A stretch of 64,000 nt of DNA. Source: Candidatus Saccharimonadota bacterium (lineage in GTDB: Bacteria; Patescibacteriota; Saccharimonadia; Saccharimonadales; Saccharimonadaceae). Below the pieces are notes generated by a model that saw only the letters and a program-made list of their open reading frames with translations, made no database searches and was not told the origin of the DNA. Positions within the stretch are counted from its first letter, which is position 1, and every line of letters starts with the position of its first letter. The stretch spans positions 1-64,000 of the forward strand of contig JAPUEE010000004.1 of assembly GCA_027492735.1 (NCBI GenBank), read 5' to 3'. Made by a program: the position numbers and the translations under genes. Of this stretch, positions 1 to 64,000 are shown piece after piece.

Positions 1-2
1 CT

Positions 3-1331
3 ACAGGTGCTACGGGGCCTACCGGAACCCCTGGTGCAACAGGGGCGACGGGACCTAAAGGTGACGATGGCCAGGATGGTACGAGCGTTACTATTACCGG
101 TTCAGTAGCTAGTGCTGCTAATCTACCAAATAATTTGACGCCGAGTGATGCTGGTAAAGGATATATAACGAATGACGATGGACATCTTCATGTGTGGAGC
201 GGTACGAGCTTTACTGATGTCGGTACCGTTAGGGGCCCTCAGGGTGATAGTGGTGCCACTGGACCACGAGGTGCCACGGGCCCATCTGGAGCAGCTGGTA
301 ATTCAGGTTCGACCGGAGCCACCGGACCTTCTGGGTCCCAAGGCCCAAGTGGAACACCCGGTACGCCAGGTTCGGCAGGCGCAACAGGGGCTACTGGCGC
401 CACGGGTCCTAGCGGACCCAATGGTCAGACCGGTGCGACCGGTTCAACTGGTCCTACGGGAAATCCAGGTAGTCAAGGAGCTACCGGCTCGACCGGCCCT
501 CAGGGTGCTACTGGACCGTCGGGTCCGTCAGGAACACAAGGATTTACTGGAGCCACAGGCACCCCAGGTACTGTTGGCGCAACAGGCGCGACGGGACCGG
601 TAGGAGCTACAGGTCCAGTGCCAGATATCTCTAGTTTTGTGCAAAAATCGGGCGATAGTATGTCGGGCGATTTGCAAATTTATAAACCGTATGCTCTCGC
701 TGAATATATCAACACCAACACTTCACAGTATAGTGGCGCAGGGTTCAAGGCGTACAACGAAGCTGCTACCTTGACGACGGCAGCTGGCGTGCAAATCTAT
801 GCCGGTATCGAAGATGCCGGTTCTACCCAGAGCTATATGTCGTGGGATGTACTCGATAATAATGGCGGCTATGTAAATACCTTGCTTTCGGCTAATTTAA
901 ACACTCATCATGTAGCGATAAGTGGTACGCTGGACGTTAGCAACAATCAGATAGTCAACGTAGCTGCACCAACTGCGAGTAATCATGCTGCGACGAAAGA
1001 ATATGTCGATAATTCAGGCACTGCTTATGGCGTAAATGCACAAACTGGCACCTCGTATACATTGCAGCTTTCCGATGCTGGTCGATTTATCACTCTCACT
1101 AATACTAATCCTATTACATTGACAGTACCGACCGATGCGAGCGTTGCCTTTGCGGTAGGCACTCGTATCTCCTTTGCTCAAATAGGTGCTGGTCAAGTAA
1201 CGGTTGCTGCTTCTGGCGGCGTCTCCATATCTGCCGATCCTGGCTTGAAAATTGCTGCCCAATATGGCGGCGCCGAGCTGGTTAAGTTAGGCGTGGACTG
1301 GTGGCTGCTCGTCGGAAGGCTTTCGGCATGA
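3..1331 (+). CDS. Collagen-like, phage-tail-fibre-like surface protein (5' end outside window)
   Basis: The frame is open back to the window edge, so the true start lies upstream. Two stretches of Gly-X-Y collagen repeats (about nt 6-77 and 231-620, rich in G-A-T-G-P and G-S-T-G-P) are separated by a short globular piece. Next comes a module at about nt 640-1010 with the phage tail-fibre signature: KSGDSMSGDLQI, then NNQIVNVAAPTASNHAATK followed by EYVD. A beta-rich C-terminus ends in WWLLVGRLSA. By family knowledge, Gly-X-Y repeats form rigid trimeric stalks and the MSGDL/ATKEYVD module forms a trimeric fibre. An exported adhesive fibre is my inference. No capsid, terminase or tail-tube gene is visible nearby. 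The stop overlaps the next start (ATGA at 1328). Confidence 0.75.
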   Translation, partial: TGATGPTGTPGATGATGPKGDDGQDGTSVTITGSVASAANLPNNLTPSDAGKGYITNDDGHLHVWSGTSFTDVGTVRGPQGDSGATGPRGATGPSGAAGNSGSTGATGPSGSQGPSGTPGTPGSAGATGATGATGPSGPNGQTGATGSTGPTGNPGSQGATGSTGPQGATGPSGPSGTQGFTGATGTPGTVGATGATGPVGATGPVPDISSFVQKSGDSMSGDLQIYKPYALAEYINTNTSQYSGAGFKAYNEAATLTTAAGVQIYAGIEDAGSTQSYMSWDVLDNNGGYVNTLLSANLNTHHVAISGTLDVSNNQIVNVAAPTASNHAATKEYVDNSGTAYGVNAQTGTSYTLQLSDAGRFITLTNTNPITLTVPTDASVAFAVGTRISFAQIGAGQVTVAASGGVSISADPGLKIAAQYGGAELVKLGVDWWLLVGRLSA

Positions 1332-2689
1332 GTTTTGGTATAACCGCTTCATCGTACGTTGATGGACCACCGCCGTTAGGCGACTCTGTCTATGCGAATG
1401 CAGTACTGGACGAATCACCACTGGTATACCTGCCATTCAATGAAACTTCGGGAACTGTAGCAGTGGACGCCTCAGGTAATGGGCATGATGGATACTATTA
1501 TGATTCGGCGATCCTCGGTAATTATGCCGTAACATCCGGTAGTACAGGCCGATCAGTACGAGTAGACTATGGCGATCCTGGCGGTGTTGTCATACCACAT
1601 GATACATGGATGGATACAGCTGAGTTAACGATTCTCATGCCTTTTTACGATAACTATAACAGTGGTATTCGTATCCTAGCTGCTCGCTATCCGAGCGATG
1701 ATACACTGAGTCTGGACTCCTGGTTTATCGATGTTGGCGCAGGTGGTACATTATGGTTTTGGTATCGTACGAGTGCTGGTGCCAATGTTGGTATTGATAG
1801 CGGCGTTACGCCTTCTTCTTACCAGCGTTTTTTTGTTGCCGCATATGTCAATGCATCTGAGGCGGGCATTAGGGTGTATGGAGACAATGGTGCACTGCTC
1901 GGTTCTGGCACTGGCGCAGGCGGTGCCATTAATGTGACGAGTGCCGATCTGACATTATTTAGTGCACAGGCAGGCTACCCATTCGGAGGATATATCGATG
2001 ATTTCGCCCTATTTAATAGGTCGCTCAGCACTGCAAAGATAGATTCCCTGGCTGCGTTAGCGCTCGCTCCGTATCAAACATGGATAGCAAAGACCGCGGG
2101 TTCAGCAGCCCGGAATGGCACTAATAGCCATACGATTACTTTTTCGCCGGCATCGAGCAACTCGCTACTTGTAGCTGTAATCGGTGGTCCAGTTACTCAT
2201 ACGATGGTGACATCAGGCTGGACCAAACAGCTCAGCGTAATTCAGGATACCGAATTAGCGGTGTTTACGAAAACAGCTAGTTCGGGCGAGTCGAGTCTGC
2301 AAGTGACACACAATGGCTCTAATTACCCGATAGAGTATGCAATATATGAATTTGCGGCAGGTTCGATTTATCATTCTGGTACCTCCAAAGTATATGATGG
2401 CAATCCTTCATTTCCAACGCTTACTGGGCTACCTGGTACAAAAATATCTCTATTTATGGGACAGTGCAGTAATTTCGGTTATCCCATCAATACTAACTGG
2501 CAATTTTTCTGGAAGACAGAAGTTAATAGTTATACACCAACCGGCGTGACTGATGGAACAGCGTTCAATATTGGGTATTTTGCCCACACTGATTTCCCCG
2601 ATGCAACTGCTGATATCAATTATCCTGGAGGACAATATGATTCAATTCCGTTCAACACCGCAGTATTCTTTGCTATTCAGCACACCTAG
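1328..2689 (+). CDS. LamG/concanavalin-like surface protein
   Basis: 453 residues. I chose the ATG at 1328 over an in-frame GTG at 1301 because it makes an ATGA overlap with the preceding stop and has GGAAGG 8 nt upstream. Residues about 25-250 resemble a LamG/concanavalin-type carbohydrate-binding domain: it opens with SPLVYLPFNETSG and DASGNGHDG and closes with GGYIDDFALFNRSLS, the usual end of LamG_3 domains. Residues about 255-453 form a second beta-rich domain of unknown family. No signal peptide or membrane segment is visible. It is translationally coupled to the collagen/tail-fibre gene, so it may be a tip or accessory subunit of the same structure. That role is inferred. Confidence 0.72.
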   Translation: MSFGITASSYVDGPPPLGDSVYANAVLDESPLVYLPFNETSGTVAVDASGNGHDGYYYDSAILGNYAVTSGSTGRSVRVDYGDPGGVVIPHDTWMDTAELTILMPFYDNYNSGIRILAARYPSDDTLSLDSWFIDVGAGGTLWFWYRTSAGANVGIDSGVTPSSYQRFFVAAYVNASEAGIRVYGDNGALLGSGTGAGGAINVTSADLTLFSAQAGYPFGGYIDDFALFNRSLSTAKIDSLAALALAPYQTWIAKTAGSAARNGTNSHTITFSPASSNSLLVAVIGGPVTHTMVTSGWTKQLSVIQDTELAVFTKTASSGESSLQVTHNGSNYPIEYAIYEFAAGSIYHSGTSKVYDGNPSFPTLTGLPGTKISLFMGQCSNFGYPINTNWQFFWKTEVNSYTPTGVTDGTAFNIGYFAHTDFPDATADINYPGGQYDSIPFNTAVFFAIQHT

Positions 2690-2699
2690 GCTATCTGCC

Positions 2700-2728
2700 T
2701 TGACGGCGGGGGGGGGGCATGGTATGCT
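2700..2728 (+). promoter_or_regulatory. Promoter with a 10-G tract in its spacer (probable phase-variable switch)
   Basis: TTGACG (2700-2705) is the -35 and TATGCT (2723-2728) the -10, separated by exactly 17 nt. Ten of those spacer bases are an uninterrupted G run (2708-2717). Transcription would start near 2735, ahead of the collagen-like gene at 2780. A change of one or two G would move the spacer off 17 nt, as is known for Neisseria porA promoters. The layout is read directly from the sequence; phase variation is inferred. Confidence 0.7.
2708..2717. repeat. Homopolymeric G(10) tract
   Basis: Ten consecutive G on the + strand, lying between a -35 and a -10 hexamer. It is the longest G run I noticed in the window. 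Tracts of this length are prone to slipped-strand mispairing and also to sequencing error. Confidence 0.95.
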
Positions 2729-2779
2729 AATGATACATAAGCATTATGTTAGATGTATAGTAAGGAGTAAAGCTAAGCC

Positions 2780-3865
2780 ATGACCCGTCTCCCAACACCA
2801 GGTTCCGATGAGGGCCAATGGGGCCAAATTCTTAATGATTACCTCAGCAAATCTCATAAATCGGATGGTTCGTTAAAAGACAGCGTAGTCGCAACTGCTA
2901 ATTTATCACAGGAAGTCCGAGACAAAATAAATATAATTACTGGCCAGCAAGGTGCTACAGGCCCCGAGGGCCCCCAAGGCAGCACTGGTCCTGCTGGAGC
3001 TACCGGTCCTGTCGGCCCTACTGGTCCAGCTGCAGAAATAGATAGTAATGAACTGGCTAGTCTGTATACTCGATTCGTCATAGTTGAGACTGGGGATGAA
3101 CCTCGTCCTGGTCCTGCTGGCGGTGTGGTGTTATGGCTCGATATGCGTGACGTTAGTAGCGATCCCGATAATATGACGTCAACTGACATTCGTTTCACCG
3201 CTAGCACGACAGAATCACCAGAGGAGCCCGAAGAGCCAGACGATGAAGAGACGTACATCTTTAACTATACTGGTCGTACTACGCTCATGGCGGATGGCTG
3301 GCATTTCAATGCCATTGATCCGGTAGATCAGACCCAGCGCAACACTGAAAACCCCTCTTACTTGCGGTATACTTTGAGCGGTCTCGAGATAGATGCTCGA
3401 CAGTGGACAATATATGGGCCTTCTACTAATGCGGCAGAAAATATGCTGTTTCATGATTTGCCAATAGGTTGGACGGCAGTTGAGCTAGTACTCAACTTTG
3501 TCCCATTGGGCGATCACGATACCTCGGGTATACTAATTTACCAGGATGATAATAATTACGTACAATTTAGCAAGAGCATTACGGCTGGTACTAACCAGAT
3601 TGCCTATTTGTATCAAGAAAATAATGGTATCGTGACGAACGAGCAGTATCCATCGTATTCACCGACCGATATTGTACTAAGGCTTGAAAAGTCGGGCGAT
3701 ACCTACACAGCCAAAGTATCTAGCGACAATGGTAGCACCTGGACAACGGTTGGCACGGTAACGCAAGCACTGACAGATCCGAGATTCGGTATTTATACGG
3801 GTGCCTCGGAAACGCCTGCGCCGTATGCTGTATCTACTATTAAGCGCGTGACGTTTGAGGTCTAG
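2780..3865 (+). CDS. Collagen-like stalk protein with C-terminal jelly-roll domain
   Basis: 361 residues, three parts. Residues 1-50 carry LPTPGSDEGQWGQILNDYL and a SDGSLK motif, an N-terminal signature I associate with tail-fibre-like and CPR surface proteins. Residues 58-84 are a short Gly-X-Y stretch. Residues about 150-361 form a beta-sandwich resembling DUF1349/concanavalin-like folds, with SGILIYQDDNNYVQFSKS and LEKSGDTYTAKVSSDNGSTW. The Shine-Dalgarno AAGGAG (2762-2767) lies 12 nt from the ATG, rather far. The gene sits behind the poly-G promoter and 2 nt before the CotH-like gene, so both are probably expressed together and switched together. An adhesin or stalk role is inferred. Confidence 0.7.
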   Translation: MTRLPTPGSDEGQWGQILNDYLSKSHKSDGSLKDSVVATANLSQEVRDKINIITGQQGATGPEGPQGSTGPAGATGPVGPTGPAAEIDSNELASLYTRFVIVETGDEPRPGPAGGVVLWLDMRDVSSDPDNMTSTDIRFTASTTESPEEPEEPDDEETYIFNYTGRTTLMADGWHFNAIDPVDQTQRNTENPSYLRYTLSGLEIDARQWTIYGPSTNAAENMLFHDLPIGWTAVELVLNFVPLGDHDTSGILIYQDDNNYVQFSKSITAGTNQIAYLYQENNGIVTNEQYPSYSPTDIVLRLEKSGDTYTAKVSSDNGSTWTTVGTVTQALTDPRFGIYTGASETPAPYAVSTIKRVTFEV

Positions 3866-3867
3866 CA

Positions 3868-5139
3868 ATGGCCTATCGCCCCATTGCCGACGTAACATCG
3901 CCCGTACCTATCGGCGATATCACCAAAGAAACGTATGTAGACGATTGTACTATTACTATTACCGACCAGGACGGCGCAGGTGGGGTAATCTATAGCCACA
4001 CTCCGCGCTTGCGTGGCCGCGGCAATAGCACCTGGGGGCAGCCGCAAAAGCCATTCAAAGTTCGATCACTTAATCGTAATCAGACGCCATTTGACTATGC
4101 TGCTAGTCGCGACTGGGCGCTCATGGCTGACTATATAGATGAGTCAAAGATGCGCACTAGTATCGCCTACGAGGTATACCGCCGTGCGACTGGTCGATGG
4201 GCACCATATTCGCACCATATCGACGTGACATGGAATGGCGATTATCAGGGGTTATATCGCTATAGTGAAACGTGTGATGTCCAAGTAGGACGCGTCGAGG
4301 TGCGCGAAATGAAGAATGGCGATACTGCTGGAAATGAGCTAACTGGGCCATATGTGCTAGAGGTCGACTCTAACTACGACGACCCAGGATTTAGGACAGA
4401 GCAGTGGACGGCAGTAATGTACGATGTGCCAGAGGTACTAGGTGTGTCGACGCAAGAAAATTATATACAGGGCTGGATAAATGAGTTCGAAACGGCGCTG
4501 GTGAGTGGTAATGAAGCGGGGATACTAGCGCGGATTGATATCGACGCTTGGGCGGATTGGTATTTGTTGCAAGAATCCATGAAGAACTTTGATTCGCGCT
4601 GGGAACGGTCGTGCAAGTTTATCAAAGACCAAAATGCACCAAATGGTAGCGGCAAGTTGCTGCTGTGGCCGCCATGGGACTTTGACCTCAGTCTAGGGTT
4701 AGGTTGGCAAACGACTCAAACGCCGACCGGCTGGTGGACGCGTTCTATTCAGCGCACCGAAGAATCGGTGGCGGGACATAACTGGATTAACTGGCTGTGG
4801 TACGTGTGGCACTACTCGCCCGTCTTTCGTAACCGTGTGCGTCAGCGATGGGATGCAGTATTTCGACCCGTACTACAAAACATCGGTGAGTTTATTGATG
4901 AGTTGGACGAGGAAATAGCGCCAGCTCGTGTGCGTGATCGTGCTCGTTGGCACGGAGGATCACCACTGCCTACTTTGCATAGTGCCGCTACTATCAAGGA
5001 TTGGCTGGCGACTCGAGTGACGTGGTTGGATACTAATTTCCCTGCTCTAGAATCTACTATTCAGGCGAAAAGGCTGAATGGAAGTCTCAAAACGTATCAA
5101 AAGAGCGGTGTATCGTTGATTCTAACGACTAGAAAATAG
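3868..5139 (+). CDS. CotH-family protein kinase
   Basis: 423 residues. The CotH signature is clear: RGRGNSTW (residues 49-56), KPFKVR (61-66), RDWALMADYID with a following Ser and Arg (about 81-95), GPYVLEVD in mid-protein, and WDFD (270-273), matching the family's metal/ATP-binding Asp region. CotH proteins are atypical kinases first studied in Bacillus spore coats, where they phosphorylate coat proteins. No signal peptide or membrane helix is seen. The gene follows the collagen-like gene by 2 nt, which suggests that neighbouring surface proteins are its substrates (inference). The Leu-rich C-terminal region is typical in length. Confidence 0.85.
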   Translation: MAYRPIADVTSPVPIGDITKETYVDDCTITITDQDGAGGVIYSHTPRLRGRGNSTWGQPQKPFKVRSLNRNQTPFDYAASRDWALMADYIDESKMRTSIAYEVYRRATGRWAPYSHHIDVTWNGDYQGLYRYSETCDVQVGRVEVREMKNGDTAGNELTGPYVLEVDSNYDDPGFRTEQWTAVMYDVPEVLGVSTQENYIQGWINEFETALVSGNEAGILARIDIDAWADWYLLQESMKNFDSRWERSCKFIKDQNAPNGSGKLLLWPPWDFDLSLGLGWQTTQTPTGWWTRSIQRTEESVAGHNWINWLWYVWHYSPVFRNRVRQRWDAVFRPVLQNIGEFIDELDEEIAPARVRDRARWHGGSPLPTLHSAATIKDWLATRVTWLDTNFPALESTIQAKRLNGSLKTYQKSGVSLILTTRK

Positions 5140-5174
5140 TTGTCGAGCTGGTCCTGAATGCCAAACAACTCGAA

Positions 5175-5212
5175 TTGGCACTCTTGACGTTACAGTGCTA
5201 ATCGTCTAAAAT
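5175..5212 (+). promoter_or_regulatory. CIRCE operator and promoter of hrcA
   Basis: An imperfect CIRCE: TTGGCACTC (5175-5183), nine bases, CAGTGCTAA (5193-5201). The nine-base spacer begins with TTGACG (5184-5189), which serves as the -35. TAAAAT (5207-5212) is the -10 after 17 nt. The -10 ends 6 nt before the hrcA ATG, so the mRNA is probably leaderless. HrcA bound to CIRCE would cover the -35 directly, giving autoregulation. Confidence 0.85.
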
Positions 5213-5218
5213 AGAACT

Positions 5219-5923
5219 ATGATGACTGAGCGTCAAGCCAAACTCCTCGCGGCAATTATCGAACAATACGCTGAGCTAGCTGCTCCTGTTGGGTCAGTGC
5301 TGCTCGCTAAATTATTTGGTGTTAGTTCGGCCACTATTCGTTCAGAGATGGCAAAATTAGAGGAGATGGGGTACATCACGCAACCTCATACTAGTGCTGG
5401 TCGAATTCCTACTGATAAAGGCTATCGCCTATATGTTAATAGTATCGTTGAGGGTAGTGAAGTACCGATGTACGAAGATCGTCATACCAAGGCTATCGAG
5501 TCAAGAGTCGAGGGACACGAGCGAACTGATCATGCTATACGCACAGCGGTTGATTCTCTCGTAGAGTTAACGCACAACTTGGGTCTAGCGACAATCGGTG
5601 ATCAATTATATCTATCCGGTATCGGTAATCTATTCGCTCAACCTGAGTTTCATGATGGTGAACATGTCCGTGATGTGGCGCGATTACTCGATAATCTAGA
5701 GCCATGGCTTCGTGAAGCGGCTCCGAATGAAACACTCAATGTGTTTATTGGTAGCGAGAATCCAATTGGCCGCGATAGCGGTGTCAGCCTGATTATCAGT
5801 CGTTTCCGTAGCCCTTATTCTGATCATAGTTATATCGGCGTGCTCGGTCCGACTAGGCAGAGTTACGCCCGTGTTATGTCATTAGTATCGCAAACCGGTA
5901 AAATGTTAGAAAGGATCCTCTAA
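5219..5923 (+). CDS. hrcA: Heat-inducible transcription repressor HrcA (short form)
   Basis: 234 residues; HrcA proteins are usually about 340. The N-terminal winged helix (about residues 1-75) is intact, with RQAKLLAAIIEQY, ATIRSEMAKLEEMGYI and the conserved PHTSAGRIPTDKGYR. The C-terminal GAF-like/dimerisation part is present but shortened, ending in a conserved-looking IGVLGPTRQSYARVMSLV. HrcA represses chaperone operons by binding CIRCE and needs GroEL for activity in well-studied species. Its own promoter and those of dnaK and dnaJ here carry CIRCE. There is no Shine-Dalgarno, and the -10 lies 6 nt upstream of ATG. grpE follows after 2 nt. Confidence 0.93.
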   Translation: MMTERQAKLLAAIIEQYAELAAPVGSVLLAKLFGVSSATIRSEMAKLEEMGYITQPHTSAGRIPTDKGYRLYVNSIVEGSEVPMYEDRHTKAIESRVEGHERTDHAIRTAVDSLVELTHNLGLATIGDQLYLSGIGNLFAQPEFHDGEHVRDVARLLDNLEPWLREAAPNETLNVFIGSENPIGRDSGVSLIISRFRSPYSDHSYIGVLGPTRQSYARVMSLVSQTGKMLERIL

Positions 5924-5925
5924 AC

Positions 5926-6381
5926 ATGCCAAAAGCTCAAAAAGACAATGAGAAAATAGCCGAACTAACTACCGACATCCAGCGGGTACGAGCTGATTTC
6001 GAGAATTACCGCAAGCGAGTTGAATCGGAAAAGCAATCAGCTCGCGATTATGGGCAAAAGGAAATGATCATTAAATTATTGCCGGTGATCGATAATATCG
6101 AGCGTGCGGTTGGTCATGTTCCGGCTGAATTATCAGATAATACTTGGGCTCAGGGTATTGTCACGCTCCAAAAGAACCTGGAAAAGACACTTGTATCAAT
6201 CGGCATCACGAAAATTGAGGCTCAATCTGGCGCTCTATTTAATCCAGATCTGCATCATGCCGTTCAATTCGACGAAGATTCGGATGGTGATCAGGAAGTC
6301 GTAGCCGAGGAACTGCAGCCTGGTTATATGCTCGGCGGTCAGGTTCTCCGCGAAGCTATGGTCAAAGTTACTCGCAAATAA
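5926..6381 (+). CDS. grpE: Nucleotide exchange factor GrpE
   Basis: 151 residues. It starts with a coiled-coil region holding RADFENYRKRVE (about residues 23-34) and ends with the GrpE beta-domain pattern HHAVQFDEDSDGDQ, LQPGYMLGGQVLREAMVKV. GrpE dimers release ADP from DnaK. The acidic disordered N-terminus of typical GrpE is nearly absent. The gene follows hrcA by 2 nt, with GAAAGGA inside the hrcA end serving as ribosome binding site. hrcA-grpE therefore form one CIRCE-controlled unit, and dnaK has its own promoter. Confidence 0.95.
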   Translation: MPKAQKDNEKIAELTTDIQRVRADFENYRKRVESEKQSARDYGQKEMIIKLLPVIDNIERAVGHVPAELSDNTWAQGIVTLQKNLEKTLVSIGITKIEAQSGALFNPDLHHAVQFDEDSDGDQEVVAEELQPGYMLGGQVLREAMVKVTRK

Positions 6382-6406
6382 ATCCTTATTGTTTAAAATA
6401 CAACGA

Positions 6407-6445
6407 TTAGCACTCTTGACATGTGAGTGCCAATCGCGCTACAAT
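6407..6445 (+). promoter_or_regulatory. CIRCE operator and promoter of dnaK
   Basis: TTAGCACTC (6407-6415), nine bases, GAGTGCCAA (6425-6433): one mismatch from a perfect CIRCE. The spacer starts with a consensus -35 TTGACA (6416-6421). TACAAT (6440-6445) is the -10 after 18 nt. Unlike hrcA and dnaJ, this transcript has a leader of about 55 nt with a strong Shine-Dalgarno, in line with a need for high output. Confidence 0.92.
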
Positions 6446-6508
6446 AGATACATCAACAATCATGCAGAGTGATTGTTTGGATGGGCAATCGATAACGAAA
6501 GGAGAATT

Positions 6509-8395
6509 ATGGGAACAATTATCGGAATTGACCTCGGTACAACGAACAGTGCGATGGCGTATCTGCTCGCTGGGAAGCCAGAGGTTATTACGAACAAAGA
6601 AGGTAACCGTACCACCCCGAGCGTGGTTGGTATTAAAAAAGGCGAGCGCTTGGTTGGGCAGGTTGCCCAGCGCCAGCGTGTCGTTAATGCCGAAAACACG
6701 ATTTATGGTATTAAACGTCTCATTGGTCGCAAGTTCAAGGACAAAGAAGTCCAGGACGACATCAAAATCATGCCGTACAAAATTGTCGACAAAGATGGCA
6801 ATGCTGCCGTCGAGCTAGATGGTAAAGTCTATACACCAGAAGAAGTCAGCGCGATGATTCTCGGTAAACTCAAAGCTGACGCCGAGGCCTTTCTCGGTCA
6901 ACCAGTTACTGAGGCGGTTATTACTGTGCCGGCTTACTTTGACGACAGTCAGCGCCAAGCTACCAAAGATGCCGGTAAAATCGCTGGTCTCGAGGTTAAG
7001 CGCATCATTAACGAGCCAACGGCTGCAGCTCTGGCCTATGGTCTGGAAAAGAACAAAGAGGAAAAAATCGCGGTCTTCGACCTTGGTGGCGGTACGTTTG
7101 ATGTATCTATTCTCGAACTAGGCGATGGTGTATTTGAGGTAAAATCAACCAACGGCGATACTCACCTCGGTGGTGAGGACTTTGATAATCGCATCGTGAA
7201 TTACTTCCTCGACACGTTCAAGGGCGAAACGGGCATTGACCTGAAAAGCGACAAAGCAGCGATGCAGCGCCTCAAAGACGAGGCTGAAAAAGCCAAAAAA
7301 GAACTCAGTTCAACGAACGAATACGAGGTCAACTTGCCGTTTATCACCGCCGATAGCGACGGTCCAAAGCACTTCGAGCACAAGCTCACTAGGGCTAAAC
7401 TCGAAGAGTTGGTCGGTGATCTGCTCAATCGATTAGCTGATCCGTGTGAAAAAGCTCTCAAAGATGCCAAATTAAAAGCCAGCGACATCAACGAAGTAGT
7501 GTTGGTCGGTGGTATGACGCGCATGCCTGCGGTTATCGAAAAAGTGAAAAGCATTTTCGGCAAAGACCCAATGGCTGGCGTGAATCCTGACGAAGTTGTC
7601 GCAGTCGGCGCAGCAATTCAGGGCGGCGTGCTCGCGGGTGACGTCAAAGATGTGCTGCTTCTCGATGTGACACCACTCTCCCTCGGTATCGAGACCATGG
7701 GCGGCGTGAGCACGAAATTGATCGAACGCAACACCACGATCCCAACCAGTAAATCTGAAACGTTCTCGACCGCTGCTGATAATCAGCCACAGGTTGAAAT
7801 CCATGTTCTCCAGGGTGAGCGAGAATTTGCGAATGATAACAAATCGCTCGGCAAATTCATCTTGGACGGCATTGCTCCGGCACCGCGCGGCGTGCCACAG
7901 GTCGAGGTGACCTTTAACCTAGACGCGAATGGCATTTTGAATGTCACCGCCAAAGACAAAGGTACCGGCAAAGAGCAGTCAATCACTATTCAAAACAGTG
8001 GTAACCTCAGCAAAGAGGATATCGCCAAGGCTCAGGCTGAGGCTGAAGCTCACGCTGATGACGACAAGAAGAAGCGTGAATTAATCGATGCGCGTAATCA
8101 GCTCGAACAGCTCATTTACACCTCGAAAAAGATGCCAGACGAGTTCAAGGATAAAATCTCCGACGAGGACAAAAAAGCCATCGAAGGTGCCGTCAAAGAG
8201 GCCGAGGAAAAATTGAACTCCGAGGACAAAGACGAGCTCGAAGAAGCTACCAAGACACTGAGCGAGCGTGTCCAGTCAATTGGCGCCAAGCTCTACCAGC
8301 AGGCTGATGAGTCAAAGGACGATAGCAAATCTGACGACAAAGGATCAGACAAAGACGAAGCCGTCGAAGGCGAAGTCGTTGACGACAAAAAATAA
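6509..8395 (+). CDS. dnaK: Chaperone DnaK (Hsp70)
   Basis: 628 residues, normal length. I chose the ATG at 6509 because GAAAGGAG (6497-6504) lies 4 nt upstream and the protein then starts [14 protein letters not shown], the conserved phosphate-1 motif. The ATPase domain contains [31 protein letters not shown] and [10 protein letters not shown]. The substrate-binding part includes [17 protein letters not shown]. The C-terminal lid ends in an acidic tail with GEVVDDKK. It folds client proteins with DnaJ and GrpE. Heat control is through the upstream CIRCE. A hairpin terminator follows at 8426. Confidence 0.98.
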
Positions 8396-8425
8396 CAAAG
8401 ACGTCAGCAATCTGATCACGCAAAG

Positions 8426-8453
8426 CTCCCGTTTTTCACTAGCGGGAGTTTTT
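8426..8453 (+). terminator. Rho-independent terminator after dnaK
   Basis: CTCCCG (8426-8431) pairs with CGGGAG (8443-8448) around an 11-nt loop, followed by TTTTTGTT. It lies 31 nt after the dnaK stop and separates dnaK from the next transcription unit. Confidence 0.85.
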
Positions 8454-8522
8454 GTTCGGTCTTGTTATCGCGCTCATTATGCTATAATGGTTATACAAAC
8501 TTAATCTCGAGAGGAGGGGGTT

Positions 8523-8789
8523 ATGGATGCAATGAATATAGTCGGCTGGGTGGTCTTGGGCGGTCTGGCTGGATGGATCGCGTCAAAATTTGTCGGCACT
8601 GACGAACGGCAAGGTCTCGTCGGTAATATCATCGCTGGTGTACTCGGTGGTGTAGTCGGTGGTTGGGTATTCTCCCTCATGGGTGGAGCAGGCGTGACGG
8701 GTTTCAACGTCTGGAGTCTACTTGTAGCGGTCGTGGGCGCCATGATTGTGCTCTTGATCTGGAAAGTTGTTTCCGGTAACAAGAAATAA
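8523..8789 (+). CDS. GlsB/YeaQ/YmgE-family small membrane protein
   Basis: 88 residues with three hydrophobic segments and the Gly-rich family pattern: GWVVLGGLAGWIASKFVG, NIIAGVLGGVVGGWVFSLMG, and a final helix ending in LLIWKVV. The family (Transgly_assoc) is widespread and linked to stress in several bacteria, with no established biochemical function. TATAAT at 8483-8488 with a TTGTTA about 15 nt upstream gives a promoter, and GAGAGGAGGGGG before the ATG is a strong ribosome binding site. Its place between dnaK and dnaJ suggests a stress-related role, but it has its own promoter and no CIRCE. Confidence 0.85.
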   Translation: MDAMNIVGWVVLGGLAGWIASKFVGTDERQGLVGNIIAGVLGGVVGGWVFSLMGGAGVTGFNVWSLLVAVVGAMIVLLIWKVVSGNKK

Positions 8790-8815
8790 TCTCTAGCAGT
8801 AGCTGAGATACATAA

Positions 8816-8853
8816 TTAGCACTCTTTACATTTGAGTGCTAATTTCATATACT
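8816..8853 (+). promoter_or_regulatory. Perfect CIRCE operator and promoter of dnaJ
   Basis: TTAGCACTC (8816-8824), nine bases, GAGTGCTAA (8834-8842): a perfect consensus CIRCE. TTTACA (8825-8830) within the loop is the -35 and TATACT (8848-8853) the -10, 17 nt apart. The -10 ends 7 nt before the dnaJ ATG and no Shine-Dalgarno is present, so the transcript is probably leaderless. Confidence 0.93.
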
Positions 8854-8860
8854 AGATACT

Positions 8861-9976
8861 ATGAATAAACGCGACTACTACGAAATTTTAGGAGTTAAAA
8901 AAGACGCCTCAGATGACGAGATAAAGAAAGCTTTTCGTAAACTGGCGGTCAAATATCACCCGGACAAAGAGAGCGGCGATGAAACCAAGTTCAAAGAGGC
9001 TAACGAAGCCTACGAAGTTCTCAGAGATGAAAAAAAGCGTCAGCGCTATGATCAGTTCGGCCATGCTGGTGTTGGCGGGCACCCGGGTGGCGGTAGCAAC
9101 CCGTTCGAGGGATTTAACGGCGGCGGACAAAATGTTCATTTTGATTTCGGCAGCGGCGGTTTCGGAGACTTGGGCGACATATTCTCTTCGTTTTTCGGCG
9201 GTCAACGTAGTCAATCGGGACCTGGTCGTGGGCGTGATATTGAAACGAGCATTAATCTGACGTTCAAAGAAGCTATTTTTGGTACTGAAAAGACGATTTC
9301 GATCAATCTTGATGTTACCTGCGATCACTGCAAAGGCGATGGTGCCGAGCCGGGTTTTGGAACCAAAGAATGCCCGACCTGTCATGGCTCCGGCCAAGAA
9401 GTTCGTGTTATCAATTCACTATTTGGCCCCATTCAACAGGCGCAGACGTGCCATACCTGTCATGGTCGCGGTAGAGTTCCAGAAAAAGACTGTATCGAAT
9501 GTAGCGGTCGCGGTGTCAAGCGTGACAAACAGGACATCAAGGTCAAGATTCCGGCAGGTGTTGACGAAGGGTCGGCTATTCGACTCTCTGGTCGCGGTGA
9601 AGCAATTGCCGGCGGAACTGCCGGTGATCTCTACGTTGCTATTCATGTTGCACCTCACAAGAAATTTACTCGCGAAGGCGATCTGATACTCAGCGAAGAG
9701 ACGGTATCGATGGTCGATGCGGCGCTCGGCACAGAGCTCGAGGTTGAGACTATCGATGGCGAGTTGACGATGAAGATTCCCGCCGGCACGCAGTCCGGGA
9801 CTGATTTCAAGCTTTCAGGTCATGGCGTCCCACATCTTCGTGGCAATAACAGAGGTGCACACATTATCACTATCAAAGTCGAGACTCCAACAAAATTGAC
9901 GAAAAAACAGCGAGAACTACTAGAGGAGTTTCAGACAGGTGGCAAGCGCGGTTTATTCGGTACGCGAAATGCATAG
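8861..9976 (+). CDS. dnaJ: Chaperone DnaJ
   Basis: 371 residues, full type I DnaJ. The J domain (1-70) has the HPD motif in [10 protein letters not shown] Gly/Phe-rich linker follows (about 70-125). The zinc-binding region has four CxxCxGxG repeats from residue 154: [24 protein letters not shown] and CIECSGRG. Two beta-sandwich C-terminal domains follow. DnaJ delivers clients to DnaK and stimulates its ATPase. It is separated from dnaK by a YeaQ-like gene but shares CIRCE control. Confidence 0.98.
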
Positions 9977-10004
9977 CGGACTATACGTATGATAGTATAG
10001 TAGC

Positions 10005-11429
10005 ATGTCTATAAGGATAAAAAGCACAGCGGAGAGATTTAGCGATCTACCGATAGCGCATACTCCTTCGAACGAACCCTATGGAGTTCAGGCAGACAAA
10101 GAAGCAGCCAAGGCTCGTGCCGAAGTACGCAGAGATTTTTTGAATGGCGCGGAGGATGAGCCTGAAATTGATTACCCTCAGCTAAATGAGAGCGGACTAG
10201 AAATACAGCTCCGTATGATCGACCAGCTCATCGATGATATAGAATATGCCCCAGAGGATACAGATCCCGCAGAACAGGATGCGCTATATGATATCTTGAC
10301 GCAAAAACGTGAGGAAATCTTGCGGCATCTTACAATTGCTCGTCTGGTGGGTAGAGAGGCGGTGAGCCCATGGTTAGAAACTGTGTCATCGAAAGACTTG
10401 GAGCGGCGTGCAGCGGAGCACAATTGTGAGATTTTCGGCCGACCAAACGTTGCAGTGTTCAACTATTTACTCGCCGAAGCGCGTCGTAAAGCTATCGAAA
10501 CGCTGCAGTCTGATGATACCGAAGTTGCTCGTATAGCTCAAGAATTTCTCGATATGACACATGACGTTGAAGGCAGAGAGCGAGCAGAGCCTGTTGAGTT
10601 AGACGCCGAATATCTTGTCACCTTAAAAACTGACTTATTTGCAGTCATGCCGGCACTAGAATCAATGACACAACTAGACGTACCGGAAACAGTGTCGGCA
10701 GTCGATGCGATCCCTTATGTGGATGCCGCATTAGCAGCCATGGGGTTGACTGAAAAGGGCTACAGGGCGCGGCGTACGCACGGCAGTGCATTAGAGGAGA
10801 ATCCCAAGATGCACGTAGTAGATGTTGGTGAGAACCGGCGGGATTTTGACGGTTCATCAGGTAATGATGTGATAGCTACATCGGTCCACGAGGCGATCCA
10901 TATACTTCGTCATCAGAATGCCCAGGAGCAACCTGATCCATCAAAGCGTATGACCTCTAGAGCTAATATACTTGCCGAAGAAGGCTTGTGTGTCGTCGTT
11001 GAGCAGATCGTGCGAGAGGAGAACGTAACGCGGGGTGTGCCGTACTATATTGCAGCAGGATTACAAATGGGCATTGACATTACAGGCAATAACCGATCGG
11101 TAGATGCACGCGATTTCCGACAGACCCATGAAATACTGTGGCGATGGAGTGTTATCATGGAGGGCGCTGGCGATATTGCCAAGCAGAAGGAGACAGCGTA
11201 TGCCAGAGTTATGCGCACTAGACGGGGTGGGGCATTAGATACGCGCGACATCCAGTATTTTGCTGCTGACCAAAATATCAAAGAGTGGCTGCAGTCGCTC
11301 CGTAACCTACCGGCAGAGGAGAGGCAGGAAAAACTGCGATGGGCTCTCTCGGCTCAATTTGATCCAAATGATCCCGGAGACGCTGATAGATTTGCTACAA
11401 TAAATAGGATGAGAGAGGGGGAAGAGTAA
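10005..11429 (+). CDS. DUF1704-family zinc metallopeptidase (tyrosine-carboxypeptidase-like)
   Basis: 474 residues. The catalytic pattern is visible: SVHEAIHILRH with HEAIH at residues 295-299, followed by EEGL at 325-328, the DUF1704 'QEGLA'-type third-ligand motif. Eukaryotic members (MATCAP/TMCP) remove C-terminal tyrosine from tubulin; bacterial members are poorly characterised. The N-terminal 200 residues are helical and charged, with no signal peptide, so it is probably cytoplasmic. It is immediately followed (1-nt gap) by an ATP-grasp ligase gene, so one enzyme may remove what the other adds; that is inference. A -10-like TATAGT lies close to the ATG and no clear Shine-Dalgarno is seen. 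Confidence 0.78.
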   Translation: MSIRIKSTAERFSDLPIAHTPSNEPYGVQADKEAAKARAEVRRDFLNGAEDEPEIDYPQLNESGLEIQLRMIDQLIDDIEYAPEDTDPAEQDALYDILTQKREEILRHLTIARLVGREAVSPWLETVSSKDLERRAAEHNCEIFGRPNVAVFNYLLAEARRKAIETLQSDDTEVARIAQEFLDMTHDVEGRERAEPVELDAEYLVTLKTDLFAVMPALESMTQLDVPETVSAVDAIPYVDAALAAMGLTEKGYRARRTHGSALEENPKMHVVDVGENRRDFDGSSGNDVIATSVHEAIHILRHQNAQEQPDPSKRMTSRANILAEEGLCVVVEQIVREENVTRGVPYYIAAGLQMGIDITGNNRSVDARDFRQTHEILWRWSVIMEGAGDIAKQKETAYARVMRTRRGGALDTRDIQYFAADQNIKEWLQSLRNLPAEERQEKLRWALSAQFDPNDPGDADRFATINRMREGEE

Positions 11430-11430
11430 G

Positions 11431-12342
11431 ATGAAGAGGGCATTGTTTCTATCGACTTGCTACAAAAATGGACGTCAACCTTCAAGCAATAAAGCGAAAG
11501 CTATTTTGGAAGATATGGCACGAATGAGTCGTAGCTCCGAGCTTAATGTTGACACAGTCATGATCGAAGACCTTCGGTTTTTAATCGAAAATAATCAGGT
11601 GAGTATCGTAGTAACAGATACCGGAGCCGATATCGCCAATTATGATGTGGTATACGTAAAGTTTTGGGGTGGATTGCATAATCTCGTAGGGGCTATCGGT
11701 ATATACCTCAAAGCCAAAGCAGTGAAATTCATTTGTGGCGAAATAGCGAATTACCGACTAGAGGATAAAATTTCCGAGGGTATACTCATGGCCACAAATG
11801 ATATATCGTACCCAGATACAGTATTTTCAATTGACCAAGAAGCTATGGCTAATCAGGCTAAAACATGGGGCTATCCATTTGTCATAAAGGCGATTGATGG
11901 TCAAAAAGGTGACGATAATTACCTGGTGAGAGACGAGCATCATTTGCAGGAGATTATGCACGATGCCAATGAACGATCGGTCTGGCTGATGGCTCAGCGT
12001 ATGGTTCCAAACAGCGGTGACTATAGAGTGTTATGTTTTGGTTTTGAGCCGAAACTCATTATTAAACGAGTAGGCGACAGGTCAAAAACCTATCTCAATA
12101 ACACGTCGCAGGGTGCATCGGCGGAATTGGTAGCTTGTGCAGACTTTCCGGCCGACGCGCTCGATGCGTGTAGAAAGGTTAGTCGTTTAGCTAACCGTGA
12201 AGTAGCCGGAGTAGACGTAATGTTTAATGATAATACAGGAAGCTACGTAGTACTAGAGGTGAATTATAGTCCTCAGCTTGTCACGGGGATGTTTGTAGAT
12301 GACAAAATCCGGGCATGGACTGAGTATTTACACAGCCTTTGA
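11431..12342 (+). CDS. ATP-grasp ligase, RimK-like (first of three)
   Basis: 303 residues. ATP-grasp hallmarks: FVIKAIDGQKGDDNYLV (lysine and glycine loop), DYRVLCFGFEPKLIIKR (DxR motif), and GVDVMFND then VVLEVNYSPQ (acidic and Asn metal ligands). The family joins a carboxylate, through an acyl-phosphate, to an amine. The substrate cannot be read from sequence. It lies 1 nt after the DUF1704 peptidase with GAGGGGG as ribosome binding site, so the two are co-expressed. Its last 15 nt overlap the end of the convergent ATP-grasp gene on the other strand. Confidence 0.82.
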   Translation: MKRALFLSTCYKNGRQPSSNKAKAILEDMARMSRSSELNVDTVMIEDLRFLIENNQVSIVVTDTGADIANYDVVYVKFWGGLHNLVGAIGIYLKAKAVKFICGEIANYRLEDKISEGILMATNDISYPDTVFSIDQEAMANQAKTWGYPFVIKAIDGQKGDDNYLVRDEHHLQEIMHDANERSVWLMAQRMVPNSGDYRVLCFGFEPKLIIKRVGDRSKTYLNNTSQGASAELVACADFPADALDACRKVSRLANREVAGVDVMFNDNTGSYVVLEVNYSPQLVTGMFVDDKIRAWTEYLHSL

Positions 12343-13251
12343 TATATTTTCTGCGAGCAGGCTCAAAAATTCATCATTTGCTGGTCCAAATGTTTCGCGA
12401 GACCAGATACCAGGTGAGGAATTTAACTCAAAAAGCTTCCAGCTAGTACCATCAAAGCCGAAATCTGCCGAGAAAAAGCGTGGTGTGTCGACGCCGAAAC
12501 GTCGATCTAGTTCGTGGGCTATTGATGCTAACTCCTCGGGGATTTCAGAGACATATAATGCACGTAGTTTCCCGCCGAGATGTAGGTTGGTACGCAGCTC
12601 GTCTTCGCGAGCCGGCCAACGCAAGAGGCCGTGAATAATTTCTCCGTTACAGATCCCTACGCGCACATCGTGAATTCCTTTTGCTAAATCAGAAAAGCCG
12701 CCCGAAGTGTCGACAAACTCTTGTGCTAGGAGGGGAAACTGTAGATTACCAGGGAAATCGCGAAGGTTTCCGACAAAAACTTTTTCACCACCGTAACCGC
12801 GTAACTCTTTCAGCGCAATCTTTTTATCGTTATATTTCGCACGCATTATTTGTAATTGAGCCTCGTTTTCCAATAGGAAGCTAGTCGCAGAAAAATCCGG
12901 TGCGAACAAGTAGGCTAGATACTTGTCATTACACACCTCGGAAATGTTGCGAGGATTTATCTTTGGTAGATCATCAAATGGAAAGCGATGCTTATCATAG
13001 AGCAGATTGACATGAATTTCGTTATCGATTTTCTTGTAGAGAATCGTATCGTTCTCTAGTTTCGCACGCCAGCCTTGTTTGAAATAACCGTCTTGCAGGT
13101 AATTATTATTAGCATCAAATACGACGAACACTTCCGTGCCCCGCGTTATGAGCTCTCGGAAAAGCTGTGCGTAGCCCTGGGCGTTATCAGGAGAATCAAA
13201 TGTTGGAGCGGTAGTTGCGTCGGCGGCCGAAATATAGAAAGCGATTTTCAT
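12328..13251 (-). CDS. ATP-grasp ligase (second of three, opposite strand)
   Basis: 307 residues. Seen in sequence: an N-terminal Rossmann-like domain (MKIAFYISAADATTAPTFDS), IALKELRGYGGEKVFVG as the ATP-binding lysine/glycine loop, DVRVGICNGEIIHGLLR, a basic NLHLGGKLR, and FELNSSPG as the C-terminal metal-ligand motif. Overall it resembles glutathione-synthase/RimK-type enzymes but belongs to neither with certainty. It converges on and overlaps the first ATP-grasp gene by 15 nt and diverges from the retropepsin-RimK pair. A cytoplasmic protein or peptide ligase is likely; the substrate is unknown. Confidence 0.78.
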   Translation of the reverse strand: MKIAFYISAADATTAPTFDSPDNAQGYAQLFRELITRGTEVFVVFDANNNYLQDGYFKQGWRAKLENDTILYKKIDNEIHVNLLYDKHRFPFDDLPKINPRNISEVCNDKYLAYLFAPDFSATSFLLENEAQLQIMRAKYNDKKIALKELRGYGGEKVFVGNLRDFPGNLQFPLLAQEFVDTSGGFSDLAKGIHDVRVGICNGEIIHGLLRWPAREDELRTNLHLGGKLRALYVSEIPEELASIAHELDRRFGVDTPRFFSADFGFDGTSWKLFELNSSPGIWSRETFGPANDEFLSLLAENISKAV

Positions 13252-13323
13252 TATCGTTGCATTATAGCATATCGTAGCAGCGTGCCTTTTATAGCTAGGA
13301 GATAATCTGGAATATGCTAAAGC

Positions 13324-13352
13324 TTGACTAATTTAACATAAAATGATACAAT
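13324..13352 (+). promoter_or_regulatory. Promoter of the retropepsin-rimK pair
   Basis: TTGACT (13324-13329), 17 nt, TACAAT (13347-13352). The -10 ends 9 nt before the ATG at 13362, so any leader is only about two bases. Confidence 0.75.
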
Positions 13353-13361
13353 TTAAAGGTT

Positions 13362-13838
13362 ATGACACGCGAAAAAATCACTATCGGTCGCTATGAATAC
13401 ATATGGATAGTCCTATCCGGCCAGAAGAAGATCCCGGCTCGTATTGATACTGGTGCACGGACCACAGCGATCTGGGCGAGTGATATTTCTGAAAAAGATG
13501 GCAAGGTCTTTTGGAAGTTTTTTGATCGTGGCTCGGAATTTTACACCGGTGAAACTTTTTCAACGGGACACTTTGAAAAGAGAGTAGTAAAAAGCTCTAC
13601 TGGACATCAGCAAGTTCGCTATCTCATTCCTATCATCTTGCAAATAAAAAAGCGTCGCGTCCGAACATATGCAACGTTGGCGGATCGCTCGCATGCGACG
13701 TTCCCTATTTTGATCGGGCGCAATACCTTGAACGGAAAGTTCGTCGTAGACGTAGCCCATGGATCACGCAAACTATCTGATCTAGACAGAGCTGGTTTTT
13801 ATGAGCTCCAGGGTCAAACAAACGAAAGGACGAAATAA
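13362..13838 (+). CDS. Retropepsin-like aspartic protease (RimB/'ATP-dependent zinc protease' family)
   Basis: 158 residues. PARIDTGARTTAI holds the aspartic-protease D-T-G-A at residues 29-32, and FPILIGRNTLNGKFVVDV is the conserved C-terminal motif of the DUF785 family. Despite the database name, members are single-domain retropepsin-like proteins acting as dimers. In Pseudomonas, RimB is encoded with RimK and modulates ribosomal S6 modification. Here the stop overlaps the rimK start by one base (TAATG at 13836-13840), giving tight co-expression. A role in trimming or control of RimK-added residues is inferred from that link. Confidence 0.85.
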   Translation: MTREKITIGRYEYIWIVLSGQKKIPARIDTGARTTAIWASDISEKDGKVFWKFFDRGSEFYTGETFSTGHFEKRVVKSSTGHQQVRYLIPIILQIKKRRVRTYATLADRSHATFPILIGRNTLNGKFVVDVAHGSRKLSDLDRAGFYELQGQTNERTK

Positions 13839-14752
13839 TGAAAATTGCAATTTTATCTAATGGTAACGCTAATTACTCGACCAAACGTCTGGTCGAGGCT
13901 GCCAAGGCTCGAGGCCACACGGTCAAAGTCATCAAATACAAAAACTGTTTTGTGTCAGTTGACAGCCAAGATCCAAAGGTTATTTACAAAGGTAAAGAAA
14001 TCGACATCAAAGAATATGATGCGATTATTCCGAGAATCGCTAATTACATGACACGTTATGGTACGGCGATCGTGCGCCAGCTCGAGAGTGAAGGTATTTT
14101 TACGACGGCTAGCGCCATTGCGATTCAGCGTTCACGAGATAAACTGCGTGCGACCCAGATTATGGCTAGGGTGGTCGGTGTGCCAAAGACAGTCTTTTCG
14201 CGAAACTCCCTAGATATTGATGGTATGCTAGATCAAGTTGGAGGTGCTCCAGTTATTATCAAGTTGGGTAGTTCAACTCATGGTAATGGCGTAGTGTTGG
14301 CTGACACCAAAAAAGCCGCAAAATCTGCTCTGCAGGCATTCTATCTCTACAACGAAGATGGCACCAACATTATGATCCAAGAATTTGTTCAGGAATCTGC
14401 CGGTGTCGACATCCGTGTCTTTGTAGTTGGTGGTCGGGTTGTTGCGAGCATGAAACGCCAGTCGCTCGACGATGATTTCAGGTCAAATCTCCATCGAGGC
14501 GGCGAAGGTGTGCCGGTAAAACTGACGGATGAAGAGCGCAAAACTGCGATCAAGGCCGCCAAAGTTATGGGTCTCAGTGTAGCTGGTGTTGATATTATGC
14601 GTAGCGCTCGTGGACCACTGGTACTAGAAGTTAATGCGAGTCCGGGCTTTGGCATCGAAAAGGTGACTGGTCGCGACGTGGCGACGCCAATTATTGAATA
14701 TATAGAGCAGAATGCCAGGCGTGGCCAGAAAAAAGACAAGATTGGCGCATAG
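13838..14752 (+). CDS. rimK: RimK-family alpha-L-glutamate ligase (third ATP-grasp)
   Basis: 304 residues, the usual RimK length. Motifs: VIIKLGSSTHGNGVVLA (ATP-binding loop), IMIQEFV, DIRVFVVGGRVVASMKR, FRSNLHRGGEG (RimK signature), GVDIMRSARGPLVLEVN and ASPGF. E. coli RimK adds glutamates to the C-terminus of ribosomal protein S6; Saccharibacterial targets are unknown. GAAAGGA 8-14 nt upstream is the ribosome binding site, inside the end of the protease gene. The Lys/Arg-rich C-terminal tail may contact RNA or ribosome (inference). Confidence 0.9.
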   Translation: MKIAILSNGNANYSTKRLVEAAKARGHTVKVIKYKNCFVSVDSQDPKVIYKGKEIDIKEYDAIIPRIANYMTRYGTAIVRQLESEGIFTTASAIAIQRSRDKLRATQIMARVVGVPKTVFSRNSLDIDGMLDQVGGAPVIIKLGSSTHGNGVVLADTKKAAKSALQAFYLYNEDGTNIMIQEFVQESAGVDIRVFVVGGRVVASMKRQSLDDDFRSNLHRGGEGVPVKLTDEERKTAIKAAKVMGLSVAGVDIMRSARGPLVLEVNASPGFGIEKVTGRDVATPIIEYIEQNARRGQKKDKIGA

Positions 14753-14765
14753 ACGGCGTCAGATC

Positions 14766-14794
14766 TTGCGAATAGTGGGGATTTCTGATAGAAT
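14766..14794 (+). promoter_or_regulatory. Promoter of tRNA-Lys(UUU)
   Basis: TTGCGA (14766-14771), 17 nt, TAGAAT (14789-14794), ending 19 nt before the mature tRNA 5' end. This leaves room for a short 5' leader removed by RNase P. Confidence 0.7.
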
Positions 14795-14813
14795 TTAGGT
14801 TGTCTCCATATTT

Positions 14814-14889
14814 GGGACGGTAGCTCAGTTGGTAGAGCACGGGCCTTTTAAGCCTGGTGTCGCGGGTTCGAGCCCCGCCCGTCTCACCA
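14814..14889 (+). tRNA. tRNA-Lys (anticodon UUU)
   Basis: 76 nt with a full cloverleaf: acceptor GGGACGG/CCGTCTC, D arm with GCTCAGTTGGTAGAGC, anticodon loop CTTTTAA flanked by CGGGC/GCCTG, and T arm GCGGG-TTCGAGC-CCCGC. Discriminator A and an encoded CCA complete it. It reads AAA and AAG lysine codons. A terminator follows after 12 nt. Confidence 0.95.
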
Positions 14890-14900
14890 TAATAGTTTTG

Positions 14901-14928
14901 AAAAGACGTCGCTCCTCGCGACGTTTTT
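14901..14928 (+). terminator. Rho-independent terminator after tRNA-Lys
   Basis: ACGTCGC (14906-14912) and GCGACGT (14918-14924) form a 7-bp stem with loop TCCTC, followed by a T run. The hairpin before obgE (63085) has almost the same core stem, GCGTCGC/GCGACGC. Confidence 0.88.
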
Positions 14929-14964
14929 GATTTGTGCAAATAGCTATCGTGCTATACTTTATAA

Positions 14965-16539
14965 ATGAAAGCCAGGTTGTCTTTCCGTGAGTTTTGGCAT
15001 CGTCTGTTTAGCTCGCGAGTTCATACATCATGGCTCATCACCAGCATTTGTTTAGGTTTAATTATAGGTGTCGGTGTGTCGGTTTTTCCGGCATCCATAT
15101 GGCAAAACGGTGTGCCGTGGCTAATTATCGGTATTATTTTGGGAAGTATCTCGGTTACTAGCCGACTGAGAATAATGGTGGTAGTGGCGCTTATAGCTGG
15201 TCTCTCAATGGGGCTATGGCGAGGAATGCTAGCTCGAACAGATCTATCAATCTATCAACGCTATATCGGACAAGAGGTACGAATTATCGGAACGATTGCC
15301 GACGATCCAGATAGAGATCCTAGCAATGTTGTCAAATTACGCGTCGATAATATAGAAATAATACTGGCATCAGAATACGACCATTTACGGGATGAGTCAG
15401 ACATCGAGAACTATTTCGGGTCTATGCCAGGTCAAATCTGGATGAGCTCGATCACGAACATTCGTGATATCAAACGGAGCGATCATATTGAGGCGAGCGG
15501 CATGCTAAAGAGTGGCTTCGGTAGTTTCGCGGCGACGATGAGCTATGGTGTACTGACCCGCGTCGAACGCTCAGACCAGGCTGATCCATTACGAGACCTG
15601 AGAGACGGATTTGGCGACAGTCTGCGATCAGCCGTCCCTTCACCGGCAGTAGACCTAGGAATGGGAATTCTGGCAGGACAGAAATCAGCGTTGCCGGCCG
15701 ATATGGCGCAAGCGTTTATCATCGCGAGCCTGACACATATTGTGGTGGCGAGCGGGTATAATCTGACGATTCTGATTCGATTTGCGCGGCGTCTGTTTGC
15801 CAAGGTGTCTCGGCTAGTTGCCCTCATTTTCTCGGGTGGCTTGGCGATTGGGTTTGCGGCGCTGGTTGGATTTTCGCCGAGCATGACGAGAGCGTCATTG
15901 GTAGCTATATTGTCACTTGTCGCCTGGTACTACGGACGGAGATTTCATCCGGTCACACTATTGGCGTTGGTGGCTGCTATAACGGTCGTCATTAATCCTG
16001 CAAGTGTTTGGGGTGATGTCGGCTGGTATTTATCTTTCCTGAGCTTTGTTGGTGTGATTATTCTCGCGCCGCTTCTGACGGCCTATTTCTTTGGCGCAAA
16101 GAAGACAGGTGGAAGAGAACCTGTAAAAATGTCACTCACTGCGAGTCTACGTCAAGTATTTGTTGAGACGCTGAGTGCACAGCTCGTGGCTGCTCCGATT
16201 ATTGTGCTGTTCATGGGGCAATTTTCGTTGTACGGGATGATTGCGAATATCATGGTGTTGCCGCTTTTGCCACTTATTATGTTACTGACGTTTCTATCGG
16301 GATTAGCAGCTCTGGTACTACCGGTTACGATTGCGAGCGTTATTGCGTGGCCTGCGACGCAGCTTCTCAATTACGTCATTGGGATAGCTAATTGGGTAGC
16401 TGAACTGCCTATGGCTCAGAATGAAGTTTCAGTGTTGCTGCCAGTCGTTATCGCGATATACACGGCTATATTTGGCGTCATAGTGTACCTAAAGGCGAAG
16501 ACGCAGTATGATTTCCGTTCGAGCAATGTGGTAGAATAG
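14965..16539 (+). CDS. comEC: ComEC/Rec2 competence membrane protein (channel core only)
   Basis: 524 residues. N-terminal helices, then an extracytoplasmic OB-like region (about residues 100-200), then the competence domain starting GMGILAGQKSALPADMAQAF and THIVVASGYNL (about residue 258-267), followed by eight or so membrane segments. ComEC forms the inner-membrane channel for single-stranded DNA during transformation. The C-terminal metallo-beta-lactamase nuclease domain found in many ComEC proteins (total about 750 residues) is absent; the protein ends after the last helix. TATACT ends 6 nt before the ATG with no Shine-Dalgarno, so the mRNA is probably leaderless. murT and gatD follow closely. 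Confidence 0.85.
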   Translation: MKARLSFREFWHRLFSSRVHTSWLITSICLGLIIGVGVSVFPASIWQNGVPWLIIGIILGSISVTSRLRIMVVVALIAGLSMGLWRGMLARTDLSIYQRYIGQEVRIIGTIADDPDRDPSNVVKLRVDNIEIILASEYDHLRDESDIENYFGSMPGQIWMSSITNIRDIKRSDHIEASGMLKSGFGSFAATMSYGVLTRVERSDQADPLRDLRDGFGDSLRSAVPSPAVDLGMGILAGQKSALPADMAQAFIIASLTHIVVASGYNLTILIRFARRLFAKVSRLVALIFSGGLAIGFAALVGFSPSMTRASLVAILSLVAWYYGRRFHPVTLLALVAAITVVINPASVWGDVGWYLSFLSFVGVIILAPLLTAYFFGAKKTGGREPVKMSLTASLRQVFVETLSAQLVAAPIIVLFMGQFSLYGMIANIMVLPLLPLIMLLTFLSGLAALVLPVTIASVIAWPATQLLNYVIGIANWVAELPMAQNEVSVLLPVVIAIYTAIFGVIVYLKAKTQYDFRSSNVVE

Positions 16540-16545
16540 AGGCGG

Positions 16546-17787
16546 ATGAAATCACTTTTTCTCTCTAGTAGTTTAGGCAAAATGGTATCAAAAGCTTCTC
16601 GATTGCGAGGCGGCCACGGCTCAGCGCTGCCCGGGCTAGTGGTTGAAAAAGTATCGCCACACTTCTTGCGGGATGCGTTGGCTCAGTTGCCCTACGGCGT
16701 CGTCGTTATCAGTGGCACTAACGGCAAGACAACGACCACTAAAATCGTCGTCGAATTACTGAGAGCGGCAGGGCTGAAAGTATTCACGAATCCTAGCGGC
16801 AGTAATTTTACTAGAGGAATTGCGAGCGTGGCAGCGCTTGAAATGAAGCGTGGGCGGCTCGACGCGGATATTGCTGTTGTAGAGCTCGATGAGGCGCACG
16901 CAGTTCATTTTGTACGACAAGTTCCACCTAAATATTCATTGATTTTAAATGTTCTACGTGACCAGCTTGATCGGTTTGGCGAGATTGATACAACGGCAAA
17001 ATTACTAGCCCAGATTGCAGAGCGAACGACTGGAACGGTAGTATTAAACCGCGAAGATCCTCTCGTCGCAACGATTCCGGCAGGCAAGAAGGTTTACTTC
17101 GGTTATTCAGGATCAGTTGCTGAGCTATTTCCAAATGACGATGAGCTCTATGGCGCAAAGAAGCGTAGTCCGCCCGGTAAATTAGCCGCTACTGTTACTC
17201 TCGATGGACTAGACGGGTCTCTCGCAACATTTAATATTGGATCGGCAGAACTATTGCTCCGCGGCGCGCATAATGCGCTCAATGCGGCAGCGGCGTTAGC
17301 ATTGGTTCGGGAAATCTTGGGCGATAGATTTAGTGCCGAGGAGTCTCTCCAGGCTTTATCTCAAATTCGACCGGCATTCGGTCGAGGGGAGAGTTTTATG
17401 ATCAACGGCCAACCGCTAGAGTTGATCTTGGTAAAAAATCCTAGCGGTTTTCGAATTAGTCTCGCTAGCCAGAATAACGCTAGGGCAGCTACGATGATTG
17501 CTATCAATGATCAGTATGCTGATGGTCGTGATATGAGTTGGTTGTGGGATGTGGACTTTTCTATACTGCCATCAGTTGAGATGGTGAGCGGTGTCAGAGC
17601 GTATGATATGGCATTGCGATTAGAAACGAGTGGGGTTGACGTGAGGATGGTTGAAACCGATCTGCCAGCGGCGATAGATACGTTTTTGACGAAAAATATT
17701 GGTCACGATCGTCCAATGCAACTATATGCAACCTATACTGCTATGTTAAAAATTCGTAAAGCCCTAAAGGCACGGAGGCAGACATGA
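16546..17787 (+). CDS. murT: Lipid II isoglutaminyl synthase subunit MurT (lacking zinc ribbon)
   Basis: 413 residues. Mur-ligase P-loop SGTNGKTTTTK at residues 56-66, NPSGSNFTRG, ELDEAHAV, LNVLRDQLDRFGE and GAHNALNAAAAL, and a C-terminal DUF1727 region starting LVKNPSGFRISLAS. MurT activates the D-Glu alpha-carboxylate of lipid II for amidation by GatD. MurT proteins of staphylococci and streptococci carry a four-cysteine zinc ribbon between the central-domain halves. Here the equivalent stretch (about residues 180-215) has no cysteine. It overlaps gatD by 4 nt (ATGA). Confidence 0.92.
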   Translation: MKSLFLSSSLGKMVSKASRLRGGHGSALPGLVVEKVSPHFLRDALAQLPYGVVVISGTNGKTTTTKIVVELLRAAGLKVFTNPSGSNFTRGIASVAALEMKRGRLDADIAVVELDEAHAVHFVRQVPPKYSLILNVLRDQLDRFGEIDTTAKLLAQIAERTTGTVVLNREDPLVATIPAGKKVYFGYSGSVAELFPNDDELYGAKKRSPPGKLAATVTLDGLDGSLATFNIGSAELLLRGAHNALNAAAALALVREILGDRFSAEESLQALSQIRPAFGRGESFMINGQPLELILVKNPSGFRISLASQNNARAATMIAINDQYADGRDMSWLWDVDFSILPSVEMVSGVRAYDMALRLETSGVDVRMVETDLPAAIDTFLTKNIGHDRPMQLYATYTAMLKIRKALKARRQT

Positions 17788-18530
17788 GTCGAACGCTAAC
17801 TATCGTGATGCTTTATCCCGCAGAAATGAACATTTATGGTGATCACGGTAATCTTGAATTCTTGACTCGTAGGGCTGAACTCTATGGTTTTACTGTTAAT
17901 ACTGTTGCCTACGAACCGGGTGATAGGCTCCCCGACAATGTAGATATCATTTTGGGCGGTGGCGGTCAGGATTCGGGCCAGACAAAAATCACTGACGATT
18001 TAGTAAAATTGGCTCCAACGCTACACAAATTGGCACAAGACGGTGTTCCTATGCTGGTAATCTGCGGCCTCTACCAATTATTCGGCCATTATTTTTTGAC
18101 CACTGATGGTGTAAAGATTCCAGGGATAGGCCTATTTGATGCCCATACGACGGCAGGCGACGAGCGTCTCATCGGAAATATTATGACAGAGTGGGAAGGA
18201 TATCAGTTGGTTGGTTATGAGAACCATAGCGGGCTGACGCATTTGAATGATGGTCAGGCTGCGTTTGCTTCCGTTTTGAAAGGGGCAGGGAACAATGGTC
18301 AGGATACCACAGAAGGTGCACGAATATATAATGTGTTTGGATCGTATCTCCATGGCCCATTATTGCCGAAAAACCCGAAACTAGCAGACGAGCTGTTGTT
18401 ATTAGCTGCGAAGCGACGTTTTAATGATACGATATTAAATTTTCAGAATGATCATGCTAAAAAGACGCTACAGCTACTAGATAATCTAGCTGAAAAGGCA
18501 CGTCTGATAGCAATAGCTCGCTCTCGCTAA
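17784..18530 (+). CDS. gatD: Lipid II isoglutaminyl synthase glutamine amidotransferase GatD
   Basis: 248 residues. A class I (triad) glutaminase: catalytic Cys94 in MLVICGLYQLFG and His190 in GSYLHGPLLPKNP, at the positions expected from staphylococcal GatD. GGGGQDSGQ precedes the active site. It makes ammonia from glutamine and passes it to MurT, converting D-isoglutamate to D-isoglutamine in lipid II. The start overlaps the murT stop, matching a 1:1 complex. Amidated stem peptides suggest actinobacterium- or firmicute-like wall chemistry. Confidence 0.93.
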   Translation: MSRTLTIVMLYPAEMNIYGDHGNLEFLTRRAELYGFTVNTVAYEPGDRLPDNVDIILGGGGQDSGQTKITDDLVKLAPTLHKLAQDGVPMLVICGLYQLFGHYFLTTDGVKIPGIGLFDAHTTAGDERLIGNIMTEWEGYQLVGYENHSGLTHLNDGQAAFASVLKGAGNNGQDTTEGARIYNVFGSYLHGPLLPKNPKLADELLLLAAKRRFNDTILNFQNDHAKKTLQLLDNLAEKARLIAIARSR

Positions 18531-18550
18531 AACGAATGCAGTAGTTTCCT

Positions 18551-21500
18551 CTAAAACCTCGCCGGCAACACGGTCTGTTTCGTTACGATCCAGGTATTAC
18601 CAGTAGTAGAACTCTGTCTAATCATATAGGGGGTAAGGAACAAGTTTGGTTGGTAGTTAAATAACTCAGATGGTGTGATTGCTTCTAGGTGTGTTTCACC
18701 ATTAGCTGTTAGGGTATTCGTACTACTTGAACTATACCCTGATCCGAGGGTGCGGCGGAGCTGAGGAGTAGTTCGTGAGATGACAGCACCATTAATTCTG
18801 AGCTGACGGGAACAGGCGCCGCCTTCTCTAGTGTCGCTAGCCGGCAAGCTAGCAGTACTAGTGGCACAGCTATAGAAACGGTCAGTGGCAATATACGTAC
18901 CAAAGATATAATTGACATCGCTACGGACAAAGATGTTCTTTGCAATTATTGTCACCATGGGTATATCTGCCAAGTTAGACCAGCCAGTACCTACGAGGTC
19001 ATTATAGATATCCTGAGTGATATAGACGTTGCCACTAACAATGATAGTGATACGCTTGCCTGCTGGGTCGGTAGAACTATTAAATATTTCTAGATCACCA
19101 TCCCATTTGTACGTACCCGATCCCATGGCCCATAGCGCAGTACAGCTAGTGCCGATTCTACAATTGGCTGCGCCGAACCTGGTTACATCTGGTATACTCG
19201 TCATACTAGAAACGGCTGTTTTTGCCCCAGTTGGCAAACTGATAGTCTGGGTGAGCGAAGTACCATTGTACATACCACCACCTATAGCATTACTACTACA
19301 GTTAACGGAATTTATACTATTAGCAAACGTTAAATTACAAGCCCTCGATGCAGTGCCATTATCTACGGTCCAACCACCAGAGCCAAAATAGTTAATATTC
19401 CCAGTTGTCGCGCTATTACCCTTGTATCCTAGTAGACCGTATTGTGACCACGAACCTCGTCTAGCGTCAGACTGAGATACGCCGAGGAAACCACCATTGT
19501 ACGAGGTACTCGTTCCATCCCAGATACCACCTGACGATGAGTCAGAGCCGCGTAATTGTACCTGCGGGGATTTAGACCATTTTACGCAGACCGGGTTAGA
19601 ATAGCGGTATTCAGTAGTCTTGTCAAAAGCCCAACCACCACTCATGATGACAGTATAATAGCAAACCTTTCTACCGTACCAGGCATCCTGGAAGGTTTGA
19701 TTAAAGGCGGCTCCATTCCACGTACCCGATGAAAAACTGCTGTCAGAGAGACCACTCACTGTCGATAGCGTTGCAATACTCGCAGCCCCACTGCCAAAGC
19801 TCCCTATATTAGCGGCTGCAGGCGCTACATTAAGGTTGGTAGTTATGCCTTGGACGGGATTCCAAGAACCAGAGCCGATGACCTGAACGATAGAGACATT
19901 GTGGCTCGTACCAGCAACATTTGTTTGTGAACTGTCTACGCTGGGGGTAATAGTGTAGCTATCACCTACAGCTGCATTTTGAGTGCCGATACCGAGACTA
20001 CTATCAATATTTGGTTGCAGTATCCATGGCGTACGTATGGTGACAGAACAGCGATTTTCGAGACCTGCATCAGTATCTCCCCAATAAATGGCAGCTGTTC
20101 CTGTGCCGTCATTATCCGATAGTCGGCGTCGGTCAAAGCCAAAGAAGTAACAGATATCCATTCCGGTGAGGTTATCTAGTGTGCTGGCCGGAATGGCATT
20201 ATTCCACAAACGCTCAGCAGTCGTAGTCGTGTAATAATTGGTGCTACCCGATGAAGGTAGAGAGGCAGAAACCCACGATCCTGATTTGCTACATCGTTTG
20301 TTTCCTGATTCATACCCAAAGCCAGTGGGACAGAGGGAACTGACATCGGTTTGGCCACCGTTCACGCTATTAGCAGTGATCATGCCAGATCCAAATAGCC
20401 ACGATGGTCGATATTTAAAGGTAGCTGCTCCTGGTGATGAGTCGCTGCTTCGCGTTACTCTAACCATGTAGTAGATTCTGTCCTCAGTACCAGCCGCATG
20501 GCCACCAAAGGCCGGATAGCTCGGATAGGCAGATTTACGGTTATTATTGTAAAATGCATTGCTCGACGTGTCTATGGTGTTACTCGTAGGGCTGCTATGA
20601 TTAACGGCCGAGTAGGTTGACGCAGTAATGGTCCAATCTGGAACGGTAACACATCGGCTGGTAGAATACACGGTGCCACTACCTGAGTAACTCGATGGGG
20701 TAGCATAGGCCTGTGAGCAGAAAGTCTTTCCGATGTCGGCGGACGTAATCACACGGGATTCTGTGTAAGTCGCTGCTGTACCGGTGCCTCGTCCGGCATT
20801 GACTGTTCCTACTGCAGTAGTTCCTGTCCAACCGTTGGTGCGGTTATATCCATAGGCAACGGCTCTGTCTGTGGTATCAGGTCCACTATTTGTAATAGTG
20901 TGTGTCCAGGTGATGGTATTACCTACCGTAGCAGCCGTCGCGCTAATAGATGTAGAAGCAGCTATTGTCCAAATTTTGCGACAGTCTTTTTTACTATAAA
21001 TCTCATTAGTCGGTACTTCGACGGTAATGTCGTTTCCTTCACGCAAGTCTGTGATATCTAGAATATATCCCGAGTTGGCTGCCATAGCGAAGTTTACGCT
21101 AGCAGATTGCCCAGAGTTCGCTGTGATTTTATGTATACCGGCCGAGGCGGTGCCTGTTGCCGAGATTCTATTTCTCGAAGTGAATAGTCCTGAGTTGTTG
21201 GGCACTATGCCGGCTGGACCTGTCACGCGCATTTTGAGATCTTTGCTACTCTGGTATTTACTGGCATCTGTGTCGTAAAAAGCAATATCGCCATTGCCAC
21301 CGCTTGCGTCACAACTACCGAATCCAGTCTGGAGATCATAGTAGTCGCCACCGGAGCTAGAGCTAAAGTCGCGTGAGTACCCTACTGATTTGCCACCCAT
21401 AACACCAAAGGATGCACCATCCGTATCGGCAGTCTCTAGATTGAACCAGGCCCTAGAATCTCCGTCGCCACTCGAATCAACTCTGACAATGGCAGCGTAC

Positions 21501-21952
21501 ATTCCGATATTGCTGTCATAAGAACTGCTATCGAGTGTAAAGGTGAAGTTTCTGTTGCTGTCGTTCTCGTGACAGTCATCTATGTGGTAGGTACTAACTA
21601 GGGTCGTACCACTGGCGCTACCGTTTGCGTTAACTTTATATATTGTAACTCGGGGGTCGCCGTCGGTGTTATCTTCGTAGCCACCGTTATTACATTTTCT
21701 AGGATTATAGGTAATCGTTTTTGAGCCTGGGGAATTCCAATAAAATCCTACCCAAGTTTCCGGAAATTTTCCGTTATCGCTAATACCATCTGATACATAA
21801 TAGTAAGCTGGGCTACCAGAAGTCATATTTTTTGGAGCCCTGAGTGAAAAAGCTGCTTCAGCAAAAGCTGAACTAAACATCATAGCTGCCATAAATGCTA
21901 CTAACAGTAGTCGTTTTTTACCACCAATATAACGTTTGATATGATGAAGCAT
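18551..21952 (-). CDS. Large secreted Ser/Thr/Gly-rich surface protein
   Basis: 1133 residues. The N-terminus has basic residues, a hydrophobic core (LLLVAFMAAMMFSSAFAEAAF) and likely signal cleavage near residue 34. The body is Ser/Thr/Gly/Tyr-rich, with DUF11-like beta modules (WTHTITNSGPDTTDRAVAYG) and scattered cysteine pairs. The last 250 residues hold a distinctive segment with DGDLEIFN, IIVSGNVYITQDIYNDLVG and YIFGTYIATDRF. No LPXTG or hydrophobic C-terminal anchor is present, so retention may be non-covalent. It lies 9 nt downstream of a small membrane-anchored gene in one operon. Function unknown; adhesin or surface-layer role inferred. Confidence 0.75.
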   Translation of the reverse strand: MLHHIKRYIGGKKRLLLVAFMAAMMFSSAFAEAAFSLRAPKNMTSGSPAYYYVSDGISDNGKFPETWVGFYWNSPGSKTITYNPRKCNNGGYEDNTDGDPRVTIYKVNANGSASGTTLVSTYHIDDCHENDSNRNFTFTLDSSSYDSNIGMYAAIVRVDSSGDGDSRAWFNLETADTDGASFGVMGGKSVGYSRDFSSSSGGDYYDLQTGFGSCDASGGNGDIAFYDTDASKYQSSKDLKMRVTGPAGIVPNNSGLFTSRNRISATGTASAGIHKITANSGQSASVNFAMAANSGYILDITDLREGNDITVEVPTNEIYSKKDCRKIWTIAASTSISATAATVGNTITWTHTITNSGPDTTDRAVAYGYNRTNGWTGTTAVGTVNAGRGTGTAATYTESRVITSADIGKTFCSQAYATPSSYSGSGTVYSTSRCVTVPDWTITASTYSAVNHSSPTSNTIDTSSNAFYNNNRKSAYPSYPAFGGHAAGTEDRIYYMVRVTRSSDSSPGAATFKYRPSWLFGSGMITANSVNGGQTDVSSLCPTGFGYESGNKRCSKSGSWVSASLPSSGSTNYYTTTTAERLWNNAIPASTLDNLTGMDICYFFGFDRRRLSDNDGTGTAAIYWGDTDAGLENRCSVTIRTPWILQPNIDSSLGIGTQNAAVGDSYTITPSVDSSQTNVAGTSHNVSIVQVIGSGSWNPVQGITTNLNVAPAAANIGSFGSGAASIATLSTVSGLSDSSFSSGTWNGAAFNQTFQDAWYGRKVCYYTVIMSGGWAFDKTTEYRYSNPVCVKWSKSPQVQLRGSDSSSGGIWDGTSTSYNGGFLGVSQSDARRGSWSQYGLLGYKGNSATTGNINYFGSGGWTVDNGTASRACNLTFANSINSVNCSSNAIGGGMYNGTSLTQTISLPTGAKTAVSSMTSIPDVTRFGAANCRIGTSCTALWAMGSGTYKWDGDLEIFNSSTDPAGKRITIIVSGNVYITQDIYNDLVGTGWSNLADIPMVTIIAKNIFVRSDVNYIFGTYIATDRFYSCATSTASLPASDTREGGACSRQLRINGAVISRTTPQLRRTLGSGYSSSSTNTLTANGETHLEAITPSELFNYQPNLFLTPYMIRQSSTTGNTWIVTKQTVLPARF

Positions 21953-21961
21953 AACGTAGCT

Positions 21962-22459
21962 CTACCTGGCTTCTCCAGTGAGGCCTTCAAAATTAGCTAT
22001 ATTAGTACCAATGCTTGATAGGCCATTGAATCGATTACTAGGATAGAGACCATCGTCGGCGAATTGTTCGAGTCGATTAATTTGGTCATCGAGTCCCTGA
22101 ATGTCTTTATTGATAGAATGAAATCGAGCGAGAGCCTCAACACAAGTTGGATCGGAGTTATAGTTTGATAATGATTTGATGTATTTGATAGCTTCGGTTG
22201 CTTGCTCTGGTTTGCCGTTGGCTATATCCAGTAAATAGTTGTTCAATTTCTTGATCGGTTGATCTGCGTTGCACACGAATGTCTGGACAACTACCCTCTG
22301 GTCTGCTTTTTTGATGCCGACATATAGGAGACCGGTCAAGAGGCTATATGCAATTCCGACTATTAAAAGAGCCAGAATAATAATTATTACAATAGAAGAT
22401 GTCTTTTTTTTCGATACGTGTTTATCTGCTACAGTCTGGCTAGTAGTACCCTCACTCAT
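21962..22459 (-). CDS. Small membrane-anchored protein upstream of the surface protein
   Basis: 165 residues. A Lys-rich cytoplasmic start (HVSKKKTSS), one membrane helix (about residues 22-49, IVIIIILALLIVGIAYSLL), then a helical extracytoplasmic domain with two cysteines (VCNADQ, DPTCVEA). I do not recognise the family. Its operon position, 9 nt before the 1133-residue surface protein, suggests an assembly, export or anchoring partner. A GGGAGGGATAG run before the ATG is the ribosome binding site. Confidence 0.72.
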   Translation of the reverse strand: MSEGTTSQTVADKHVSKKKTSSIVIIIILALLIVGIAYSLLTGLLYVGIKKADQRVVVQTFVCNADQPIKKLNNYLLDIANGKPEQATEAIKYIKSLSNYNSDPTCVEALARFHSINKDIQGLDDQINRLEQFADDGLYPSNRFNGLSSIGTNIANFEGLTGEAR

Positions 22460-22507
22460 TCTATCCCTCCCAAGTTAGAAGCCCCAAGTAACTATTGACA
22501 ATTACGA

Positions 22508-22553
22508 TTGACTATTTCATATATATTATATATAATCAGCGAGGGATAGTCAA
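22508..22553. promoter_or_regulatory. Symmetric overlapping divergent promoter
   Basis: Plus strand: TTGACT (22508-22513), 17 nt, TATAAT (22531-22536), driving the gene at 22591. Minus strand: TTGACT (22553-22548), 17 nt, TATAAT (22530-22525), driving the surface operon to the left. The two -10 boxes abut as ATTATA|TATAAT and both -35/-10 pairs are identical, so the 46-nt unit is symmetric about 22530/22531. Polymerase on one side covers the other promoter's -10, so the two should exclude each other (inference). Confidence 0.82.
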
Positions 22554-22590
22554 GTAGACTTACCCGTACCTACCCATCAAGGAGGACTAA

Positions 22591-24159
22591 ATGAAAGGCT
22601 TTTTGAGGTGGCTTATCGCCGTCTCGCTGGCCGTTGGCTTGGCTGTCGGTTTCGCGCCGACGGCTCGGGCCGACTACTCGAACAACACCGTCATGGAGGA
22701 GGTGATGACAGCCCGGAACGCGCTCTTTGACTACGTGGACAAGACCATCTTCGTTGCGGAGAGCGACGCGTCGGTCGGGTTCCGCGAAGCCCGGTCGGTG
22801 GGGTCGGATGAGGCCATCAACTACTTCATGGAGTTGTGGCGTCGCATACCGAATGACACCCTAAACTGGACCAAAAGCTACGCGGACTACATCGTCCGTG
22901 CCGAAGGCTACGGCTACGATATGTCCGATCAGCGTCGGTATCTGCAGAACGTCCAGGTCTATGGGCTGCCGAACCTGATCAATGCCGTCCCAATTGCAGA
23001 GCGCGTCGCCTTCGGGTTCTACGCGTCCGTATCAGTTCAGGACGGCCAGGCTGTCGTCACTCCAAAATTCGACCGAGTGACGGTTGTCCGCGCAGAGATT
23101 CAAAATGACAAGGTCTCGGCGACTATCCAGGTCGTCAACCAAACGACCGGGTACGTGAACGAATACACCAGTTCGTACCCGGCAATTGAGCCGCCGGGCA
23201 CACCAGATCTTCCTCCGGCCAACCCTCCCACTCCCAAGTCCTTCACCAAGACGTACACCCCGACCATCTCGGGCAGCGCCAAGGTCGGGTCAACCCTGAC
23301 CGCGAAGGTCAAGACGTGGTCGCCGACCGCGTCGATCAAGTGGCAGTGGTTACGCAATGGCGAGGTTGTGCCTGGCGCAACCACGTCGAAGTACAAGGTA
23401 GGAATGACTGACGTTGGCACCAAGCTCTCGGTCAAGGTGACCGGGACGAAGTCCGGCCACACGTCCGTCACCAAGACGTCCGCCTCTACCAAGGTGGTCG
23501 TCAAGGGCACGCTCGCTCGCGGCAAGGTCTCCGTCTCCGGCACTCGCCGGGTCGGCAAAACCCTCACCGCAAAGACGTCCAAGTGGTCATCGGGAGTCAC
23601 TTACCACTACCAGTGGTACCGGAACAGTACGAAGATCACGGGCGCCATCGCCAAGACCTACATCCTCACGCCCGCGGACAAGGGCAAGCGGATCAAGGTC
23701 AAGGTCTGGACAACCAGGGACGGCTACAACCAGTCGTCGTCCCGGATGTCGTCCAAGACCGCCAAGGTTAAGACCGGCTACCTGACCAAGGTCACCCCGA
23801 CCATCTCGGGCTCGGCCACGGTCGGTGAAGTCCTGACCGCGAAGCCCGGTACCTGGAAACCGAACACCACGACGTTCAGCTACCAGTGGTATCGCTCGGG
23901 CAAAGCCATCAAGGGCGCAACCAAGGCCACGTACGTCCTGACCAACTCGGACCTCGGCAAGACCATCACGGTCAAGGTGACAGCCAAGGCCAAGGGCTAC
24001 TACACCGCCAGCAAGACGTCCGCGAAGACGTCCAAGGTGGTGAAGGCAGTTCCCGTACCGCCAACGTCACCCACGCCGTCGGTCACCCCGAGTCCTGGAC
24101 CATCGACGTCACCGTCGGCAAGCCCGAGTTCAAGTCCGAATCCGGACCCGACGCCGTAA
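22591..24159 (+). CDS. Secreted Ig-like repeat protein, GC-rich and actinobacterium-like
   Basis: 522 residues. Signal peptide MKGFLRWLIAVSLAVGLAVG ending near PTARA. Residues about 27-200 are a helical domain I do not recognise. Three Ig-like repeats follow (about 222-308, 310-394, 400-485), each beginning like TISGSAKVGSTLTAK and holding WQWLRNG or YQWYRNS and a DxGK/T motif. A Pro/Ser/Thr tail (about 487-522) ends the protein. Such repeats are common in secreted actinobacterial proteins. Codons end mostly in G or C, unlike the flanking genes, which suggests acquisition from a high-GC donor. The promoter is AT-rich and consensus; Shine-Dalgarno AAGGAGG (22579-22585) is 5 nt from the ATG. 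Confidence 0.82.
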   Translation: MKGFLRWLIAVSLAVGLAVGFAPTARADYSNNTVMEEVMTARNALFDYVDKTIFVAESDASVGFREARSVGSDEAINYFMELWRRIPNDTLNWTKSYADYIVRAEGYGYDMSDQRRYLQNVQVYGLPNLINAVPIAERVAFGFYASVSVQDGQAVVTPKFDRVTVVRAEIQNDKVSATIQVVNQTTGYVNEYTSSYPAIEPPGTPDLPPANPPTPKSFTKTYTPTISGSAKVGSTLTAKVKTWSPTASIKWQWLRNGEVVPGATTSKYKVGMTDVGTKLSVKVTGTKSGHTSVTKTSASTKVVVKGTLARGKVSVSGTRRVGKTLTAKTSKWSSGVTYHYQWYRNSTKITGAIAKTYILTPADKGKRIKVKVWTTRDGYNQSSSRMSSKTAKVKTGYLTKVTPTISGSATVGEVLTAKPGTWKPNTTTFSYQWYRSGKAIKGATKATYVLTNSDLGKTITVKVTAKAKGYYTASKTSAKTSKVVKAVPVPPTSPTPSVTPSPGPSTSPSASPSSSPNPDPTP

Positions 24160-24199
24160 GAGCATGTCGCCTAGCGGCGACCACTACTCTGCCGCTCTG

Positions 24200-24245
24200 G
24201 CGGGGACTGGTATGACGACTCTTCCGTCGTACACCCAGTCCCCGC
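24200..24245 (+). terminator. Long GC-rich hairpin after the Ig-like gene
   Basis: GCGGGGACTGG (24200-24210) pairs perfectly with CCAGTCCCCGC (24235-24245), and the loop holds a second small stem (ACGAC/GTCGT). No T run follows directly. It may act as a 3' stabilising hairpin or an intrinsic terminator of the high-GC type. Confidence 0.65.
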
Positions 24246-24541
24246 TGAGGGGGGCCTCCTTGTCATTCAATACGTCATTCGTCGATAATTTATCGATTCG
24301 AGTGCCGCCTGCATGTTTGAAATAGAACATACAGGCCAGAGCCCCGCCAAACCCCGATCGGTTACCGGGGCTTTTGAAATAGAGAGTGATTATAGCCGTG
24401 TGGGTGGTATACTATATATGAAGTCATAAGCCCACTTTTACATACTCTAATCGTTTGACCGACGAACACATAGAGTAGTGGCACCTCGTGAAAGGTCCTG
24501 ATATAGGTCGAATATCGGTAATTAATCAAAAGGAGAAACCT
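24246..24541. other. Non-coding gap with hairpins and a weak promoter
   Basis: No convincing gene is seen. Contents: a second stem (GCCTG-x-ATGTT with AACAT-x-CAGGC, about 24307-24336), a terminator at 24352-24375, and TATACT (24408-24413) as a possible -10 for the small membrane protein at 24542, with no good -35. Base composition returns from GC-rich to the local AT-richer type across the terminator. Confidence 0.55.
24352..24375 (+). terminator. Rho-independent terminator
   Basis: CCCCG (24352-24356) pairs with CGGGG (24366-24370), followed by CTTTT. An alternative longer pairing uses the GCCCCG at 24341. It closes the GC-rich unit. Confidence 0.75.
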
Positions 24542-24748
24542 ATGGAAGACAAGAAAAAAGCCAAACTCGACAAGAGCATGCAAGATTTACGCGAATGGCG
24601 ACGATTTGAATTGGATAATCCAAATCCGATTTTCAAGAATTGGCGCGCCTGGGGATCATGGTTTAGCTGGGGTTCACCAGTTGGACTGGGGATTTTCGTC
24701 GCACTAACACTAATATCTATCGGGATATTTGTTCAGCTAACGAAATAA
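24542..24748 (+). CDS. Small membrane protein of unknown function
   Basis: 68 residues. A charged N-terminal half (EDKKKAKLDKSMQDLREWRRF) is followed by Trp-rich FKNWRAWGSWFSWG and one membrane helix (about residues 46-66). I chose the ATG at 24542 because AAAAGGAGAAACCT directly precedes it; an upstream in-frame ATG at 24488 has no ribosome binding site. No family recognised. A bidirectional terminator follows at once, so it is a single-gene unit. Confidence 0.72.
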   Translation: MEDKKKAKLDKSMQDLREWRRFELDNPNPIFKNWRAWGSWFSWGSPVGLGIFVALTLISIGIFVQLTK

Positions 24749-24771
24749 TTGTCGTTAGTTATCAAAATAAA

Positions 24772-24796
24772 AGCGCCGTGCAAGCGGCGTTTTTTG
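24772..24796. terminator. Bidirectional Rho-independent terminator
   Basis: CGCCG (24774-24778) pairs with CGGCG (24785-24789). On the + strand it is followed by TTTTTT. On the - strand it is followed by CTTTTATTTT. It ends both the small membrane protein gene and the tRNA-Pro pair. Confidence 0.85.
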
Positions 24797-24806
24797 AAAA
24801 GTAATG

Positions 24807-24882
24807 TGGTCGGGGTGATCCGACTTGAACGGACGACCTCGGCGTCCCGAACGCCGCGCGCTACCAACTGCGCCACACCCCG
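24807..24882 (-). tRNA. tRNA-Pro (anticodon CGG)
   Basis: 76 nt on the - strand: acceptor CGGGGTG/CACCCCG, D arm GGCGCAGTTGGTAGCGC, anticodon loop TTCGGGA and T arm TCCG-TTCAAGT-CGGA. Discriminator A and encoded CCA. It reads CCG. It follows tRNA-Pro(UGG) by about 20 nt in the same transcript. Confidence 0.94.
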
Positions 24883-24902
24883 AGAATGAGGTCTAGCAAA
24901 CT

Positions 24903-24978
24903 TGGTCGGGGTGAAAGGACTCGAACCTTCGACCTCACGGTCCCAAACCGCGCGCGCTACCAACTGCGCCACACCCCG
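24903..24978 (-). tRNA. tRNA-Pro (anticodon UGG)
   Basis: 76 nt on the - strand. Same acceptor and D arm as its neighbour, but the anticodon loop is TTTGGGA and the T arm differs (AAGG-TTCGAGT-CCTT). Discriminator A and encoded CCA. It reads CCA and probably other proline codons by wobble. The near-identical 5' half points to an old duplication with changed anticodon. Confidence 0.94.
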
Positions 24979-25000
24979 AGAACAGGTTTGCTTGGTCGTA

Positions 25001-25029
25001 ATTATATCACACGAGACATTTGTTGTCTA
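25001..25029 (-). promoter_or_regulatory. Promoter of the tRNA-Pro pair
   Basis: On the - strand TAGACA (25029-25024), 17 nt, TATAAT (25006-25001). It directly abuts the yebC stop codon at 25031. Confidence 0.75.
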
Positions 25030-25030
25030 A

Positions 25031-25759
25031 CTATAGGTCAGCTGAGATATCTGCATTGGTATGGATCGCAGTAACATCATCTAATTCATCGAGCAGATCG
25101 AGGAGGTTCAAGGCTTTTTGGGCGATAGTTGGATCACTAATATCAACTGGAGCATTGGCGACGTATTCCAGGTTCGCATCGGTAATTTTCAGACCAGCAT
25201 CGGCGAGGTCGGCACGGACTTTGTGAAGATCTTTCATATCGGTATACACGACAATCTCACCATCTTCTTCGGTTGCATCTTCGGCGCCAGCATCGAGAGC
25301 TATGAGTAGCGCATCATCAGCTGTTTTGCCGTCCAGACTAACTCGGATGACCCCTTTTCTAGTGAATTGAAAGGCGACCGAGCCGGGTTCGGCGACATTT
25401 CCACCGTGTTTTGTGAGAGTACTTTTGACCTCAGGGAACGTGCGATTGCGATTGTCGGTAGCAGTTTCAATAATGATACCAATACCACCCGGACCATAGC
25501 CTTCGTAGACGACTTCTTCTAGGGCAGCAGCAGACTTGTCGGCCACGCGGTCAATAGCACGTTGAATGTTGGCTGCAGGCATGTTGGCAGCCTTGGCCTT
25601 TTCGATAGCCAGGGCTAGGGTCGAATTCATGGTTGGGTCAGTGCCACCACGAGCTGCGATGGCGATGGCATTGCCAATTTTTGTAAAAACTGCGCCACGC
25701 TTGGCGTCAGCTGCGCCTTTTTGTCGTTTGATGGTCGACCATTTACTATGTCCGGACAC
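25031..25759 (-). CDS. yebC: YebC/PmpR-family protein
   Basis: 242 residues, usual length. Begins MSGHSKWSTIKRQKGAADAKR, the hallmark of the family, with TNPTM-like GGTDPTMNSTLALAIEKAKA, MPAANIQRAIDRV and YEGYGPGGIGIIIE. The family was called a transcriptional regulator; recent work in bacteria and mitochondria links it to relief of ribosome stalling at proline stretches. It starts at GTG with AAAGGAG upstream. The adjacent downstream genes are two tRNA-Pro, a suggestive but possibly chance neighbourhood. Confidence 0.95.
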   Translation of the reverse strand: MSGHSKWSTIKRQKGAADAKRGAVFTKIGNAIAIAARGGTDPTMNSTLALAIEKAKAANMPAANIQRAIDRVADKSAAALEEVVYEGYGPGGIGIIIETATDNRNRTFPEVKSTLTKHGGNVAEPGSVAFQFTRKGVIRVSLDGKTADDALLIALDAGAEDATEEDGEIVVYTDMKDLHKVRADLADAGLKITDANLEYVANAPVDISDPTIAQKALNLLDLLDELDDVTAIHTNADISADL

Positions 25760-25856
25760 GAGATGCTCCTTTATTTAATTTCCTTTGAGGTATACTCTGT
25801 ATTTTATCATGAAACTATGGTTATGAAAAGTGTCGGCGCGAGGTACAATAGGAGGT

Positions 25857-26573
25857 ATGTCTCAGAGAATCTATCGACGACGACGCAGCGTAGCCGTTGC
25901 CATTATTGGTCTCATGATAGCGCTATTTTTGACATATCAAAGCTGGAATGTCCGAGACATAGATACTAAACATACTGCTAGTGAGACGGTTACCTCCAAT
26001 ACTGACGAGCCGCTAGCTCGCGATAGTCTATTAAAGTTAACGATCAAAGGTCGTGCGCCTAAAACTGGTTACGAACGATCAAAATTTGGTAGCGGCTGGG
26101 CGACCTGGAGGAATTGCGATACACGCCAGAGAATATTAGCGCGTGATCTGAGTGGAATAAAGCTCGGCAAAGATAATTGCACAGTCTTGAGCGGCCAGTT
26201 GGACGATCCGTATACAGGTACAATGATTGATTTTAAACGTGGTTCAGGTACTTCGAGTGTCGTCCAAATTGATCATGTCGTTGCTCTATCTGACGCTTGG
26301 CAAAAGGGTGCTCAAGGTTGGGACGCTGCCAAACGCGCGGCGCTCGCTAACGATGATCTGGAACTCCTAGCTGTGAGTGGCAGCGCCAACCAGCAAAAGT
26401 CCGATGGCGACGCGGCGACATGGCTACCGAGCAACAAGGCGTTTCGGTGCCAGTATGTCGCTCGGCAGATTGCAGTTAAATTAAAATATGAACTTTGGGT
26501 GACTCGACCTGAATATGATGCAATGGTGCGAGTACTCGATATATGTCCGGCACAACGGTTGCCAGCACCATGA
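25857..26573 (+). CDS. Secreted or membrane-anchored HNH-type nuclease
   Basis: 238 residues. I chose the ATG at 25857 (MSQRIYRRRR): TTATGA-17 nt-TACAAT ends 7 nt before it. The N-terminus is Arg-rich followed by a membrane helix (about residues 11-30), so the protein is anchored outside. The catalytic region is VVQIDHVVALSDAW with D139-H140, then NDDLELLAVSGSANQQKSD and a W, matching the GmrSD-C/DUF1524-like HNH nucleases often secreted by actinobacteria. A likely role is breaking extracellular DNA for nucleotide uptake or ComEC feeding (inference). Confidence 0.8.
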   Translation: MSQRIYRRRRSVAVAIIGLMIALFLTYQSWNVRDIDTKHTASETVTSNTDEPLARDSLLKLTIKGRAPKTGYERSKFGSGWATWRNCDTRQRILARDLSGIKLGKDNCTVLSGQLDDPYTGTMIDFKRGSGTSSVVQIDHVVALSDAWQKGAQGWDAAKRAALANDDLELLAVSGSANQQKSDGDAATWLPSNKAFRCQYVARQIAVKLKYELWVTRPEYDAMVRVLDICPAQRLPAP

Positions 26574-26595
26574 GGCGTTATAGTAGAATAGTACT

Positions 26596-27216
26596 ATGAA
26601 TATAAAGAAATTTCGCCATTCGTGTCTCGAACTCACTATCGATAACCAGTCTATCGTTATCGATCCAGGCGGCTGGTCGACAGATTTTATCGCCCATGCA
26701 GGTATCGTTGCTGTCGTTATCACCCATGAACATGGTGATCATTTTGACCAAGCACAGTTAGATAATGTCATTGCACAAAATCCCGATGTCGTAGTCTATG
26801 CGCCGGCAGGCATTGTTGAGCAGTTGAATGATTCACACTACGGTCACGCCGTGGCAGTTGATGATTCTATCAGCTGCGGTCCGTTTAGCCTGGATTTTGT
26901 CGGCGGCACTCACGCACCGATTCACCCAGATTACCCAGTTCCCGCTAATGTGGGTGTCATCGTCAATAATGGAGAGCTGTATTATCCGGGCGACTCGTTC
27001 TTTGTGCCGGAAGGCTACAAGATTCAGACATTAGCCGTCCCGGCGAGCGCACCGTGGATGAAAATGTCCGAGGCAATGGATTTTATCAGAGCTATCAAAC
27101 CAGAGAGTTGTTTTCCAACACACAATGCTTTGCTCTCAGCAGAAGGCCAAAGCCTCGCTGACGCCTGGCTGGAGAAAGCCGCTGATTCAGTCGGTGCAAA
27201 GTACGGCGTTATCTGA
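26596..27216 (+). CDS. Metallo-beta-lactamase-fold hydrolase (UlaG-like)
   Basis: 206 residues. MBL signature THEHGDHFD at residues 43-51, plus a downstream GGTHAPIH, GDSFF and PTHN for the remaining metal ligands. It resembles UlaG-type and other short MBL hydrolases; substrate unknown. TAGAAT ends 6 nt before the ATG and there is no Shine-Dalgarno, so it is probably leaderless. It ends exactly where the convergent aspS begins its stop codon (27217). Confidence 0.85.
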   Translation: MNIKKFRHSCLELTIDNQSIVIDPGGWSTDFIAHAGIVAVVITHEHGDHFDQAQLDNVIAQNPDVVVYAPAGIVEQLNDSHYGHAVAVDDSISCGPFSLDFVGGTHAPIHPDYPVPANVGVIVNNGELYYPGDSFFVPEGYKIQTLAVPASAPWMKMSEAMDFIRAIKPESCFPTHNALLSAEGQSLADAWLEKAADSVGAKYGVI

Positions 27217-28962
27217 TTATAGCCCGAGGTCTTTGAGCTGAGCTTTGTCGATGTGTGCTGGGCTCGCCATCATGACATCTTGACCACTGCCGTTTTTCGG
27301 AAAAGCGACGATTTCGCGGATGTTGCTCTCGCCCATTAGTTCCATAAACATGCGGTCGATACCGTAGGCGCAGCCGGCGTGTGGCGGCGCTCCATATTTG
27401 AATGCGTTCAGCATCGCGCCGAATTTTTCCTCGACATATTCCGGTGTAAAGCCGAGCAGGCCGAACACTTTGTAGAGGACTTCTGGATTGTGGTTACGCA
27501 CACCACCAGAGCAGATTTCGTAGCCGTTCATCACCATGTCGTATTGATCAGCCAAGATCTCAAGTTTATTCTCGGTTTCCTCGAGTGTTTTCAGTCCGCC
27601 TTTTGGCATGCTGAAGGGATTGTGTCCAAAATCCATCTTACCGGTCTTTTCATCCATCTCGTAAAACGGAAAATCAACAATCCAGGCTAGTGCGACAACG
27701 TTCGGATCTTTCAGGTTAAAGTGCGTGGCGAATTCATTACGCAAACGACCGAGCACAGCATTTACTTTGCCACGAACATCAGCACCAAAGAACACGGCGT
27801 CACCATCCTCTGCGCCGGTCTTGTCCTGGACCGCTGCCAGCTCAGCCTCACTCATGAATTTAGCGATCGGCGACTGAACAGCGCCGTCTTTGTAGGTGAG
27901 ATAGGCTAGTCCGCCTGCACCCTCGCTTTTCGCAATTTCGGTAAAGGCATCAATTTGGCTGCGACTCAAACTAGCACCGTCTTTGACACAGATAGCTTTG
28001 ACTGCACCACCGGTAGAGGCGGCATTTTTAAATACACCGAACCCGGAGTTGGCGAACACTTCGGTTAGGTCCACGAGCTTCATATCAAAACGTAGGTCCG
28101 GCTTGTCAGAGCCATAGGTTTCCATAGCTTCTCGGTATGGAATGCGTGGGACGTCCTCTGTCAACAATGTTTTGCCGGCAAATTTTGTGACTAAATCTTT
28201 GATCATGGGATCCATGAGGCTTCGGACTTCTTCGCCATTTTCAACAAAGGCCATCTCGAGATCGAGCTGGTAAAATTCACCGTACAATCGATCGGATCGG
28301 GGATCTTCGTCGCGGAAGCAGGCGGCGAATTGGTAATAGCGGGGTACGCCGCCGACCATGAGGAGCTGTTTGAACTGTTGCGGTGCCTGGGGCAACGCGT
28401 AGAACTGACCCTGTTGGAGACGTGATGGAATCAGAAAGTCGCGAGCGCCTTCTGGGCTGCTGTTTGCGAGAATTGGTGTGGCGACTTCGATGAAGTCGTT
28501 GGATTCCATGTAAGCACGTAAATATTTGTACATCTCGGCCCGCTTTTTTAACATGGTCTGCATCTTGGGACGCCGTAGATCGAGATAGCGATATTTGAGA
28601 CGTAGTTCCTCACCAGACTGCTGGTCGCTAAATGGCTGGATCGGCAATGTTTCGGCACGGTTGAGAATGGTTAATTCCTCGGCAATAATTTCAATATCGC
28701 CAGAGACGATCTTGGCATTTTTGAGTGATTCTTCGCGTTCGACGACCTGACCAATAACACTAATAACATATTCATCGCGTAGGCTTTCAGCTTCGGCAAA
28801 GACTGCTTGGTTGTCTGGATGAAACACGATCTGCGCTAGGCCGGTATGGTCACGCACGTCGACAAATAATAATCCGCCATGATCACGGCGCGAATGTACC
28901 CAGCCTTTGACAGTGACGGTTTCGCCAATTTTTCCGGATAACTCTGAAACTAATGTCCTCAT
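27217..28962 (-). CDS. aspS: Aspartyl-tRNA synthetase
   Basis: 581 residues, bacterial-type AspRS with the GAD insertion. N-terminal anticodon-binding OB fold (GWVHSRRDHGGLLFVDVRD), class II motif 2 (FRDEDPRSDRLYGEFYQLD) and motif 3 (GCAYGIDRMFMELMGESNIR). It charges tRNA-Asp; whether it also charges tRNA-Asn cannot be told here. AGGAAAGG lies before the ATG. The CBS-domain gene is 47 nt upstream on the same strand. Confidence 0.97.
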   Translation of the reverse strand: MRTLVSELSGKIGETVTVKGWVHSRRDHGGLLFVDVRDHTGLAQIVFHPDNQAVFAEAESLRDEYVISVIGQVVEREESLKNAKIVSGDIEIIAEELTILNRAETLPIQPFSDQQSGEELRLKYRYLDLRRPKMQTMLKKRAEMYKYLRAYMESNDFIEVATPILANSSPEGARDFLIPSRLQQGQFYALPQAPQQFKQLLMVGGVPRYYQFAACFRDEDPRSDRLYGEFYQLDLEMAFVENGEEVRSLMDPMIKDLVTKFAGKTLLTEDVPRIPYREAMETYGSDKPDLRFDMKLVDLTEVFANSGFGVFKNAASTGGAVKAICVKDGASLSRSQIDAFTEIAKSEGAGGLAYLTYKDGAVQSPIAKFMSEAELAAVQDKTGAEDGDAVFFGADVRGKVNAVLGRLRNEFATHFNLKDPNVVALAWIVDFPFYEMDEKTGKMDFGHNPFSMPKGGLKTLEETENKLEILADQYDMVMNGYEICSGGVRNHNPEVLYKVFGLLGFTPEYVEEKFGAMLNAFKYGAPPHAGCAYGIDRMFMELMGESNIREIVAFPKNGSGQDVMMASPAHIDKAQLKDLGL

Positions 28963-29009
28963 ATTTTAACCTTTCCTAAAATCAGAAACTATTGTAGCAC
29001 AAATAAGGT

Positions 29010-29888
29010 CTATTCAGATCTAAAGAGCGCACGCACTATATCCGTCATTGTAACCAGTCCGACAACTTTGCTGCCTTTTTCAACGAGTAGCACTGAGCTA
29101 TGGTATTCTGCCATTTGTCTGAGGGCGGCTTTGAGCGGAGCGGCTTGGTCGATCGATGGCGGTGCTTTGCGTATGACGTCGGCGAGTACTTTTTCGTGTT
29201 GGTCTATCGGCAGGACGTCATCGAGATAGAGAAATCCTACAGTGTGATCAATACTGCCATTGATGACAGGGAATATTTTGTACCCAGACGAAAACAATTC
29301 GTCGAGCAGTTTTGGCGTCAGATGATCTCGACTATGGATAAAACCGATATTGGCGCGCGGCGTCATGACCGATTTGACTGATTTATCCTTGAAATCGATC
29401 GTATTTTTAATCAAATCTTTGGTGTCATCATCCAGGAAGTCGCCGTTATGAATGAGATGCATCAGCTCGGCCTCAGATCCAATATGCGGCTCGTTGCTGG
29501 CGATAACGAGCTTGTCCAAGATTCCGGTCCAGGCAAAATAGCGATTGAAAAAGTCGAGATGACTATCGATGAGCGACGCCGCAACGCCGTGGAGCATGCG
29601 CCCCAGGAGCCATGACAGGAGGATTGCGCCAAACGCAATAGCTCCGCCGCCCCATAACCCCCAAGCGTTTACTGACAGACCAGTTAGCAAAATTGCTACA
29701 ATCAGAGCTAGTGCGTGAACGAAAATAGATAATCCTGGATAGAGATCCAAAAAACGTGCTAATTGACGATATTTTTTATTATGTTCGGCCAAATTATTGA
29801 TTTCAAAACGTGACTGTTCTGCCTGAAATCGGAACGCTAGCAAGCAAACTAGAACTAGTCCAGTTAGTGATATCAGCAGAATATCCAT
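29010..29888 (-). CDS. CBS-domain membrane protein (CNNM/CorC-like)
   Basis: 292 residues. I chose the ATG at 29888 (MDILLISLTG) because TATACT ends 6 nt upstream. Three to four membrane segments (about residues 1-115, including ALALIVAILLTGL) are followed by the CorC/HlyC linker (SEAELMHLIHNGDFLDDDTKDLI) and a pair of CBS domains with VMTPRANI and VGLVTMTDIVRALF. Proteins of this type act in Mg2+ or other cation handling. The membrane part is shorter than the standard DUF21 domain and may be a divergent form. Confidence 0.8.
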   Translation of the reverse strand: MDILLISLTGLVLVCLLAFRFQAEQSRFEINNLAEHNKKYRQLARFLDLYPGLSIFVHALALIVAILLTGLSVNAWGLWGGGAIAFGAILLSWLLGRMLHGVAASLIDSHLDFFNRYFAWTGILDKLVIASNEPHIGSEAELMHLIHNGDFLDDDTKDLIKNTIDFKDKSVKSVMTPRANIGFIHSRDHLTPKLLDELFSSGYKIFPVINGSIDHTVGFLYLDDVLPIDQHEKVLADVIRKAPPSIDQAAPLKAALRQMAEYHSSVLLVEKGSKVVGLVTMTDIVRALFRSE

Positions 29889-29935
29889 ACTAATAGTATA
29901 GCACAATCATTGTATGGAAATAACAGAGTAGCGGC

Positions 29936-29965
29936 TTGACGAGAACACCTCCCAGCGAGTATCAT
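29936..29965 (+). promoter_or_regulatory. Promoter of the copper-handling operon
   Basis: TTGACG (29936-29941), 18 nt, TATCAT (29960-29965). A purine-rich AGGGGGA follows just before the ATG at 29990. No inverted repeat for a CsoR/CopY-type repressor is obvious. Confidence 0.65.
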
Positions 29966-29989
29966 AAAAGGGCATAAACGAGGGGGAAT

Positions 29990-30361
29990 ATGGACAAAGT
30001 TATCATCGTCATTGGCGCGGCTGCGGTAGTTTGTTTCATACTATGGTGGTTCTTTGGAAAACGTAAAACAACTGAAATGGAGGCAAATATGTCAGACCGT
30101 AGTCAAGAAGTAACGGTGACGGTAAAGGGCGGCTATACGCCAAATACTGTCGTACTAAAACAAGGTGTGCCGGCCAAGATTGTCTTTGACCGCAAAGATC
30201 CGTCAGGCTGTTTTAACGAGGTAGTATTTCCAGATTTTGGTATTCACGAAACATTACCAGTTAATGAGCTCTACCCAATCAAGATCGATACGAGCAAGCC
30301 AGGTGAATACCAGTACGCCTGTGGCATGAACATGTTCCATGGCAAGGTGGTGATCAAATAA
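29990..30361 (+). CDS. Membrane-anchored cupredoxin-like copper-binding protein
   Basis: 123 residues. One N-terminal membrane helix (about residues 4-22), then a cupredoxin domain. Candidate copper ligands are His86 (FGIHETL), Cys111, Met113/115 and His117 in YACGMNMFHG. It ends directly before the copper ATPase ATG (TAA then ATG). Together they suggest that the cupredoxin supplies or receives copper for the pump, replacing the N-terminal metal-binding domains the pump lacks (inference). Confidence 0.85.
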   Translation: MDKVIIVIGAAAVVCFILWWFFGKRKTTEMEANMSDRSQEVTVTVKGGYTPNTVVLKQGVPAKIVFDRKDPSGCFNEVVFPDFGIHETLPVNELYPIKIDTSKPGEYQYACGMNMFHGKVVIK

Positions 30362-32266
30362 ATGAGCGTTAAAAACCGCTTTATTATTTCGCTACTATTC
30401 TCTCTGCCGATGTTGTTCGAGATGGTGGCGCATCCGTTATTTGGCTGGGAGCTGCCGGGTCATACCTATACGATGTTTGCTCTGACGACAGTCGTCATGA
30501 TAGTCGGTGCGTGGCCATTTATTCGTACGGCGATGGCAGCGTTTCGCAACCACCACGCCAATATGGACACGCTGATTGCCATTGGCACATCGACCGCCTA
30601 TATCTATAGTATTTACGCTATGCTGAATCACCAACAGGTGTTTTTTGAAGTGGCAGCGTTCGTGATCACTTTTATTTTATTGGGACAGTTATTCGAGGAA
30701 ATGACCAAAGGTCGTGCTAATAGTGCGATCGAAAAATTACTAGGATTACAAGCCAAAGACGCCGAAGTGTTGCGTGACGGCGAATATGTCAGTGTGCTGC
30801 TAGCGAGCGTGCAGCCTGGCGATATTCTGCGCGTAAAGCCGGGGCAAAAGATTGCGGTTGATGGGGTGATCACCGAGGGTTCATCGACAATCGATGAGGC
30901 GATGGTGACCGGCGAGAGTATGCCGGTAGCTAAAAAAACTGGCGATGCCGTTATCGGTTCGACGATCAACAAGACCGGCACGTTTCTGTTTGAGGCAACC
31001 AAAGTCGGCAGTGATACGCTGCTAGCGCACATTGTCGAGATGGTGAAAAAGGCTCAAGCCAGCCGCGCACCGATACAGAAAACGGTCGATACGATTTCTA
31101 ACATCTTCGTACCCACTGTGCTCATTCTCGCTATCCTCACGTTTGTCGTCTGGTATGTATTTTTGGACGCAGCCGCTGCTACGGCGCTCATGTACGCTGT
31201 TGCAGTCCTGATTATTGCTTGCCCGTGTGCATTGGGGCTGGCGACGCCAACGGCCCTGATGGTCGGGGCTGGTCGTGGGGCGAAAATGGGTATTCTCATC
31301 AAAAATGGCGAAGTTCTCGAAGCCGCCAATGACATCCAGACCGTTATATTTGATAAAACTGGCACGATCACGCTCGGCAAACCAGTTGTGACAGACGTTG
31401 TTGGCGATGAAAAAGCAGTTTTGCAACTAGCGGCTAGCCTGGAACACCCGTCGGAACACCCTCTAGCAACGGCGATTTTAGACAAGGTCGACCAATTAGG
31501 TATCAAAATCCAGAAAGTAACCAAATTCCGAGCAGTCGAGGGTCAGGGTGTGACTGCGGAGATAGATAGCGTGCCGGCCTTTGTTGGCAATACGACATTA
31601 CTCTCGGGCAGACTCGACACCACATTAGAAAAAGAAATGCAGCGCCTGCAAGGCGAGGCAAAAACCGTTGTCATTGTTGGCAGCAATAAAAAACCTATCG
31701 GCCTAATCGCCATCCAGGACACACCAAAAGAAACCTCGGCTGCAGCAATTACCACTCTCAAAAAACGAGGGTATCGTACCGTCATGATCACGGGTGATAA
31801 TGAGCGTGTAGCTAGGGCGATTGCGGATCTGGTTGGTATCGACGAAGTATTTGCCGAGGTTCTGCCGAGTGACAAAGCTGACCATGTAACATCGCTACAA
31901 TCCCGTGGTAAAGTAGCGTTCGTGGGTGACGGTATCAATGACGCGCCGGCGTTGGCGGCTGCAGATCTCGGCATTGCTATGGGTTCCGGTACGGATATAG
32001 CGATTGAATCCGGCGGTATCGTGCTCGTAAAAAACGACCTGCGTGACGTCGCCAGGGCACTGACTCTCAGTCAAAAGACCTTTGGCCGCATCAAACTCAA
32101 TCTCTTTTGGGCCTTTATCTATAATATGCTCGGTATCCCAATTGCTGCTGGAGCATTCGCCTGGGCGGGCTTGACGCTCAGCCCTGAACTCGCGGGACTC
32201 GCCATGGCATTTAGTTCAGTGTCAGTTGTCTCTAGTTCGTTGTTGCTCAATCGAGCGAAATTATAG
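30362..32266 (+). CDS. P1B-type copper-transporting ATPase without HMA domain
   Basis: 634 residues, shorter than a typical CopA (about 750-830) because it starts directly at the first membrane helices, with no CxxC heavy-metal domain. Core motifs are intact: TGES (actuator), the CPC transport site at 287-289 in IIACPCALGLATPTALM, DKTGT (331-335), HP in SLEHPSEHPLA, and GDGINDAPALAAADLG. It exports Cu+ from the cytosol. It is translationally coupled to the cupredoxin gene. The gene ends before a terminator on the opposite strand. Confidence 0.92.
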   Translation: MSVKNRFIISLLFSLPMLFEMVAHPLFGWELPGHTYTMFALTTVVMIVGAWPFIRTAMAAFRNHHANMDTLIAIGTSTAYIYSIYAMLNHQQVFFEVAAFVITFILLGQLFEEMTKGRANSAIEKLLGLQAKDAEVLRDGEYVSVLLASVQPGDILRVKPGQKIAVDGVITEGSSTIDEAMVTGESMPVAKKTGDAVIGSTINKTGTFLFEATKVGSDTLLAHIVEMVKKAQASRAPIQKTVDTISNIFVPTVLILAILTFVVWYVFLDAAAATALMYAVAVLIIACPCALGLATPTALMVGAGRGAKMGILIKNGEVLEAANDIQTVIFDKTGTITLGKPVVTDVVGDEKAVLQLAASLEHPSEHPLATAILDKVDQLGIKIQKVTKFRAVEGQGVTAEIDSVPAFVGNTTLLSGRLDTTLEKEMQRLQGEAKTVVIVGSNKKPIGLIAIQDTPKETSAAAITTLKKRGYRTVMITGDNERVARAIADLVGIDEVFAEVLPSDKADHVTSLQSRGKVAFVGDGINDAPALAAADLGIAMGSGTDIAIESGGIVLVKNDLRDVARALTLSQKTFGRIKLNLFWAFIYNMLGIPIAAGAFAWAGLTLSPELAGLAMAFSSVSVVSSSLLLNRAKL

Positions 32267-32276
32267 TTTTATATGC

Positions 32277-32300
32277 AAAAGGCCGCCCGTGAGGGCGACC
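32277..32300 (-). terminator. Terminator for tRNA-Lys(CUU)
   Basis: GGCCGCCC (32281-32288) and GGGCGACC (32293-32300) form the stem. On the - strand the T run (TTTT) is at 32280-32277. It lies just past the end of tRNA-Lys. Confidence 0.78.
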
Positions 32301-32321
32301 AAATCGCAATTTTGTCCAATG

Positions 32322-32398
32322 TGGAGGGCCCACCGGGACTTGAACCCGGGACACCAAGCTTAAGAGGCTCGTGCTCTAACCAACTGAGCTATAGGCCC
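32322..32398 (-). tRNA. tRNA-Lys (anticodon CUU)
   Basis: 77 nt on the - strand: acceptor GGGCCTA/TGGGCCC, D arm GCTCAGTTGGTTAGAGC, anticodon loop CTCTTAA between CGAGC and GCTTG, T arm CCGGG-TTCAAGT-CCCGG, and encoded CCA. It reads AAG and complements the UUU isoacceptor at 14814. Confidence 0.93.
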
Positions 32399-32402
32399 AT
32401 AA

Positions 32403-32440
32403 CCAGCCTAGATTATACACTAGGCTGGGTGTAATTTCAA
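32403..32440 (-). promoter_or_regulatory. Promoter of tRNA-Lys(CUU) within a perfect inverted repeat
   Basis: On the - strand TTGAAA (32440-32435), 17 nt, TATAAT (32417-32412). CCAGCCTA (32403-32410) and TAGGCTGG (32421-32428) are a perfect 8-bp inverted repeat that brackets the -10. It could be an operator or a chance structure. Confidence 0.65.
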
Positions 32441-32446
32441 TCTCTG

Positions 32447-32476
32447 TTGCACTGTTAGAGACCATTCTGTTACAAT
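32447..32476 (+). promoter_or_regulatory. Promoter of tRNA-Arg and folD
   Basis: TTGCAC (32447-32452), 18 nt, TACAAT (32471-32476), ending 11 nt before the tRNA. folD starts 27 nt after the tRNA with no separate promoter seen, so it is probably co-transcribed. Confidence 0.65.
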
Positions 32477-32487
32477 AGGTGTGTTGC

Positions 32488-32564
32488 GCACCCGTAGCTC
32501 AGCGGATTAGAGTACTTGGCTTCGAACCAAGTGGTCGCAGGTTCGAATCCTGCCGGGTGTACCA
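32488..32564 (+). tRNA. tRNA-Arg (anticodon UCG)
   Basis: 77 nt: acceptor GCACCCG/CGGGTGT, D arm GCTCAGCGGATTAGAGT, anticodon loop CTTCGAA between CTTGG and CCAAG, T arm GCAGG-TTCGAAT-CCTGC, and encoded CCA. It reads CGA and, by wobble, other CGN codons. Confidence 0.93.
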
Positions 32565-32590
32565 GAATTTATTTGAGTAGGTATTTCTAA

Positions 32591-33400
32591 ATGACAAAGA
32601 TATTAAATGGCCGCGATTTAGCTGACTTTATAAAGGAGCGTCAAGCCCGCCAGGTGCGCGGGTTGATTCAGCACGATCATGTGCATCCTAAATTGGCTAT
32701 CGTTCAAACAATCGATAATCCAGTGATTGATACCTATGTTCGACTGAAAAAAGCCTATGGTGCAGATATTTTGATCGATGTTGACGTCCGCAAGATTCCT
32801 CAGTCCCAGGCCCTTGATTTGGTCAATACGCTGAACCAGGATGAGTCGGTGCACGGCATCATCATCCAATTACCGTTAGAAAATCCAGACGAGACGGGTC
32901 ATATTGTTGACGCCGTCGATCCAGCAAAAGACGTAGATGGTCTGGGCGCGGATGCAACGCTAGATCCAGCAACACCTATGGCTATCAATTGGCTATTGGC
33001 TGGCTACAACGTAGGGCTGCGTGGTAAAAAAATCGTCATAGTTGGGAATGGCCGTCTCGTCGGCGCGCCACTTGCGCGGATGTGGCGAAATAGTAATTTA
33101 GCGGTAACGGTGCTCGATTCCAGCAATAACGATCCAGAGCAAATCAGAGATGCTGATGTGATTGTGGCGGCAACCGGAGTGCCTAATTTAATAAAAAATG
33201 ACGATGTAAAGACGGGTGCGGTCGTCATAGATGCCGGCACGGCGTCTGAACAGGGAAAAATAGTGGGTGATGTTGATCCAGAACTGCGAACGCGATCCGA
33301 TCTCACTATTACACCTGAAAAGGGCGGGGTCGGGCCACTGACGATCACGGCATTATTCGATAATGTGATTCGTGCGGCTCGTGCAACGATCAAAGATTAG
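32591..33400 (+). CDS. folD: Bifunctional methylenetetrahydrofolate dehydrogenase/cyclohydrolase FolD
   Basis: 269 residues. Catalytic Y-x3-K in TYVRLKKAYG, IIIQLPLENP, KDVDGLG, the NAD(P)-binding VIVGNGRLVGAPLARM, and C-terminal TPEKGGVGPLTITALFDN. It interconverts 5,10-methylene- and 10-formyl-THF, supplying one-carbon units. Slightly shorter than E. coli FolD (288). The stop overlaps the convergent response-regulator gene by 4 nt. Confidence 0.95.
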   Translation: MTKILNGRDLADFIKERQARQVRGLIQHDHVHPKLAIVQTIDNPVIDTYVRLKKAYGADILIDVDVRKIPQSQALDLVNTLNQDESVHGIIIQLPLENPDETGHIVDAVDPAKDVDGLGADATLDPATPMAINWLLAGYNVGLRGKKIVIVGNGRLVGAPLARMWRNSNLAVTVLDSSNNDPEQIRDADVIVAATGVPNLIKNDDVKTGAVVIDAGTASEQGKIVGDVDPELRTRSDLTITPEKGGVGPLTITALFDNVIRAARATIKD

Positions 33401-33789
33401 TTAGCGGCAGGAGCTATTCCTAGGATAGATTTTATTTGTTCGACGACTTGTCGTGGCGTTAGGTCGGCCTTGACGATGTAGTGTTCCACGCCTAGCTCAT
33501 CGAGTTCACGAGGGGCTTCTTGTTGTCCTAGATTGGTTAGTATAATCACTGGGATTTCGTGTCCACCCGGTAGTGCGCGAATATTTCGTAATGCAGTAGC
33601 GCCATCCATTTCCGGCAGTTGAATATCTAATAGGATGATATCGGGTTGCTGCGTTTGCACCATAGCTACACCATCTCTACCATTTGCCGCTACATTGACA
33701 TCGAACCCTTCCGATTCGAGTTTCATTCGATACATCTGAGCTATCATCAAATCATCTTCGATAATAGCAATCTTTGTTATAGCGCTCAT
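33397..33789 (-). CDS. Single-domain response regulator (CheY-like receiver)
   Basis: 130 residues, all receiver domain. Acidic pocket E11-D12, phosphoacceptor Asp55 in IILLDIQLPEMDG, switch Thr in VIILTNLG and Lys in YIVKADLTP. No DNA-binding output. I chose the ATG at 33789 over that at 33795 because TATACT then ends 6 nt upstream, the spacing seen at many genes here; at 33795 it would abut the start. No histidine kinase lies nearby. It may signal through protein contacts, perhaps to pili (inference). Confidence 0.88.
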   Translation of the reverse strand: MSAITKIAIIEDDLMIAQMYRMKLESEGFDVNVAANGRDGVAMVQTQQPDIILLDIQLPEMDGATALRNIRALPGGHEIPVIILTNLGQQEAPRELDELGVEHYIVKADLTPRQVVEQIKSILGIAPAAN

Positions 33790-33827
33790 GCCCATAGTAT
33801 ATCAGAGATCTGTTACGGTAGGAATAC

Positions 33828-34046
33828 TTATTTAGTTATAGCAATAATGCCTTGTACGACGAGAAATACGACAGCAGCAACGATCAGTGTTGTAATCGAG
33901 ACGGTCCGCAAAAACTTCTTGTGATCATGTATCCATTGGCCAAAATCACTGCGTACGACAGCTTCAACTTTGTGAACTCTCACCACATTATCAGTCTTGG
34001 TACTACCTGAATATTTCTTGTTACGCTTCTTCGAAGTTTTTCCCAT
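33828..34046 (-). CDS. Small basic membrane protein
   Basis: 72 residues: a Lys/Arg-rich start (MGKTSKKRNKKYSG), a polar middle, and one C-terminal membrane helix (about residues 50-70, ITTLIVAAVVFLVVQGIIA). Tail-anchored in outline, and loosely SecE-like in shape, but I see no SecE signature motif. TAAAAT ends 6 nt before the ATG, so it is probably leaderless. Function unknown. Confidence 0.7.
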   Translation of the reverse strand: MGKTSKKRNKKYSGSTKTDNVVRVHKVEAVVRSDFGQWIHDHKKFLRTVSITTLIVAAVVFLVVQGIIAITK

Positions 34047-34054
34047 AAAACTAT

Positions 34055-34083
34055 TTTACCACAAACCAAGTGTATGGTATAAT
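34055..34083 (+). promoter_or_regulatory. Promoter of tRNA-Glu
   Basis: TTTACC (34055-34060), 17 nt, TATAAT (34078-34083), ending 18 nt before the tRNA. It overlaps the divergent promoter of the small basic membrane protein. Confidence 0.65.
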
Positions 34084-34101
34084 ATCTGACGGACTCTCCG
34101 C

Positions 34102-34176
34102 GGTCTCATCGTCTAACGGTTAGGACACCAGGTTTTCATCCTGGCAATCGGGGTTCGATTCCCCGTGAGATCACCA
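34102..34176 (+). tRNA. tRNA-Glu (anticodon UUC)
   Basis: 75 nt: acceptor GGTCTCA/TGAGATC, D arm with GTCTAACGGTTAGGAC, anticodon loop TTTTCAT between CCAGG and CCTGG, T arm CGGGG-TTCGATT-CCCCG, and encoded CCA. pyk begins 38 nt downstream with no clear promoter between, so read-through expression is possible. Confidence 0.94.
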
Positions 34177-34214
34177 GAGTTTATAGAAAATTTATTTTTT
34201 AAGGAAAGGTCTTC

Positions 34215-35648
34215 ATGACAAACACGCCAGTAATTAAACATACAAAAATCTTGGCTACGATTGGGCCGGCTACTGATAGTGCCGAAAAAATCGCAGCATT
34301 GATCGACTCTGGGATCAACGGATGCCGTATGAATTTTAGCCACGGTTCTGCCGAGGAACGCGATATGCAATTTAAATTGATTCGTGAATATTCTGCCAAA
34401 GTTGGCAAACATGTCGCTATCTTGCAGGATTTACAAGGACCAAAGATTCGCATCGGTCAACTCAAAGACGATATGAGATTTGATATAAAAGCTGGCGATG
34501 AAATCGGTTTGACCTATGGTATCGAGCATGATGGCGGTAATAATCTACCTTCACAATTTGATTTGAGCCAAGGCGCTAAACCTGGCGAGAGAATTTATCT
34601 ATTTGACGGCAAAATCTGCACGATCGTCCAACGAATCGAGGGCGCAACCGTATGGGTTCGTGCCGAAAACGACGGGTATGTTATTAGCCGAAAATCTATC
34701 AATTTACCTGATACAAATTTTGACCAGGGCCAGATATTAACCCAAAAAGATATCGCTGACCTCGAATGGGGTGCTGACAAAGATTTTGATTATCTAGCGG
34801 TGAGCTTTATTCATAAAGCCTCTGACATAGATTACATTCGCCAGGTAATGGCCGAACGCGGTATTGATCGCCCTATTATTACAAAACTAGAGACTAAAAT
34901 GGGTGCCGATCCAGAAAACCTAGAGGATATTGTAAAGAAATCTGATGGTGTCATGGTGGCGCGTGGCGATCTAGCAACCGAAGCTGGTGCTGAGGTTGTC
35001 CCAGTTATTCAGCGCAAGATTATCGCCCTATGTCAAAAACACTGCAAGATTAGCATTGTTGCGACTCAGATGATGGCTAGCATGGTAGATAATCCAGAGC
35101 CAACTCGCGCTGAGGTCAGTGACGTAGCTACTGCGGCGATCGAAGGCGCTGATGTCGTTATGTTGTCCGATGAAACCGCTATGGGCAAATACCCAGTAGA
35201 GGCAGTTCAGGCTATGAAAAAGACAATTCTCTATGCCCAAGAACATCTACCAGTCAATCCGCTCTACGTTCGCGAAGGTAGTGACAAACGACGCGATTCT
35301 ATCGCTGAGTCGGCAGTTCTCATGGCTGAGCGAACCGGCGCTGACGCCATTGTCGTAGAGACGACGTCTGGCAAGATGGCTAAAAACATCGCCATCCATC
35401 GTCCAAAATGTCCGATTTTGGCCGTAGCACCAACGGATCGTGTGGCTAATCAAATCTCACTACTCTACGATACGCATAGCTTCTCGGGACAAGCTGGTGA
35501 AGGTGTCGAGGTAGCGCAGAGATTATTCGACGAAGGCTTTTTTGCCAAAGACTCTGTCACTATCGTTGTAGTAAAACGTTCACCTGAGACTACCAAGTTG
35601 CCAGTTGCTAACACGGTACAACTACAAGTTTTAGGTGCTAGTGAATAG
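34215..35648 (+). CDS. pyk: Pyruvate kinase
   Basis: 477 residues. N-terminal KILATIGPATDS, GINGCRMNFSHGS, active-site IITKLETKMGADP, GVMVARGDLATEAG and IVATQMMASM, with the C-terminal allosteric domain holding AVLMAERTGADAIVVETTSG. It converts phosphoenolpyruvate and ADP to pyruvate and ATP, the last ATP-yielding step of glycolysis. AAGGAAAGG precedes the ATG. With pgk 51 nt downstream it forms a glycolytic pair. Confidence 0.97.
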   Translation: MTNTPVIKHTKILATIGPATDSAEKIAALIDSGINGCRMNFSHGSAEERDMQFKLIREYSAKVGKHVAILQDLQGPKIRIGQLKDDMRFDIKAGDEIGLTYGIEHDGGNNLPSQFDLSQGAKPGERIYLFDGKICTIVQRIEGATVWVRAENDGYVISRKSINLPDTNFDQGQILTQKDIADLEWGADKDFDYLAVSFIHKASDIDYIRQVMAERGIDRPIITKLETKMGADPENLEDIVKKSDGVMVARGDLATEAGAEVVPVIQRKIIALCQKHCKISIVATQMMASMVDNPEPTRAEVSDVATAAIEGADVVMLSDETAMGKYPVEAVQAMKKTILYAQEHLPVNPLYVREGSDKRRDSIAESAVLMAERTGADAIVVETTSGKMAKNIAIHRPKCPILAVAPTDRVANQISLLYDTHSFSGQAGEGVEVAQRLFDEGFFAKDSVTIVVVKRSPETTKLPVANTVQLQVLGASE

Positions 35649-35699
35649 CCAAAACGAGTACAAGCTGCTACAATAAACATATAATCCGGAAAGGCATAG

Positions 35700-36926
35700 G
35701 TGGGAGTGAAGTTTCCTTATAAAACGGTGCGGGACGTCGATGTTCAGGGTAAACAGATCCTGATGCGGGTTGACTATAATGTACCTCTCAATAAAGATGG
35801 CTCGATAGCTGATGATTTTCGTATTACTGCTAGTTTGCCGACGATTCGCTATCTGTTAAAACGCGGTGCCCGGCTAGTATTGATATCTCACCTCGGTCGC
35901 CCAGATGGTCAGATAAAGCCAGAATTCAGTCTAGAATCTGTAGCTACTAATTTATCTCATCAGTTGGATCGTCCAGTGAAATTCGTATCTGACTGTACCG
36001 GTGATGTGGCGAGCGTTGCAACAAAAAATATGGCCCCTGGCGATGTAGTGTTACTCGAAAATCTCCGTTTTCACGCTGGGGAAGAGGCTAATGATCGTGA
36101 TTTTGCTGCAGATCTAGCAAAGAGCGCTCATGCTAGTCTATTCGTCCAGGATGGGTTTGGCGTAGTACACCGCGCGCATGCTTCGACTGCCGCCATTACG
36201 GAATTCCTGCCGAGTGTATCTGGTCTACTATTAGAAAAAGAATACATAGAGATAGAAAAAGCCATCAACGATCCAAACCGTCCTCTGACTGCTGTCTTGG
36301 GCGGGGCTAAAATTAGTGATAAGATTCCGCTCGTTAAAAAGTTTGTCGAAATTGCTGACACTATTATAGTTGGTGGGGCGATGGCGAATAATTTTTTGAA
36401 ATATCTCGGCTATAATGTGGCCGATAGCTTGGTCGAACCGGACATGGACATGGTGATCAAAGATATTTTGGACGCCGCTCATAGTAAATTTGGTGCTGAA
36501 TTTAATCAACGATTCATTCTACCCACTGACGTAGCAGTTGCGGAACATGGTGATGAAAATGAACCTAGGCTAGAGATGCCTGTTGATGCTGTGCACGGCA
36601 ACATGAAAATTTTCGATATAGGGATAAAAACAATCGATCGAATCAGTCTCGCAGCGGTCGAGTCGGGTACAGTAATTTGGAACGGAACGCTCGGCGTTGC
36701 TGAACGGGCAAATTTTGCGCATGGCTCGGCTCGTTTAGCGTTAGCACTCGCAACGCATCCTCATATTGTGAGCATTATTGGCGGTGGTGATACAGCGGAT
36801 TTTGTTCGTAGCTGGGATTCACTGAAAGGTGGCTCATTTACGCACGTATCAACGGGCGGTGGCGCTAGCCTTGAGCTGATGTCTGGTGATACCTTGCCTG
36901 GTATCGCGGCATTATTGCCGAAATAA
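35700..36926 (+). CDS. pgk: Phosphoglycerate kinase
   Basis: 408 residues. MRVDYNVPLN near the N-terminus, SHLGRPDG, NLRFHAGEEAND, VLGGAKISDKI, and the ATP-loop VSIIGGGDTADFV with FTHVSTGGGASLELMSG. It starts at GTG 35700 (or GTG 35706) after CGGAAAGG. It makes ATP from 1,3-bisphosphoglycerate. TATAAT at 35680-35685 may give it its own promoter. Confidence 0.96.
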   Translation: MGVKFPYKTVRDVDVQGKQILMRVDYNVPLNKDGSIADDFRITASLPTIRYLLKRGARLVLISHLGRPDGQIKPEFSLESVATNLSHQLDRPVKFVSDCTGDVASVATKNMAPGDVVLLENLRFHAGEEANDRDFAADLAKSAHASLFVQDGFGVVHRAHASTAAITEFLPSVSGLLLEKEYIEIEKAINDPNRPLTAVLGGAKISDKIPLVKKFVEIADTIIVGGAMANNFLKYLGYNVADSLVEPDMDMVIKDILDAAHSKFGAEFNQRFILPTDVAVAEHGDENEPRLEMPVDAVHGNMKIFDIGIKTIDRISLAAVESGTVIWNGTLGVAERANFAHGSARLALALATHPHIVSIIGGGDTADFVRSWDSLKGGSFTHVSTGGGASLELMSGDTLPGIAALLPK

Positions 36927-37014
36927 TGTTAGTAGATTATAGACAAGCAAGCATGGCAGTTGTGACGGAGCAAAAGCTCAACGTCGTTACAGGGAGGAGG
37001 AGCGGCCGAAGCCA

Positions 37015-37069
37015 AGGCTAGGCGAGATGTTCGAAACCGACGATGGCTTCCGTCTGTCTCGCCCAGCCT
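37015..37069 (-). terminator. Large hairpin at the 3' end of the island genes
   Basis: AGGCTAGGCGAGA (37015-37027) and TCTCGCCCAGCCT (37057-37069) pair with one mismatch around a 29-nt loop. It lies 15 nt past the stop of the last island gene. No T run follows, so it could be a terminator of the high-GC type or a stabilising hairpin. Confidence 0.5.
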
Positions 37070-37083
37070 GGCTGGTCAGTTGT

Positions 37084-37341
37084 TCAGGCGTTCGCTGCGC
37101 TCCAACGAGCTGCTGCGTTGAACGCAGCAGCCTCCAGGGCGTGGAGGCTGCTGGTCTCAGGTGAGGGTCGAAACACCACCTGTGCCCGGTTGTCACTGAT
37201 CACATCGAGTGACTCTCCGGACAGTACCTCGAAGAGGTGTGCAGCGCACTCGTCGGCCTTCAGACCGACGATTGTGATGAGCAGGAACCACCCGTTGTCG
37301 TCGGTCTTGCATTCGTGTTGGGTATACTCTACGGCAGGCAT
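37084..37341 (-). CDS. Small hypothetical protein of the GC-rich island (paralogue 2)
   Basis: 85 residues from the ATG at 37341, chosen because GAGAGGAGAGGTTA directly precedes it. I do not recognise a family. It shares a pattern with its upstream neighbour: a strand, then SGAE/VGLKADECAAHL-type helix, a short loop, a strand with VVFRPSPETS, and an Ala-rich helix (HALEAAAFNAAARW). The two look like diverged tandem copies. Codons end mainly in G or C. No membrane or export signal. Confidence 0.65.
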   Translation of the reverse strand: MPAVEYTQHECKTDDNGWFLLITIVGLKADECAAHLFEVLSGESLDVISDNRAQVVFRPSPETSSLHALEAAAFNAAARWSAANA

Positions 37342-37355
37342 TAACCTCTCCTCTC

Positions 37356-37655
37356 TCAGTTGAGCGGCATGTGATGGATCCCGTACCACAGGGAGGCTTC
37401 GTTCAGGATGAACTTCTCGAAAGCCTCCAGGCTGGTTTTGGGCAGTAGCCCGAAAATTACCTCCCAGCTGTCCTCACCGAGCTTTGCGAGGCTGGCGGAG
37501 ACGTGGCGGTAGTATCGACCGGCGACAGCCTGTGCCGCTAGATGTGCGGCCAGCGCTGCACTTTCTGCACCACTGATAGAGACGATCAGGCTGGTATCGC
37601 CATCCTGTCGTAGGCCGATGCCTCGGATCGGCTTGGTGATGGTTGAATCGGACAT
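37356..37655 (-). CDS. Small hypothetical protein of the GC-rich island (paralogue 1)
   Basis: 99 residues, ATG at 37655 with GAGGAGG upstream. Contains SLIVSISGAESAALAAHLA, a basic loop, DSWEVIFGLLPKTSLEAFEK and LNEASLWYG, aligning by eye with the next gene. Family unknown. It is the first gene of the pair, 14 nt before the second. The AT-rich promoter at 37766-37794 lies outside the right inverted repeat, so the island may be using a native promoter. Confidence 0.65.
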   Translation of the reverse strand: MSDSTITKPIRGIGLRQDGDTSLIVSISGAESAALAAHLAAQAVAGRYYRHVSASLAKLGEDSWEVIFGLLPKTSLEAFEKFILNEASLWYGIHHMPLN

Positions 37656-37825
37656 GAACGAACCCTCCTCGGGTAGTCTATGGTGTAGCTGGCATACTTG
37701 CTTGTCTTGTCAAAATGCGGCAAGCAAGCGTACGGTAAGTGCGCAGCTGTTCTTGCTAATAGCTAATATTATATTAATATGAGTATTTTGTCAATACCGG
37801 TATGATCAGTGCTAGAATAGTAGCT
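37656..37825. promoter_or_regulatory. Divergent promoter region of the GC-rich island and recG with shared -35
   Basis: Minus strand: TTGACA (37794-37789), 17 nt, TAATAT (37771-37766). Plus strand (recG): TTGTCA (37788-37793), 19 nt, TAGAAT (37813-37818), ending 7 nt before the recG ATG. The two -35 boxes overlap in TTGTCAA. In the leader of the island mRNA, CTTGCTTG (37697-37704) and CAAGCAAG (37721-37728) form a perfect 8-bp inverted repeat that reuses the island-end sequence. Confidence 0.65.
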
Positions 37826-39874
37826 ATGAATCTGGCGACGAAATTATCAGCTATTCGTGGGGTTGGACCAAAAACAGCAGAGCAGCTGGAGACGGCAGGG
37901 CTCGTTACCGTAGATGATCTGTTGAATTTTTTGCCACGACGACACGAAGATTTTTCAGAAGTTGTTTCGATCGCAGCACTCAGGCCTGGTAAAGTAACCA
38001 TCAAAGTTCGCTGCGAATCAGTCCAGACAAAATTTGTGCGGCGCGGCATGCGGGTGACAACGGCAGTGCTAACCGATGCTACCGGCAAAGTTCAGGCGGT
38101 ATGGTTCAACCAACCATATCGGGAGAAACAGCTCTCGAGTGCTGGTGAATTCTATGTGAGCGGTGAATTTGGGTTGCAGCGAGGACGATATCAACTGACA
38201 GCGCCATCGGTCGAGTTGGTAAAAGATCTCCCTATTCAAACCGGCAGAGTGTTGCCGGTCTATTCGCAGCCACGAGGTATAAAAACGACGTTATTTAGAA
38301 AGATTCTAGCAGAACTTCGGCCATTGATTATGATGCTACCCGAAACATTGCCAGCGGACATCGTAGGGAGCGAGCATCTGGCTAGTCGCTCCGAGGCTTT
38401 GACGGCTATGCATTTTCCCGAGTCGTCCGACACTATTGCTGCGGCTCGCGAGAGGCTAGAATTCGAGGAGTTATTTAGTCTAATAGTGGCAGCAAAGCTA
38501 AATAAGGCCGAAAACAGCAAACTAGGCGGCTATACGATTGCCTTTAATCAACCAAAGGTTAAACAATTCGTGACGAGTTTGCCATTTGATTTAACAGGTG
38601 CTCAAAAGCGAGCGCTATGGGATATTTTACAAGATTTCGAGGCGGGCACGCCGATGAATCGTCTGCTCCAAGGCGATGTTGGATCTGGTAAAACTGTCGT
38701 TGCCGGTGCGGCGGCATACCAAGCTAGCCTGGCCGGTTTTCAGACGGCATTTATGGTGCCAACTGAGATTTTGGCAGCTCAACATGCTGAAACACTCACG
38801 AACTTATTAGCTCCGCATGGTCTATCGGTCGCCCTCTTGACTGGATCGGTCAAAGGCAAGGCCAGAACTGAACTACTAGCGCAGGTTGTCGAGGGCTCGG
38901 TGGATATCCTAGTCGGTACTCATGCATTATTTCAGCCGAGTGTTATCTTTCGTAAACTCGGCTTTGCGGTTATCGACGAACAACATCGTTTCGGTGTAAA
39001 GCAGCGACAAGAGTTGCTCGCGAAAGGTTCCGATCATCACACGATGCCGCATCTCCTATCGATGACGGCAACGCCGATTCCACGTTCGTTACAATTAACG
39101 CTGTTCGGTGATCTCGATATATCAATCATCAATCAGTTGCCAAAGGGTCGCAAACCAATTACGACCGAGATAGTTTCGCCAAATAGTCGAGCTCAAATGA
39201 ACGACAAGATTCGTGTTGAGTTGGAGTCTGGCCGGCAGGCTTATTTCATCGCTCCGTTAGTCGAAGATTCAGGTTTATCTGATCAGCAATCCGTGTCCAG
39301 TCTGGCAAAGAAAGTGATGGCGGATTTCAAAGGCTATCGAGTGGATATCTTGCACGGCAAGATGAACGGCGAATCAAAAGACGCAGTGATGCGACGATTC
39401 TTGGCTCACGAAATCGACGTTCTGGTGGCTACAACAGTCGTCGAAGTTGGCGTTGATGTCCCCAACTCGACTATTATTGTCATAGAAAATGCCGACCAAT
39501 TTGGTCTCAGCCAATTGCATCAGCTCCGTGGCAGAGTGGGTCGAGGCCAGTGGCAATCCTATTGTTATTTAGTGCAGTCAGATAGCAGTGCCCCGACGAG
39601 ACGATTGCGTGAGCTAGAACACAGTAACGACGGCTTTTATTTATCCGAGATCGACTTGCAGCTTCGTGGGGCGGGTGAGATCTATGGTACGGCGCAACAT
39701 GGTCAACTAAACTTAAAAATTGCTAACCTCGGTGATACGAAAATGATTGCTCGGGCTGCGGCAGCGGCAACACGCTTTGCGGCAATGACTGCTAAAAATC
39801 CAGATATTCTGCTACAATATGAAGCGTTAGCTCACGAAGTCAATAAATACCAACGGCTAACCACTCTCAATTAG
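37826..39874 (+). CDS. recG: ATP-dependent DNA helicase RecG
   Basis: 682 residues. I chose the ATG at 37826 (MNLATKLSAIRGVGPKTAEQ) because the -10 TAGAAT ends 7 nt upstream; an earlier in-frame ATG at 37802 would precede the transcription start. A helix-hairpin-helix and wedge OB domain come first, then helicase motifs GDVGSGKT, IDEQHRFG, MTATPIPRSL, ATTVVEVGVDVPN and QLRGRVGRG. RecG remodels stalled forks and branched DNA. Probably leaderless. Confidence 0.96.
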   Translation: MNLATKLSAIRGVGPKTAEQLETAGLVTVDDLLNFLPRRHEDFSEVVSIAALRPGKVTIKVRCESVQTKFVRRGMRVTTAVLTDATGKVQAVWFNQPYREKQLSSAGEFYVSGEFGLQRGRYQLTAPSVELVKDLPIQTGRVLPVYSQPRGIKTTLFRKILAELRPLIMMLPETLPADIVGSEHLASRSEALTAMHFPESSDTIAAARERLEFEELFSLIVAAKLNKAENSKLGGYTIAFNQPKVKQFVTSLPFDLTGAQKRALWDILQDFEAGTPMNRLLQGDVGSGKTVVAGAAAYQASLAGFQTAFMVPTEILAAQHAETLTNLLAPHGLSVALLTGSVKGKARTELLAQVVEGSVDILVGTHALFQPSVIFRKLGFAVIDEQHRFGVKQRQELLAKGSDHHTMPHLLSMTATPIPRSLQLTLFGDLDISIINQLPKGRKPITTEIVSPNSRAQMNDKIRVELESGRQAYFIAPLVEDSGLSDQQSVSSLAKKVMADFKGYRVDILHGKMNGESKDAVMRRFLAHEIDVLVATTVVEVGVDVPNSTIIVIENADQFGLSQLHQLRGRVGRGQWQSYCYLVQSDSSAPTRRLRELEHSNDGFYLSEIDLQLRGAGEIYGTAQHGQLNLKIANLGDTKMIARAAAAATRFAAMTAKNPDILLQYEALAHEVNKYQRLTTLN

Positions 39875-39876
39875 TT

Positions 39877-40704
39877 ATGTATTCAGGAACAACCATCAGA
39901 CGCGGCAGCGGAAAATTAATGGGTACGCATCAAAAAATTGATCGCGTAGCTCGCCGTCGTTTACAACGTTACATCCCGTCCGGGATACATTTTCCGAAGG
40001 CCAAGGAAATAGTAAATTTCGAAGGACTAAACGGTCCGGACGGCATTAAAAAGAAGTCTCCTGCGAGAGACGAACCATGGCATTATATAGATCCAACTGA
40101 CCCAAATGACCGACAGATTTTAGATTTGATTCAGGGTCACGAGAATAATTTGATAGCAGCGCTCACGGAAAATAATCGAGAGCGTGCAGCGTTTGAGGCG
40201 GCGTGGTTGGCTCACGCTATCACGGATGGCCTGACGCCTGCTCACCATTATCCATACGAGGAAAAATTAGAAGAGCTTCGTGGCGAGGATTTAACGACGA
40301 GAACCAGCTTGGCTAAAAAAGTCATTATGCCGGGCAAAAATATGCGCGAAAAATTAGTCAATAACTGGGAGTACTGGAAACCAAACGGATTACTAACGGC
40401 GCATGGATTCTTTGAATTCGGCGTGGCCACGATTGCTGCACCACGTCGTTTTCCGGATGTTATGTTAACTCGCCATGATCGTCAAAAAGTTCGCAAGTCC
40501 GGTGGAATAGTACCGCTTTACCCGCGTTCGGTGAGCAAGATCTACAAGATGGGTCTCTACGATGAATTTTTACGCACCAGTTGGACAACCAAATTAGCGC
40601 GTCGCGTAAAAAATCGTTTGATGCCAGAGATTATTCATACAGTGTTGCTGTCTTGGTATTACTGTGCGTGGCGAGCCGGACAAGATTTGCGAAATCAGGG
40701 TTAA
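39877..40704 (+). CDS. Putative metal-dependent hydrolase (phospholipase C/S1-P1 nuclease-like)
   Basis: 275 residues. Histidines are arranged as in zinc-dependent phospholipase C/S1-P1 folds: MGTHQKIDRVARR, WHYIDPTDPN, GHENNLIAAL and AAWLAHAITDGLTPAHHYPYE. The resemblance is motif-level only. The C-terminal third is basic and aromatic (SWYYCAWRAGQD). No signal peptide. The ATG at 39877 lies 2 nt after the recG stop; an alternative in-frame ATG at 39919 just before HQKID has no better ribosome site. Co-transcribed with recG. Substrate unknown. Confidence 0.6.
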   Translation: MYSGTTIRRGSGKLMGTHQKIDRVARRRLQRYIPSGIHFPKAKEIVNFEGLNGPDGIKKKSPARDEPWHYIDPTDPNDRQILDLIQGHENNLIAALTENNRERAAFEAAWLAHAITDGLTPAHHYPYEEKLEELRGEDLTTRTSLAKKVIMPGKNMREKLVNNWEYWKPNGLLTAHGFFEFGVATIAAPRRFPDVMLTRHDRQKVRKSGGIVPLYPRSVSKIYKMGLYDEFLRTSWTTKLARRVKNRLMPEIIHTVLLSWYYCAWRAGQDLRNQG

Positions 40705-40715
40705 CATCGTACAAT
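40687..40715 (+). promoter_or_regulatory. Promoter of tyrS (leaderless)
   Basis: TTGCGA (40687-40692), 17 nt, TACAAT (40710-40715), ending 6 nt before the ATG at 40722. It overlaps the end of the preceding gene. Confidence 0.8.
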
Positions 40716-40721
40716 AACAGT

Positions 40722-41951
40722 ATGACATTTAGCGAAGAATTAGCCTGGCGCGGCTTCATAGGCCAGACGACCTACGAGGATCTAAAGCAAATCGATAAAC
40801 CAGGAATTACCTTTTACTTGGGCGTTGATCCGAGTGCCGACAGTATGCAGATTGGTAATCTAGCTGCGATGATCTTGGCGCTCCGATTTGTTAGGGCTGG
40901 TCACAAGGCTATTCTGCTAGCCGGCGGTGCAACTGGCATGGCTGGTGGCGATCCAGATGGTAAAGACGAGGCGAGGGCTAAACTCTCTCTCGACACTATC
41001 GAGCACAATGTGGCGGCAATTGAAAATCAATTCAAGATTATCTTTGCCGGCGAGGATATCAAGGTCGTCAACAACTACGACTGGTTTAAAAACATTAATT
41101 ATATTGATTTCTTGCGTGACGTTGGCTGGCATTTTTCAATGACGCAGCTGCTGGATCGAGATTTTGTGCAGAGTCGTATCGGCGAGGGTGGCAAGGGTAT
41201 TAACTATGCAGAATTTTCCTACTCTCTGATTCAGGGCTATGACTTTTTGCATCTCTATCGAGAACACGGTACGACGTTACAGCTCTGTGCGGTTGATCAG
41301 TTCGGTAACTCGGTCAGTGGTATGCAGATGATCCGAAAACTAGAGGGCGTCCGGGCTGATGTGTTCGGTATGCCGCTCGTTATTAACAAATCAACGGGCA
41401 AGAAATTTGGCAAGAGCGAAGGCGGTGTAGTCTGGCTCGCTCCGGAGAAAACGAGTCCATATCAGTTCTATCAATTCTGGCTCAACGTGGATGATAATGG
41501 CGTTATTGACTATCTCAAACTATACACCTTTATTGAGTCCGATGAGATTACTGCTCTCGCCGAGGAGCATGTTGCAAATCCAGGCGCTAGACTGGCACAA
41601 AAGAAATTGGCCTACGAAGTAACAGCATTGGTTCATGGTGCGGAGACGACCGATCGAATCGTCGACATCACAGCGACGCTGTTTGGTGGTGATGGATCGA
41701 ACGTTCATGAACTGCTAGGCGACGCTGACAAACTCGCTATTTTGTCGCATGAGATTCCGGTAACCGAAGTTGGTCAGTCGATTGTCGCCGCATTGGTATC
41801 GAGCAACGTGACATCGAGCAATGGTGAAGCGCTTCGTCTCATTAAACAGGGTGCCGTATCGGTCAATGGGCAAAAGATTGATGCAGACCAAATAATCTCA
41901 GAACCCAGTTTGATTAAAAAGGGCAAAAACAGCTTCATTTTAGTGCGATAA
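40722..41951 (+). CDS. tyrS: Tyrosyl-tRNA synthetase
   Basis: 409 residues. I chose the ATG at 40722 (MTFSEELAWRG) from the promoter spacing and family alignment; the longer upstream reading is unsupported. Class I motifs: YLGVDPSADSMQIGN (HIGH region), YAEFSYSLIQGYDFLHL, QFGNSVSGMQM, GKKFGKSEGG (KMSKS equivalent). A C-terminal S4-like domain (ALRLIKQGAVSVNG) binds tRNA. It charges tRNA-Tyr. Confidence 0.97.
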   Translation: MTFSEELAWRGFIGQTTYEDLKQIDKPGITFYLGVDPSADSMQIGNLAAMILALRFVRAGHKAILLAGGATGMAGGDPDGKDEARAKLSLDTIEHNVAAIENQFKIIFAGEDIKVVNNYDWFKNINYIDFLRDVGWHFSMTQLLDRDFVQSRIGEGGKGINYAEFSYSLIQGYDFLHLYREHGTTLQLCAVDQFGNSVSGMQMIRKLEGVRADVFGMPLVINKSTGKKFGKSEGGVVWLAPEKTSPYQFYQFWLNVDDNGVIDYLKLYTFIESDEITALAEEHVANPGARLAQKKLAYEVTALVHGAETTDRIVDITATLFGGDGSNVHELLGDADKLAILSHEIPVTEVGQSIVAALVSSNVTSSNGEALRLIKQGAVSVNGQKIDADQIISEPSLIKKGKNSFILVR

Positions 41952-41954
41952 TCT

Positions 41955-41983
41955 TTGCGATTTGTATCCGCTTGTGCTACAAT
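41955..41983 (+). promoter_or_regulatory. Promoter of tpiA
   Basis: TTGCGA (41955-41960), 17 nt, TACAAT (41978-41983). The -10 ends 21 nt before the ATG and AGGGAGG lies in the short leader, so tpiA uses a Shine-Dalgarno. Confidence 0.75.
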
Positions 41984-42004
41984 GATCAATAACTAGGGAG
42001 GGCT

Positions 42005-42790
42005 ATGAAGAAGTATATTATCGGCAACTGGAAGATGAATCTAAATATTCACGAGTCTTCGTTATATGTTGCTAAATTAGCACAAGATGTGCCGGTTCAT
42101 CGTGACGTAGAAACGGTCGTTTGCCCCTCGTTTCTCGCTCTCCAGCCCCTATCACTCCAGGTGAACCATCGTCAGTTAAAACTAGGCGCACAGGATTGCT
42201 ATTGGCGTGACGAAGGTGCTTTTACTGGGGAAATTTCCGCTACTCAATTGCGTGGTTTGGCTCAATATGTCCTAGTTGGGCACTCCGAACGTCGAAATAT
42301 CTTTGGCGAGGATGATCGTGAAATTCGTTTCAAAGTACAGGCTGCCCTCCGAAATGGCCTGAGACCAGTACTCTGTGTTGGTGAAACACAGTTTGAACGT
42401 GACGAAGGCGCCACAAAGCATGTCTTGAGCGACCAGGTTGTAAGTGGTCTGTTGAATGTTGATAGTGATCAAATAGATGAAGTCATCGTTGCCTATGAGC
42501 CAGTGTGGGCTATTGGCAACGGTAACACTGCTGAAACCAAAGATATCGAACAAGCAATGAGCTTAATTAGGGCTCAGATAGGGCATATGTTCGGCAAGAA
42601 AGCGGCTGCGTCGGTTCCAATTCTCTATGGCGGCAGTGTCAAGCTCGAAAACGCGAAAACTATCCTGTCTATTGATAATGTTGATGGGTTGCTGGTGGGC
42701 GGCGCTAGTTTGGTCGCACCGGAGTTTGCCGGGATGGTATCTATTGCTAATGAATGCGCTCGTGAAGAACGAGCTGATAAAAAGGACTAA
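42005..42790 (+). CDS. tpiA: Triosephosphate isomerase
   Basis: 261 residues. KKYIIGNWKMNL at the N-terminus (catalytic Lys), VLVGHSERR (catalytic His), VAYEPVWAIGNG (catalytic Glu), and phosphate-loop ILYGGSVKLENA and DGLLVGGASL. It interconverts dihydroxyacetone phosphate and glyceraldehyde-3-phosphate. The stop is followed directly by the next ATG (42791), so the downstream acidic membrane protein is translated from the same mRNA. Confidence 0.97.
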   Translation: MKKYIIGNWKMNLNIHESSLYVAKLAQDVPVHRDVETVVCPSFLALQPLSLQVNHRQLKLGAQDCYWRDEGAFTGEISATQLRGLAQYVLVGHSERRNIFGEDDREIRFKVQAALRNGLRPVLCVGETQFERDEGATKHVLSDQVVSGLLNVDSDQIDEVIVAYEPVWAIGNGNTAETKDIEQAMSLIRAQIGHMFGKKAAASVPILYGGSVKLENAKTILSIDNVDGLLVGGASLVAPEFAGMVSIANECAREERADKKD

Positions 42791-43579
42791 ATGAGCGACG
42801 ATAATCAATCTCCTCTAGAGCATAGTGTTCGACCATTTCGCGGGCGTTTTATGGATATGGTCCATCCTTCTTCTGATGTAAAAGTAGCAGCTAAGGCTAA
42901 CTATGCATCGAATAGACAGAGCGATAATCAGGCGGAATCAGCCGAAGAATCAGACAGTATATTTGAACCAGTTGCGTTTGCTGAACCGGCCGAGACTGAG
43001 CCGATTGACGTAAAACCCAAAGAGGCTGCACCTGATCAACCTGAGGATACTCACGATACAGACGCTAGTGATGAATCAGATAGAACTGATGGTGAACCGC
43101 TAAAATCACCATTTTTACCTGGTGTCAAAGTCGACAAACGCCCTCTCGGTGCTGCAGAGCCAGATGTCCTGCCAGACTGGCTACAACGTGGACTAGATGA
43201 ATTGAGCGAGCCAGAACTGTCCGCTGGCGATGACGCTGAGGAATTAGAGCTACCAGCAGAAGTGCCGAGTGAGCCTATCATAGAGAGTGAACCCGAGCCG
43301 CCTAAATCGAGAGTTGTAGAGCTATCAACGAATCAATCGTTAGATGCAAGGGCAGCACTAGAGAATACAATGATTCAGCCGCAGTACAAAACTAGCGCCG
43401 ATAACGAAATAGCTCGTCCTAGTTCTCCGTATGCGTATGCTACTCATGACGATGTAGCGGTGAAGGCTAAAACTAGAAAACATGTTCCTGTTTGGACATG
43501 GGTCATTATCTATGTGCTATTGATCTTGGCTGGAGCTGCTATTGGTGCCCTGATCTATCTATCGGGATGGCTGGGGTAA
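42791..43579 (+). CDS. Acidic disordered protein with C-terminal membrane anchor
   Basis: 262 residues. Residues 1-220 are low-complexity and Glu/Asp/Pro-rich. Short conserved-looking islands are SVRPFRGRFMDMV near the start and KSPFLPGVKVDKRPLG followed by PDWLQRGLDELS in the middle. One C-terminal membrane helix (WVIIYVLLILAGAAIGALIY) leaves the rest in the cytoplasm. No known family. It directly follows tpiA and precedes the helicase. It may be a tail-anchored scaffold; function unknown. Confidence 0.72.
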   Translation: MSDDNQSPLEHSVRPFRGRFMDMVHPSSDVKVAAKANYASNRQSDNQAESAEESDSIFEPVAFAEPAETEPIDVKPKEAAPDQPEDTHDTDASDESDRTDGEPLKSPFLPGVKVDKRPLGAAEPDVLPDWLQRGLDELSEPELSAGDDAEELELPAEVPSEPIIESEPEPPKSRVVELSTNQSLDARAALENTMIQPQYKTSADNEIARPSSPYAYATHDDVAVKAKTRKHVPVWTWVIIYVLLILAGAAIGALIYLSGWLG

Positions 43580-43606
43580 CAGTAGCCCTCGTGATACAAT
43601 AGTTCA

Positions 43607-45763
43607 GTGAATACATCAGACACAGACAATATTTTAACAGGCTTGAATTCGCATCAATTAGCTGCAGTTCAGCATGACAAGGGACCACTATTGATCTTGG
43701 CTGGAGCTGGATCTGGCAAAACAAAGACCTTGACGCACCGAATAGCCTATCTGATTAATCAAAAGAAAGCGTTACCTGATGAAATCTTGGCCGTAACATT
43801 CACCAATAAAGCAGCTGGTGAAATGAGGGAGCGACTCGCTAGTTTGCTGGGCGTAGCGCCAGAAAATCGATCTTTCATGCCGTGGATGGGGACGTTCCAC
43901 TCGATTGCGGTACGAATCTTACGGTATTATGGCGAACAAAATGGTTTGCCGCGTAATTTTGTCATTTTGGACGAAGCTGATCGTTTATCCCTAATTAAAG
44001 CAGCTATGCGCGAACTGAATATCGTAGACAAACAGTTTAATCCTCGATCAATAGCCAGTTTAATTTCAACGGCAAAAAATGATATGGTGTCGCCAGACGA
44101 ATATTACAAAATTGCTCGCATGCCATTGCAACAAATAGCAGCCGAGGTATATCCACGTTACGAGAAGCTTCGCCGAGATACAAAATCGCTAGATTTTGAT
44201 GATTTGCTGCTCGAAACAGTGACATTATTACGCAAAGTTCCTGCTGTACGAGACCAGCTAGTAGTGCGCTTTAAATATGTTTTGATTGACGAATATCAGG
44301 ATACTAACAAATCACAGTATCAGATTATTCGGTTACTAACTGGTGAGGAAAAGAATATTTGCGCAGTTGGGGATGACTGGCAGTCAATTTACAGTTGGCG
44401 TGGTGCAGATTTTACCAATATATTGAATTTTGAACGTGATTTTTCTGGTGCTGAGATTGTTAAACTCGAACAAAACTATCGTAGTACCGCTGCGATTTTA
44501 AACGCTGCTCACAATGTGATTGTGAAAAATTCCCAGCGAACGGACAAGCAATTATGGACAGACCAAAAAGGTGGTGCACCGGTTGAGATTGTCGCAACGA
44601 GCAGTGAGACTCATGAGGCCGAAGTCATAGCACAAAAGATTGCTATGGATCTCAGAGTTGGCGAGCACTCGGCTAATGACTTTGCCGTGCTCTATCGGAC
44701 GAACGCTCAATCGCGAGTGATCGAGGAATTATTTTTGCGATTTGGGTTGAATTATAAAATTGTTGGCGGTACGAGATTCTATGATCGTGCCGAGGTAAAG
44801 GACCTGCTGGCATATGCGCGACTGATTTATCAGCCATTTGATCGAGCAAGTTTTGAGCGCATAGTAAATATACCAAAACGCGGCCTAGGCGATGTTTCAG
44901 TTCATAAATTCTTGGCCTGGCAGGCGGCCCGTGGCTTGTCCATTGTGGATGGATTGCTAAATATTGAGAGCTGTGATGGATTGGTGCCACGAGCCAAAGC
45001 TGCTTTTTTGAAATTGGGTCACCAGCTACGAGATTTGGCTGCGTTATCCGAAACTGCGTCACCAGATGTCATACTTTCTAGGGCTATTGAGACATTTGAT
45101 TACGAAGATTATTTAAATGATGGTAGTCCGTCTGCGGAATCTCGTTTAGAAAACGTAGCAGAATTGGTTGGTGTTGCTAAAACATATGCAGAGCTAGGGC
45201 TATCTGGTTTTCTAGAAGAAGTCGCCTTGGTGAGTAGCGCTGATACTACGAGTGACCAGTCAATTACGCTCATGACACTTCATGCAGCAAAAGGACTTGA
45301 ATTTCCAGTGGTCTTTATGGTTGGTATGGAGGAGGGGATATTTCCAGGGTCTCGTGCCGAATTTGATCCGTCGGCTATGGAAGAAGAGCGACGTCTTTGC
45401 TATGTCGGTATGACGAGGGCGCGCTCGGAATTGATCCTGACATTTGCCAGTAGTCGGTTGCTGTATGGTTCACGGCAATATAATCAACCCTCACGATTTC
45501 TATCTGATATTGACGATCAATTTATGGCTAATGCCGGAGGGTTTGAGGCGGGCTATAATGGCAGTGCAAATAATCTGTATAGTGACGAAGAACCTAGTTT
45601 TGTACCGGATGATATTGAACTCACCGTTGGCGACCAGGTTAAGCACAAGATTTTTGGTGTTGGCACAGTTTTTGATATTGAGGGTAGCGTCGTCACGGTC
45701 GATTTTGGAACTGGTCAACCGAAAAAGCTCAACGTAGCTTTTGCGCCTCTGGAAAAGATGTAA
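43607..45763 (+). CDS. pcrA: UvrD/PcrA-family DNA helicase
   Basis: 718 residues. Starts at GTG 43607; TACAAT with an extended TGA ends 6 nt upstream, so it is probably leaderless. SF1 motifs: Q-motif LNSHQLAAVQH, GAGSGKT (residues 33-39), VTFTNKAAGEMRERL, VLIDEYQDTN, GDDWQSIYSWRGAD, LEQNYRS, VMTLHAAKGLEFPVVF (as LMTLHAAKG) and CYVGMTRARSEL. The C-terminus holds a PcrA-type Tudor-like fold (GDQVKHKIFGVGTVFDI) that binds RNA polymerase. It works in nucleotide excision and replication repair. UvrD and PcrA cannot be separated with certainty. Confidence 0.94.
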   Translation: MNTSDTDNILTGLNSHQLAAVQHDKGPLLILAGAGSGKTKTLTHRIAYLINQKKALPDEILAVTFTNKAAGEMRERLASLLGVAPENRSFMPWMGTFHSIAVRILRYYGEQNGLPRNFVILDEADRLSLIKAAMRELNIVDKQFNPRSIASLISTAKNDMVSPDEYYKIARMPLQQIAAEVYPRYEKLRRDTKSLDFDDLLLETVTLLRKVPAVRDQLVVRFKYVLIDEYQDTNKSQYQIIRLLTGEEKNICAVGDDWQSIYSWRGADFTNILNFERDFSGAEIVKLEQNYRSTAAILNAAHNVIVKNSQRTDKQLWTDQKGGAPVEIVATSSETHEAEVIAQKIAMDLRVGEHSANDFAVLYRTNAQSRVIEELFLRFGLNYKIVGGTRFYDRAEVKDLLAYARLIYQPFDRASFERIVNIPKRGLGDVSVHKFLAWQAARGLSIVDGLLNIESCDGLVPRAKAAFLKLGHQLRDLAALSETASPDVILSRAIETFDYEDYLNDGSPSAESRLENVAELVGVAKTYAELGLSGFLEEVALVSSADTTSDQSITLMTLHAAKGLEFPVVFMVGMEEGIFPGSRAEFDPSAMEEERRLCYVGMTRARSELILTFASSRLLYGSRQYNQPSRFLSDIDDQFMANAGGFEAGYNGSANNLYSDEEPSFVPDDIELTVGDQVKHKIFGVGTVFDIEGSVVTVDFGTGQPKKLNVAFAPLEKM

Positions 45764-45834
45764 TATAGTGCATCTCTCAACTGCCACATCATTTGCTACC
45801 ATGTAGCTTTCTTGCTATACTAGAATAGTTAATT

Positions 45835-47040
45835 GTGGGTATAGTAAACGACAATCTCTTTCCTAAAATCCATCACGTATATTATCGAGCTGGATTGGGC
45901 TTTTTATTTTTATTATTGATAGTAGTCAGCGTAGTACTACTGAATCGTAATGTTTTTGCAGATAGCTCTAATAATCGCAGCAATCATGTTATAACGATTT
46001 ACGATAATGGCGATGAAAAGACTATTATTTCACCGGCTAGCACAGTATCTGAAGCTCTGAGCGATGCTGATATCACGCTGAGCGATTATGATTCGGTTGA
46101 TCCTGGGCGTAATAGTGCAATAGTTAATGGGGCTAATGTCATTACGATTCATCGTGCCCGGACGATTGTAGTACGTGATGGCACTAGGGACATTCGCGTT
46201 ATCACGGCTGCTCGGGCAAATGCAGAGATTGCCACAGCTGCTGGAGTAAAGATTTACGCCGAAGATCGAACCGAGATAGCTCCGATAGATGACGTGTTGG
46301 CATCTGGTGGTGCGGGTTTGACTCTCACGATTCAGCGAGCCAAGGTAGTCAATCTACGTCTCTATGGTCAGGATATGCAAGTTCGTACTCAGAGTAAAAC
46401 GGTTGCAGACTTTTTAAAAGAGAAACATATCAAACTAGGCAAAGATGATGGGATGAATGTAGTCGATACGGCACCGATTACCGATCGCATGGAATTGCAG
46501 ATTTGGCGCAACGGTATTCAAACGATCACTACGACCGAAACGATTCCATTTGATACAAAAATTGTCCGTGATCCAACAATGAAAATTGGCTATCGACAGG
46601 TGCAAACTCTGGGTCAAGATGGGCAAAAGACGGTTATATACGAAGTAGAAATGCGAGACAACCAAGAGGTTAATCGAGCCAAAATTAGCGAAGTTGTTAC
46701 TGTCGGTGTCGTGCAGCAGGTAGAGATTATTGGGACAAAGGTAGACTTACCACCAGGATCACATGCCGACTGGATGTCTTCGGCTGGTATACCGACTAGT
46801 GATCAAGGCTACGTCAACTATATTTTTAGCCATGAGAGTGGTTGGCGACCAAATGCGAAAAATCCGAGTGGAAAATACGTTGGACTTGGGCAGACGAGTC
46901 CGAGTACACTGTCTCGCGCTTGCCCAAATTGGGAGTCAGATCCCATTTGCCAGATTATCTTTTTCGATGGCTACGCCAAGAGCCGATACGGCAGTTGGGA
47001 AAAGGCGTACAATTTCTGGACACAACGTGGCTGGTGGTAA
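45835..47040 (+). CDS. G5/DUF348 wall protein with lytic-transglycosylase-like domain
   Basis: 401 residues. Start GTG 45835; TAGAAT ends 8 nt upstream. One membrane helix (about residues 20-36), two or three DUF348 ubiquitin-like repeats (about 51-225), a G5 domain (about 228-302) and a C-terminal lysozyme-fold domain with IFSHESGWRPNAKN (likely catalytic Glu334), GLGQTSPSTL and YGSWEKAYNFW. The layout matches Rpf/YabE-like muralytic proteins. It is anchored outside the membrane and cuts glycan strands, for growth or to attack host wall (the latter inferred). Two cysteines near the end probably form a disulphide. Tandem paralogue downstream. Confidence 0.87.
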   Translation: MGIVNDNLFPKIHHVYYRAGLGFLFLLLIVVSVVLLNRNVFADSSNNRSNHVITIYDNGDEKTIISPASTVSEALSDADITLSDYDSVDPGRNSAIVNGANVITIHRARTIVVRDGTRDIRVITAARANAEIATAAGVKIYAEDRTEIAPIDDVLASGGAGLTLTIQRAKVVNLRLYGQDMQVRTQSKTVADFLKEKHIKLGKDDGMNVVDTAPITDRMELQIWRNGIQTITTTETIPFDTKIVRDPTMKIGYRQVQTLGQDGQKTVIYEVEMRDNQEVNRAKISEVVTVGVVQQVEIIGTKVDLPPGSHADWMSSAGIPTSDQGYVNYIFSHESGWRPNAKNPSGKYVGLGQTSPSTLSRACPNWESDPICQIIFFDGYAKSRYGSWEKAYNFWTQRGWW

Positions 47041-47093
47041 GCTTTGTCTAATTGCGCGATATTCATAAATTTGTTATAATATTACAATAACTC

Positions 47094-48320
47094 GTGGATA
47101 AGTCAAGACATACCCCATCAATTTTTACTCACTGGCTAATGATCATCGGTGCCCTGGTAGTGACCATTGCTGGTATCATCACGATAGTATCCGGTTTTAT
47201 TAACGGTGACCAGAATACCGGATCGGAACATGTCGTGACTATTTACGATGATGGCAAAGAGAAAACAGTTGTAACGAGATCGCAAATTGTCTCAGATGCA
47301 CTAAAAGATGCTGAGATTTCTATTGGTGAATACGATGCAATCAGCCCATCCGTCAATAGTCAAATGAAGAACGCGTCGCAGATCGTAGTCATACACCGTG
47401 CGCGCCCTGTTGTTGTGGTTGATGGACGCCGTGAAGTTAAAATCGTTACAGCCGATCAGTCGGTTACTGATATTGCTAGAGCGGCTGGTGTCGCCATATA
47501 TGCTGAAGACACGGCTTCTACCGGTGTGGCTGATGATATATTATCAGCTGGCGGTGCTAGTGTGACAATGCAAATTGCACGCGCGAAAACGGTTAATCTC
47601 GAGCTTTACGGGCAATCGATGGCAATTCGTACTCGGGCTCAAACAGTCGGTGAATTCTTGAAAGAAAAAGACATACAAATGGCGAGCAGCGATGGTATAA
47701 ATGTGCGTCAAACCGATACGGTTACTGATCAGATGACGATTCGTATTTGGCGTGATGGTATCCAAACGATAACAACAACAGAGAAGATTAACTATATCAC
47801 CAACGTTATCAAAGATCAAACACTAAAATATGGTTATCGTGAGACGCGAGCAGCTGGTCGCGATGGGCAGAAAACAGTTATCTATCAAATCGAGGTAAAA
47901 GACGGACAGGAGATTAGTCGAACTATTATTAGCCAAGTTGTTAACGTCGCCCCGATTGATCAGGTTGAAATAGTAGGTATGAAATCTGATTTAAATGTTC
48001 CAGCGCTCAGCGCGAGTCGGGGTGCTCAGGTTTACCGCGTTGGATCGATTACACGCAAAGAGACCTATTATGATTTACCAATGAGTGGCGCCATGCAAGC
48101 TTGTGGCCAAAAAGGCTATTACGAAGTCCGATCAGATGGCGTCAAGGTCGATCGCGATGGTTATGTGATCGTTGCGGCCAACCTGAGTCGATATCCTCGA
48201 TGTAGCGAGGTTGATACGAGCGTTGGTCGAGGCAAAGTCTATGATACGGGCGGATTTGCTGTGAATAGCCCAGAACAATTTGATATCGCTACAGATTGGA
48301 GTAACCGAAATGGCAGATAA
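47094..48320 (+). CDS. G5/DUF348 wall protein with 3D-like domain
   Basis: 408 residues, paralogue of the preceding protein through the DUF348 and G5 parts (both have ITIYDDG/NG, IHRAR, GIQTITTTE and GQKTVIYEIE-like motifs). The C-terminus differs: YYDLPMSGAMQ, DGVKVDRDGYVIVAAN and GKVYDTGG (Asp384) resemble a 3D domain (double-psi barrel, named for three conserved Asp), linked to peptidoglycan cleavage in Bacillus YabE/MltA relatives. One N-terminal membrane helix. TTGCGC-17 nt-TATAAT ends 13 nt before the GTG start; no Shine-Dalgarno. rsmA overlaps its end. Confidence 0.82.
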   Translation: MDKSRHTPSIFTHWLMIIGALVVTIAGIITIVSGFINGDQNTGSEHVVTIYDDGKEKTVVTRSQIVSDALKDAEISIGEYDAISPSVNSQMKNASQIVVIHRARPVVVVDGRREVKIVTADQSVTDIARAAGVAIYAEDTASTGVADDILSAGGASVTMQIARAKTVNLELYGQSMAIRTRAQTVGEFLKEKDIQMASSDGINVRQTDTVTDQMTIRIWRDGIQTITTTEKINYITNVIKDQTLKYGYRETRAAGRDGQKTVIYQIEVKDGQEISRTIISQVVNVAPIDQVEIVGMKSDLNVPALSASRGAQVYRVGSITRKETYYDLPMSGAMQACGQKGYYEVRSDGVKVDRDGYVIVAANLSRYPRCSEVDTSVGRGKVYDTGGFAVNSPEQFDIATDWSNRNGR

Positions 48321-49098
48321 TACAGGTACTAATAAATCCCTCGGTCAACATTGGCTGACGGATTCGATGATTTTGTCTAGGATCGCCGAGCCGGCTCATC
48401 TATCTGATAACGACGTGGTGCTCGAGATTGGTCCTGGACTTGGTACGCTCACTAATGTCTTGTGTGAGCAGGCGAGTGCGGTCGTGGCAGTGGAATTTGA
48501 CAGCCATCTGGCTCGCGAGTTGAGTGCAAAACATATTTCGAATCTAACGGTGCTACATGAGGATTTTTTGCAATTCGATCTAAACCAATTGCCGACAGGC
48601 TATAAAGTTGTTGCCAATATCCCCTATTACATTACTGCCAAGATCGTCCAGAAACTACTAACTGCTACCAACAAGCCTTCCATTGTGGTATTACTCGTGC
48701 AGAAAGAAGTTGCTGAGCGATTAGCAGCCGAACCTGGCGACATGTCTATATTGGCGGTGAGTGCGCAACTCTATGCCGAGGTCAGTATGGGCGACGTTGT
48801 CCCTGCTGAGTTCTTTACTCCTCCGCCCAAAGTTGATTCACAAGTAGTCATACTAACAACGCTAGCACAGCCCAGATTCCCAGGGTTTAATGAGAGAGCA
48901 TTCTTTCGAGTGGTCAAAGCAGGCTTTAGCGCTAGACGAAAAAAACTACGTTCCAGTATCGCGGGTGGTTTGGGTATATCTAAACCGACAGCAGAAGAGT
49001 TGCTTTCGAAATCAGGTATTGATCCAAACCTTCGAGCCCAGGATTTATCGCTCGTAGACTGGCAGAATTTGGTAAAAAACAGTATAATATCAGAGTGA
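48310..49098 (+). CDS. rsmA: 16S rRNA dimethyladenosine transferase RsmA (KsgA)
   Basis: 262 residues from the ATG at 48310 (MADNTGTNKSLGQHWL), chosen for a GGAG upstream and family alignment. SAM-binding EIGPGLGTLT, AVEFDSHLA, HEDFLQFD, catalytic NIPYYITAKI, PPPKVDSQVV, and a basic C-terminal domain with GFSARRKKLRSSI. It dimethylates two adjacent adenines at the 3' end of 16S rRNA. Overlaps the 3D-domain gene by 11 nt and metG by 4 nt. Confidence 0.95.
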   Translation: MADNTGTNKSLGQHWLTDSMILSRIAEPAHLSDNDVVLEIGPGLGTLTNVLCEQASAVVAVEFDSHLARELSAKHISNLTVLHEDFLQFDLNQLPTGYKVVANIPYYITAKIVQKLLTATNKPSIVVLLVQKEVAERLAAEPGDMSILAVSAQLYAEVSMGDVVPAEFFTPPPKVDSQVVILTTLAQPRFPGFNERAFFRVVKAGFSARRKKLRSSIAGGLGISKPTAEELLSKSGIDPNLRAQDLSLVDWQNLVKNSIISE

Positions 49099-50555
49099 AA
49101 AAGTTTTATATAACTACCGCTATTCCCTATGCCAATGCTAAACCGCATATTGGCACAGCTATGGATTATCTCTACGCTGATATTTTATTGCGTTACCAAA
49201 TTGCACAGGGTAATGATGCACTACTGTCTGTTGGTACCGATGAACACGGTACAAAAGTTGCCGAAAAAGCTGCAGCAAATGGGCAATCACCGCAGGAATT
49301 TGTTGATGAGTTGCAACCGCATTTTGAAATGATGCGCCAGAAATTAGATCTCGATTTTCCGCATATCCGAAATGTCAGGACTACTGATGAGCAGCATGCC
49401 CGCAGAGTTGAGGAGATTTGGCGACGGCTAGATCAGGCTGGATTGATCTATAAAGACACCTACGAAGGCTGGTACTGTGTTGGTTGCGAGAGCTTCATTC
49501 CTGAAAACGAAGCACGGGCTATGAATTTTATCTGTAACGATCATCAAAAACCCCTCGAAAAATTGAGCGAAGACAACTACTATTTAGCAGTGTCAAAATA
49601 CACTGCTAAAATTCGTGAATTCATCAAAACGGCAGTAAAGCCAGAGTTTCGTGGTCGTGAACTACTAGATCTAATCAAAGATGGAGCCAAAGATGTTTCG
49701 ATTAGCCGTCCGGTCGACAAGCTGGAGTGGGGTATTCCGGTACCAGGTGATGAATCTCAAGTTATGTATGTATGGATCGATGCACTATCAAATTATTTGA
49801 CGGTTATCGGCTATCCTGAAAACGACGAGTATCGAGATTTCTGGCCAGCTGATATTGAAATCGTCGGTAAAGATATCGCGCGGTTTCATGCTATCATTTG
49901 GCCCGCCATGCTGCTAGGGCTAGGATTAGAGCTGCCACGTCAATTGATGATTCATGGCTTTATCAATGTCGGTGGCGCAAAAATGAGTAAAAGCCTGGGT
50001 AATGTCGTCAGCCCGTTAGAGATTATAGATGAGTACGGCGTGGATGCATTTCGTTACTACTTTGCACGTCACATTCCAACGTTCGAAGACGGTGATTTCA
50101 CCTGGGAGAAATTCGAAGCGGCCTATAATGGCGAGCTAGCTAATGATCTGGGTAACCTCGTGAGTCGCGTGGCTAATATGGCAAAAAAATATATGGCAGG
50201 TGATCTTTCGAGTATCGCGGACGCTAACTCTATGTCCACTACCTCTGCGTATCTAGATAATTTACAGCTAGCTACTGCGATAGATGACGTATGGCTACAG
50301 ATTCAGCGAGCTAATAAATTTGTTGATGACCAAAAACCGTGGCAATTAGCTAAAACGGGTGAGAGTGATCAACTGGCCGCCACAATGTCGAAACTAGTGT
50401 CTGATATTCGGATGATAGCTAGAGGGCTATTACCATTTCTACCCGAAACTTCTGCAAAAATCGATGAAATCTTTGGTAGCGATACTGTTCCTGACACTAT
50501 TCCGATTCTATTTCCTAAAAAGTACTTGCACACCGAAGAGCCGAGTCGAAAATAA
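49095..50555 (+). CDS. metG: Methionyl-tRNA synthetase (short form)
   Basis: 486 residues. Start GTG 49095, overlapping the rsmA stop (GTGA). Class I motifs: ITTAIPYANAKPHIGTAMDY and GGAKMSKSLGNVV. The connective peptide has a CVGCESF knuckle with a later IC but no full four-Cys pair set, suggesting one or no zinc. The dimerising C-terminal tRNA-binding (EMAP-like) domain found in many bacteria is absent. It charges initiator and elongator tRNA-Met. Confidence 0.96.
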   Translation: MKKFYITTAIPYANAKPHIGTAMDYLYADILLRYQIAQGNDALLSVGTDEHGTKVAEKAAANGQSPQEFVDELQPHFEMMRQKLDLDFPHIRNVRTTDEQHARRVEEIWRRLDQAGLIYKDTYEGWYCVGCESFIPENEARAMNFICNDHQKPLEKLSEDNYYLAVSKYTAKIREFIKTAVKPEFRGRELLDLIKDGAKDVSISRPVDKLEWGIPVPGDESQVMYVWIDALSNYLTVIGYPENDEYRDFWPADIEIVGKDIARFHAIIWPAMLLGLGLELPRQLMIHGFINVGGAKMSKSLGNVVSPLEIIDEYGVDAFRYYFARHIPTFEDGDFTWEKFEAAYNGELANDLGNLVSRVANMAKKYMAGDLSSIADANSMSTTSAYLDNLQLATAIDDVWLQIQRANKFVDDQKPWQLAKTGESDQLAATMSKLVSDIRMIARGLLPFLPETSAKIDEIFGSDTVPDTIPILFPKKYLHTEEPSRK

Positions 50556-51304
50556 TGCTCATTGATACGCATTGTCATATTCACGAAGATGACTATCCGC
50601 TCGATCGAGAAACTGTCCTCGGCGCAGCGCGAGCTAGTGATGTCAATAAAATCTTGGTAGTTGGTACAGATATGAAGAGCTCATTCGCGGCGGTAGAATT
50701 TGCGGGTAAACACGACAACGTTTGGTCAATAGTGGGCGTTCATCCACACGAAGCAAAATACGGTATCGACGGTCTAGCTAATCTCCTCGCAGAACCTGGA
50801 GCGGTTGGTGTTGGTGAGATTGGTCTGGACTATTTTTATAATCACAGTCCACGGGAGACGCAGATAGAAATGCTCAATCAGCAGATTGAACTAGCGTTAA
50901 AGCACGATCTCCCTATCAGTTTTCATGTTCGCGAAGCTTTCGATGACTTCTGGCCGATTATTGATAATTTTGCAGGTCGTGCGCGCGGTGTTATCCATAG
51001 TTTTACGGACAATATAAAAAATCTAGAACAAGCCCTGAATCGTGATTTCCTGATTGGCGTTAACGGCATAGCTACGTTTAATAAAGATCCAGACCAACAT
51101 AGAATGTATCAGGCTATTCCGCTCGATCGTACAGTATTAGAAACAGATGCGCCATTTTTAGCTCCGTCGCCCTATCGTGGCCAGCCAAATCAGCCAGCTT
51201 TTGTGAGAGAAGTTGCCAATTTTTTGGCTCGTATACATACTGTGGAATTTGACGAAGTTGCTACAAAGACCACGGGCGCAGCGGAAAAGCTATTTGGTAT
51301 ATAG
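50555..51304 (+). CDS. tatD: TatD-family metal-dependent hydrolase
   Basis: 249 residues. DTHCHIHED metal ligands at the N-terminus, SIVGVHPHEAKY, GVGEIGLDYFYN, FHVREAFDDFW, GVIHSFTDN and VLETDAPFLAPSPYRG. TatD proteins are 3'-5' nucleases or related amidohydrolases that act in DNA quality control. It overlaps metG by one base (TAATG), an arrangement common in bacteria. Confidence 0.94.
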   Translation: MLIDTHCHIHEDDYPLDRETVLGAARASDVNKILVVGTDMKSSFAAVEFAGKHDNVWSIVGVHPHEAKYGIDGLANLLAEPGAVGVGEIGLDYFYNHSPRETQIEMLNQQIELALKHDLPISFHVREAFDDFWPIIDNFAGRARGVIHSFTDNIKNLEQALNRDFLIGVNGIATFNKDPDQHRMYQAIPLDRTVLETDAPFLAPSPYRGQPNQPAFVREVANFLARIHTVEFDEVATKTTGAAEKLFGI

Positions 51305-51329
51305 CGATATCGCGAATTATTACACGTAG

Positions 51330-51335
51330 TATAAT
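51330..51335 (+). promoter_or_regulatory. -10 element of the cysteine desulfurase gene
   Basis: TATAAT at 51330-51335 ends 6 nt before the GTG at 51342. No good -35 and no Shine-Dalgarno; a leaderless transcript is likely. Confidence 0.6.
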
Positions 51336-51341
51336 AGATAG

Positions 51342-52490
51342 GTGATATATCTCGATTATGCAGCGGCAACACCGCTGGATCCACGTGTTTTAAAGGCGCA
51401 GGAGCCGTATTTGACGGATCAGTTTTTCAATCCTAGCGCTAGCTACCTGGCGGCTCAAAACGTGAGAGCTAATTATGAAGCTGCGCGTCACAACCTGGCT
51501 CAGGTTATTGGTGCTAGACCGGCTGAGGTGATTATTACGGCAGGTGCAACAGAGTCAATAAATCTAGCCTTAAACGGGGTGAGCGGCAAGATTTTAACCA
51601 CAGATATCGAGCATGCGTCTGTATTGTCGCTCGCAAAAGTGCGAGACGGAGTAGTTATTCCCGTTGACGCCAAAGGTCGAATCAATCTCAGCGTACTAGA
51701 ATCATCTATAACGGATGAGGTCGAGCTCATTTCGATAGGTTATGCCAATAGTGAAATCGGCACAGTTCAGTCAATAAAAGAGATTGCGAGTATCGTAGTC
51801 CATGTTCGGGAGCGTCGCAAATCGATGGGAATTGATCGACCGTTGCTCTTCCACACTGACGCGAGTCAGGCGGCGGGATATTTAGACATCAATACCGCAC
51901 GACTCGGCGTTGACCTAATGACATTAAATGCCGGTAAATGCTATGGCCCCAAACAGGTCGGACTACTCTATGTTCGTGCCGGTATTCAGTTGAGGCCACT
52001 CGTCTATGGTGGTGGACAGGAAATGGGGCTTCGTTCTGGTACGGAAAATGTGGCCGGAGCTATCGGCTTTGCGAGAGCTCTGGAGCTGGCAGAGAAAAAA
52101 CGAAAAGCAGAAACGGTTAGACTATCAGAATTACGTGATGATTTAGAGGCCTTTGTCGCAAATGAATTTACGGATGTCGTTATCAATGGTCACAAAAAAC
52201 ATCGTCTACCTAATGTATTAAATATTTCAATCCCAGAACTCGATGGCGAGCGAGCGGTATTTGCCTTGGACCAAGCCGGTGTCATGGTGGCGACCGGATC
52301 GGCGTGTGCCGCCAATAAAGGTACACGTAGCCATGTTCTGATGGCTATTGGCCTAGCTCCTGAAGTTGCCGACGGTAGTCTCCGTATTAGCCTAGGTCGA
52401 CTCACTACGCAATCTGAAATAGCAGAGTTAAAACCGATTCTAGCCGAAGTTATTCGTACTCAGCTGAAATTTGGAGCGGCACATGCTTAA
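51342..52490 (+). CDS. Cysteine desulfurase (NifS/IscS family)
   Basis: 382 residues. Pyridoxal-phosphate lysine Lys199 in NAGKCYGPKQVG, HTDASQAAGY, AGATESINLA, and catalytic Cys322 in GSACAANKGT. It takes sulfur from cysteine and passes it on as a persulfide. mnmA lies two genes downstream and no IscU/SufBCD is seen here, so tRNA thiolation is the likely sulfur sink (inference). Start is GTG. The end overlaps the YdcF-like gene by 8 nt. Confidence 0.94.
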   Translation: MIYLDYAAATPLDPRVLKAQEPYLTDQFFNPSASYLAAQNVRANYEAARHNLAQVIGARPAEVIITAGATESINLALNGVSGKILTTDIEHASVLSLAKVRDGVVIPVDAKGRINLSVLESSITDEVELISIGYANSEIGTVQSIKEIASIVVHVRERRKSMGIDRPLLFHTDASQAAGYLDINTARLGVDLMTLNAGKCYGPKQVGLLYVRAGIQLRPLVYGGGQEMGLRSGTENVAGAIGFARALELAEKKRKAETVRLSELRDDLEAFVANEFTDVVINGHKKHRLPNVLNISIPELDGERAVFALDQAGVMVATGSACAANKGTRSHVLMAIGLAPEVADGSLRISLGRLTTQSEIAELKPILAEVIRTQLKFGAAHA

Positions 52491-53079
52491 ATGGATCATC
52501 GGCGGGGTACTGATTTTTATGCTATTGATTCTAGCGATCTCAAGCTTTTTGAGTCCTAATGACCTAGCAACATGCAACGCTACCCCTAGTGGTGTTGATC
52601 GTTGTGCGGCGGCAGACGCTATCATAGCCGTGAGCGGTGGCGATACGACAGCTCGCGCGCAGTCAGCTATCGATTTATACAAAAAGGGCTGGGCTAAATT
52701 GATAATCTTCAGCGGAGCGGCGGCTGATCCGGATTCTCCGTCTAATGCTGCCGTAATGAAACAATTGGCGATAAAGAATCATGTCCCAGAGTCGGCAATT
52801 TTGGTCGAAGGAGAATCTAATACGACCAAAGAAAATGCTGAAAAGACGAGAGTTTTATTAGCTAAATACGGCATCAAAACAGCTATTATTACGACCAGTC
52901 CCTATCACGAGCGCCGGGCTCTCTGGGAGTTTAAGCGGGCTGCTCCGACAGTAGATTTTCGAACAAAGCCAGCCGAGGATCACGCCTGGGATTTTTGGTA
53001 TCTAAAACCAACTGGTTGGTGGCGTGCATTTAGCGAGTTGATTGGTATTAGTGTTCTAGTAGTGCGAGGACCAGTATGA
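52483..53079 (+). CDS. YdcF/SanA-like DUF218 membrane protein
   Basis: 198 residues from the ATG at 52483 (MLKWIIGGVLIFML), which overlaps the desulfurase stop. One N-terminal membrane helix (about residues 4-21) anchors a DUF218 domain: AIIAVSGGDTTARAQSAIDLY, LIIFSGAAAD, ILVEGESNTTKENAEKTR and IITTSPYHERRA. The family is linked to envelope integrity (SanA, ElyC); the chemistry is not established. It overlaps mnmA by 4 nt (ATGA). Confidence 0.87.
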   Translation: MLKWIIGGVLIFMLLILAISSFLSPNDLATCNATPSGVDRCAAADAIIAVSGGDTTARAQSAIDLYKKGWAKLIIFSGAAADPDSPSNAAVMKQLAIKNHVPESAILVEGESNTTKENAEKTRVLLAKYGIKTAIITTSPYHERRALWEFKRAAPTVDFRTKPAEDHAWDFWYLKPTGWWRAFSELIGISVLVVRGPV

Positions 53080-54110
53080 AAGTCTATGTAGGTATGAGCG
53101 GCGGCGTCGATTCGTCGCTCGCAGCAGCGCTTCTGGTAGAGCAAGGCTACGATGTTACAGGCGTCTACATGAAAAACTGGACGAGAGATTTGCCCGGGAT
53201 GCAATGCCCTTGGGCGGAAGATCTGGCTGATGCTAAACGTGTTGCGGTTCGGCTCAATATCCCATTCAAAGTTTTTGATTTCCAGGACGAATACAAACAT
53301 CTTGTCGTCGATTACATGATTCGTGAATACTCAGCTGGCCGAACGCCGAACCCCGATATCATGTGTAACCAAGAGGTGAAATTTAAACTATTTCTCGATG
53401 CAGCACTTGCTGATGGAGCTGATGTGATTGCCACCGGTCATTATGCTAGAGTCCAAGATGGCTATTTACTAAAAGCTGCAGATAGTAACAAAGACCAAAC
53501 CTATTTCCTTTATCGAGTTACTGAATCTGCACTGCAAAAGACCCTGTTTCCGATCGGTGCTTTTTCTAGCAAAAATGAGGTTCGAGCAGAGGCTGAAAAA
53601 CGTCAGTTGACAACCGCAGCTAAACGCGATAGCCAAGGCATCTGTTTTGTCGGATCGGTCGGTATTCGGGAGTTTCTATCTCAATTTGTCGAGACGAAAC
53701 CTGGTCCAATTGTTGAACGAGAAACAGGTAAAACTCTTGGCCAGCACGACGGGGCGATTTTTTACACTTTTGGTCAACGCCATGGCCTCAATATCGGCGG
53801 TGGATTACCGTATTACGTCGTTGGCAAGGATATGGCTAAAAATGAAGTGTATGTCAGCACTAACCTCAATGACAGTCATTTCTGGATTAGCGAAGTGGCC
53901 CTGACTGACGTCCATTGGATTAATAATCAGCCAGACATTGGTAAAACGTACCAAATCCGAGTACGGCATCGAGCACCACTCGTGGGCGCCGAATTAATAG
54001 ACAATAATACGGTAAAAATAGAGAAAGCAGAACGAGCTATCGCTGCCGGTCAATCTATCGTTTTTTATGACGGCGAAACAGTGCTCGGCGGCGGTATTGT
54101 TCGTAGCTAG
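53076..54110 (+). CDS. mnmA: tRNA-specific 2-thiouridylase MnmA
   Basis: 344 residues. PP-loop GMSGGVDSSLAAALL (residues 6-20), catalytic Cys97 in PDIMCNQEVKF and persulfide Cys190 in GICFVG, matching the Cys pair of E. coli MnmA. ATGHYARV and KDQTYFLYR are also conserved. It puts sulfur on U34 of tRNA-Lys, -Glu and -Gln, and both tRNA-Lys(UUU) and tRNA-Glu(UUC) are in this window. The cysteine desulfurase upstream is the likely donor. Confidence 0.97.
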   Translation: MKVYVGMSGGVDSSLAAALLVEQGYDVTGVYMKNWTRDLPGMQCPWAEDLADAKRVAVRLNIPFKVFDFQDEYKHLVVDYMIREYSAGRTPNPDIMCNQEVKFKLFLDAALADGADVIATGHYARVQDGYLLKAADSNKDQTYFLYRVTESALQKTLFPIGAFSSKNEVRAEAEKRQLTTAAKRDSQGICFVGSVGIREFLSQFVETKPGPIVERETGKTLGQHDGAIFYTFGQRHGLNIGGGLPYYVVGKDMAKNEVYVSTNLNDSHFWISEVALTDVHWINNQPDIGKTYQIRVRHRAPLVGAELIDNNTVKIEKAERAIAAGQSIVFYDGETVLGGGIVRS

Positions 54111-54135
54111 TTTTTTATTTTGGCGCTAGCTCTGG

Positions 54136-54141
54136 TATAAT
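54136..54141 (+). promoter_or_regulatory. -10 element of alaS
   Basis: TATAAT at 54136-54141 ends 8 nt before the GTG at 54150. No Shine-Dalgarno is visible; probably leaderless. Confidence 0.65.
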
Positions 54142-54149
54142 CGACTACT

Positions 54150-56030
54150 GTGAATACCCAAGACATTCGAAATGCTTATCTGAAATTCTTTGCCGACCGC
54201 GGCCACGCAGTGATTCCACGCGCGCCGCTAGTGCTGCAGGGCGACCCAACGACGCTATTTACCGGCAGCGGCATGCAGCCGATTATTCCGTACCTGCTGG
54301 GTGAGCCGCACCCCAAGGGCGTACGACTGGTCGATAGCCAGACCTGTCTGCGCGCACAAGATATCGATGACGTAGGCGATAACCGCCACACGACATTCTT
54401 TGAGATGCTGGGCAACTGGAGCTTCGGCGACTATTTCAAACAGCAACAGATTGAGTGGATGTTTGAGTTTCTATCTGACGTTGTCGGGCTCGATATGAGC
54501 CGGGTGTATGTGACGTGCTATATCGGTGATGAGCGTTACGGTATTGCCAAAGATACTGAAGCGGCTGAAGTATGGGCAAAACTCTACCAGGCCAAAGGTT
54601 TGTCGTCGGACCAGGCGGATATTGGCAGCGAAGAGGCAGGCTACGCACGCGGTATGCGCGACAGCGAGCGGATTTTTTACTATGACGGTAGCAAAAACTG
54701 GTGGAGTCGCAACGGCTCTCCTGAGACAACGCCAGTCGGTGACCCCTGCGGCCCTGATACAGAGATGTTCTACGATTTCGGCATCGCACACAACCCTGAA
54801 TTTGGCGAATACTGCCACCCCAACTGCGACTGCGGCCGCTTTATGGAAATCGGTAACAATGTCTTCATGGCGTACAAGAAGGTTGCCGAAGGCAAGTTCG
54901 AAGCGCTCGAGCAAAAGAACGTTGACCACGGCTCCGGCCTCGAGCGCATCGCCGCTGCCAAACTGAACGACCCGGACGTCTTCAAAATCAGCCTTCTGTG
55001 GCCCATCATTGAAAAGCTCGAAGCCCTCAGCGGCAAAAAGTACGACAGCCACACCGAAAGCATGCGCGTCATCGCCGACCACCTGCGTGCCGCAACCTTT
55101 CTGGCGGTTGATGGCTGCGTGCCAAGCAACAAAGAACAAGGCTACGTCATGCGCCGCTTGCTGCGCCGTGCCATCCGCTATAGTTTCGACCTTGGTATCG
55201 AGCAGAATTTCCTGCAAGAAGTCGTGCCGGTCATTGCCGACCTCTATGTTGACGACTTCCCAGAGGTCAAAGAGCAGCGCGAAACCATCATCGCCGTGCT
55301 GGCGAAGGAAGAAAAGGCCTTCCGACAGACGCTACGCAAAGGTCTGAAAGAAATGGGCAAGTTCGTCGATGGCGGTCTTACTGGTGCTGAGTTATTTACG
55401 CTCTATGACACCTACGGCTTCCCCGTAGAGCTGTCGACTGAGGAAGCTTTCAAGCAAAACATTGTGTTATCAGACGATTGGCGAGCGGAATTTGACGCCA
55501 AGATGACTGAACAGCGTCAGCGTAGTCAAACTGCCGCCAAAGGCACGTTCAAGGGCGGTCTAGAGGGCCATGATGATATCCATTTGAAATATCATACGGC
55601 GACGCATCTCTTGCAATCGGCCCTGCGCCAGCTATTTGGGCCAGAATTGCGCCAACACGGCAGCAATATCACCACCGAGCGCCTACGCTTTGATTTTAAC
55701 CACGACGGCAAGATGTCCGCCGAAGATATCGCAAAGGCCGAAGAGCTGGTCAACGGCTGGATTGCCGACGATCTGCCGGTTAGCTACAAAATGTATCCGA
55801 CTCAGACAGCGCTCGATATGGGTGCGATCGGACCATTCGGCGAGCGTTACGATGAACAGGTAAAGGTATATCAAATGGGCGAAGGTGACCACATCGCCAG
55901 CCTCGAGATTTGTGGTGGACCACATGTTGATCACACTGGTCAACTAGCCGAAGGTGGCAAGAAATTCAAAATCACCAAAGAAGAATCTTCTAGTGCGGGC
56001 ATCAGACGTATCAAAGCAATGCTAGTCTAG
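54150..56030 (+). CDS. alaS: Alanyl-tRNA synthetase lacking the C-Ala domain
   Basis: 626 residues; typical AlaRS is about 870. The class II catalytic core (HAVIPRAPLVLQGDPTTLFT, GSGMQPI, NRHTTFFEMLGNWSFGDY), the tRNA-recognition helices and the editing domain (HTATHLLQSALR near residue 480 and CGGPHVDHTGQ near 590) are present. The coiled coil and C-Ala (DHHA1-type) domain are missing; the protein stops right after the editing domain (SSAGIRRIKAMLV). The first two thirds use more CGC, CTG and GCC codons than the flanking genes. Its end overlaps a convergent gene by 4 nt. Confidence 0.95.
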   Translation: MNTQDIRNAYLKFFADRGHAVIPRAPLVLQGDPTTLFTGSGMQPIIPYLLGEPHPKGVRLVDSQTCLRAQDIDDVGDNRHTTFFEMLGNWSFGDYFKQQQIEWMFEFLSDVVGLDMSRVYVTCYIGDERYGIAKDTEAAEVWAKLYQAKGLSSDQADIGSEEAGYARGMRDSERIFYYDGSKNWWSRNGSPETTPVGDPCGPDTEMFYDFGIAHNPEFGEYCHPNCDCGRFMEIGNNVFMAYKKVAEGKFEALEQKNVDHGSGLERIAAAKLNDPDVFKISLLWPIIEKLEALSGKKYDSHTESMRVIADHLRAATFLAVDGCVPSNKEQGYVMRRLLRRAIRYSFDLGIEQNFLQEVVPVIADLYVDDFPEVKEQRETIIAVLAKEEKAFRQTLRKGLKEMGKFVDGGLTGAELFTLYDTYGFPVELSTEEAFKQNIVLSDDWRAEFDAKMTEQRQRSQTAAKGTFKGGLEGHDDIHLKYHTATHLLQSALRQLFGPELRQHGSNITTERLRFDFNHDGKMSAEDIAKAEELVNGWIADDLPVSYKMYPTQTALDMGAIGPFGERYDEQVKVYQMGEGDHIASLEICGGPHVDHTGQLAEGGKKFKITKEESSSAGIRRIKAMLV

Positions 56031-56968
56031 GAAATGACATCGCCGATATCGGCCTCATCACTGACTTGGGGATCTTCGATGGATAGAAATTTAATCTGAA
56101 ATCGCTCTAGAGTTCTGGCGGTCCGCTGATTGATCTGGATCAAGTCTTCGGCGTCAGGGATCAAAGGGCACCGTTCAAGTCCCGAATTCGTCTCGATGTC
56201 TTCGTAGTATATAATTTCCAAGTTTGGTTCTAGGTCAGCTTGCATGACAATGCGCCTCGAGCCGTCTAGATTGGTCGGGCAGACTACGGTAAACGAGGTC
56301 GTTTTTGATTCGAAATTAGTTGATCCTGTATAGGTTAATGATAGCCCTCTGTCATCCAAGTCGTAATAAACCGCATTGACGTCGTAGCTATCGGATCTCT
56401 CGCCGAGAACTGTTTCAAACGGGATCAGCATATCAGGGTCATGGAGGTTATAGGCGGTGGCATTATCGTAGCGGCCGTCAGCCTTTGGCTCGACCATACT
56501 CATGATGAGGCGATTGATGTCGGCAGCACTAATAGGAAATGTTCTGATATTGTCTGGATTAATAGTGGTATTCGTTGGGAAGACTGATAAATCGACAGTG
56601 GACGCCGGGTCGGTCTCAGCGGATCGGGAAGTCATCAACGTATGACCTCCGCTGTCGCTATGAAACTCTAAACTAAAATCGATAGGTTGTCCCTGTTCCC
56701 TGGTCATTGTTAGATCGATAAAACCAGTATCTTGTAGCTCTCGGACGATCTCTGGAATCGCCAGTCCAGTTAACTGCATAAACTGAAATTTATACTGCAT
56801 GCGACCCGAAGTATCTTTGTCGGCCGATTTCAGGGCTTCGATCAAATGGATCGTATTTTCGATAGAGGCGAGCTTTAATAGTACTTCTTGGTCGGTATCG
56901 GACCAACCACTAGGAACAGGCTGGTCGCCAGAAAAGGAAGAGGCGGAACTATTATGATTCAGGCTCAT
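56027..56968 (-). CDS. Hypothetical protein
   Basis: 313 residues; no family recognised. The first 90 residues are mostly helical (VLLKLASIENTIHLIEALKSADK, FQFMQLTGLAIPEIVRELQD), suggesting a winged-helix or helical-bundle start. The rest is mixed alpha/beta and acidic, with two strand pairs around YDVNAVYYDLDDRGLSLTY and KTTSFTVVCP. No signal peptide or membrane helix. Single gene, convergent with alaS and divergent from the FtsA-like gene. Confidence 0.65.
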   Translation of the reverse strand: MSLNHNSSASSFSGDQPVPSGWSDTDQEVLLKLASIENTIHLIEALKSADKDTSGRMQYKFQFMQLTGLAIPEIVRELQDTGFIDLTMTREQGQPIDFSLEFHSDSGGHTLMTSRSAETDPASTVDLSVFPTNTTINPDNIRTFPISAADINRLIMSMVEPKADGRYDNATAYNLHDPDMLIPFETVLGERSDSYDVNAVYYDLDDRGLSLTYTGSTNFESKTTSFTVVCPTNLDGSRRIVMQADLEPNLEIIYYEDIETNSGLERCPLIPDAEDLIQINQRTARTLERFQIKFLSIEDPQVSDEADIGDVIS

Positions 56969-57050
56969 GTTTATATAATATCATAAAATCGTTAATTATG
57001 CAACTTTAACGGTGAGCGAGTATAACATTTTATCACAAGCATAAATGCTG

Positions 57051-57056
57051 TATAAT
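57051..57056 (+). promoter_or_regulatory. -10 element of the FtsA-like cluster
   Basis: TATAAT at 57051-57056 ends 7 nt before the ATG at 57064. No Shine-Dalgarno; probably leaderless and the main promoter for the run of overlapping genes up to mltG. Confidence 0.65.
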
Positions 57057-57063
57057 GTAATCT

Positions 57064-58323
57064 ATGAAATTGTTTCAAAAACCAAGTGATGACAATCAAT
57101 ATATCGTTTCTCTAGATATTGGTACCGAATATTCCAAAGCCTTAATTGCCAAGCTAAATGGTGATGATCTAGAGATCATTGGTGTTGGTCGAGCTCGTCA
57201 AGAAGTCGGCAACATGTTTGGTGGCGCTATCGCTGATATTACTGGGGTGGTAAAAAACTGTGAGGCGGCATTAGTTCAGGCCGAGGAACAAGCCGGCGTG
57301 CAGGCTCGAAAAGTCATTATTGGTATTGCTGGCGAGTTTGTGAAAGGTCTGACCTCGACGATTCACTACAAACGACCTCAGCCAGAGCGCGAGCTTGATA
57401 CTGCTGAAATGGAGCTGATCATCAACAAGGTTCAGGAACGTGCCGCAGTCAAAGCACAGAAACAAATTGCATTTGAAACCGGAAACCCAGATGTCGAAGT
57501 AAAACTAGTAAACAGTGCTATCGTGAGTATTCATATTGATGGCTACAAAGTCTCAAATCCTATTGGTTTTCAGGGAAAAGACGTTTCGATTCAGATTTAT
57601 ACCGCGTTTGCTCCGATGGTTCATATCGGTGCCCTCGAGCGTACGGCGAGCGAGCTCGACCTAGAATTGGTAGCGGTTGCCGCTGAGCCATTCGCAGTAG
57701 CTAGGGCCGTACTCGGCAATGATGCTAATTCGACATTTACCGCCATTCTTTGTGATATTGGTGGCGGTTCAACGGATATCGCGGTTATCAATGACGGTGG
57801 TGTCGAAGGCACCAGAATGTTCGGTGTCGCTGGACGATCCTTTACAAAAACCATCGCGAATGATCTCGGGGTTGGCTATGAAGCGGCAGAGAAGCTAAAA
57901 CTAAATATCGATGATCCAAAGATTAAACCGACAGTTCGTGAAGTAATAGACGAGGCCGTTGATAAAACACTCGAAGTCTGGCTGAGCGGTGTTCAGCTGG
58001 CCCTCGGTGAATTTGATGCTATCGACCATCTGCCAAATAAAATACTCCTATGTGGCGGCGGTTCTTCGCTGGCTAGTCTCCCTAAACTACTGCAGCAATC
58101 TAATTGGTACAAAGATCTACCATTTACGAGGAAACCTATTGTTCAGCATATTAAGCCGACTGATGTCGTAGGTGTCGTTGATACTACTGGTGATGTGACT
58201 GATCATACCATGATTACTGCAATGGGTCTCTTGCGTGTTGGTTATGATACAATAAATGTTGATAACGGTAGTGATGCCAAGGAAGGATTACGAGATAAGT
58301 TTAATAAGGTCCTACGAATATGA
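57064..58323 (+). CDS. FtsA/PilM-like actin-fold ATPase
   Basis: 419 residues. Actin-fold motifs: VSLDIGTEYSKALIAK (phosphate 1), an SHS2/1C-type insert with KVIIGIAGEFVKGLTSTIHY, CDIGGGSTDIAVIND (phosphate 2) and ILLCGGGSSLASLPKLL (adenosine). Length and the SHS2 insert favour FtsA over PilM. The C-terminal amphipathic membrane-targeting helix of FtsA is not obvious; the end is KEGLRDKFNKVLRI, a short basic helix that could serve. FtsA links FtsZ to the membrane; PilM links pilus proteins. It overlaps the next gene by 4 nt (ATGA), so the two products probably work together. Confidence 0.82.
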   Translation: MKLFQKPSDDNQYIVSLDIGTEYSKALIAKLNGDDLEIIGVGRARQEVGNMFGGAIADITGVVKNCEAALVQAEEQAGVQARKVIIGIAGEFVKGLTSTIHYKRPQPERELDTAEMELIINKVQERAAVKAQKQIAFETGNPDVEVKLVNSAIVSIHIDGYKVSNPIGFQGKDVSIQIYTAFAPMVHIGALERTASELDLELVAVAAEPFAVARAVLGNDANSTFTAILCDIGGGSTDIAVINDGGVEGTRMFGVAGRSFTKTIANDLGVGYEAAEKLKLNIDDPKIKPTVREVIDEAVDKTLEVWLSGVQLALGEFDAIDHLPNKILLCGGGSSLASLPKLLQQSNWYKDLPFTRKPIVQHIKPTDVVGVVDTTGDVTDHTMITAMGLLRVGYDTINVDNGSDAKEGLRDKFNKVLRI

Positions 58324-60101
58324 GTAGTAAATTAGATAAATCAACCAAGGTGAACGTAAAGGTAACCTCTACCCCTAAACCGCAACCCAAAGTCAGCGCA
58401 CCAAAAGCTCCAGCTACTGATCAATTACAGGGTCGTGATACTATTTACATCGATATTGATGATGACGTCACGTCGATTATTGGCAAAATAAAGAACTCTG
58501 AAAATACGGTTATTGCCTTGGTCCCGCCCAAGCGTACCGGGGCTCTGCAGAGTGTTGTTAACTTGAAATTATTGCAGCAGGCTGCCAAAAACAATCGCAA
58601 AAAGATTGCTCTCATTACTACTGATAATGTATTGTCATCTATGGCATCGGCCCTCAGCATTCCGATAGCGCGTAATCTCACCAGTCAACCAAAATTGCTC
58701 GATGTTTCAGAGCCCGAGATCGAAGAAGATAATTTTATTGACGGTAAAGATATTGCTGTAGGTGATCTTGCAAAAATGGGTACCAAGCCGAGCCGTGCCG
58801 CTAGTGAGGACAAAGAAATTTCTGCTGCCGTCAAGGCAATCGAGACCGACGATAAAATTAACGATGATTTAGATGCCGATGGCGAACCAGATAGCAAGCC
58901 AAAACCGACGTCAAAGGATAAAAAAGCTCGAGTTATCCCTAATTTTGATAGCTTCCGCAAGAAACTAATGATTTTTGGTGGCCTAGGACTTGCTTTTATC
59001 ATTTTCCTAGTGTGGGCGATTTGGTTTGCTCCTAACGGTACGATCATCATCAGTGCGAAAACCACCTCAAAAGCCTACAAGGTTTCTGTTAATCTAGATC
59101 CAGCCAGCTCTACGAATGTCGATAAGGCTATCATCCAGCCAGTCGTTAAACAGACCAAAAAGACCGAAACAGTGAGCTTTTCAGCAACTGGATCAAAGGA
59201 AATAGGCGATAAAGCAACCGGAAAAGTGGTTATCTACAATAAATATTCACTTTCTAGCTTTACATTGCCAGCGGGTACGGTCATAGCAACAACTAGCGGC
59301 CTCCAGTACACTCTCTCGTCCTCGGTCGTTGTGCCTTCGGTAACAGGCACCCTGTATAATCCTCATCCAGGTGCGAGTAGTCCTGTAGCGGCAACAGCGT
59401 CAAATATCGGAGAGAATTATAATGTTGAATCTGGTACCAATTTCTCTATATCAGGACAAAATTCTAATGTGTATGCGGTAGCCAAGGGAGATTTCACCGG
59501 CGGCACCAAGGAAACAGTCAAGGTTGTACAGCAATCTGATCTCGATGCTGTTGTCGATAGATTAAAGGAACAGGCTGATTCAGACAGTGTTAAAGCTGAT
59601 TTGACGAGCCAAATGGGTAGTAACGTTACGATTGTTACTGATAGCTTTACCGCCAGTTACGCCGATGCAACGAGTAAACCGGCGATAGGTGAGCCCGCCT
59701 CGTCAGGCAGCGCCACCGCCACTATGGAAATCACCTACACCATGATCGGTGTTACGACGAGCGACCTAGAGGCGTTGGTTGACAGCCAATCTAGAGCCCT
59801 CATTGACGATGAATCAAGCCAAAAAGTCTACGATAATGGCCTCAAGAATTTGAAATTTACGAGTTTTGCTCCGGGAGATGCTAATTATACGGTAGTCATT
59901 AGTTCAAATGCCAAGATTGGTCCTACTATTGACGTGGCACACATAAAAGAGCGAGCTGTAGGCAAACGATCGGGTGAGATTGTATCAGATATTGAGTCGA
60001 TAGCAGGCGTGAGTAATGTTCAGGTGAAATTCTCACCATTCTGGGTTGGCAGCGTTTCTGACCAGAGCAAACTAAAGGTTGAATTCACTGTAGATGAATA
60101 A
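58320..60101 (+). CDS. Single-pass membrane protein with baseplate-J-like exterior
   Basis: 593 residues. Residues about 38-125 form a cytoplasmic alpha/beta domain (DTIYIDIDDDVTSIIGKI, NTVIALVPPKRTGALQSVVN, KKIALITTDNVLSSMA). An acidic linker follows, then one membrane helix (about 215-237) and an exterior region. There, TGKVVIYNKYSLSSFTLPAG and NIGENYNVESGTNF resemble baseplate J/gp47 modules that CPR genomes often carry in membrane proteins. Coupled to the FtsA-like ATPase upstream and ruvX-mltG downstream. A division or pilus-linked envelope scaffold is inferred; function unknown. Confidence 0.75.
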   Translation: MSSKLDKSTKVNVKVTSTPKPQPKVSAPKAPATDQLQGRDTIYIDIDDDVTSIIGKIKNSENTVIALVPPKRTGALQSVVNLKLLQQAAKNNRKKIALITTDNVLSSMASALSIPIARNLTSQPKLLDVSEPEIEEDNFIDGKDIAVGDLAKMGTKPSRAASEDKEISAAVKAIETDDKINDDLDADGEPDSKPKPTSKDKKARVIPNFDSFRKKLMIFGGLGLAFIIFLVWAIWFAPNGTIIISAKTTSKAYKVSVNLDPASSTNVDKAIIQPVVKQTKKTETVSFSATGSKEIGDKATGKVVIYNKYSLSSFTLPAGTVIATTSGLQYTLSSSVVVPSVTGTLYNPHPGASSPVAATASNIGENYNVESGTNFSISGQNSNVYAVAKGDFTGGTKETVKVVQQSDLDAVVDRLKEQADSDSVKADLTSQMGSNVTIVTDSFTASYADATSKPAIGEPASSGSATATMEITYTMIGVTTSDLEALVDSQSRALIDDESSQKVYDNGLKNLKFTSFAPGDANYTVVISSNAKIGPTIDVAHIKERAVGKRSGEIVSDIESIAGVSNVQVKFSPFWVGSVSDQSKLKVEFTVDE

Positions 60102-60531
60102 GGGGCAAGGGGTGGTGATCGGTTTAGATATCGGTACACGCCGTATTGGGGTTGCTCGCGGTGATTTGATGGTTGGAATAGCCACGCCGCTGGCTGCTAT
60201 CAGTAATGATGAGCAAACGATGGAGCGGCTAAAGCAACTCATCGCCCGAGAGGGCGCTCAGGCGATTGTAGTTGGATTACCGCGCAATTCTAGAGGCGAA
60301 GAAACTGCTCAATCTGAAATTTCTCGTCAATTTGCCGATCAATTAAAACGTACTACTAGCATTGAGGTAGTGTTGCAAGATGAGAGCGTTACCTCTGTCG
60401 AGGCTGAGCAGCGATTGCGCGGGCGTAAAGACTTCCACGAGAGTATGCTTCGCGACGGCACTCTCGATAGTGAGGCAGCTACATTAATCTTGACAGATTA
60501 TGTAGAAAGGGCAGGCTATGGAACCTATTAA
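60094..60531 (+). CDS. ruvX: YqgF/RuvX-family nuclease
   Basis: 145 residues. RNase H-like motifs VIGLDIGTRRIGVARGD, AIVVGLPRNSRGEET, DESVTSVEAEQRL and LDSEAATLILTDYVE. The family includes 16S rRNA 5'-end maturation nucleases and putative Holliday-junction resolvases. The start overlaps the upstream gene by 8 nt and the end overlaps mltG by 14 nt, so all are translated from one message. YqgF next to MltG is a common bacterial pairing. Confidence 0.93.
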   Translation: MNKGQGVVIGLDIGTRRIGVARGDLMVGIATPLAAISNDEQTMERLKQLIAREGAQAIVVGLPRNSRGEETAQSEISRQFADQLKRTTSIEVVLQDESVTSVEAEQRLRGRKDFHESMLRDGTLDSEAATLILTDYVERAGYGTY

Positions 60532-61723
60532 AAAACCAGTCCCTAGGAAACCTGTCGTCAAAAAAATCAAGCGTCGGCCTTCGTTCGATATAGCTCGTAA
60601 CTTTATCGAGATGAATTTTGCTATACTCCTAGGTCCAGAATTGACACCCAAAGAGGCGAAAAAAGTCCAGAAAAAGGAACGCAAGCGGGAACGTCGCGAG
60701 ACTCGTGAGAAACACCGCGTACGTCGCGCTATACTGTCTGGTTTGGCGCTCGTAGGACTCTGTATTATTGCTGCGAGTATCTGGTGGAATACATCACTCT
60801 CACCGGTCGACAATAATGATACCAATATGCGTACGTTTGTCGTTGATAAAGGTGCTTCGACCGAAGAGGTCGCTAATGCGCTCCAAAAAGCTAATTTTAT
60901 CAGGAATGCACTCGCCTATCGAATCTATGTTCGTCTCCATAATACGACAATCCAGGCTGGCTCGCACAGTCTGAGCTCTAGTTATTCGATGGCGAAAATT
61001 GCTGAGAAACTATCCAAAGCCGATGTTAGCGAGATCGATATTCAGGTACCACCCGGATTGACACTAAAGCAGCTGCGTTCTACATGGAAAAAGTATGGCT
61101 ATACAGACACGGATATTGATACAGCCTATGCAGCCACCTACACTGGCAATATTCTCGCAACGAGGCCAGAAGGTGCGAGCCTAGAGGGATATATCTACCC
61201 TGATACCTATCGTGTCTATTCTAATGCCAAACTAGAAACTATTATTCAAAAGGCTATCGATCAGTTTGAGCTGGTGGCGGCGCAAAATGATCTGCAGGCT
61301 AGCTTTGCTGCGCATGGGTTAACTTTTTACAAAGGTGTAACAATGGCCTCTATGGTTACTCGTGAAGTTCGTGGTGCCGAGGATCGAAAATTAGTAGCTA
61401 GCGTATTCTATAATCGTCTCAAGAGTGGAATCACTCTAGGATCGGATCCTACCTTTAAATATGCATATAGTCAGGGACTCTGTAATAGTAACGGCCCGCT
61501 CTGCGATTCTCCGTATAATACGCGACTTTACCAGGGGCTACCTCCTGGGCCGATTGCTAATCCAGAACTATCCGCCCTCCAGGCTACCGCTAATCCTGCT
61601 ACGACGGATTACTACTATTTTGTCTCTGGCGACGGCGCATACAAGGACCAGAACTTCTTTGCGAGAACTCTCGAGGAACATAGCGCTAATATTAGGGCAT
61701 ATTGTAAAGAATCGTGCCAATAA
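60518..61723 (+). CDS. mltG: Endolytic murein transglycosylase MltG
   Basis: 401 residues. A long, very basic cytoplasmic tail (residues 1-70), a membrane helix (71-90), a LysM-like part (TFVVDKGASTEEVANALQKA) and the YceG catalytic domain: LEGYIYPDTYRV, MASMVTREVRG (Glu283) and GSDPTFKYAY, GLPPGPIANPELSALQA. It cuts nascent glycan strands and sets their length. Four cysteines near the C-terminus may pair outside the membrane. The basic tail is longer than usual and could bind nucleic acid or anionic lipid (inference). Confidence 0.95.
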   Translation: MEPIKKPVPRKPVVKKIKRRPSFDIARNFIEMNFAILLGPELTPKEAKKVQKKERKRERRETREKHRVRRAILSGLALVGLCIIAASIWWNTSLSPVDNNDTNMRTFVVDKGASTEEVANALQKANFIRNALAYRIYVRLHNTTIQAGSHSLSSSYSMAKIAEKLSKADVSEIDIQVPPGLTLKQLRSTWKKYGYTDTDIDTAYAATYTGNILATRPEGASLEGYIYPDTYRVYSNAKLETIIQKAIDQFELVAAQNDLQASFAAHGLTFYKGVTMASMVTREVRGAEDRKLVASVFYNRLKSGITLGSDPTFKYAYSQGLCNSNGPLCDSPYNTRLYQGLPPGPIANPELSALQATANPATTDYYYFVSGDGAYKDQNFFARTLEEHSANIRAYCKESCQ

Positions 61724-61736
61724 AAGCACGTCCGAT

Positions 61737-61765
61737 TTGACTACAATTTTGGTATTTGCTATAAT
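61737..61765 (+). promoter_or_regulatory. Strong promoter of the LysM-CHAP gene
   Basis: TTGACT (61737-61742), 17 nt, TATAAT (61760-61765) with an extended TG two bases before the -10. Among the best consensus matches in the window. Transcription would start near 61772. Confidence 0.8.
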
Positions 61766-61934
61766 TATGGGGCCGAAGGTGCAGTTAACGCTCATGGTTT
61801 AATTGTGCCGGTGGCCCACCAGTTGATTCGTTATGATAAGATAACAAGCGAGAAGGTCGATTCAACAGAGATGCAAATAGCATCAGGATCAGTTGGCGGC
61901 GGCTCGGCGGTAACGTCAGAGCGAGGAGAAAGTT
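61766..61934 (+). ncRNA. Structured 5' leader of the LysM-CHAP gene (candidate regulatory RNA)
   Basis: About 165 nt without an open frame between a strong promoter and the start codon. Pairings found by eye: GGTGCAGTT with AATTGTGCC (9 bp with wobbles, about 61778-61810), closed by GGGCC (61770) with GGCCC (61813); GTTGA with TCAAC around a GTTAT/ATAAC hairpin; GATGC-AAATA-GCATC; and GCTC with GAGC just before the Shine-Dalgarno. I compared it from memory with c-di-AMP (ydaO), c-di-GMP and T-box consensus and could not assign it. Confidence 0.5.
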
Positions 61935-63062
61935 ATTAGTAAACTTCCACAATTTGCGAATTCGAAAAAGTCTAAACGAACTTCGTCGAAGAGCAAAACC
62001 AGTATAGCTATTTATGCGGGCGCTTTGTTGGTATTATTAATTTTAGCCTATTCTGGGTATAAATCGCCTAGTGTAAAGGCTGACAAGAGTCAGAATAATC
62101 TCACTAGTTCAACTGCCGTTTCTGCAGCAGGCAGCGTGACGGCTGTAGCTGTTGATGCAGTACAGGCGGCTAGTTTGGCTGCTAACGTAGCTGATACAGC
62201 CAATCTGTCGGTATCTGGTAGTGTTTCCGAACAGTCTGTTTCGGCTAGTACGAGCGCTGAATTGGAGCAACACGAGTCTGCAACGATCAATAAACCGCAG
62301 ATTACTGATCCAACAGCAAAAGTTGAGCTAATTTCATCATATACAGCCGTCGCGGGCGACACAGCAGCCAGTATTGCCGCCAAATTCGGTGTTTCAGAGC
62401 AAACAATTCGCTGGGCAAATAATTTGACTAACAGTACGGTAACTGTAGGTGCTACAGTCGTTGTTCCAGCGGTTGACGGTGTGGTGTATACGGCAAAAGA
62501 AGACGTTAAGCTAGAGGATATTGCGAGTAAATATAAATCTACTGCCGATAGTATCGCTGCAGCTAATGGCCTAGACAGCAATATAGTTAGCTCGGGTACG
62601 AGAATTCTCATTCCTAATGGAATATTACCAGACAATGAACGACCTGGCTATCGATCATCGGTCGTATCAAAGAATAATAGCGGCTCCGGTTCTGTCAAGC
62701 CGAGTACTACCTATGTTCCATATTCAGCGGGTAACCGATATGCCTATGGCAACTGTACCTGGTATGCCTATAATCGTCGTGTTCAGCTCGGACGACCAAT
62801 TCCCAGCAACCTAGGCCACGCTAAAACCTGGGATGATAATGCAGCAGCAGCTGGCTATCGAGTCGATCGTATTCCAGAGGTCGGAGCAGTCTTCCAGACC
62901 GATGCAGGTTATTATGGCCACGTAGCTGTAGTAGAGAAAATTAACGCCGATGGTACCATTGTCATATCTGAAATGAACTATCACGGTGGACCAGGAACTG
63001 GCTTTGGTAAAATTAGCACACGTGTGATTAGCAACCCTAGTGCCTATAAATATATTCACTAA
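61935..63062 (+). CDS. LysM-LysM-CHAP peptidoglycan hydrolase, probable ATT start
   Basis: 375 residues if it starts at ATT 61935. The open frame begins after a TAA at 61911 and offers no ATG or GTG before the membrane helix. GAGGAG (61923-61928) lies 6 nt before ATT, giving (M)SKLPQFANSKKSKRTSSK, a basic tail, then a helix (about residues 26-43). A TTG at 62025 would cut into that helix. Two LysM domains follow (about 135-179 and 184-227), then a CHAP amidase/endopeptidase domain with Cys274 (YGNCTWYAYN) and His329 (GHVAVVEK). It cleaves wall peptides outside the membrane. Placed after mltG, it probably acts in growth or division. Confidence 0.85.
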   Translation: MSKLPQFANSKKSKRTSSKSKTSIAIYAGALLVLLILAYSGYKSPSVKADKSQNNLTSSTAVSAAGSVTAVAVDAVQAASLAANVADTANLSVSGSVSEQSVSASTSAELEQHESATINKPQITDPTAKVELISSYTAVAGDTAASIAAKFGVSEQTIRWANNLTNSTVTVGATVVVPAVDGVVYTAKEDVKLEDIASKYKSTADSIAAANGLDSNIVSSGTRILIPNGILPDNERPGYRSSVVSKNNSGSGSVKPSTTYVPYSAGNRYAYGNCTWYAYNRRVQLGRPIPSNLGHAKTWDDNAAAAGYRVDRIPEVGAVFQTDAGYYGHVAVVEKINADGTIVISEMNYHGGPGTGFGKISTRVISNPSAYKYIH

Positions 63063-63078
63063 AGTTTTCAACTAATGA

Positions 63079-64000
<922 letters not shown>

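Follow-up and report, generated by a model that had tools for sequence, protein, structure and literature searches.

An ATP-grasp ligase and MATCAP-type peptidase locus in a Candidatus Saccharimonadota bacterium as a candidate system for editing C-terminal protein tails

In a Candidatus Saccharimonadota bacterium (assembly GCA_027492735.1), five consecutive genes at positions 10005-14752 of contig JAPUEE010000004.1, of which we analysed the first 64,000 nucleotides (the window), encode three ATP-grasp ligases and two predicted peptidases (Table 1). A preceding sequence-only reading had assigned these five genes to their families, and the open reading frames at these coordinates as well as our profile searches agree with that assignment.

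Table 1. Features at the locus and its borders, with positions in the window
Feature	Position	Strand	Length	Basis or remark
DnaJ, conserved anchor on the left side of the variable slot	8861-9976	+
MATCAP/DUF1704-type gluzincin-like metallopeptidase, predicted carboxypeptidase	10005-11429	+	474 aa	family profile, fold
GRA, RimK-like ATP-grasp ligase	11431-12342	+	303 aa	PF08443
GRB, accessory ATP-grasp ligase, RimK/glutathione-synthetase-like	12328-13251	-	307 aa	PF08443, GSH-S_ATP
Promoter-like site 5' of RimB-RimK	13324-13352	+		-10/-35-like; consensus match only (10/12, with TG)
RimB-type retropepsin-like aspartic peptidase	13362-13838	+	158 aa	PF05618; DTGA motif (D29)
RimK, alpha-L-glutamate ligase	13838-14752	+	304 aa	TIGR00768, RimK pre-ATP-grasp
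ComEC-like protein, often situated to the right of the locus	14965-16539	+

The peptidase and GRA genes are separated by a single base (11429/11431) and the RimB and RimK genes overlap by one base at 13838; of the translational coupling that had been claimed for both ligase/protease pairs, the gap and the overlap are thus real and the coupling itself is putative. Because GRB lies on the minus strand, antisense to and convergent with the GRA gene, a single operon of five genes was ruled out, and the plus strand at the locus carries two units, DnaJ-peptidase-ligase and RimB-RimK. A check for a graspetide-like arrangement found no space for a precursor peptide gene on the plus strand inside either unit, small open reading frames being nevertheless present. 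By genome-wide profile search, the 817-kb genome contains only three PF08443 domains, all of them within 10005-14752, and since related genomes moreover repeat the association, the grouping of these genes is more than chance.

RimK scored 178.6 bits with PF08443 (cut-off 21), 233.1 bits with TIGR00768 (cut-off 143.4) and 112 bits with the RimK pre-ATP-grasp domain PF18030 (cut-off 26.4), and it matched Pseudomonas RimK (7qyr) with a phmmer E-value of 1e-88. Its score with the S6-ligase equivalog PRK10446 (307.7 bits) is slightly under the cut-off of 331, and sequence searches place it closest to the S6-ligase RimK. The protein is 57-75% identical to 15 relatives, and with a median pairwise identity of 75% its conservation equals that of DnaJ (73%). 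RimB reached 64.7 bits with PF05618 ('Zn_protease'/RimB; cut-off 27), and within its D29-T30-G31-A32 motif D29, G31 and A32 are invariant over 15 aligned sequences; with 46.2 bits against a cut-off of 200 it stays under the NCBIfam RimB equivalog NF052261 and, judged by its sequence, is RimB-like and not a RimB equivalog. Its gene stands directly 5' of RimK in 79 of 80 named Saccharibacteria loci and is adjacent to it in 44/45 of another locus set, and in a relative (L302) the two are fused. RimB of Pseudomonas shortens or cleaves polyglutamate and has a stimulating effect on RimK (PMC11957791).

The peptidase was placed by means of its family and its fold. Taken as a single sequence it scores 16.3 bits with PF08014, under the Pfam cut-off of 27, and a genome scan with this sequence alone gave no match, its relatives having come from whole-genome profile searches; PF08014 is matched at an E-value of 0.01 by 17 of 18 aligned family members (best 5.7e-20), and the best PDB sequence for the family profile is human MATCAP (7z5g_A, E 1.4e-5). 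An AF2 model (pLDDT 83.6) aligned with MATCAP over 264 residues at a Z-score of 15.9 and an rmsd of 3.9, a match that was absent from the top rows of Foldseek and was found by VIA-align of the Foldseek candidates. The MATCAP chains 7z6s_C and 7z5g_B scored 15.9 and 15.7, the next best structure 11.6, and after MATCAP and DUF885 the fold neighbours are M32 carboxypeptidases (Z 8-9). This last resemblance would suit a general cytosolic, M32-like carboxypeptidase of scavenging or turnover, with modification left to RimB-RimK only, and small-genome epibionts do take up peptides by scavenging. We consider such a role decidedly improbable, since the MATCAP score lies well over the M32 level of about 9 and the peptidase is fast-evolving (median identity 23%) and ligase-linked, unlike a housekeeping enzyme.

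The zinc motif HEAIH occupies residues 295-299 of the peptidase, an EEG motif (E325-E326-G327) supplies E326 as the third ligand, and H295, E296, H299 and E326 are invariant across 18 aligned sequences. The window protein and a few relatives have HExxH, whereas most relatives have the HExxxH typical of MATCAP, and therefore the activity is not simply transferable from MATCAP. We filed the protein under a MATCAP-like superfamily and not as a strict MATCAP/DUF1704 member: the earlier DUF1704/MATCAP call holds by family profile and fold, and has to be loosened for the window protein itself, with its sub-threshold Pfam score and its HExxH motif. MATCAP relatives are exopeptidases that take a single residue from the C-terminus, Glu included (PMC10499314).

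Both accessory ligases passed the PF08443 cut-off of 21, GRA with 46.3 bits and GRB with 33.5 bits, the latter also scoring 31 bits with GSH-S_ATP. For the GRA profile the best PDB match is RimK (5zct, E 5.1e-20), and K153, R213, D262, E276 and N278 are invariant among its relatives. GRB is 56% identical to the product of an L033 gene that is placed between DnaJ and the peptidase, and in L036 a GRB relative is fused to RimB. Minus-strand ligases of the GRB type recur in only a few loci, and the partner ligase of the peptidase varies. As a separate observation, GRA appears as the partner ligase of the window-type peptidase. Membership of the TTL family (PF03133) was rejected for GRA and RimK, with 12.8 and 12.6 bits both under the cut-off of 20.1.

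Among 101 genomes of the family, the peptidase is present in 36 and RimK in 78, and in 29 of the 36 peptidase genomes the two lie at most 7 kb apart, the remaining seven mostly having them on other contigs. RimB-RimK for its part mostly occurs without the peptidase (present in 8/80 loci). Between DnaJ and RimB lies a hypervariable slot whose length ranges from 570 to 9000 bp and which accommodates various additional ligases as well as, in roughly one third of the related genomes, the peptidase; amide ligases occupy it in 31 of 45 loci, and with the models used here a second ligase was not detected in 6/27 peptidase loci. Slots of other genomes contain ligases of the cyanophycin/Mur type as well as CPS-type ATP-grasps accompanied by glycosyltransferases, and some harbour unrelated membrane or VirB6-like proteins or glycosyltransferases. 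Proteins of 780-1100 aa in some slots were discarded as ligases, since by eye they resemble polytopic membrane proteins or VirB6. What is conserved is the type of neighbourhood rather than each gene, with RimB-RimK as its fixed core: of the five-gene co-occurrence proposed beforehand, the linkage of peptidase, ligase, retropepsin and RimK is recurrent, and the exact set is not kept among the related genomes compared.

So variable a slot, with its VirB6-like and membrane proteins and glycosyltransferases, together with peptidase copies distant from RimK (L026, L120, L130), might be an insertion-tolerant site that gathers unrelated enzymes, the peptidase and accessory ligases not cooperating at all. 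We regard this as improbable in view of the strong bias of the slot to amide ligases and the peptidase, of the correlation between the two enzymes on the tree, where peptidase type follows ligase type (14 changes vs 19.3 shuffled, 0/200), and of comparable domains that are fused in distant classes and adjacent in Alphaproteobacteria. The fusions, found in other classes of Patescibacteria, are proteins of about 790 residues that join a RimK-type ATP-grasp, a retropepsin-like and a MATCAP domain, one example being encoded at L154:4333-6729. In a model of such a protein the MATCAP domain aligned with human MATCAP at a Z-score of 26.4 and an rmsd of 2.4 A, and the RimK-like domain reached a Z-score of 15.7; the ATP-grasp corresponds to TIGR02291 (alpha-L-glutamate ligase-like). 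The middle domain may be a degenerate retropepsin, because the catalytic Asp is absent in some fusions. In the Alphaproteobacteria Aminobacter and Sinorhizobium, a MATCAP-family peptidase adjoins an ATP-grasp gene in an operon-like arrangement, and MATCAP relatives of this class have an N-formylglutamate amidohydrolase and a glutathione-synthetase-like ligase as neighbours. Neighbourhood conservation, on which the sequence-only reading had staked its proposal, is thus present, because the linkage recurs across Saccharimonadia-like genomes and the domains are fused in other Patescibacteria.

A write/erase reading of the locus is well motivated genomically. The form of it that we prefer, and to which we give slightly less than even weight, is a cytoplasmic tail-editing module in which a RimB-RimK core is joined by a reversible ligase/MATCAP-type carboxypeptidase cycle, with S6 as the leading candidate acceptor. 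RimK would add glutamates onto a C-terminal carboxylate, and the RimB retropepsin, by analogy with Pseudomonas, would trim or cut polyglutamate and boost RimK. GRA, and perhaps GRB too, would extend the tail served by RimK, or that of a different protein, by a further residue; the neighbouring MATCAP-type carboxypeptidase would take C-terminal residues off, so that ligase and peptidase would form a reversible cycle of enzyme classes analogous to TTL and MATCAP on tubulin. The direct basis of this proposal is the families, the intact catalytic motifs, the fold, the linkage and the fusion; the reaction chemistry, its reversibility and the acceptor we infer.

Ribosomal protein S6 is the leading candidate acceptor; in this lineage its tails terminate in stretches of acidic residues, that of the genome itself reading ...STDTTDEK. 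At least 3 acidic residues among the last 5 are found in 8/13 genomes without RimK and in 27/41 with it (Fisher p = 1), and the tails are also acidic with or without the peptidase, so S6 is permitted but not singled out, and we do not retain it as a demonstrated target. The earlier suggestion to look at S6 first is compatible with these acidic tails, but their sequences do not discriminate. A post hoc impression, which we do not put forward as a result, was of a more frequent C-terminal Lys on S6 where the cassette is present.

The same ligases and peptidases could instead synthesize and degrade a peptide or poly-amino acid that is not bound to a protein. Candidate products are poly-alpha-glutamate or a capped oligopeptide, which might act as a compatible solute, a reserve, the tail of a cofactor or a precursor for surface material. 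RimK does yield free poly-alpha-glutamate, with stimulation by RimB (PMC11957791), and both the cyanophycin/Mur-type and CPS-type enzymes of other slots and the alphaproteobacterial partners, which could equally mean a small molecule, would fit such a product. Overall we judge this rather unlikely, given a RimK that is as conserved as DnaJ and closest to the S6 ligase, and given that the best-studied MATCAP members work on protein tails (PMC10499314).

The tail-editing module that we favour can be set beside several known systems. With RimABK of Pseudomonas it shares an adjacent RimK and RimB-type retropepsin with the DTG aspartate kept, but in front of these the window locus has an additional ligase and a peptidase of MATCAP type, in the order DnaJ-...-RimB-RimK, and no RimA (EAL, PF00563) was found in the 97.6% complete genome, the control having given matches in 6 genomes. 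The Rlo system of Pseudomonas aeruginosa, consisting of the retropepsin RloA, the inactive transglutaminase-7TM protein RloB and the ATP-grasp RloC (PMC12239564), likewise combines an ATP-grasp with a retropepsin, and a gene for an RloB-like 7TM membrane protein mostly adjoins the Patescibacteria fusions upstream. An RloB gene is however absent among the window genes at the locus, the window RimB is without an obvious signal peptide (by eye), and MATCAP does not figure in the part of the published Rlo description considered here (PMC12239564). QEGLA proteins (TIGR02421, 'flavohemoglobin expression-modulating'), for which a published function was not found in the literature searched, also present a MATCAP-family peptidase adjoining an ATP-grasp gene, but in two regions (Aminobacter, Sinorhizobium) neither a retropepsin nor RimK adjoins. 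MATCAP/TMCP (KIAA0895L, KIAA0895) are carboxypeptidases that clip tyrosine from tubulin, TTL being the ligase that opposes them. The locus has in common with this pair the fold, the zinc ligands, the EEG motif and an ATP-grasp amino-acid ligase paired with a MATCAP-type peptidase, and differs in that GRA and RimK are RimK-like and not TTL-like, that the window motif is HExxH and that the genes are here linked or fused.

Conserved neighbourhood, co-variation of type and gene fusion tie the orphan peptidase family DUF1704/QEGLA to amino-acid ligases, which therefore provides a concrete functional hypothesis for this family. More tentatively, and with the odds clearly against it, a bacterial write/erase cycle on protein C-termini, in which an ATP-grasp amino-acid ligase and a carboxypeptidase of MATCAP type, linked or fused in Patescibacteria, would be set atop RimB-RimK, may be a prokaryotic counterpart, possibly a source, of the tubulin tyrosination/detyrosination pair. 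Tubulin detyrosination was an activity long without a known gene, and a system of bacteria in which both of these enzyme classes are present, even united in one polypeptide, would if true make the origin of the tubulin cycle testable. For reduced-genome epibionts, our analysis suggests a diversified ligase slot ahead of a nearly invariant RimK, and the question becomes what gets tagged.

The window is the initial 64 kb of contig C4 in an 817-kb genome that is 97.6% complete; the locus lies directly behind hrcA-grpE-dnaK-dnaJ and is followed after RimK by tRNA-Lys, ComEC and then MurT-GatD. It encodes a MATCAP/DUF1704-like metallopeptidase (the peptidase), two accessory RimK-like ATP-grasp ligases (GRA and GRB), a RimB-like retropepsin and the alpha-L-glutamate ligase RimK; GRA, GRB and RimK are the only RimK-type ATP-grasp domains of the whole genome. 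The closest named record, a Saccharibacteria bin (L231), has a RimK that is 84% identical. A single five-gene operon was ruled out, as GRB is convergent with GRA on the minus strand. The genes therefore form two plus-strand units: GRA starts one base past the peptidase gene, and RimB and RimK overlap by one base. A promoter-like site ends 9 bases before the RimB ATG, so that a leaderless message would result. The MurT-GatD pair (lipid II amidation) is found right behind ComEC, and a nearby protein of 1133 aa with an N-terminal hydrophobic segment is probably secreted or surface-exposed.

Features of the window and fusion proteins in loci of other genomes (L-numbers)
Feature	Location	Strand	Description
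Peptidase	10005-11429	+	474 aa
GRA	11431-12342	+	303 aa, ATP-grasp protein
GRB	12328-13251	-	307 aa, ATP-grasp protein
Promoter-like site	13324-13352		ahead of RimB
RimB	13362-13838	+	158 aa, RimB-like retropepsin
RimK	13838-14752	+	ATP-grasp ligase
MurT-GatD	16546-18530		
1133-aa protein	18551-21952	-	
L151 fusion	5897-8269		ATP-grasp/retropepsin-like/MATCAP, about 770-800 aa
L152 fusion	4793-7132		as L151
L153 fusion	94-2478		as L151
L154 fusion	4333-6729		as L151
L155 fusion	7273-9579		as L151

The sequence-only reading had called the first gene product a DUF1704 peptidase. Because it scores 16.3 bits against the Pfam MATCAP model, below the cut-off of 27, this family call needed testing. 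In an alignment of the window protein with 17 relatives found in genomes of its own family (n=18), H295, E296, H299 and E326 were invariant, as were R404, D415 and Y418, and 17 of the 18 members matched PF08014 (best E 5.7e-20). The best PDB sequence for the family profile was human MATCAP (7z5g, E 1.4e-5), with an alignment covering both the zinc and EEG motifs and weaker aligned pieces at an N-terminal F..NP..Y and a C-terminal R..RG..KD..Y motif. MATCAP was also the best structural match of the AlphaFold model of the window peptidase (pLDDT 83.6; Z 15.9, 264 residues), followed at lower rank by DUF885 proteins (Z 11.6) and M32 carboxypeptidases (Z 8-9). The assignment thus stands for family profile and fold, but the window protein alone falls short of the cut-off and shares with a few relatives the zinc motif HExxH, most having HExxxH. 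On sequence and model, it is a MATCAP-like peptidase with a variant zinc helix.

Window RimK matches Pseudomonas RimK with E 1e-88, and RimK (5zct, E 5.1e-20) is the nearest match of the GRA profile, GRA retaining the ATP-grasp acid/amide residues D262, E276 and N278; neither GRA nor RimK resembled tubulin-tyrosine ligase more than it did RimK. Window RimB retains the DTGA aspartate. RimB also occurs fused, at one end or the other, to differing ATP-grasp domains (RimB~GRA, GRB~RimB and RimB~RimK, in L023, L022, L036, L121, L302 and others), as if it were a shared partner module.

Among 101 genomes of the family, profile matches were obtained for the peptidase in 36, covering 28 genera, and for RimK in 78. 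Both genes lie less than 7 kb apart in 29 of the 36 peptidase genomes, and on different contigs in five of the remaining seven; a naive random-placement test gives p of about 1e-41 for this proximity, the true p being larger through genome relatedness. Gene maps of 54 loci show, in this order, DnaJ, a variable slot, RimB-RimK and often a protein that we read from sequence as DUF192-like, a small membrane protein and ComEC. RimB adjoins RimK in 44 of the 45 loci having both DnaJ and RimK, and their slots hold another ATP-grasp in 31 and the peptidase in 27, in a sample enriched for peptidase. In a second sample, selected solely for RimK and comprising 80 public loci (almost all with Saccharibacteria in the title), RimK has RimB immediately upstream in 79, with an extra ligase in 29 and the peptidase in 8. 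Slots elsewhere hold Mur-type or additional RimK-like ligases. Co-occurrence, which the sequence-only reading had put forward as a check, holds for the proximity of peptidase and RimK. With RimB near-constant and ligase and peptidase varying, RimB-RimK is the core, and ligase and peptidase make up an added module that can be exchanged.

Slot contents include Mur/cyanophycin-type ligases of 416-427 aa with a TGTKGKTT motif, between DnaJ and RimB-RimK (L109, L111, L128); a membrane protein of about 870-900 aa, VirB6-like by eye and possibly a type IV secretion component, with a small partner between DnaJ and the ligases (L022, L032, L098, L106, L119, L127); and a recurring opposite-strand pair of a CPS-type ATP-grasp and a glycosyltransferase (L024, L028, L103, L278, L287, L297).

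Median pairwise identity is 75% for RimK and 73% for DnaJ, and 33%, 29% and 23% for the fast-diverging RimB, GRA and peptidase. On the peptidase tree, ligase type is tracked by peptidase type (14 changes versus a shuffled mean of 19.3; 0/200 as low), and the window clade of four members, all GRA-linked, has full support.

Phylum-wide, the peptidase profile matched 93 of 380 Patescibacteria, and PF08014 was found in 63 of 287, about 24 times within reading frames of 670-1040 residues. Several of these long frames, read whole, join an ATP-grasp related to RimK (TIGR02291, E about 1e-74; PF14397) to a MATCAP domain (E 1e-35 to 1e-52 with PF08014), in some along with a RimB-matching stretch; in L151-L155 the ATP-grasp is alpha-L-glutamate-ligase-like. 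The model of one fusion matches MATCAP (Z 26.4, rmsd 2.4 A, 282 residues) and, with its N-terminal part, RimK (Z 15.7), both at Foldseek probability 1.00; its middle part is all-beta, and in some fusion members the retropepsin-like stretch is without the catalytic aspartate. Most fusions are preceded by a gene of about 500 aa, and the tested ones carry a 7TM_transglut domain, sometimes with PKD, resembling RloB of the Pseudomonas aeruginosa Rlo system. Unfused clusters of ATP-grasp~RimB and peptidase occur in L159, L160 and L162, with Pfam support for the RimB domain in L159 and L162. In Alphaproteobacteria, a MATCAP-type (QEGLA) gene is flanked by genes for an N-formylglutamate amidohydrolase and a glutathione-synthetase-like ATP-grasp (from annotation in Aminobacter, by translation in Sinorhizobium). 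MATCAP-type peptidases and ATP-grasp enzymes are thus linked in three separate settings. The Alphaproteobacterial neighbours lend weight to the chief rival explanation, that these ligases and peptidases metabolize a free poly-amino acid or peptide.

The amidoligase survey of Iyer et al. (2009) reportedly lists many ligase-peptidase neighbourhoods and may already include the QEGLA association. RimBK (PMC11957791) and Rlo (PMC12239564) are already published; a MATCAP link is described neither in the Rlo paper passages covered here nor in the open library under DUF1704 or QEGLA.

Ribosomal protein S6, suggested as the first protein to examine for C-terminal additions, ends in ...STDTTDEK in the window genome and mostly in EEE, EE, KE or EEK across the family. 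The acidity of its last five residues did not differ with RimK presence (27/41 with, 8/13 without), and S6 is retained as a candidate acceptor only. Human MATCAP/TMCP enzymes remove single residues, glutamates included, at C-termini (PMC10499314). Families, motifs, fold, linkage, co-variation and fusion are established by the analysis, and the reaction scheme is inferred. By analogy, the ligase would extend the C-terminus of an acceptor with an added residue, and the adjoining MATCAP-type peptidase, its HExxH form presumably acting as a carboxypeptidase, would trim C-terminal residues. Such a pairing of a presumed C-terminus-extending ligase with a MATCAP-type enzyme suggests a reversible cycle.
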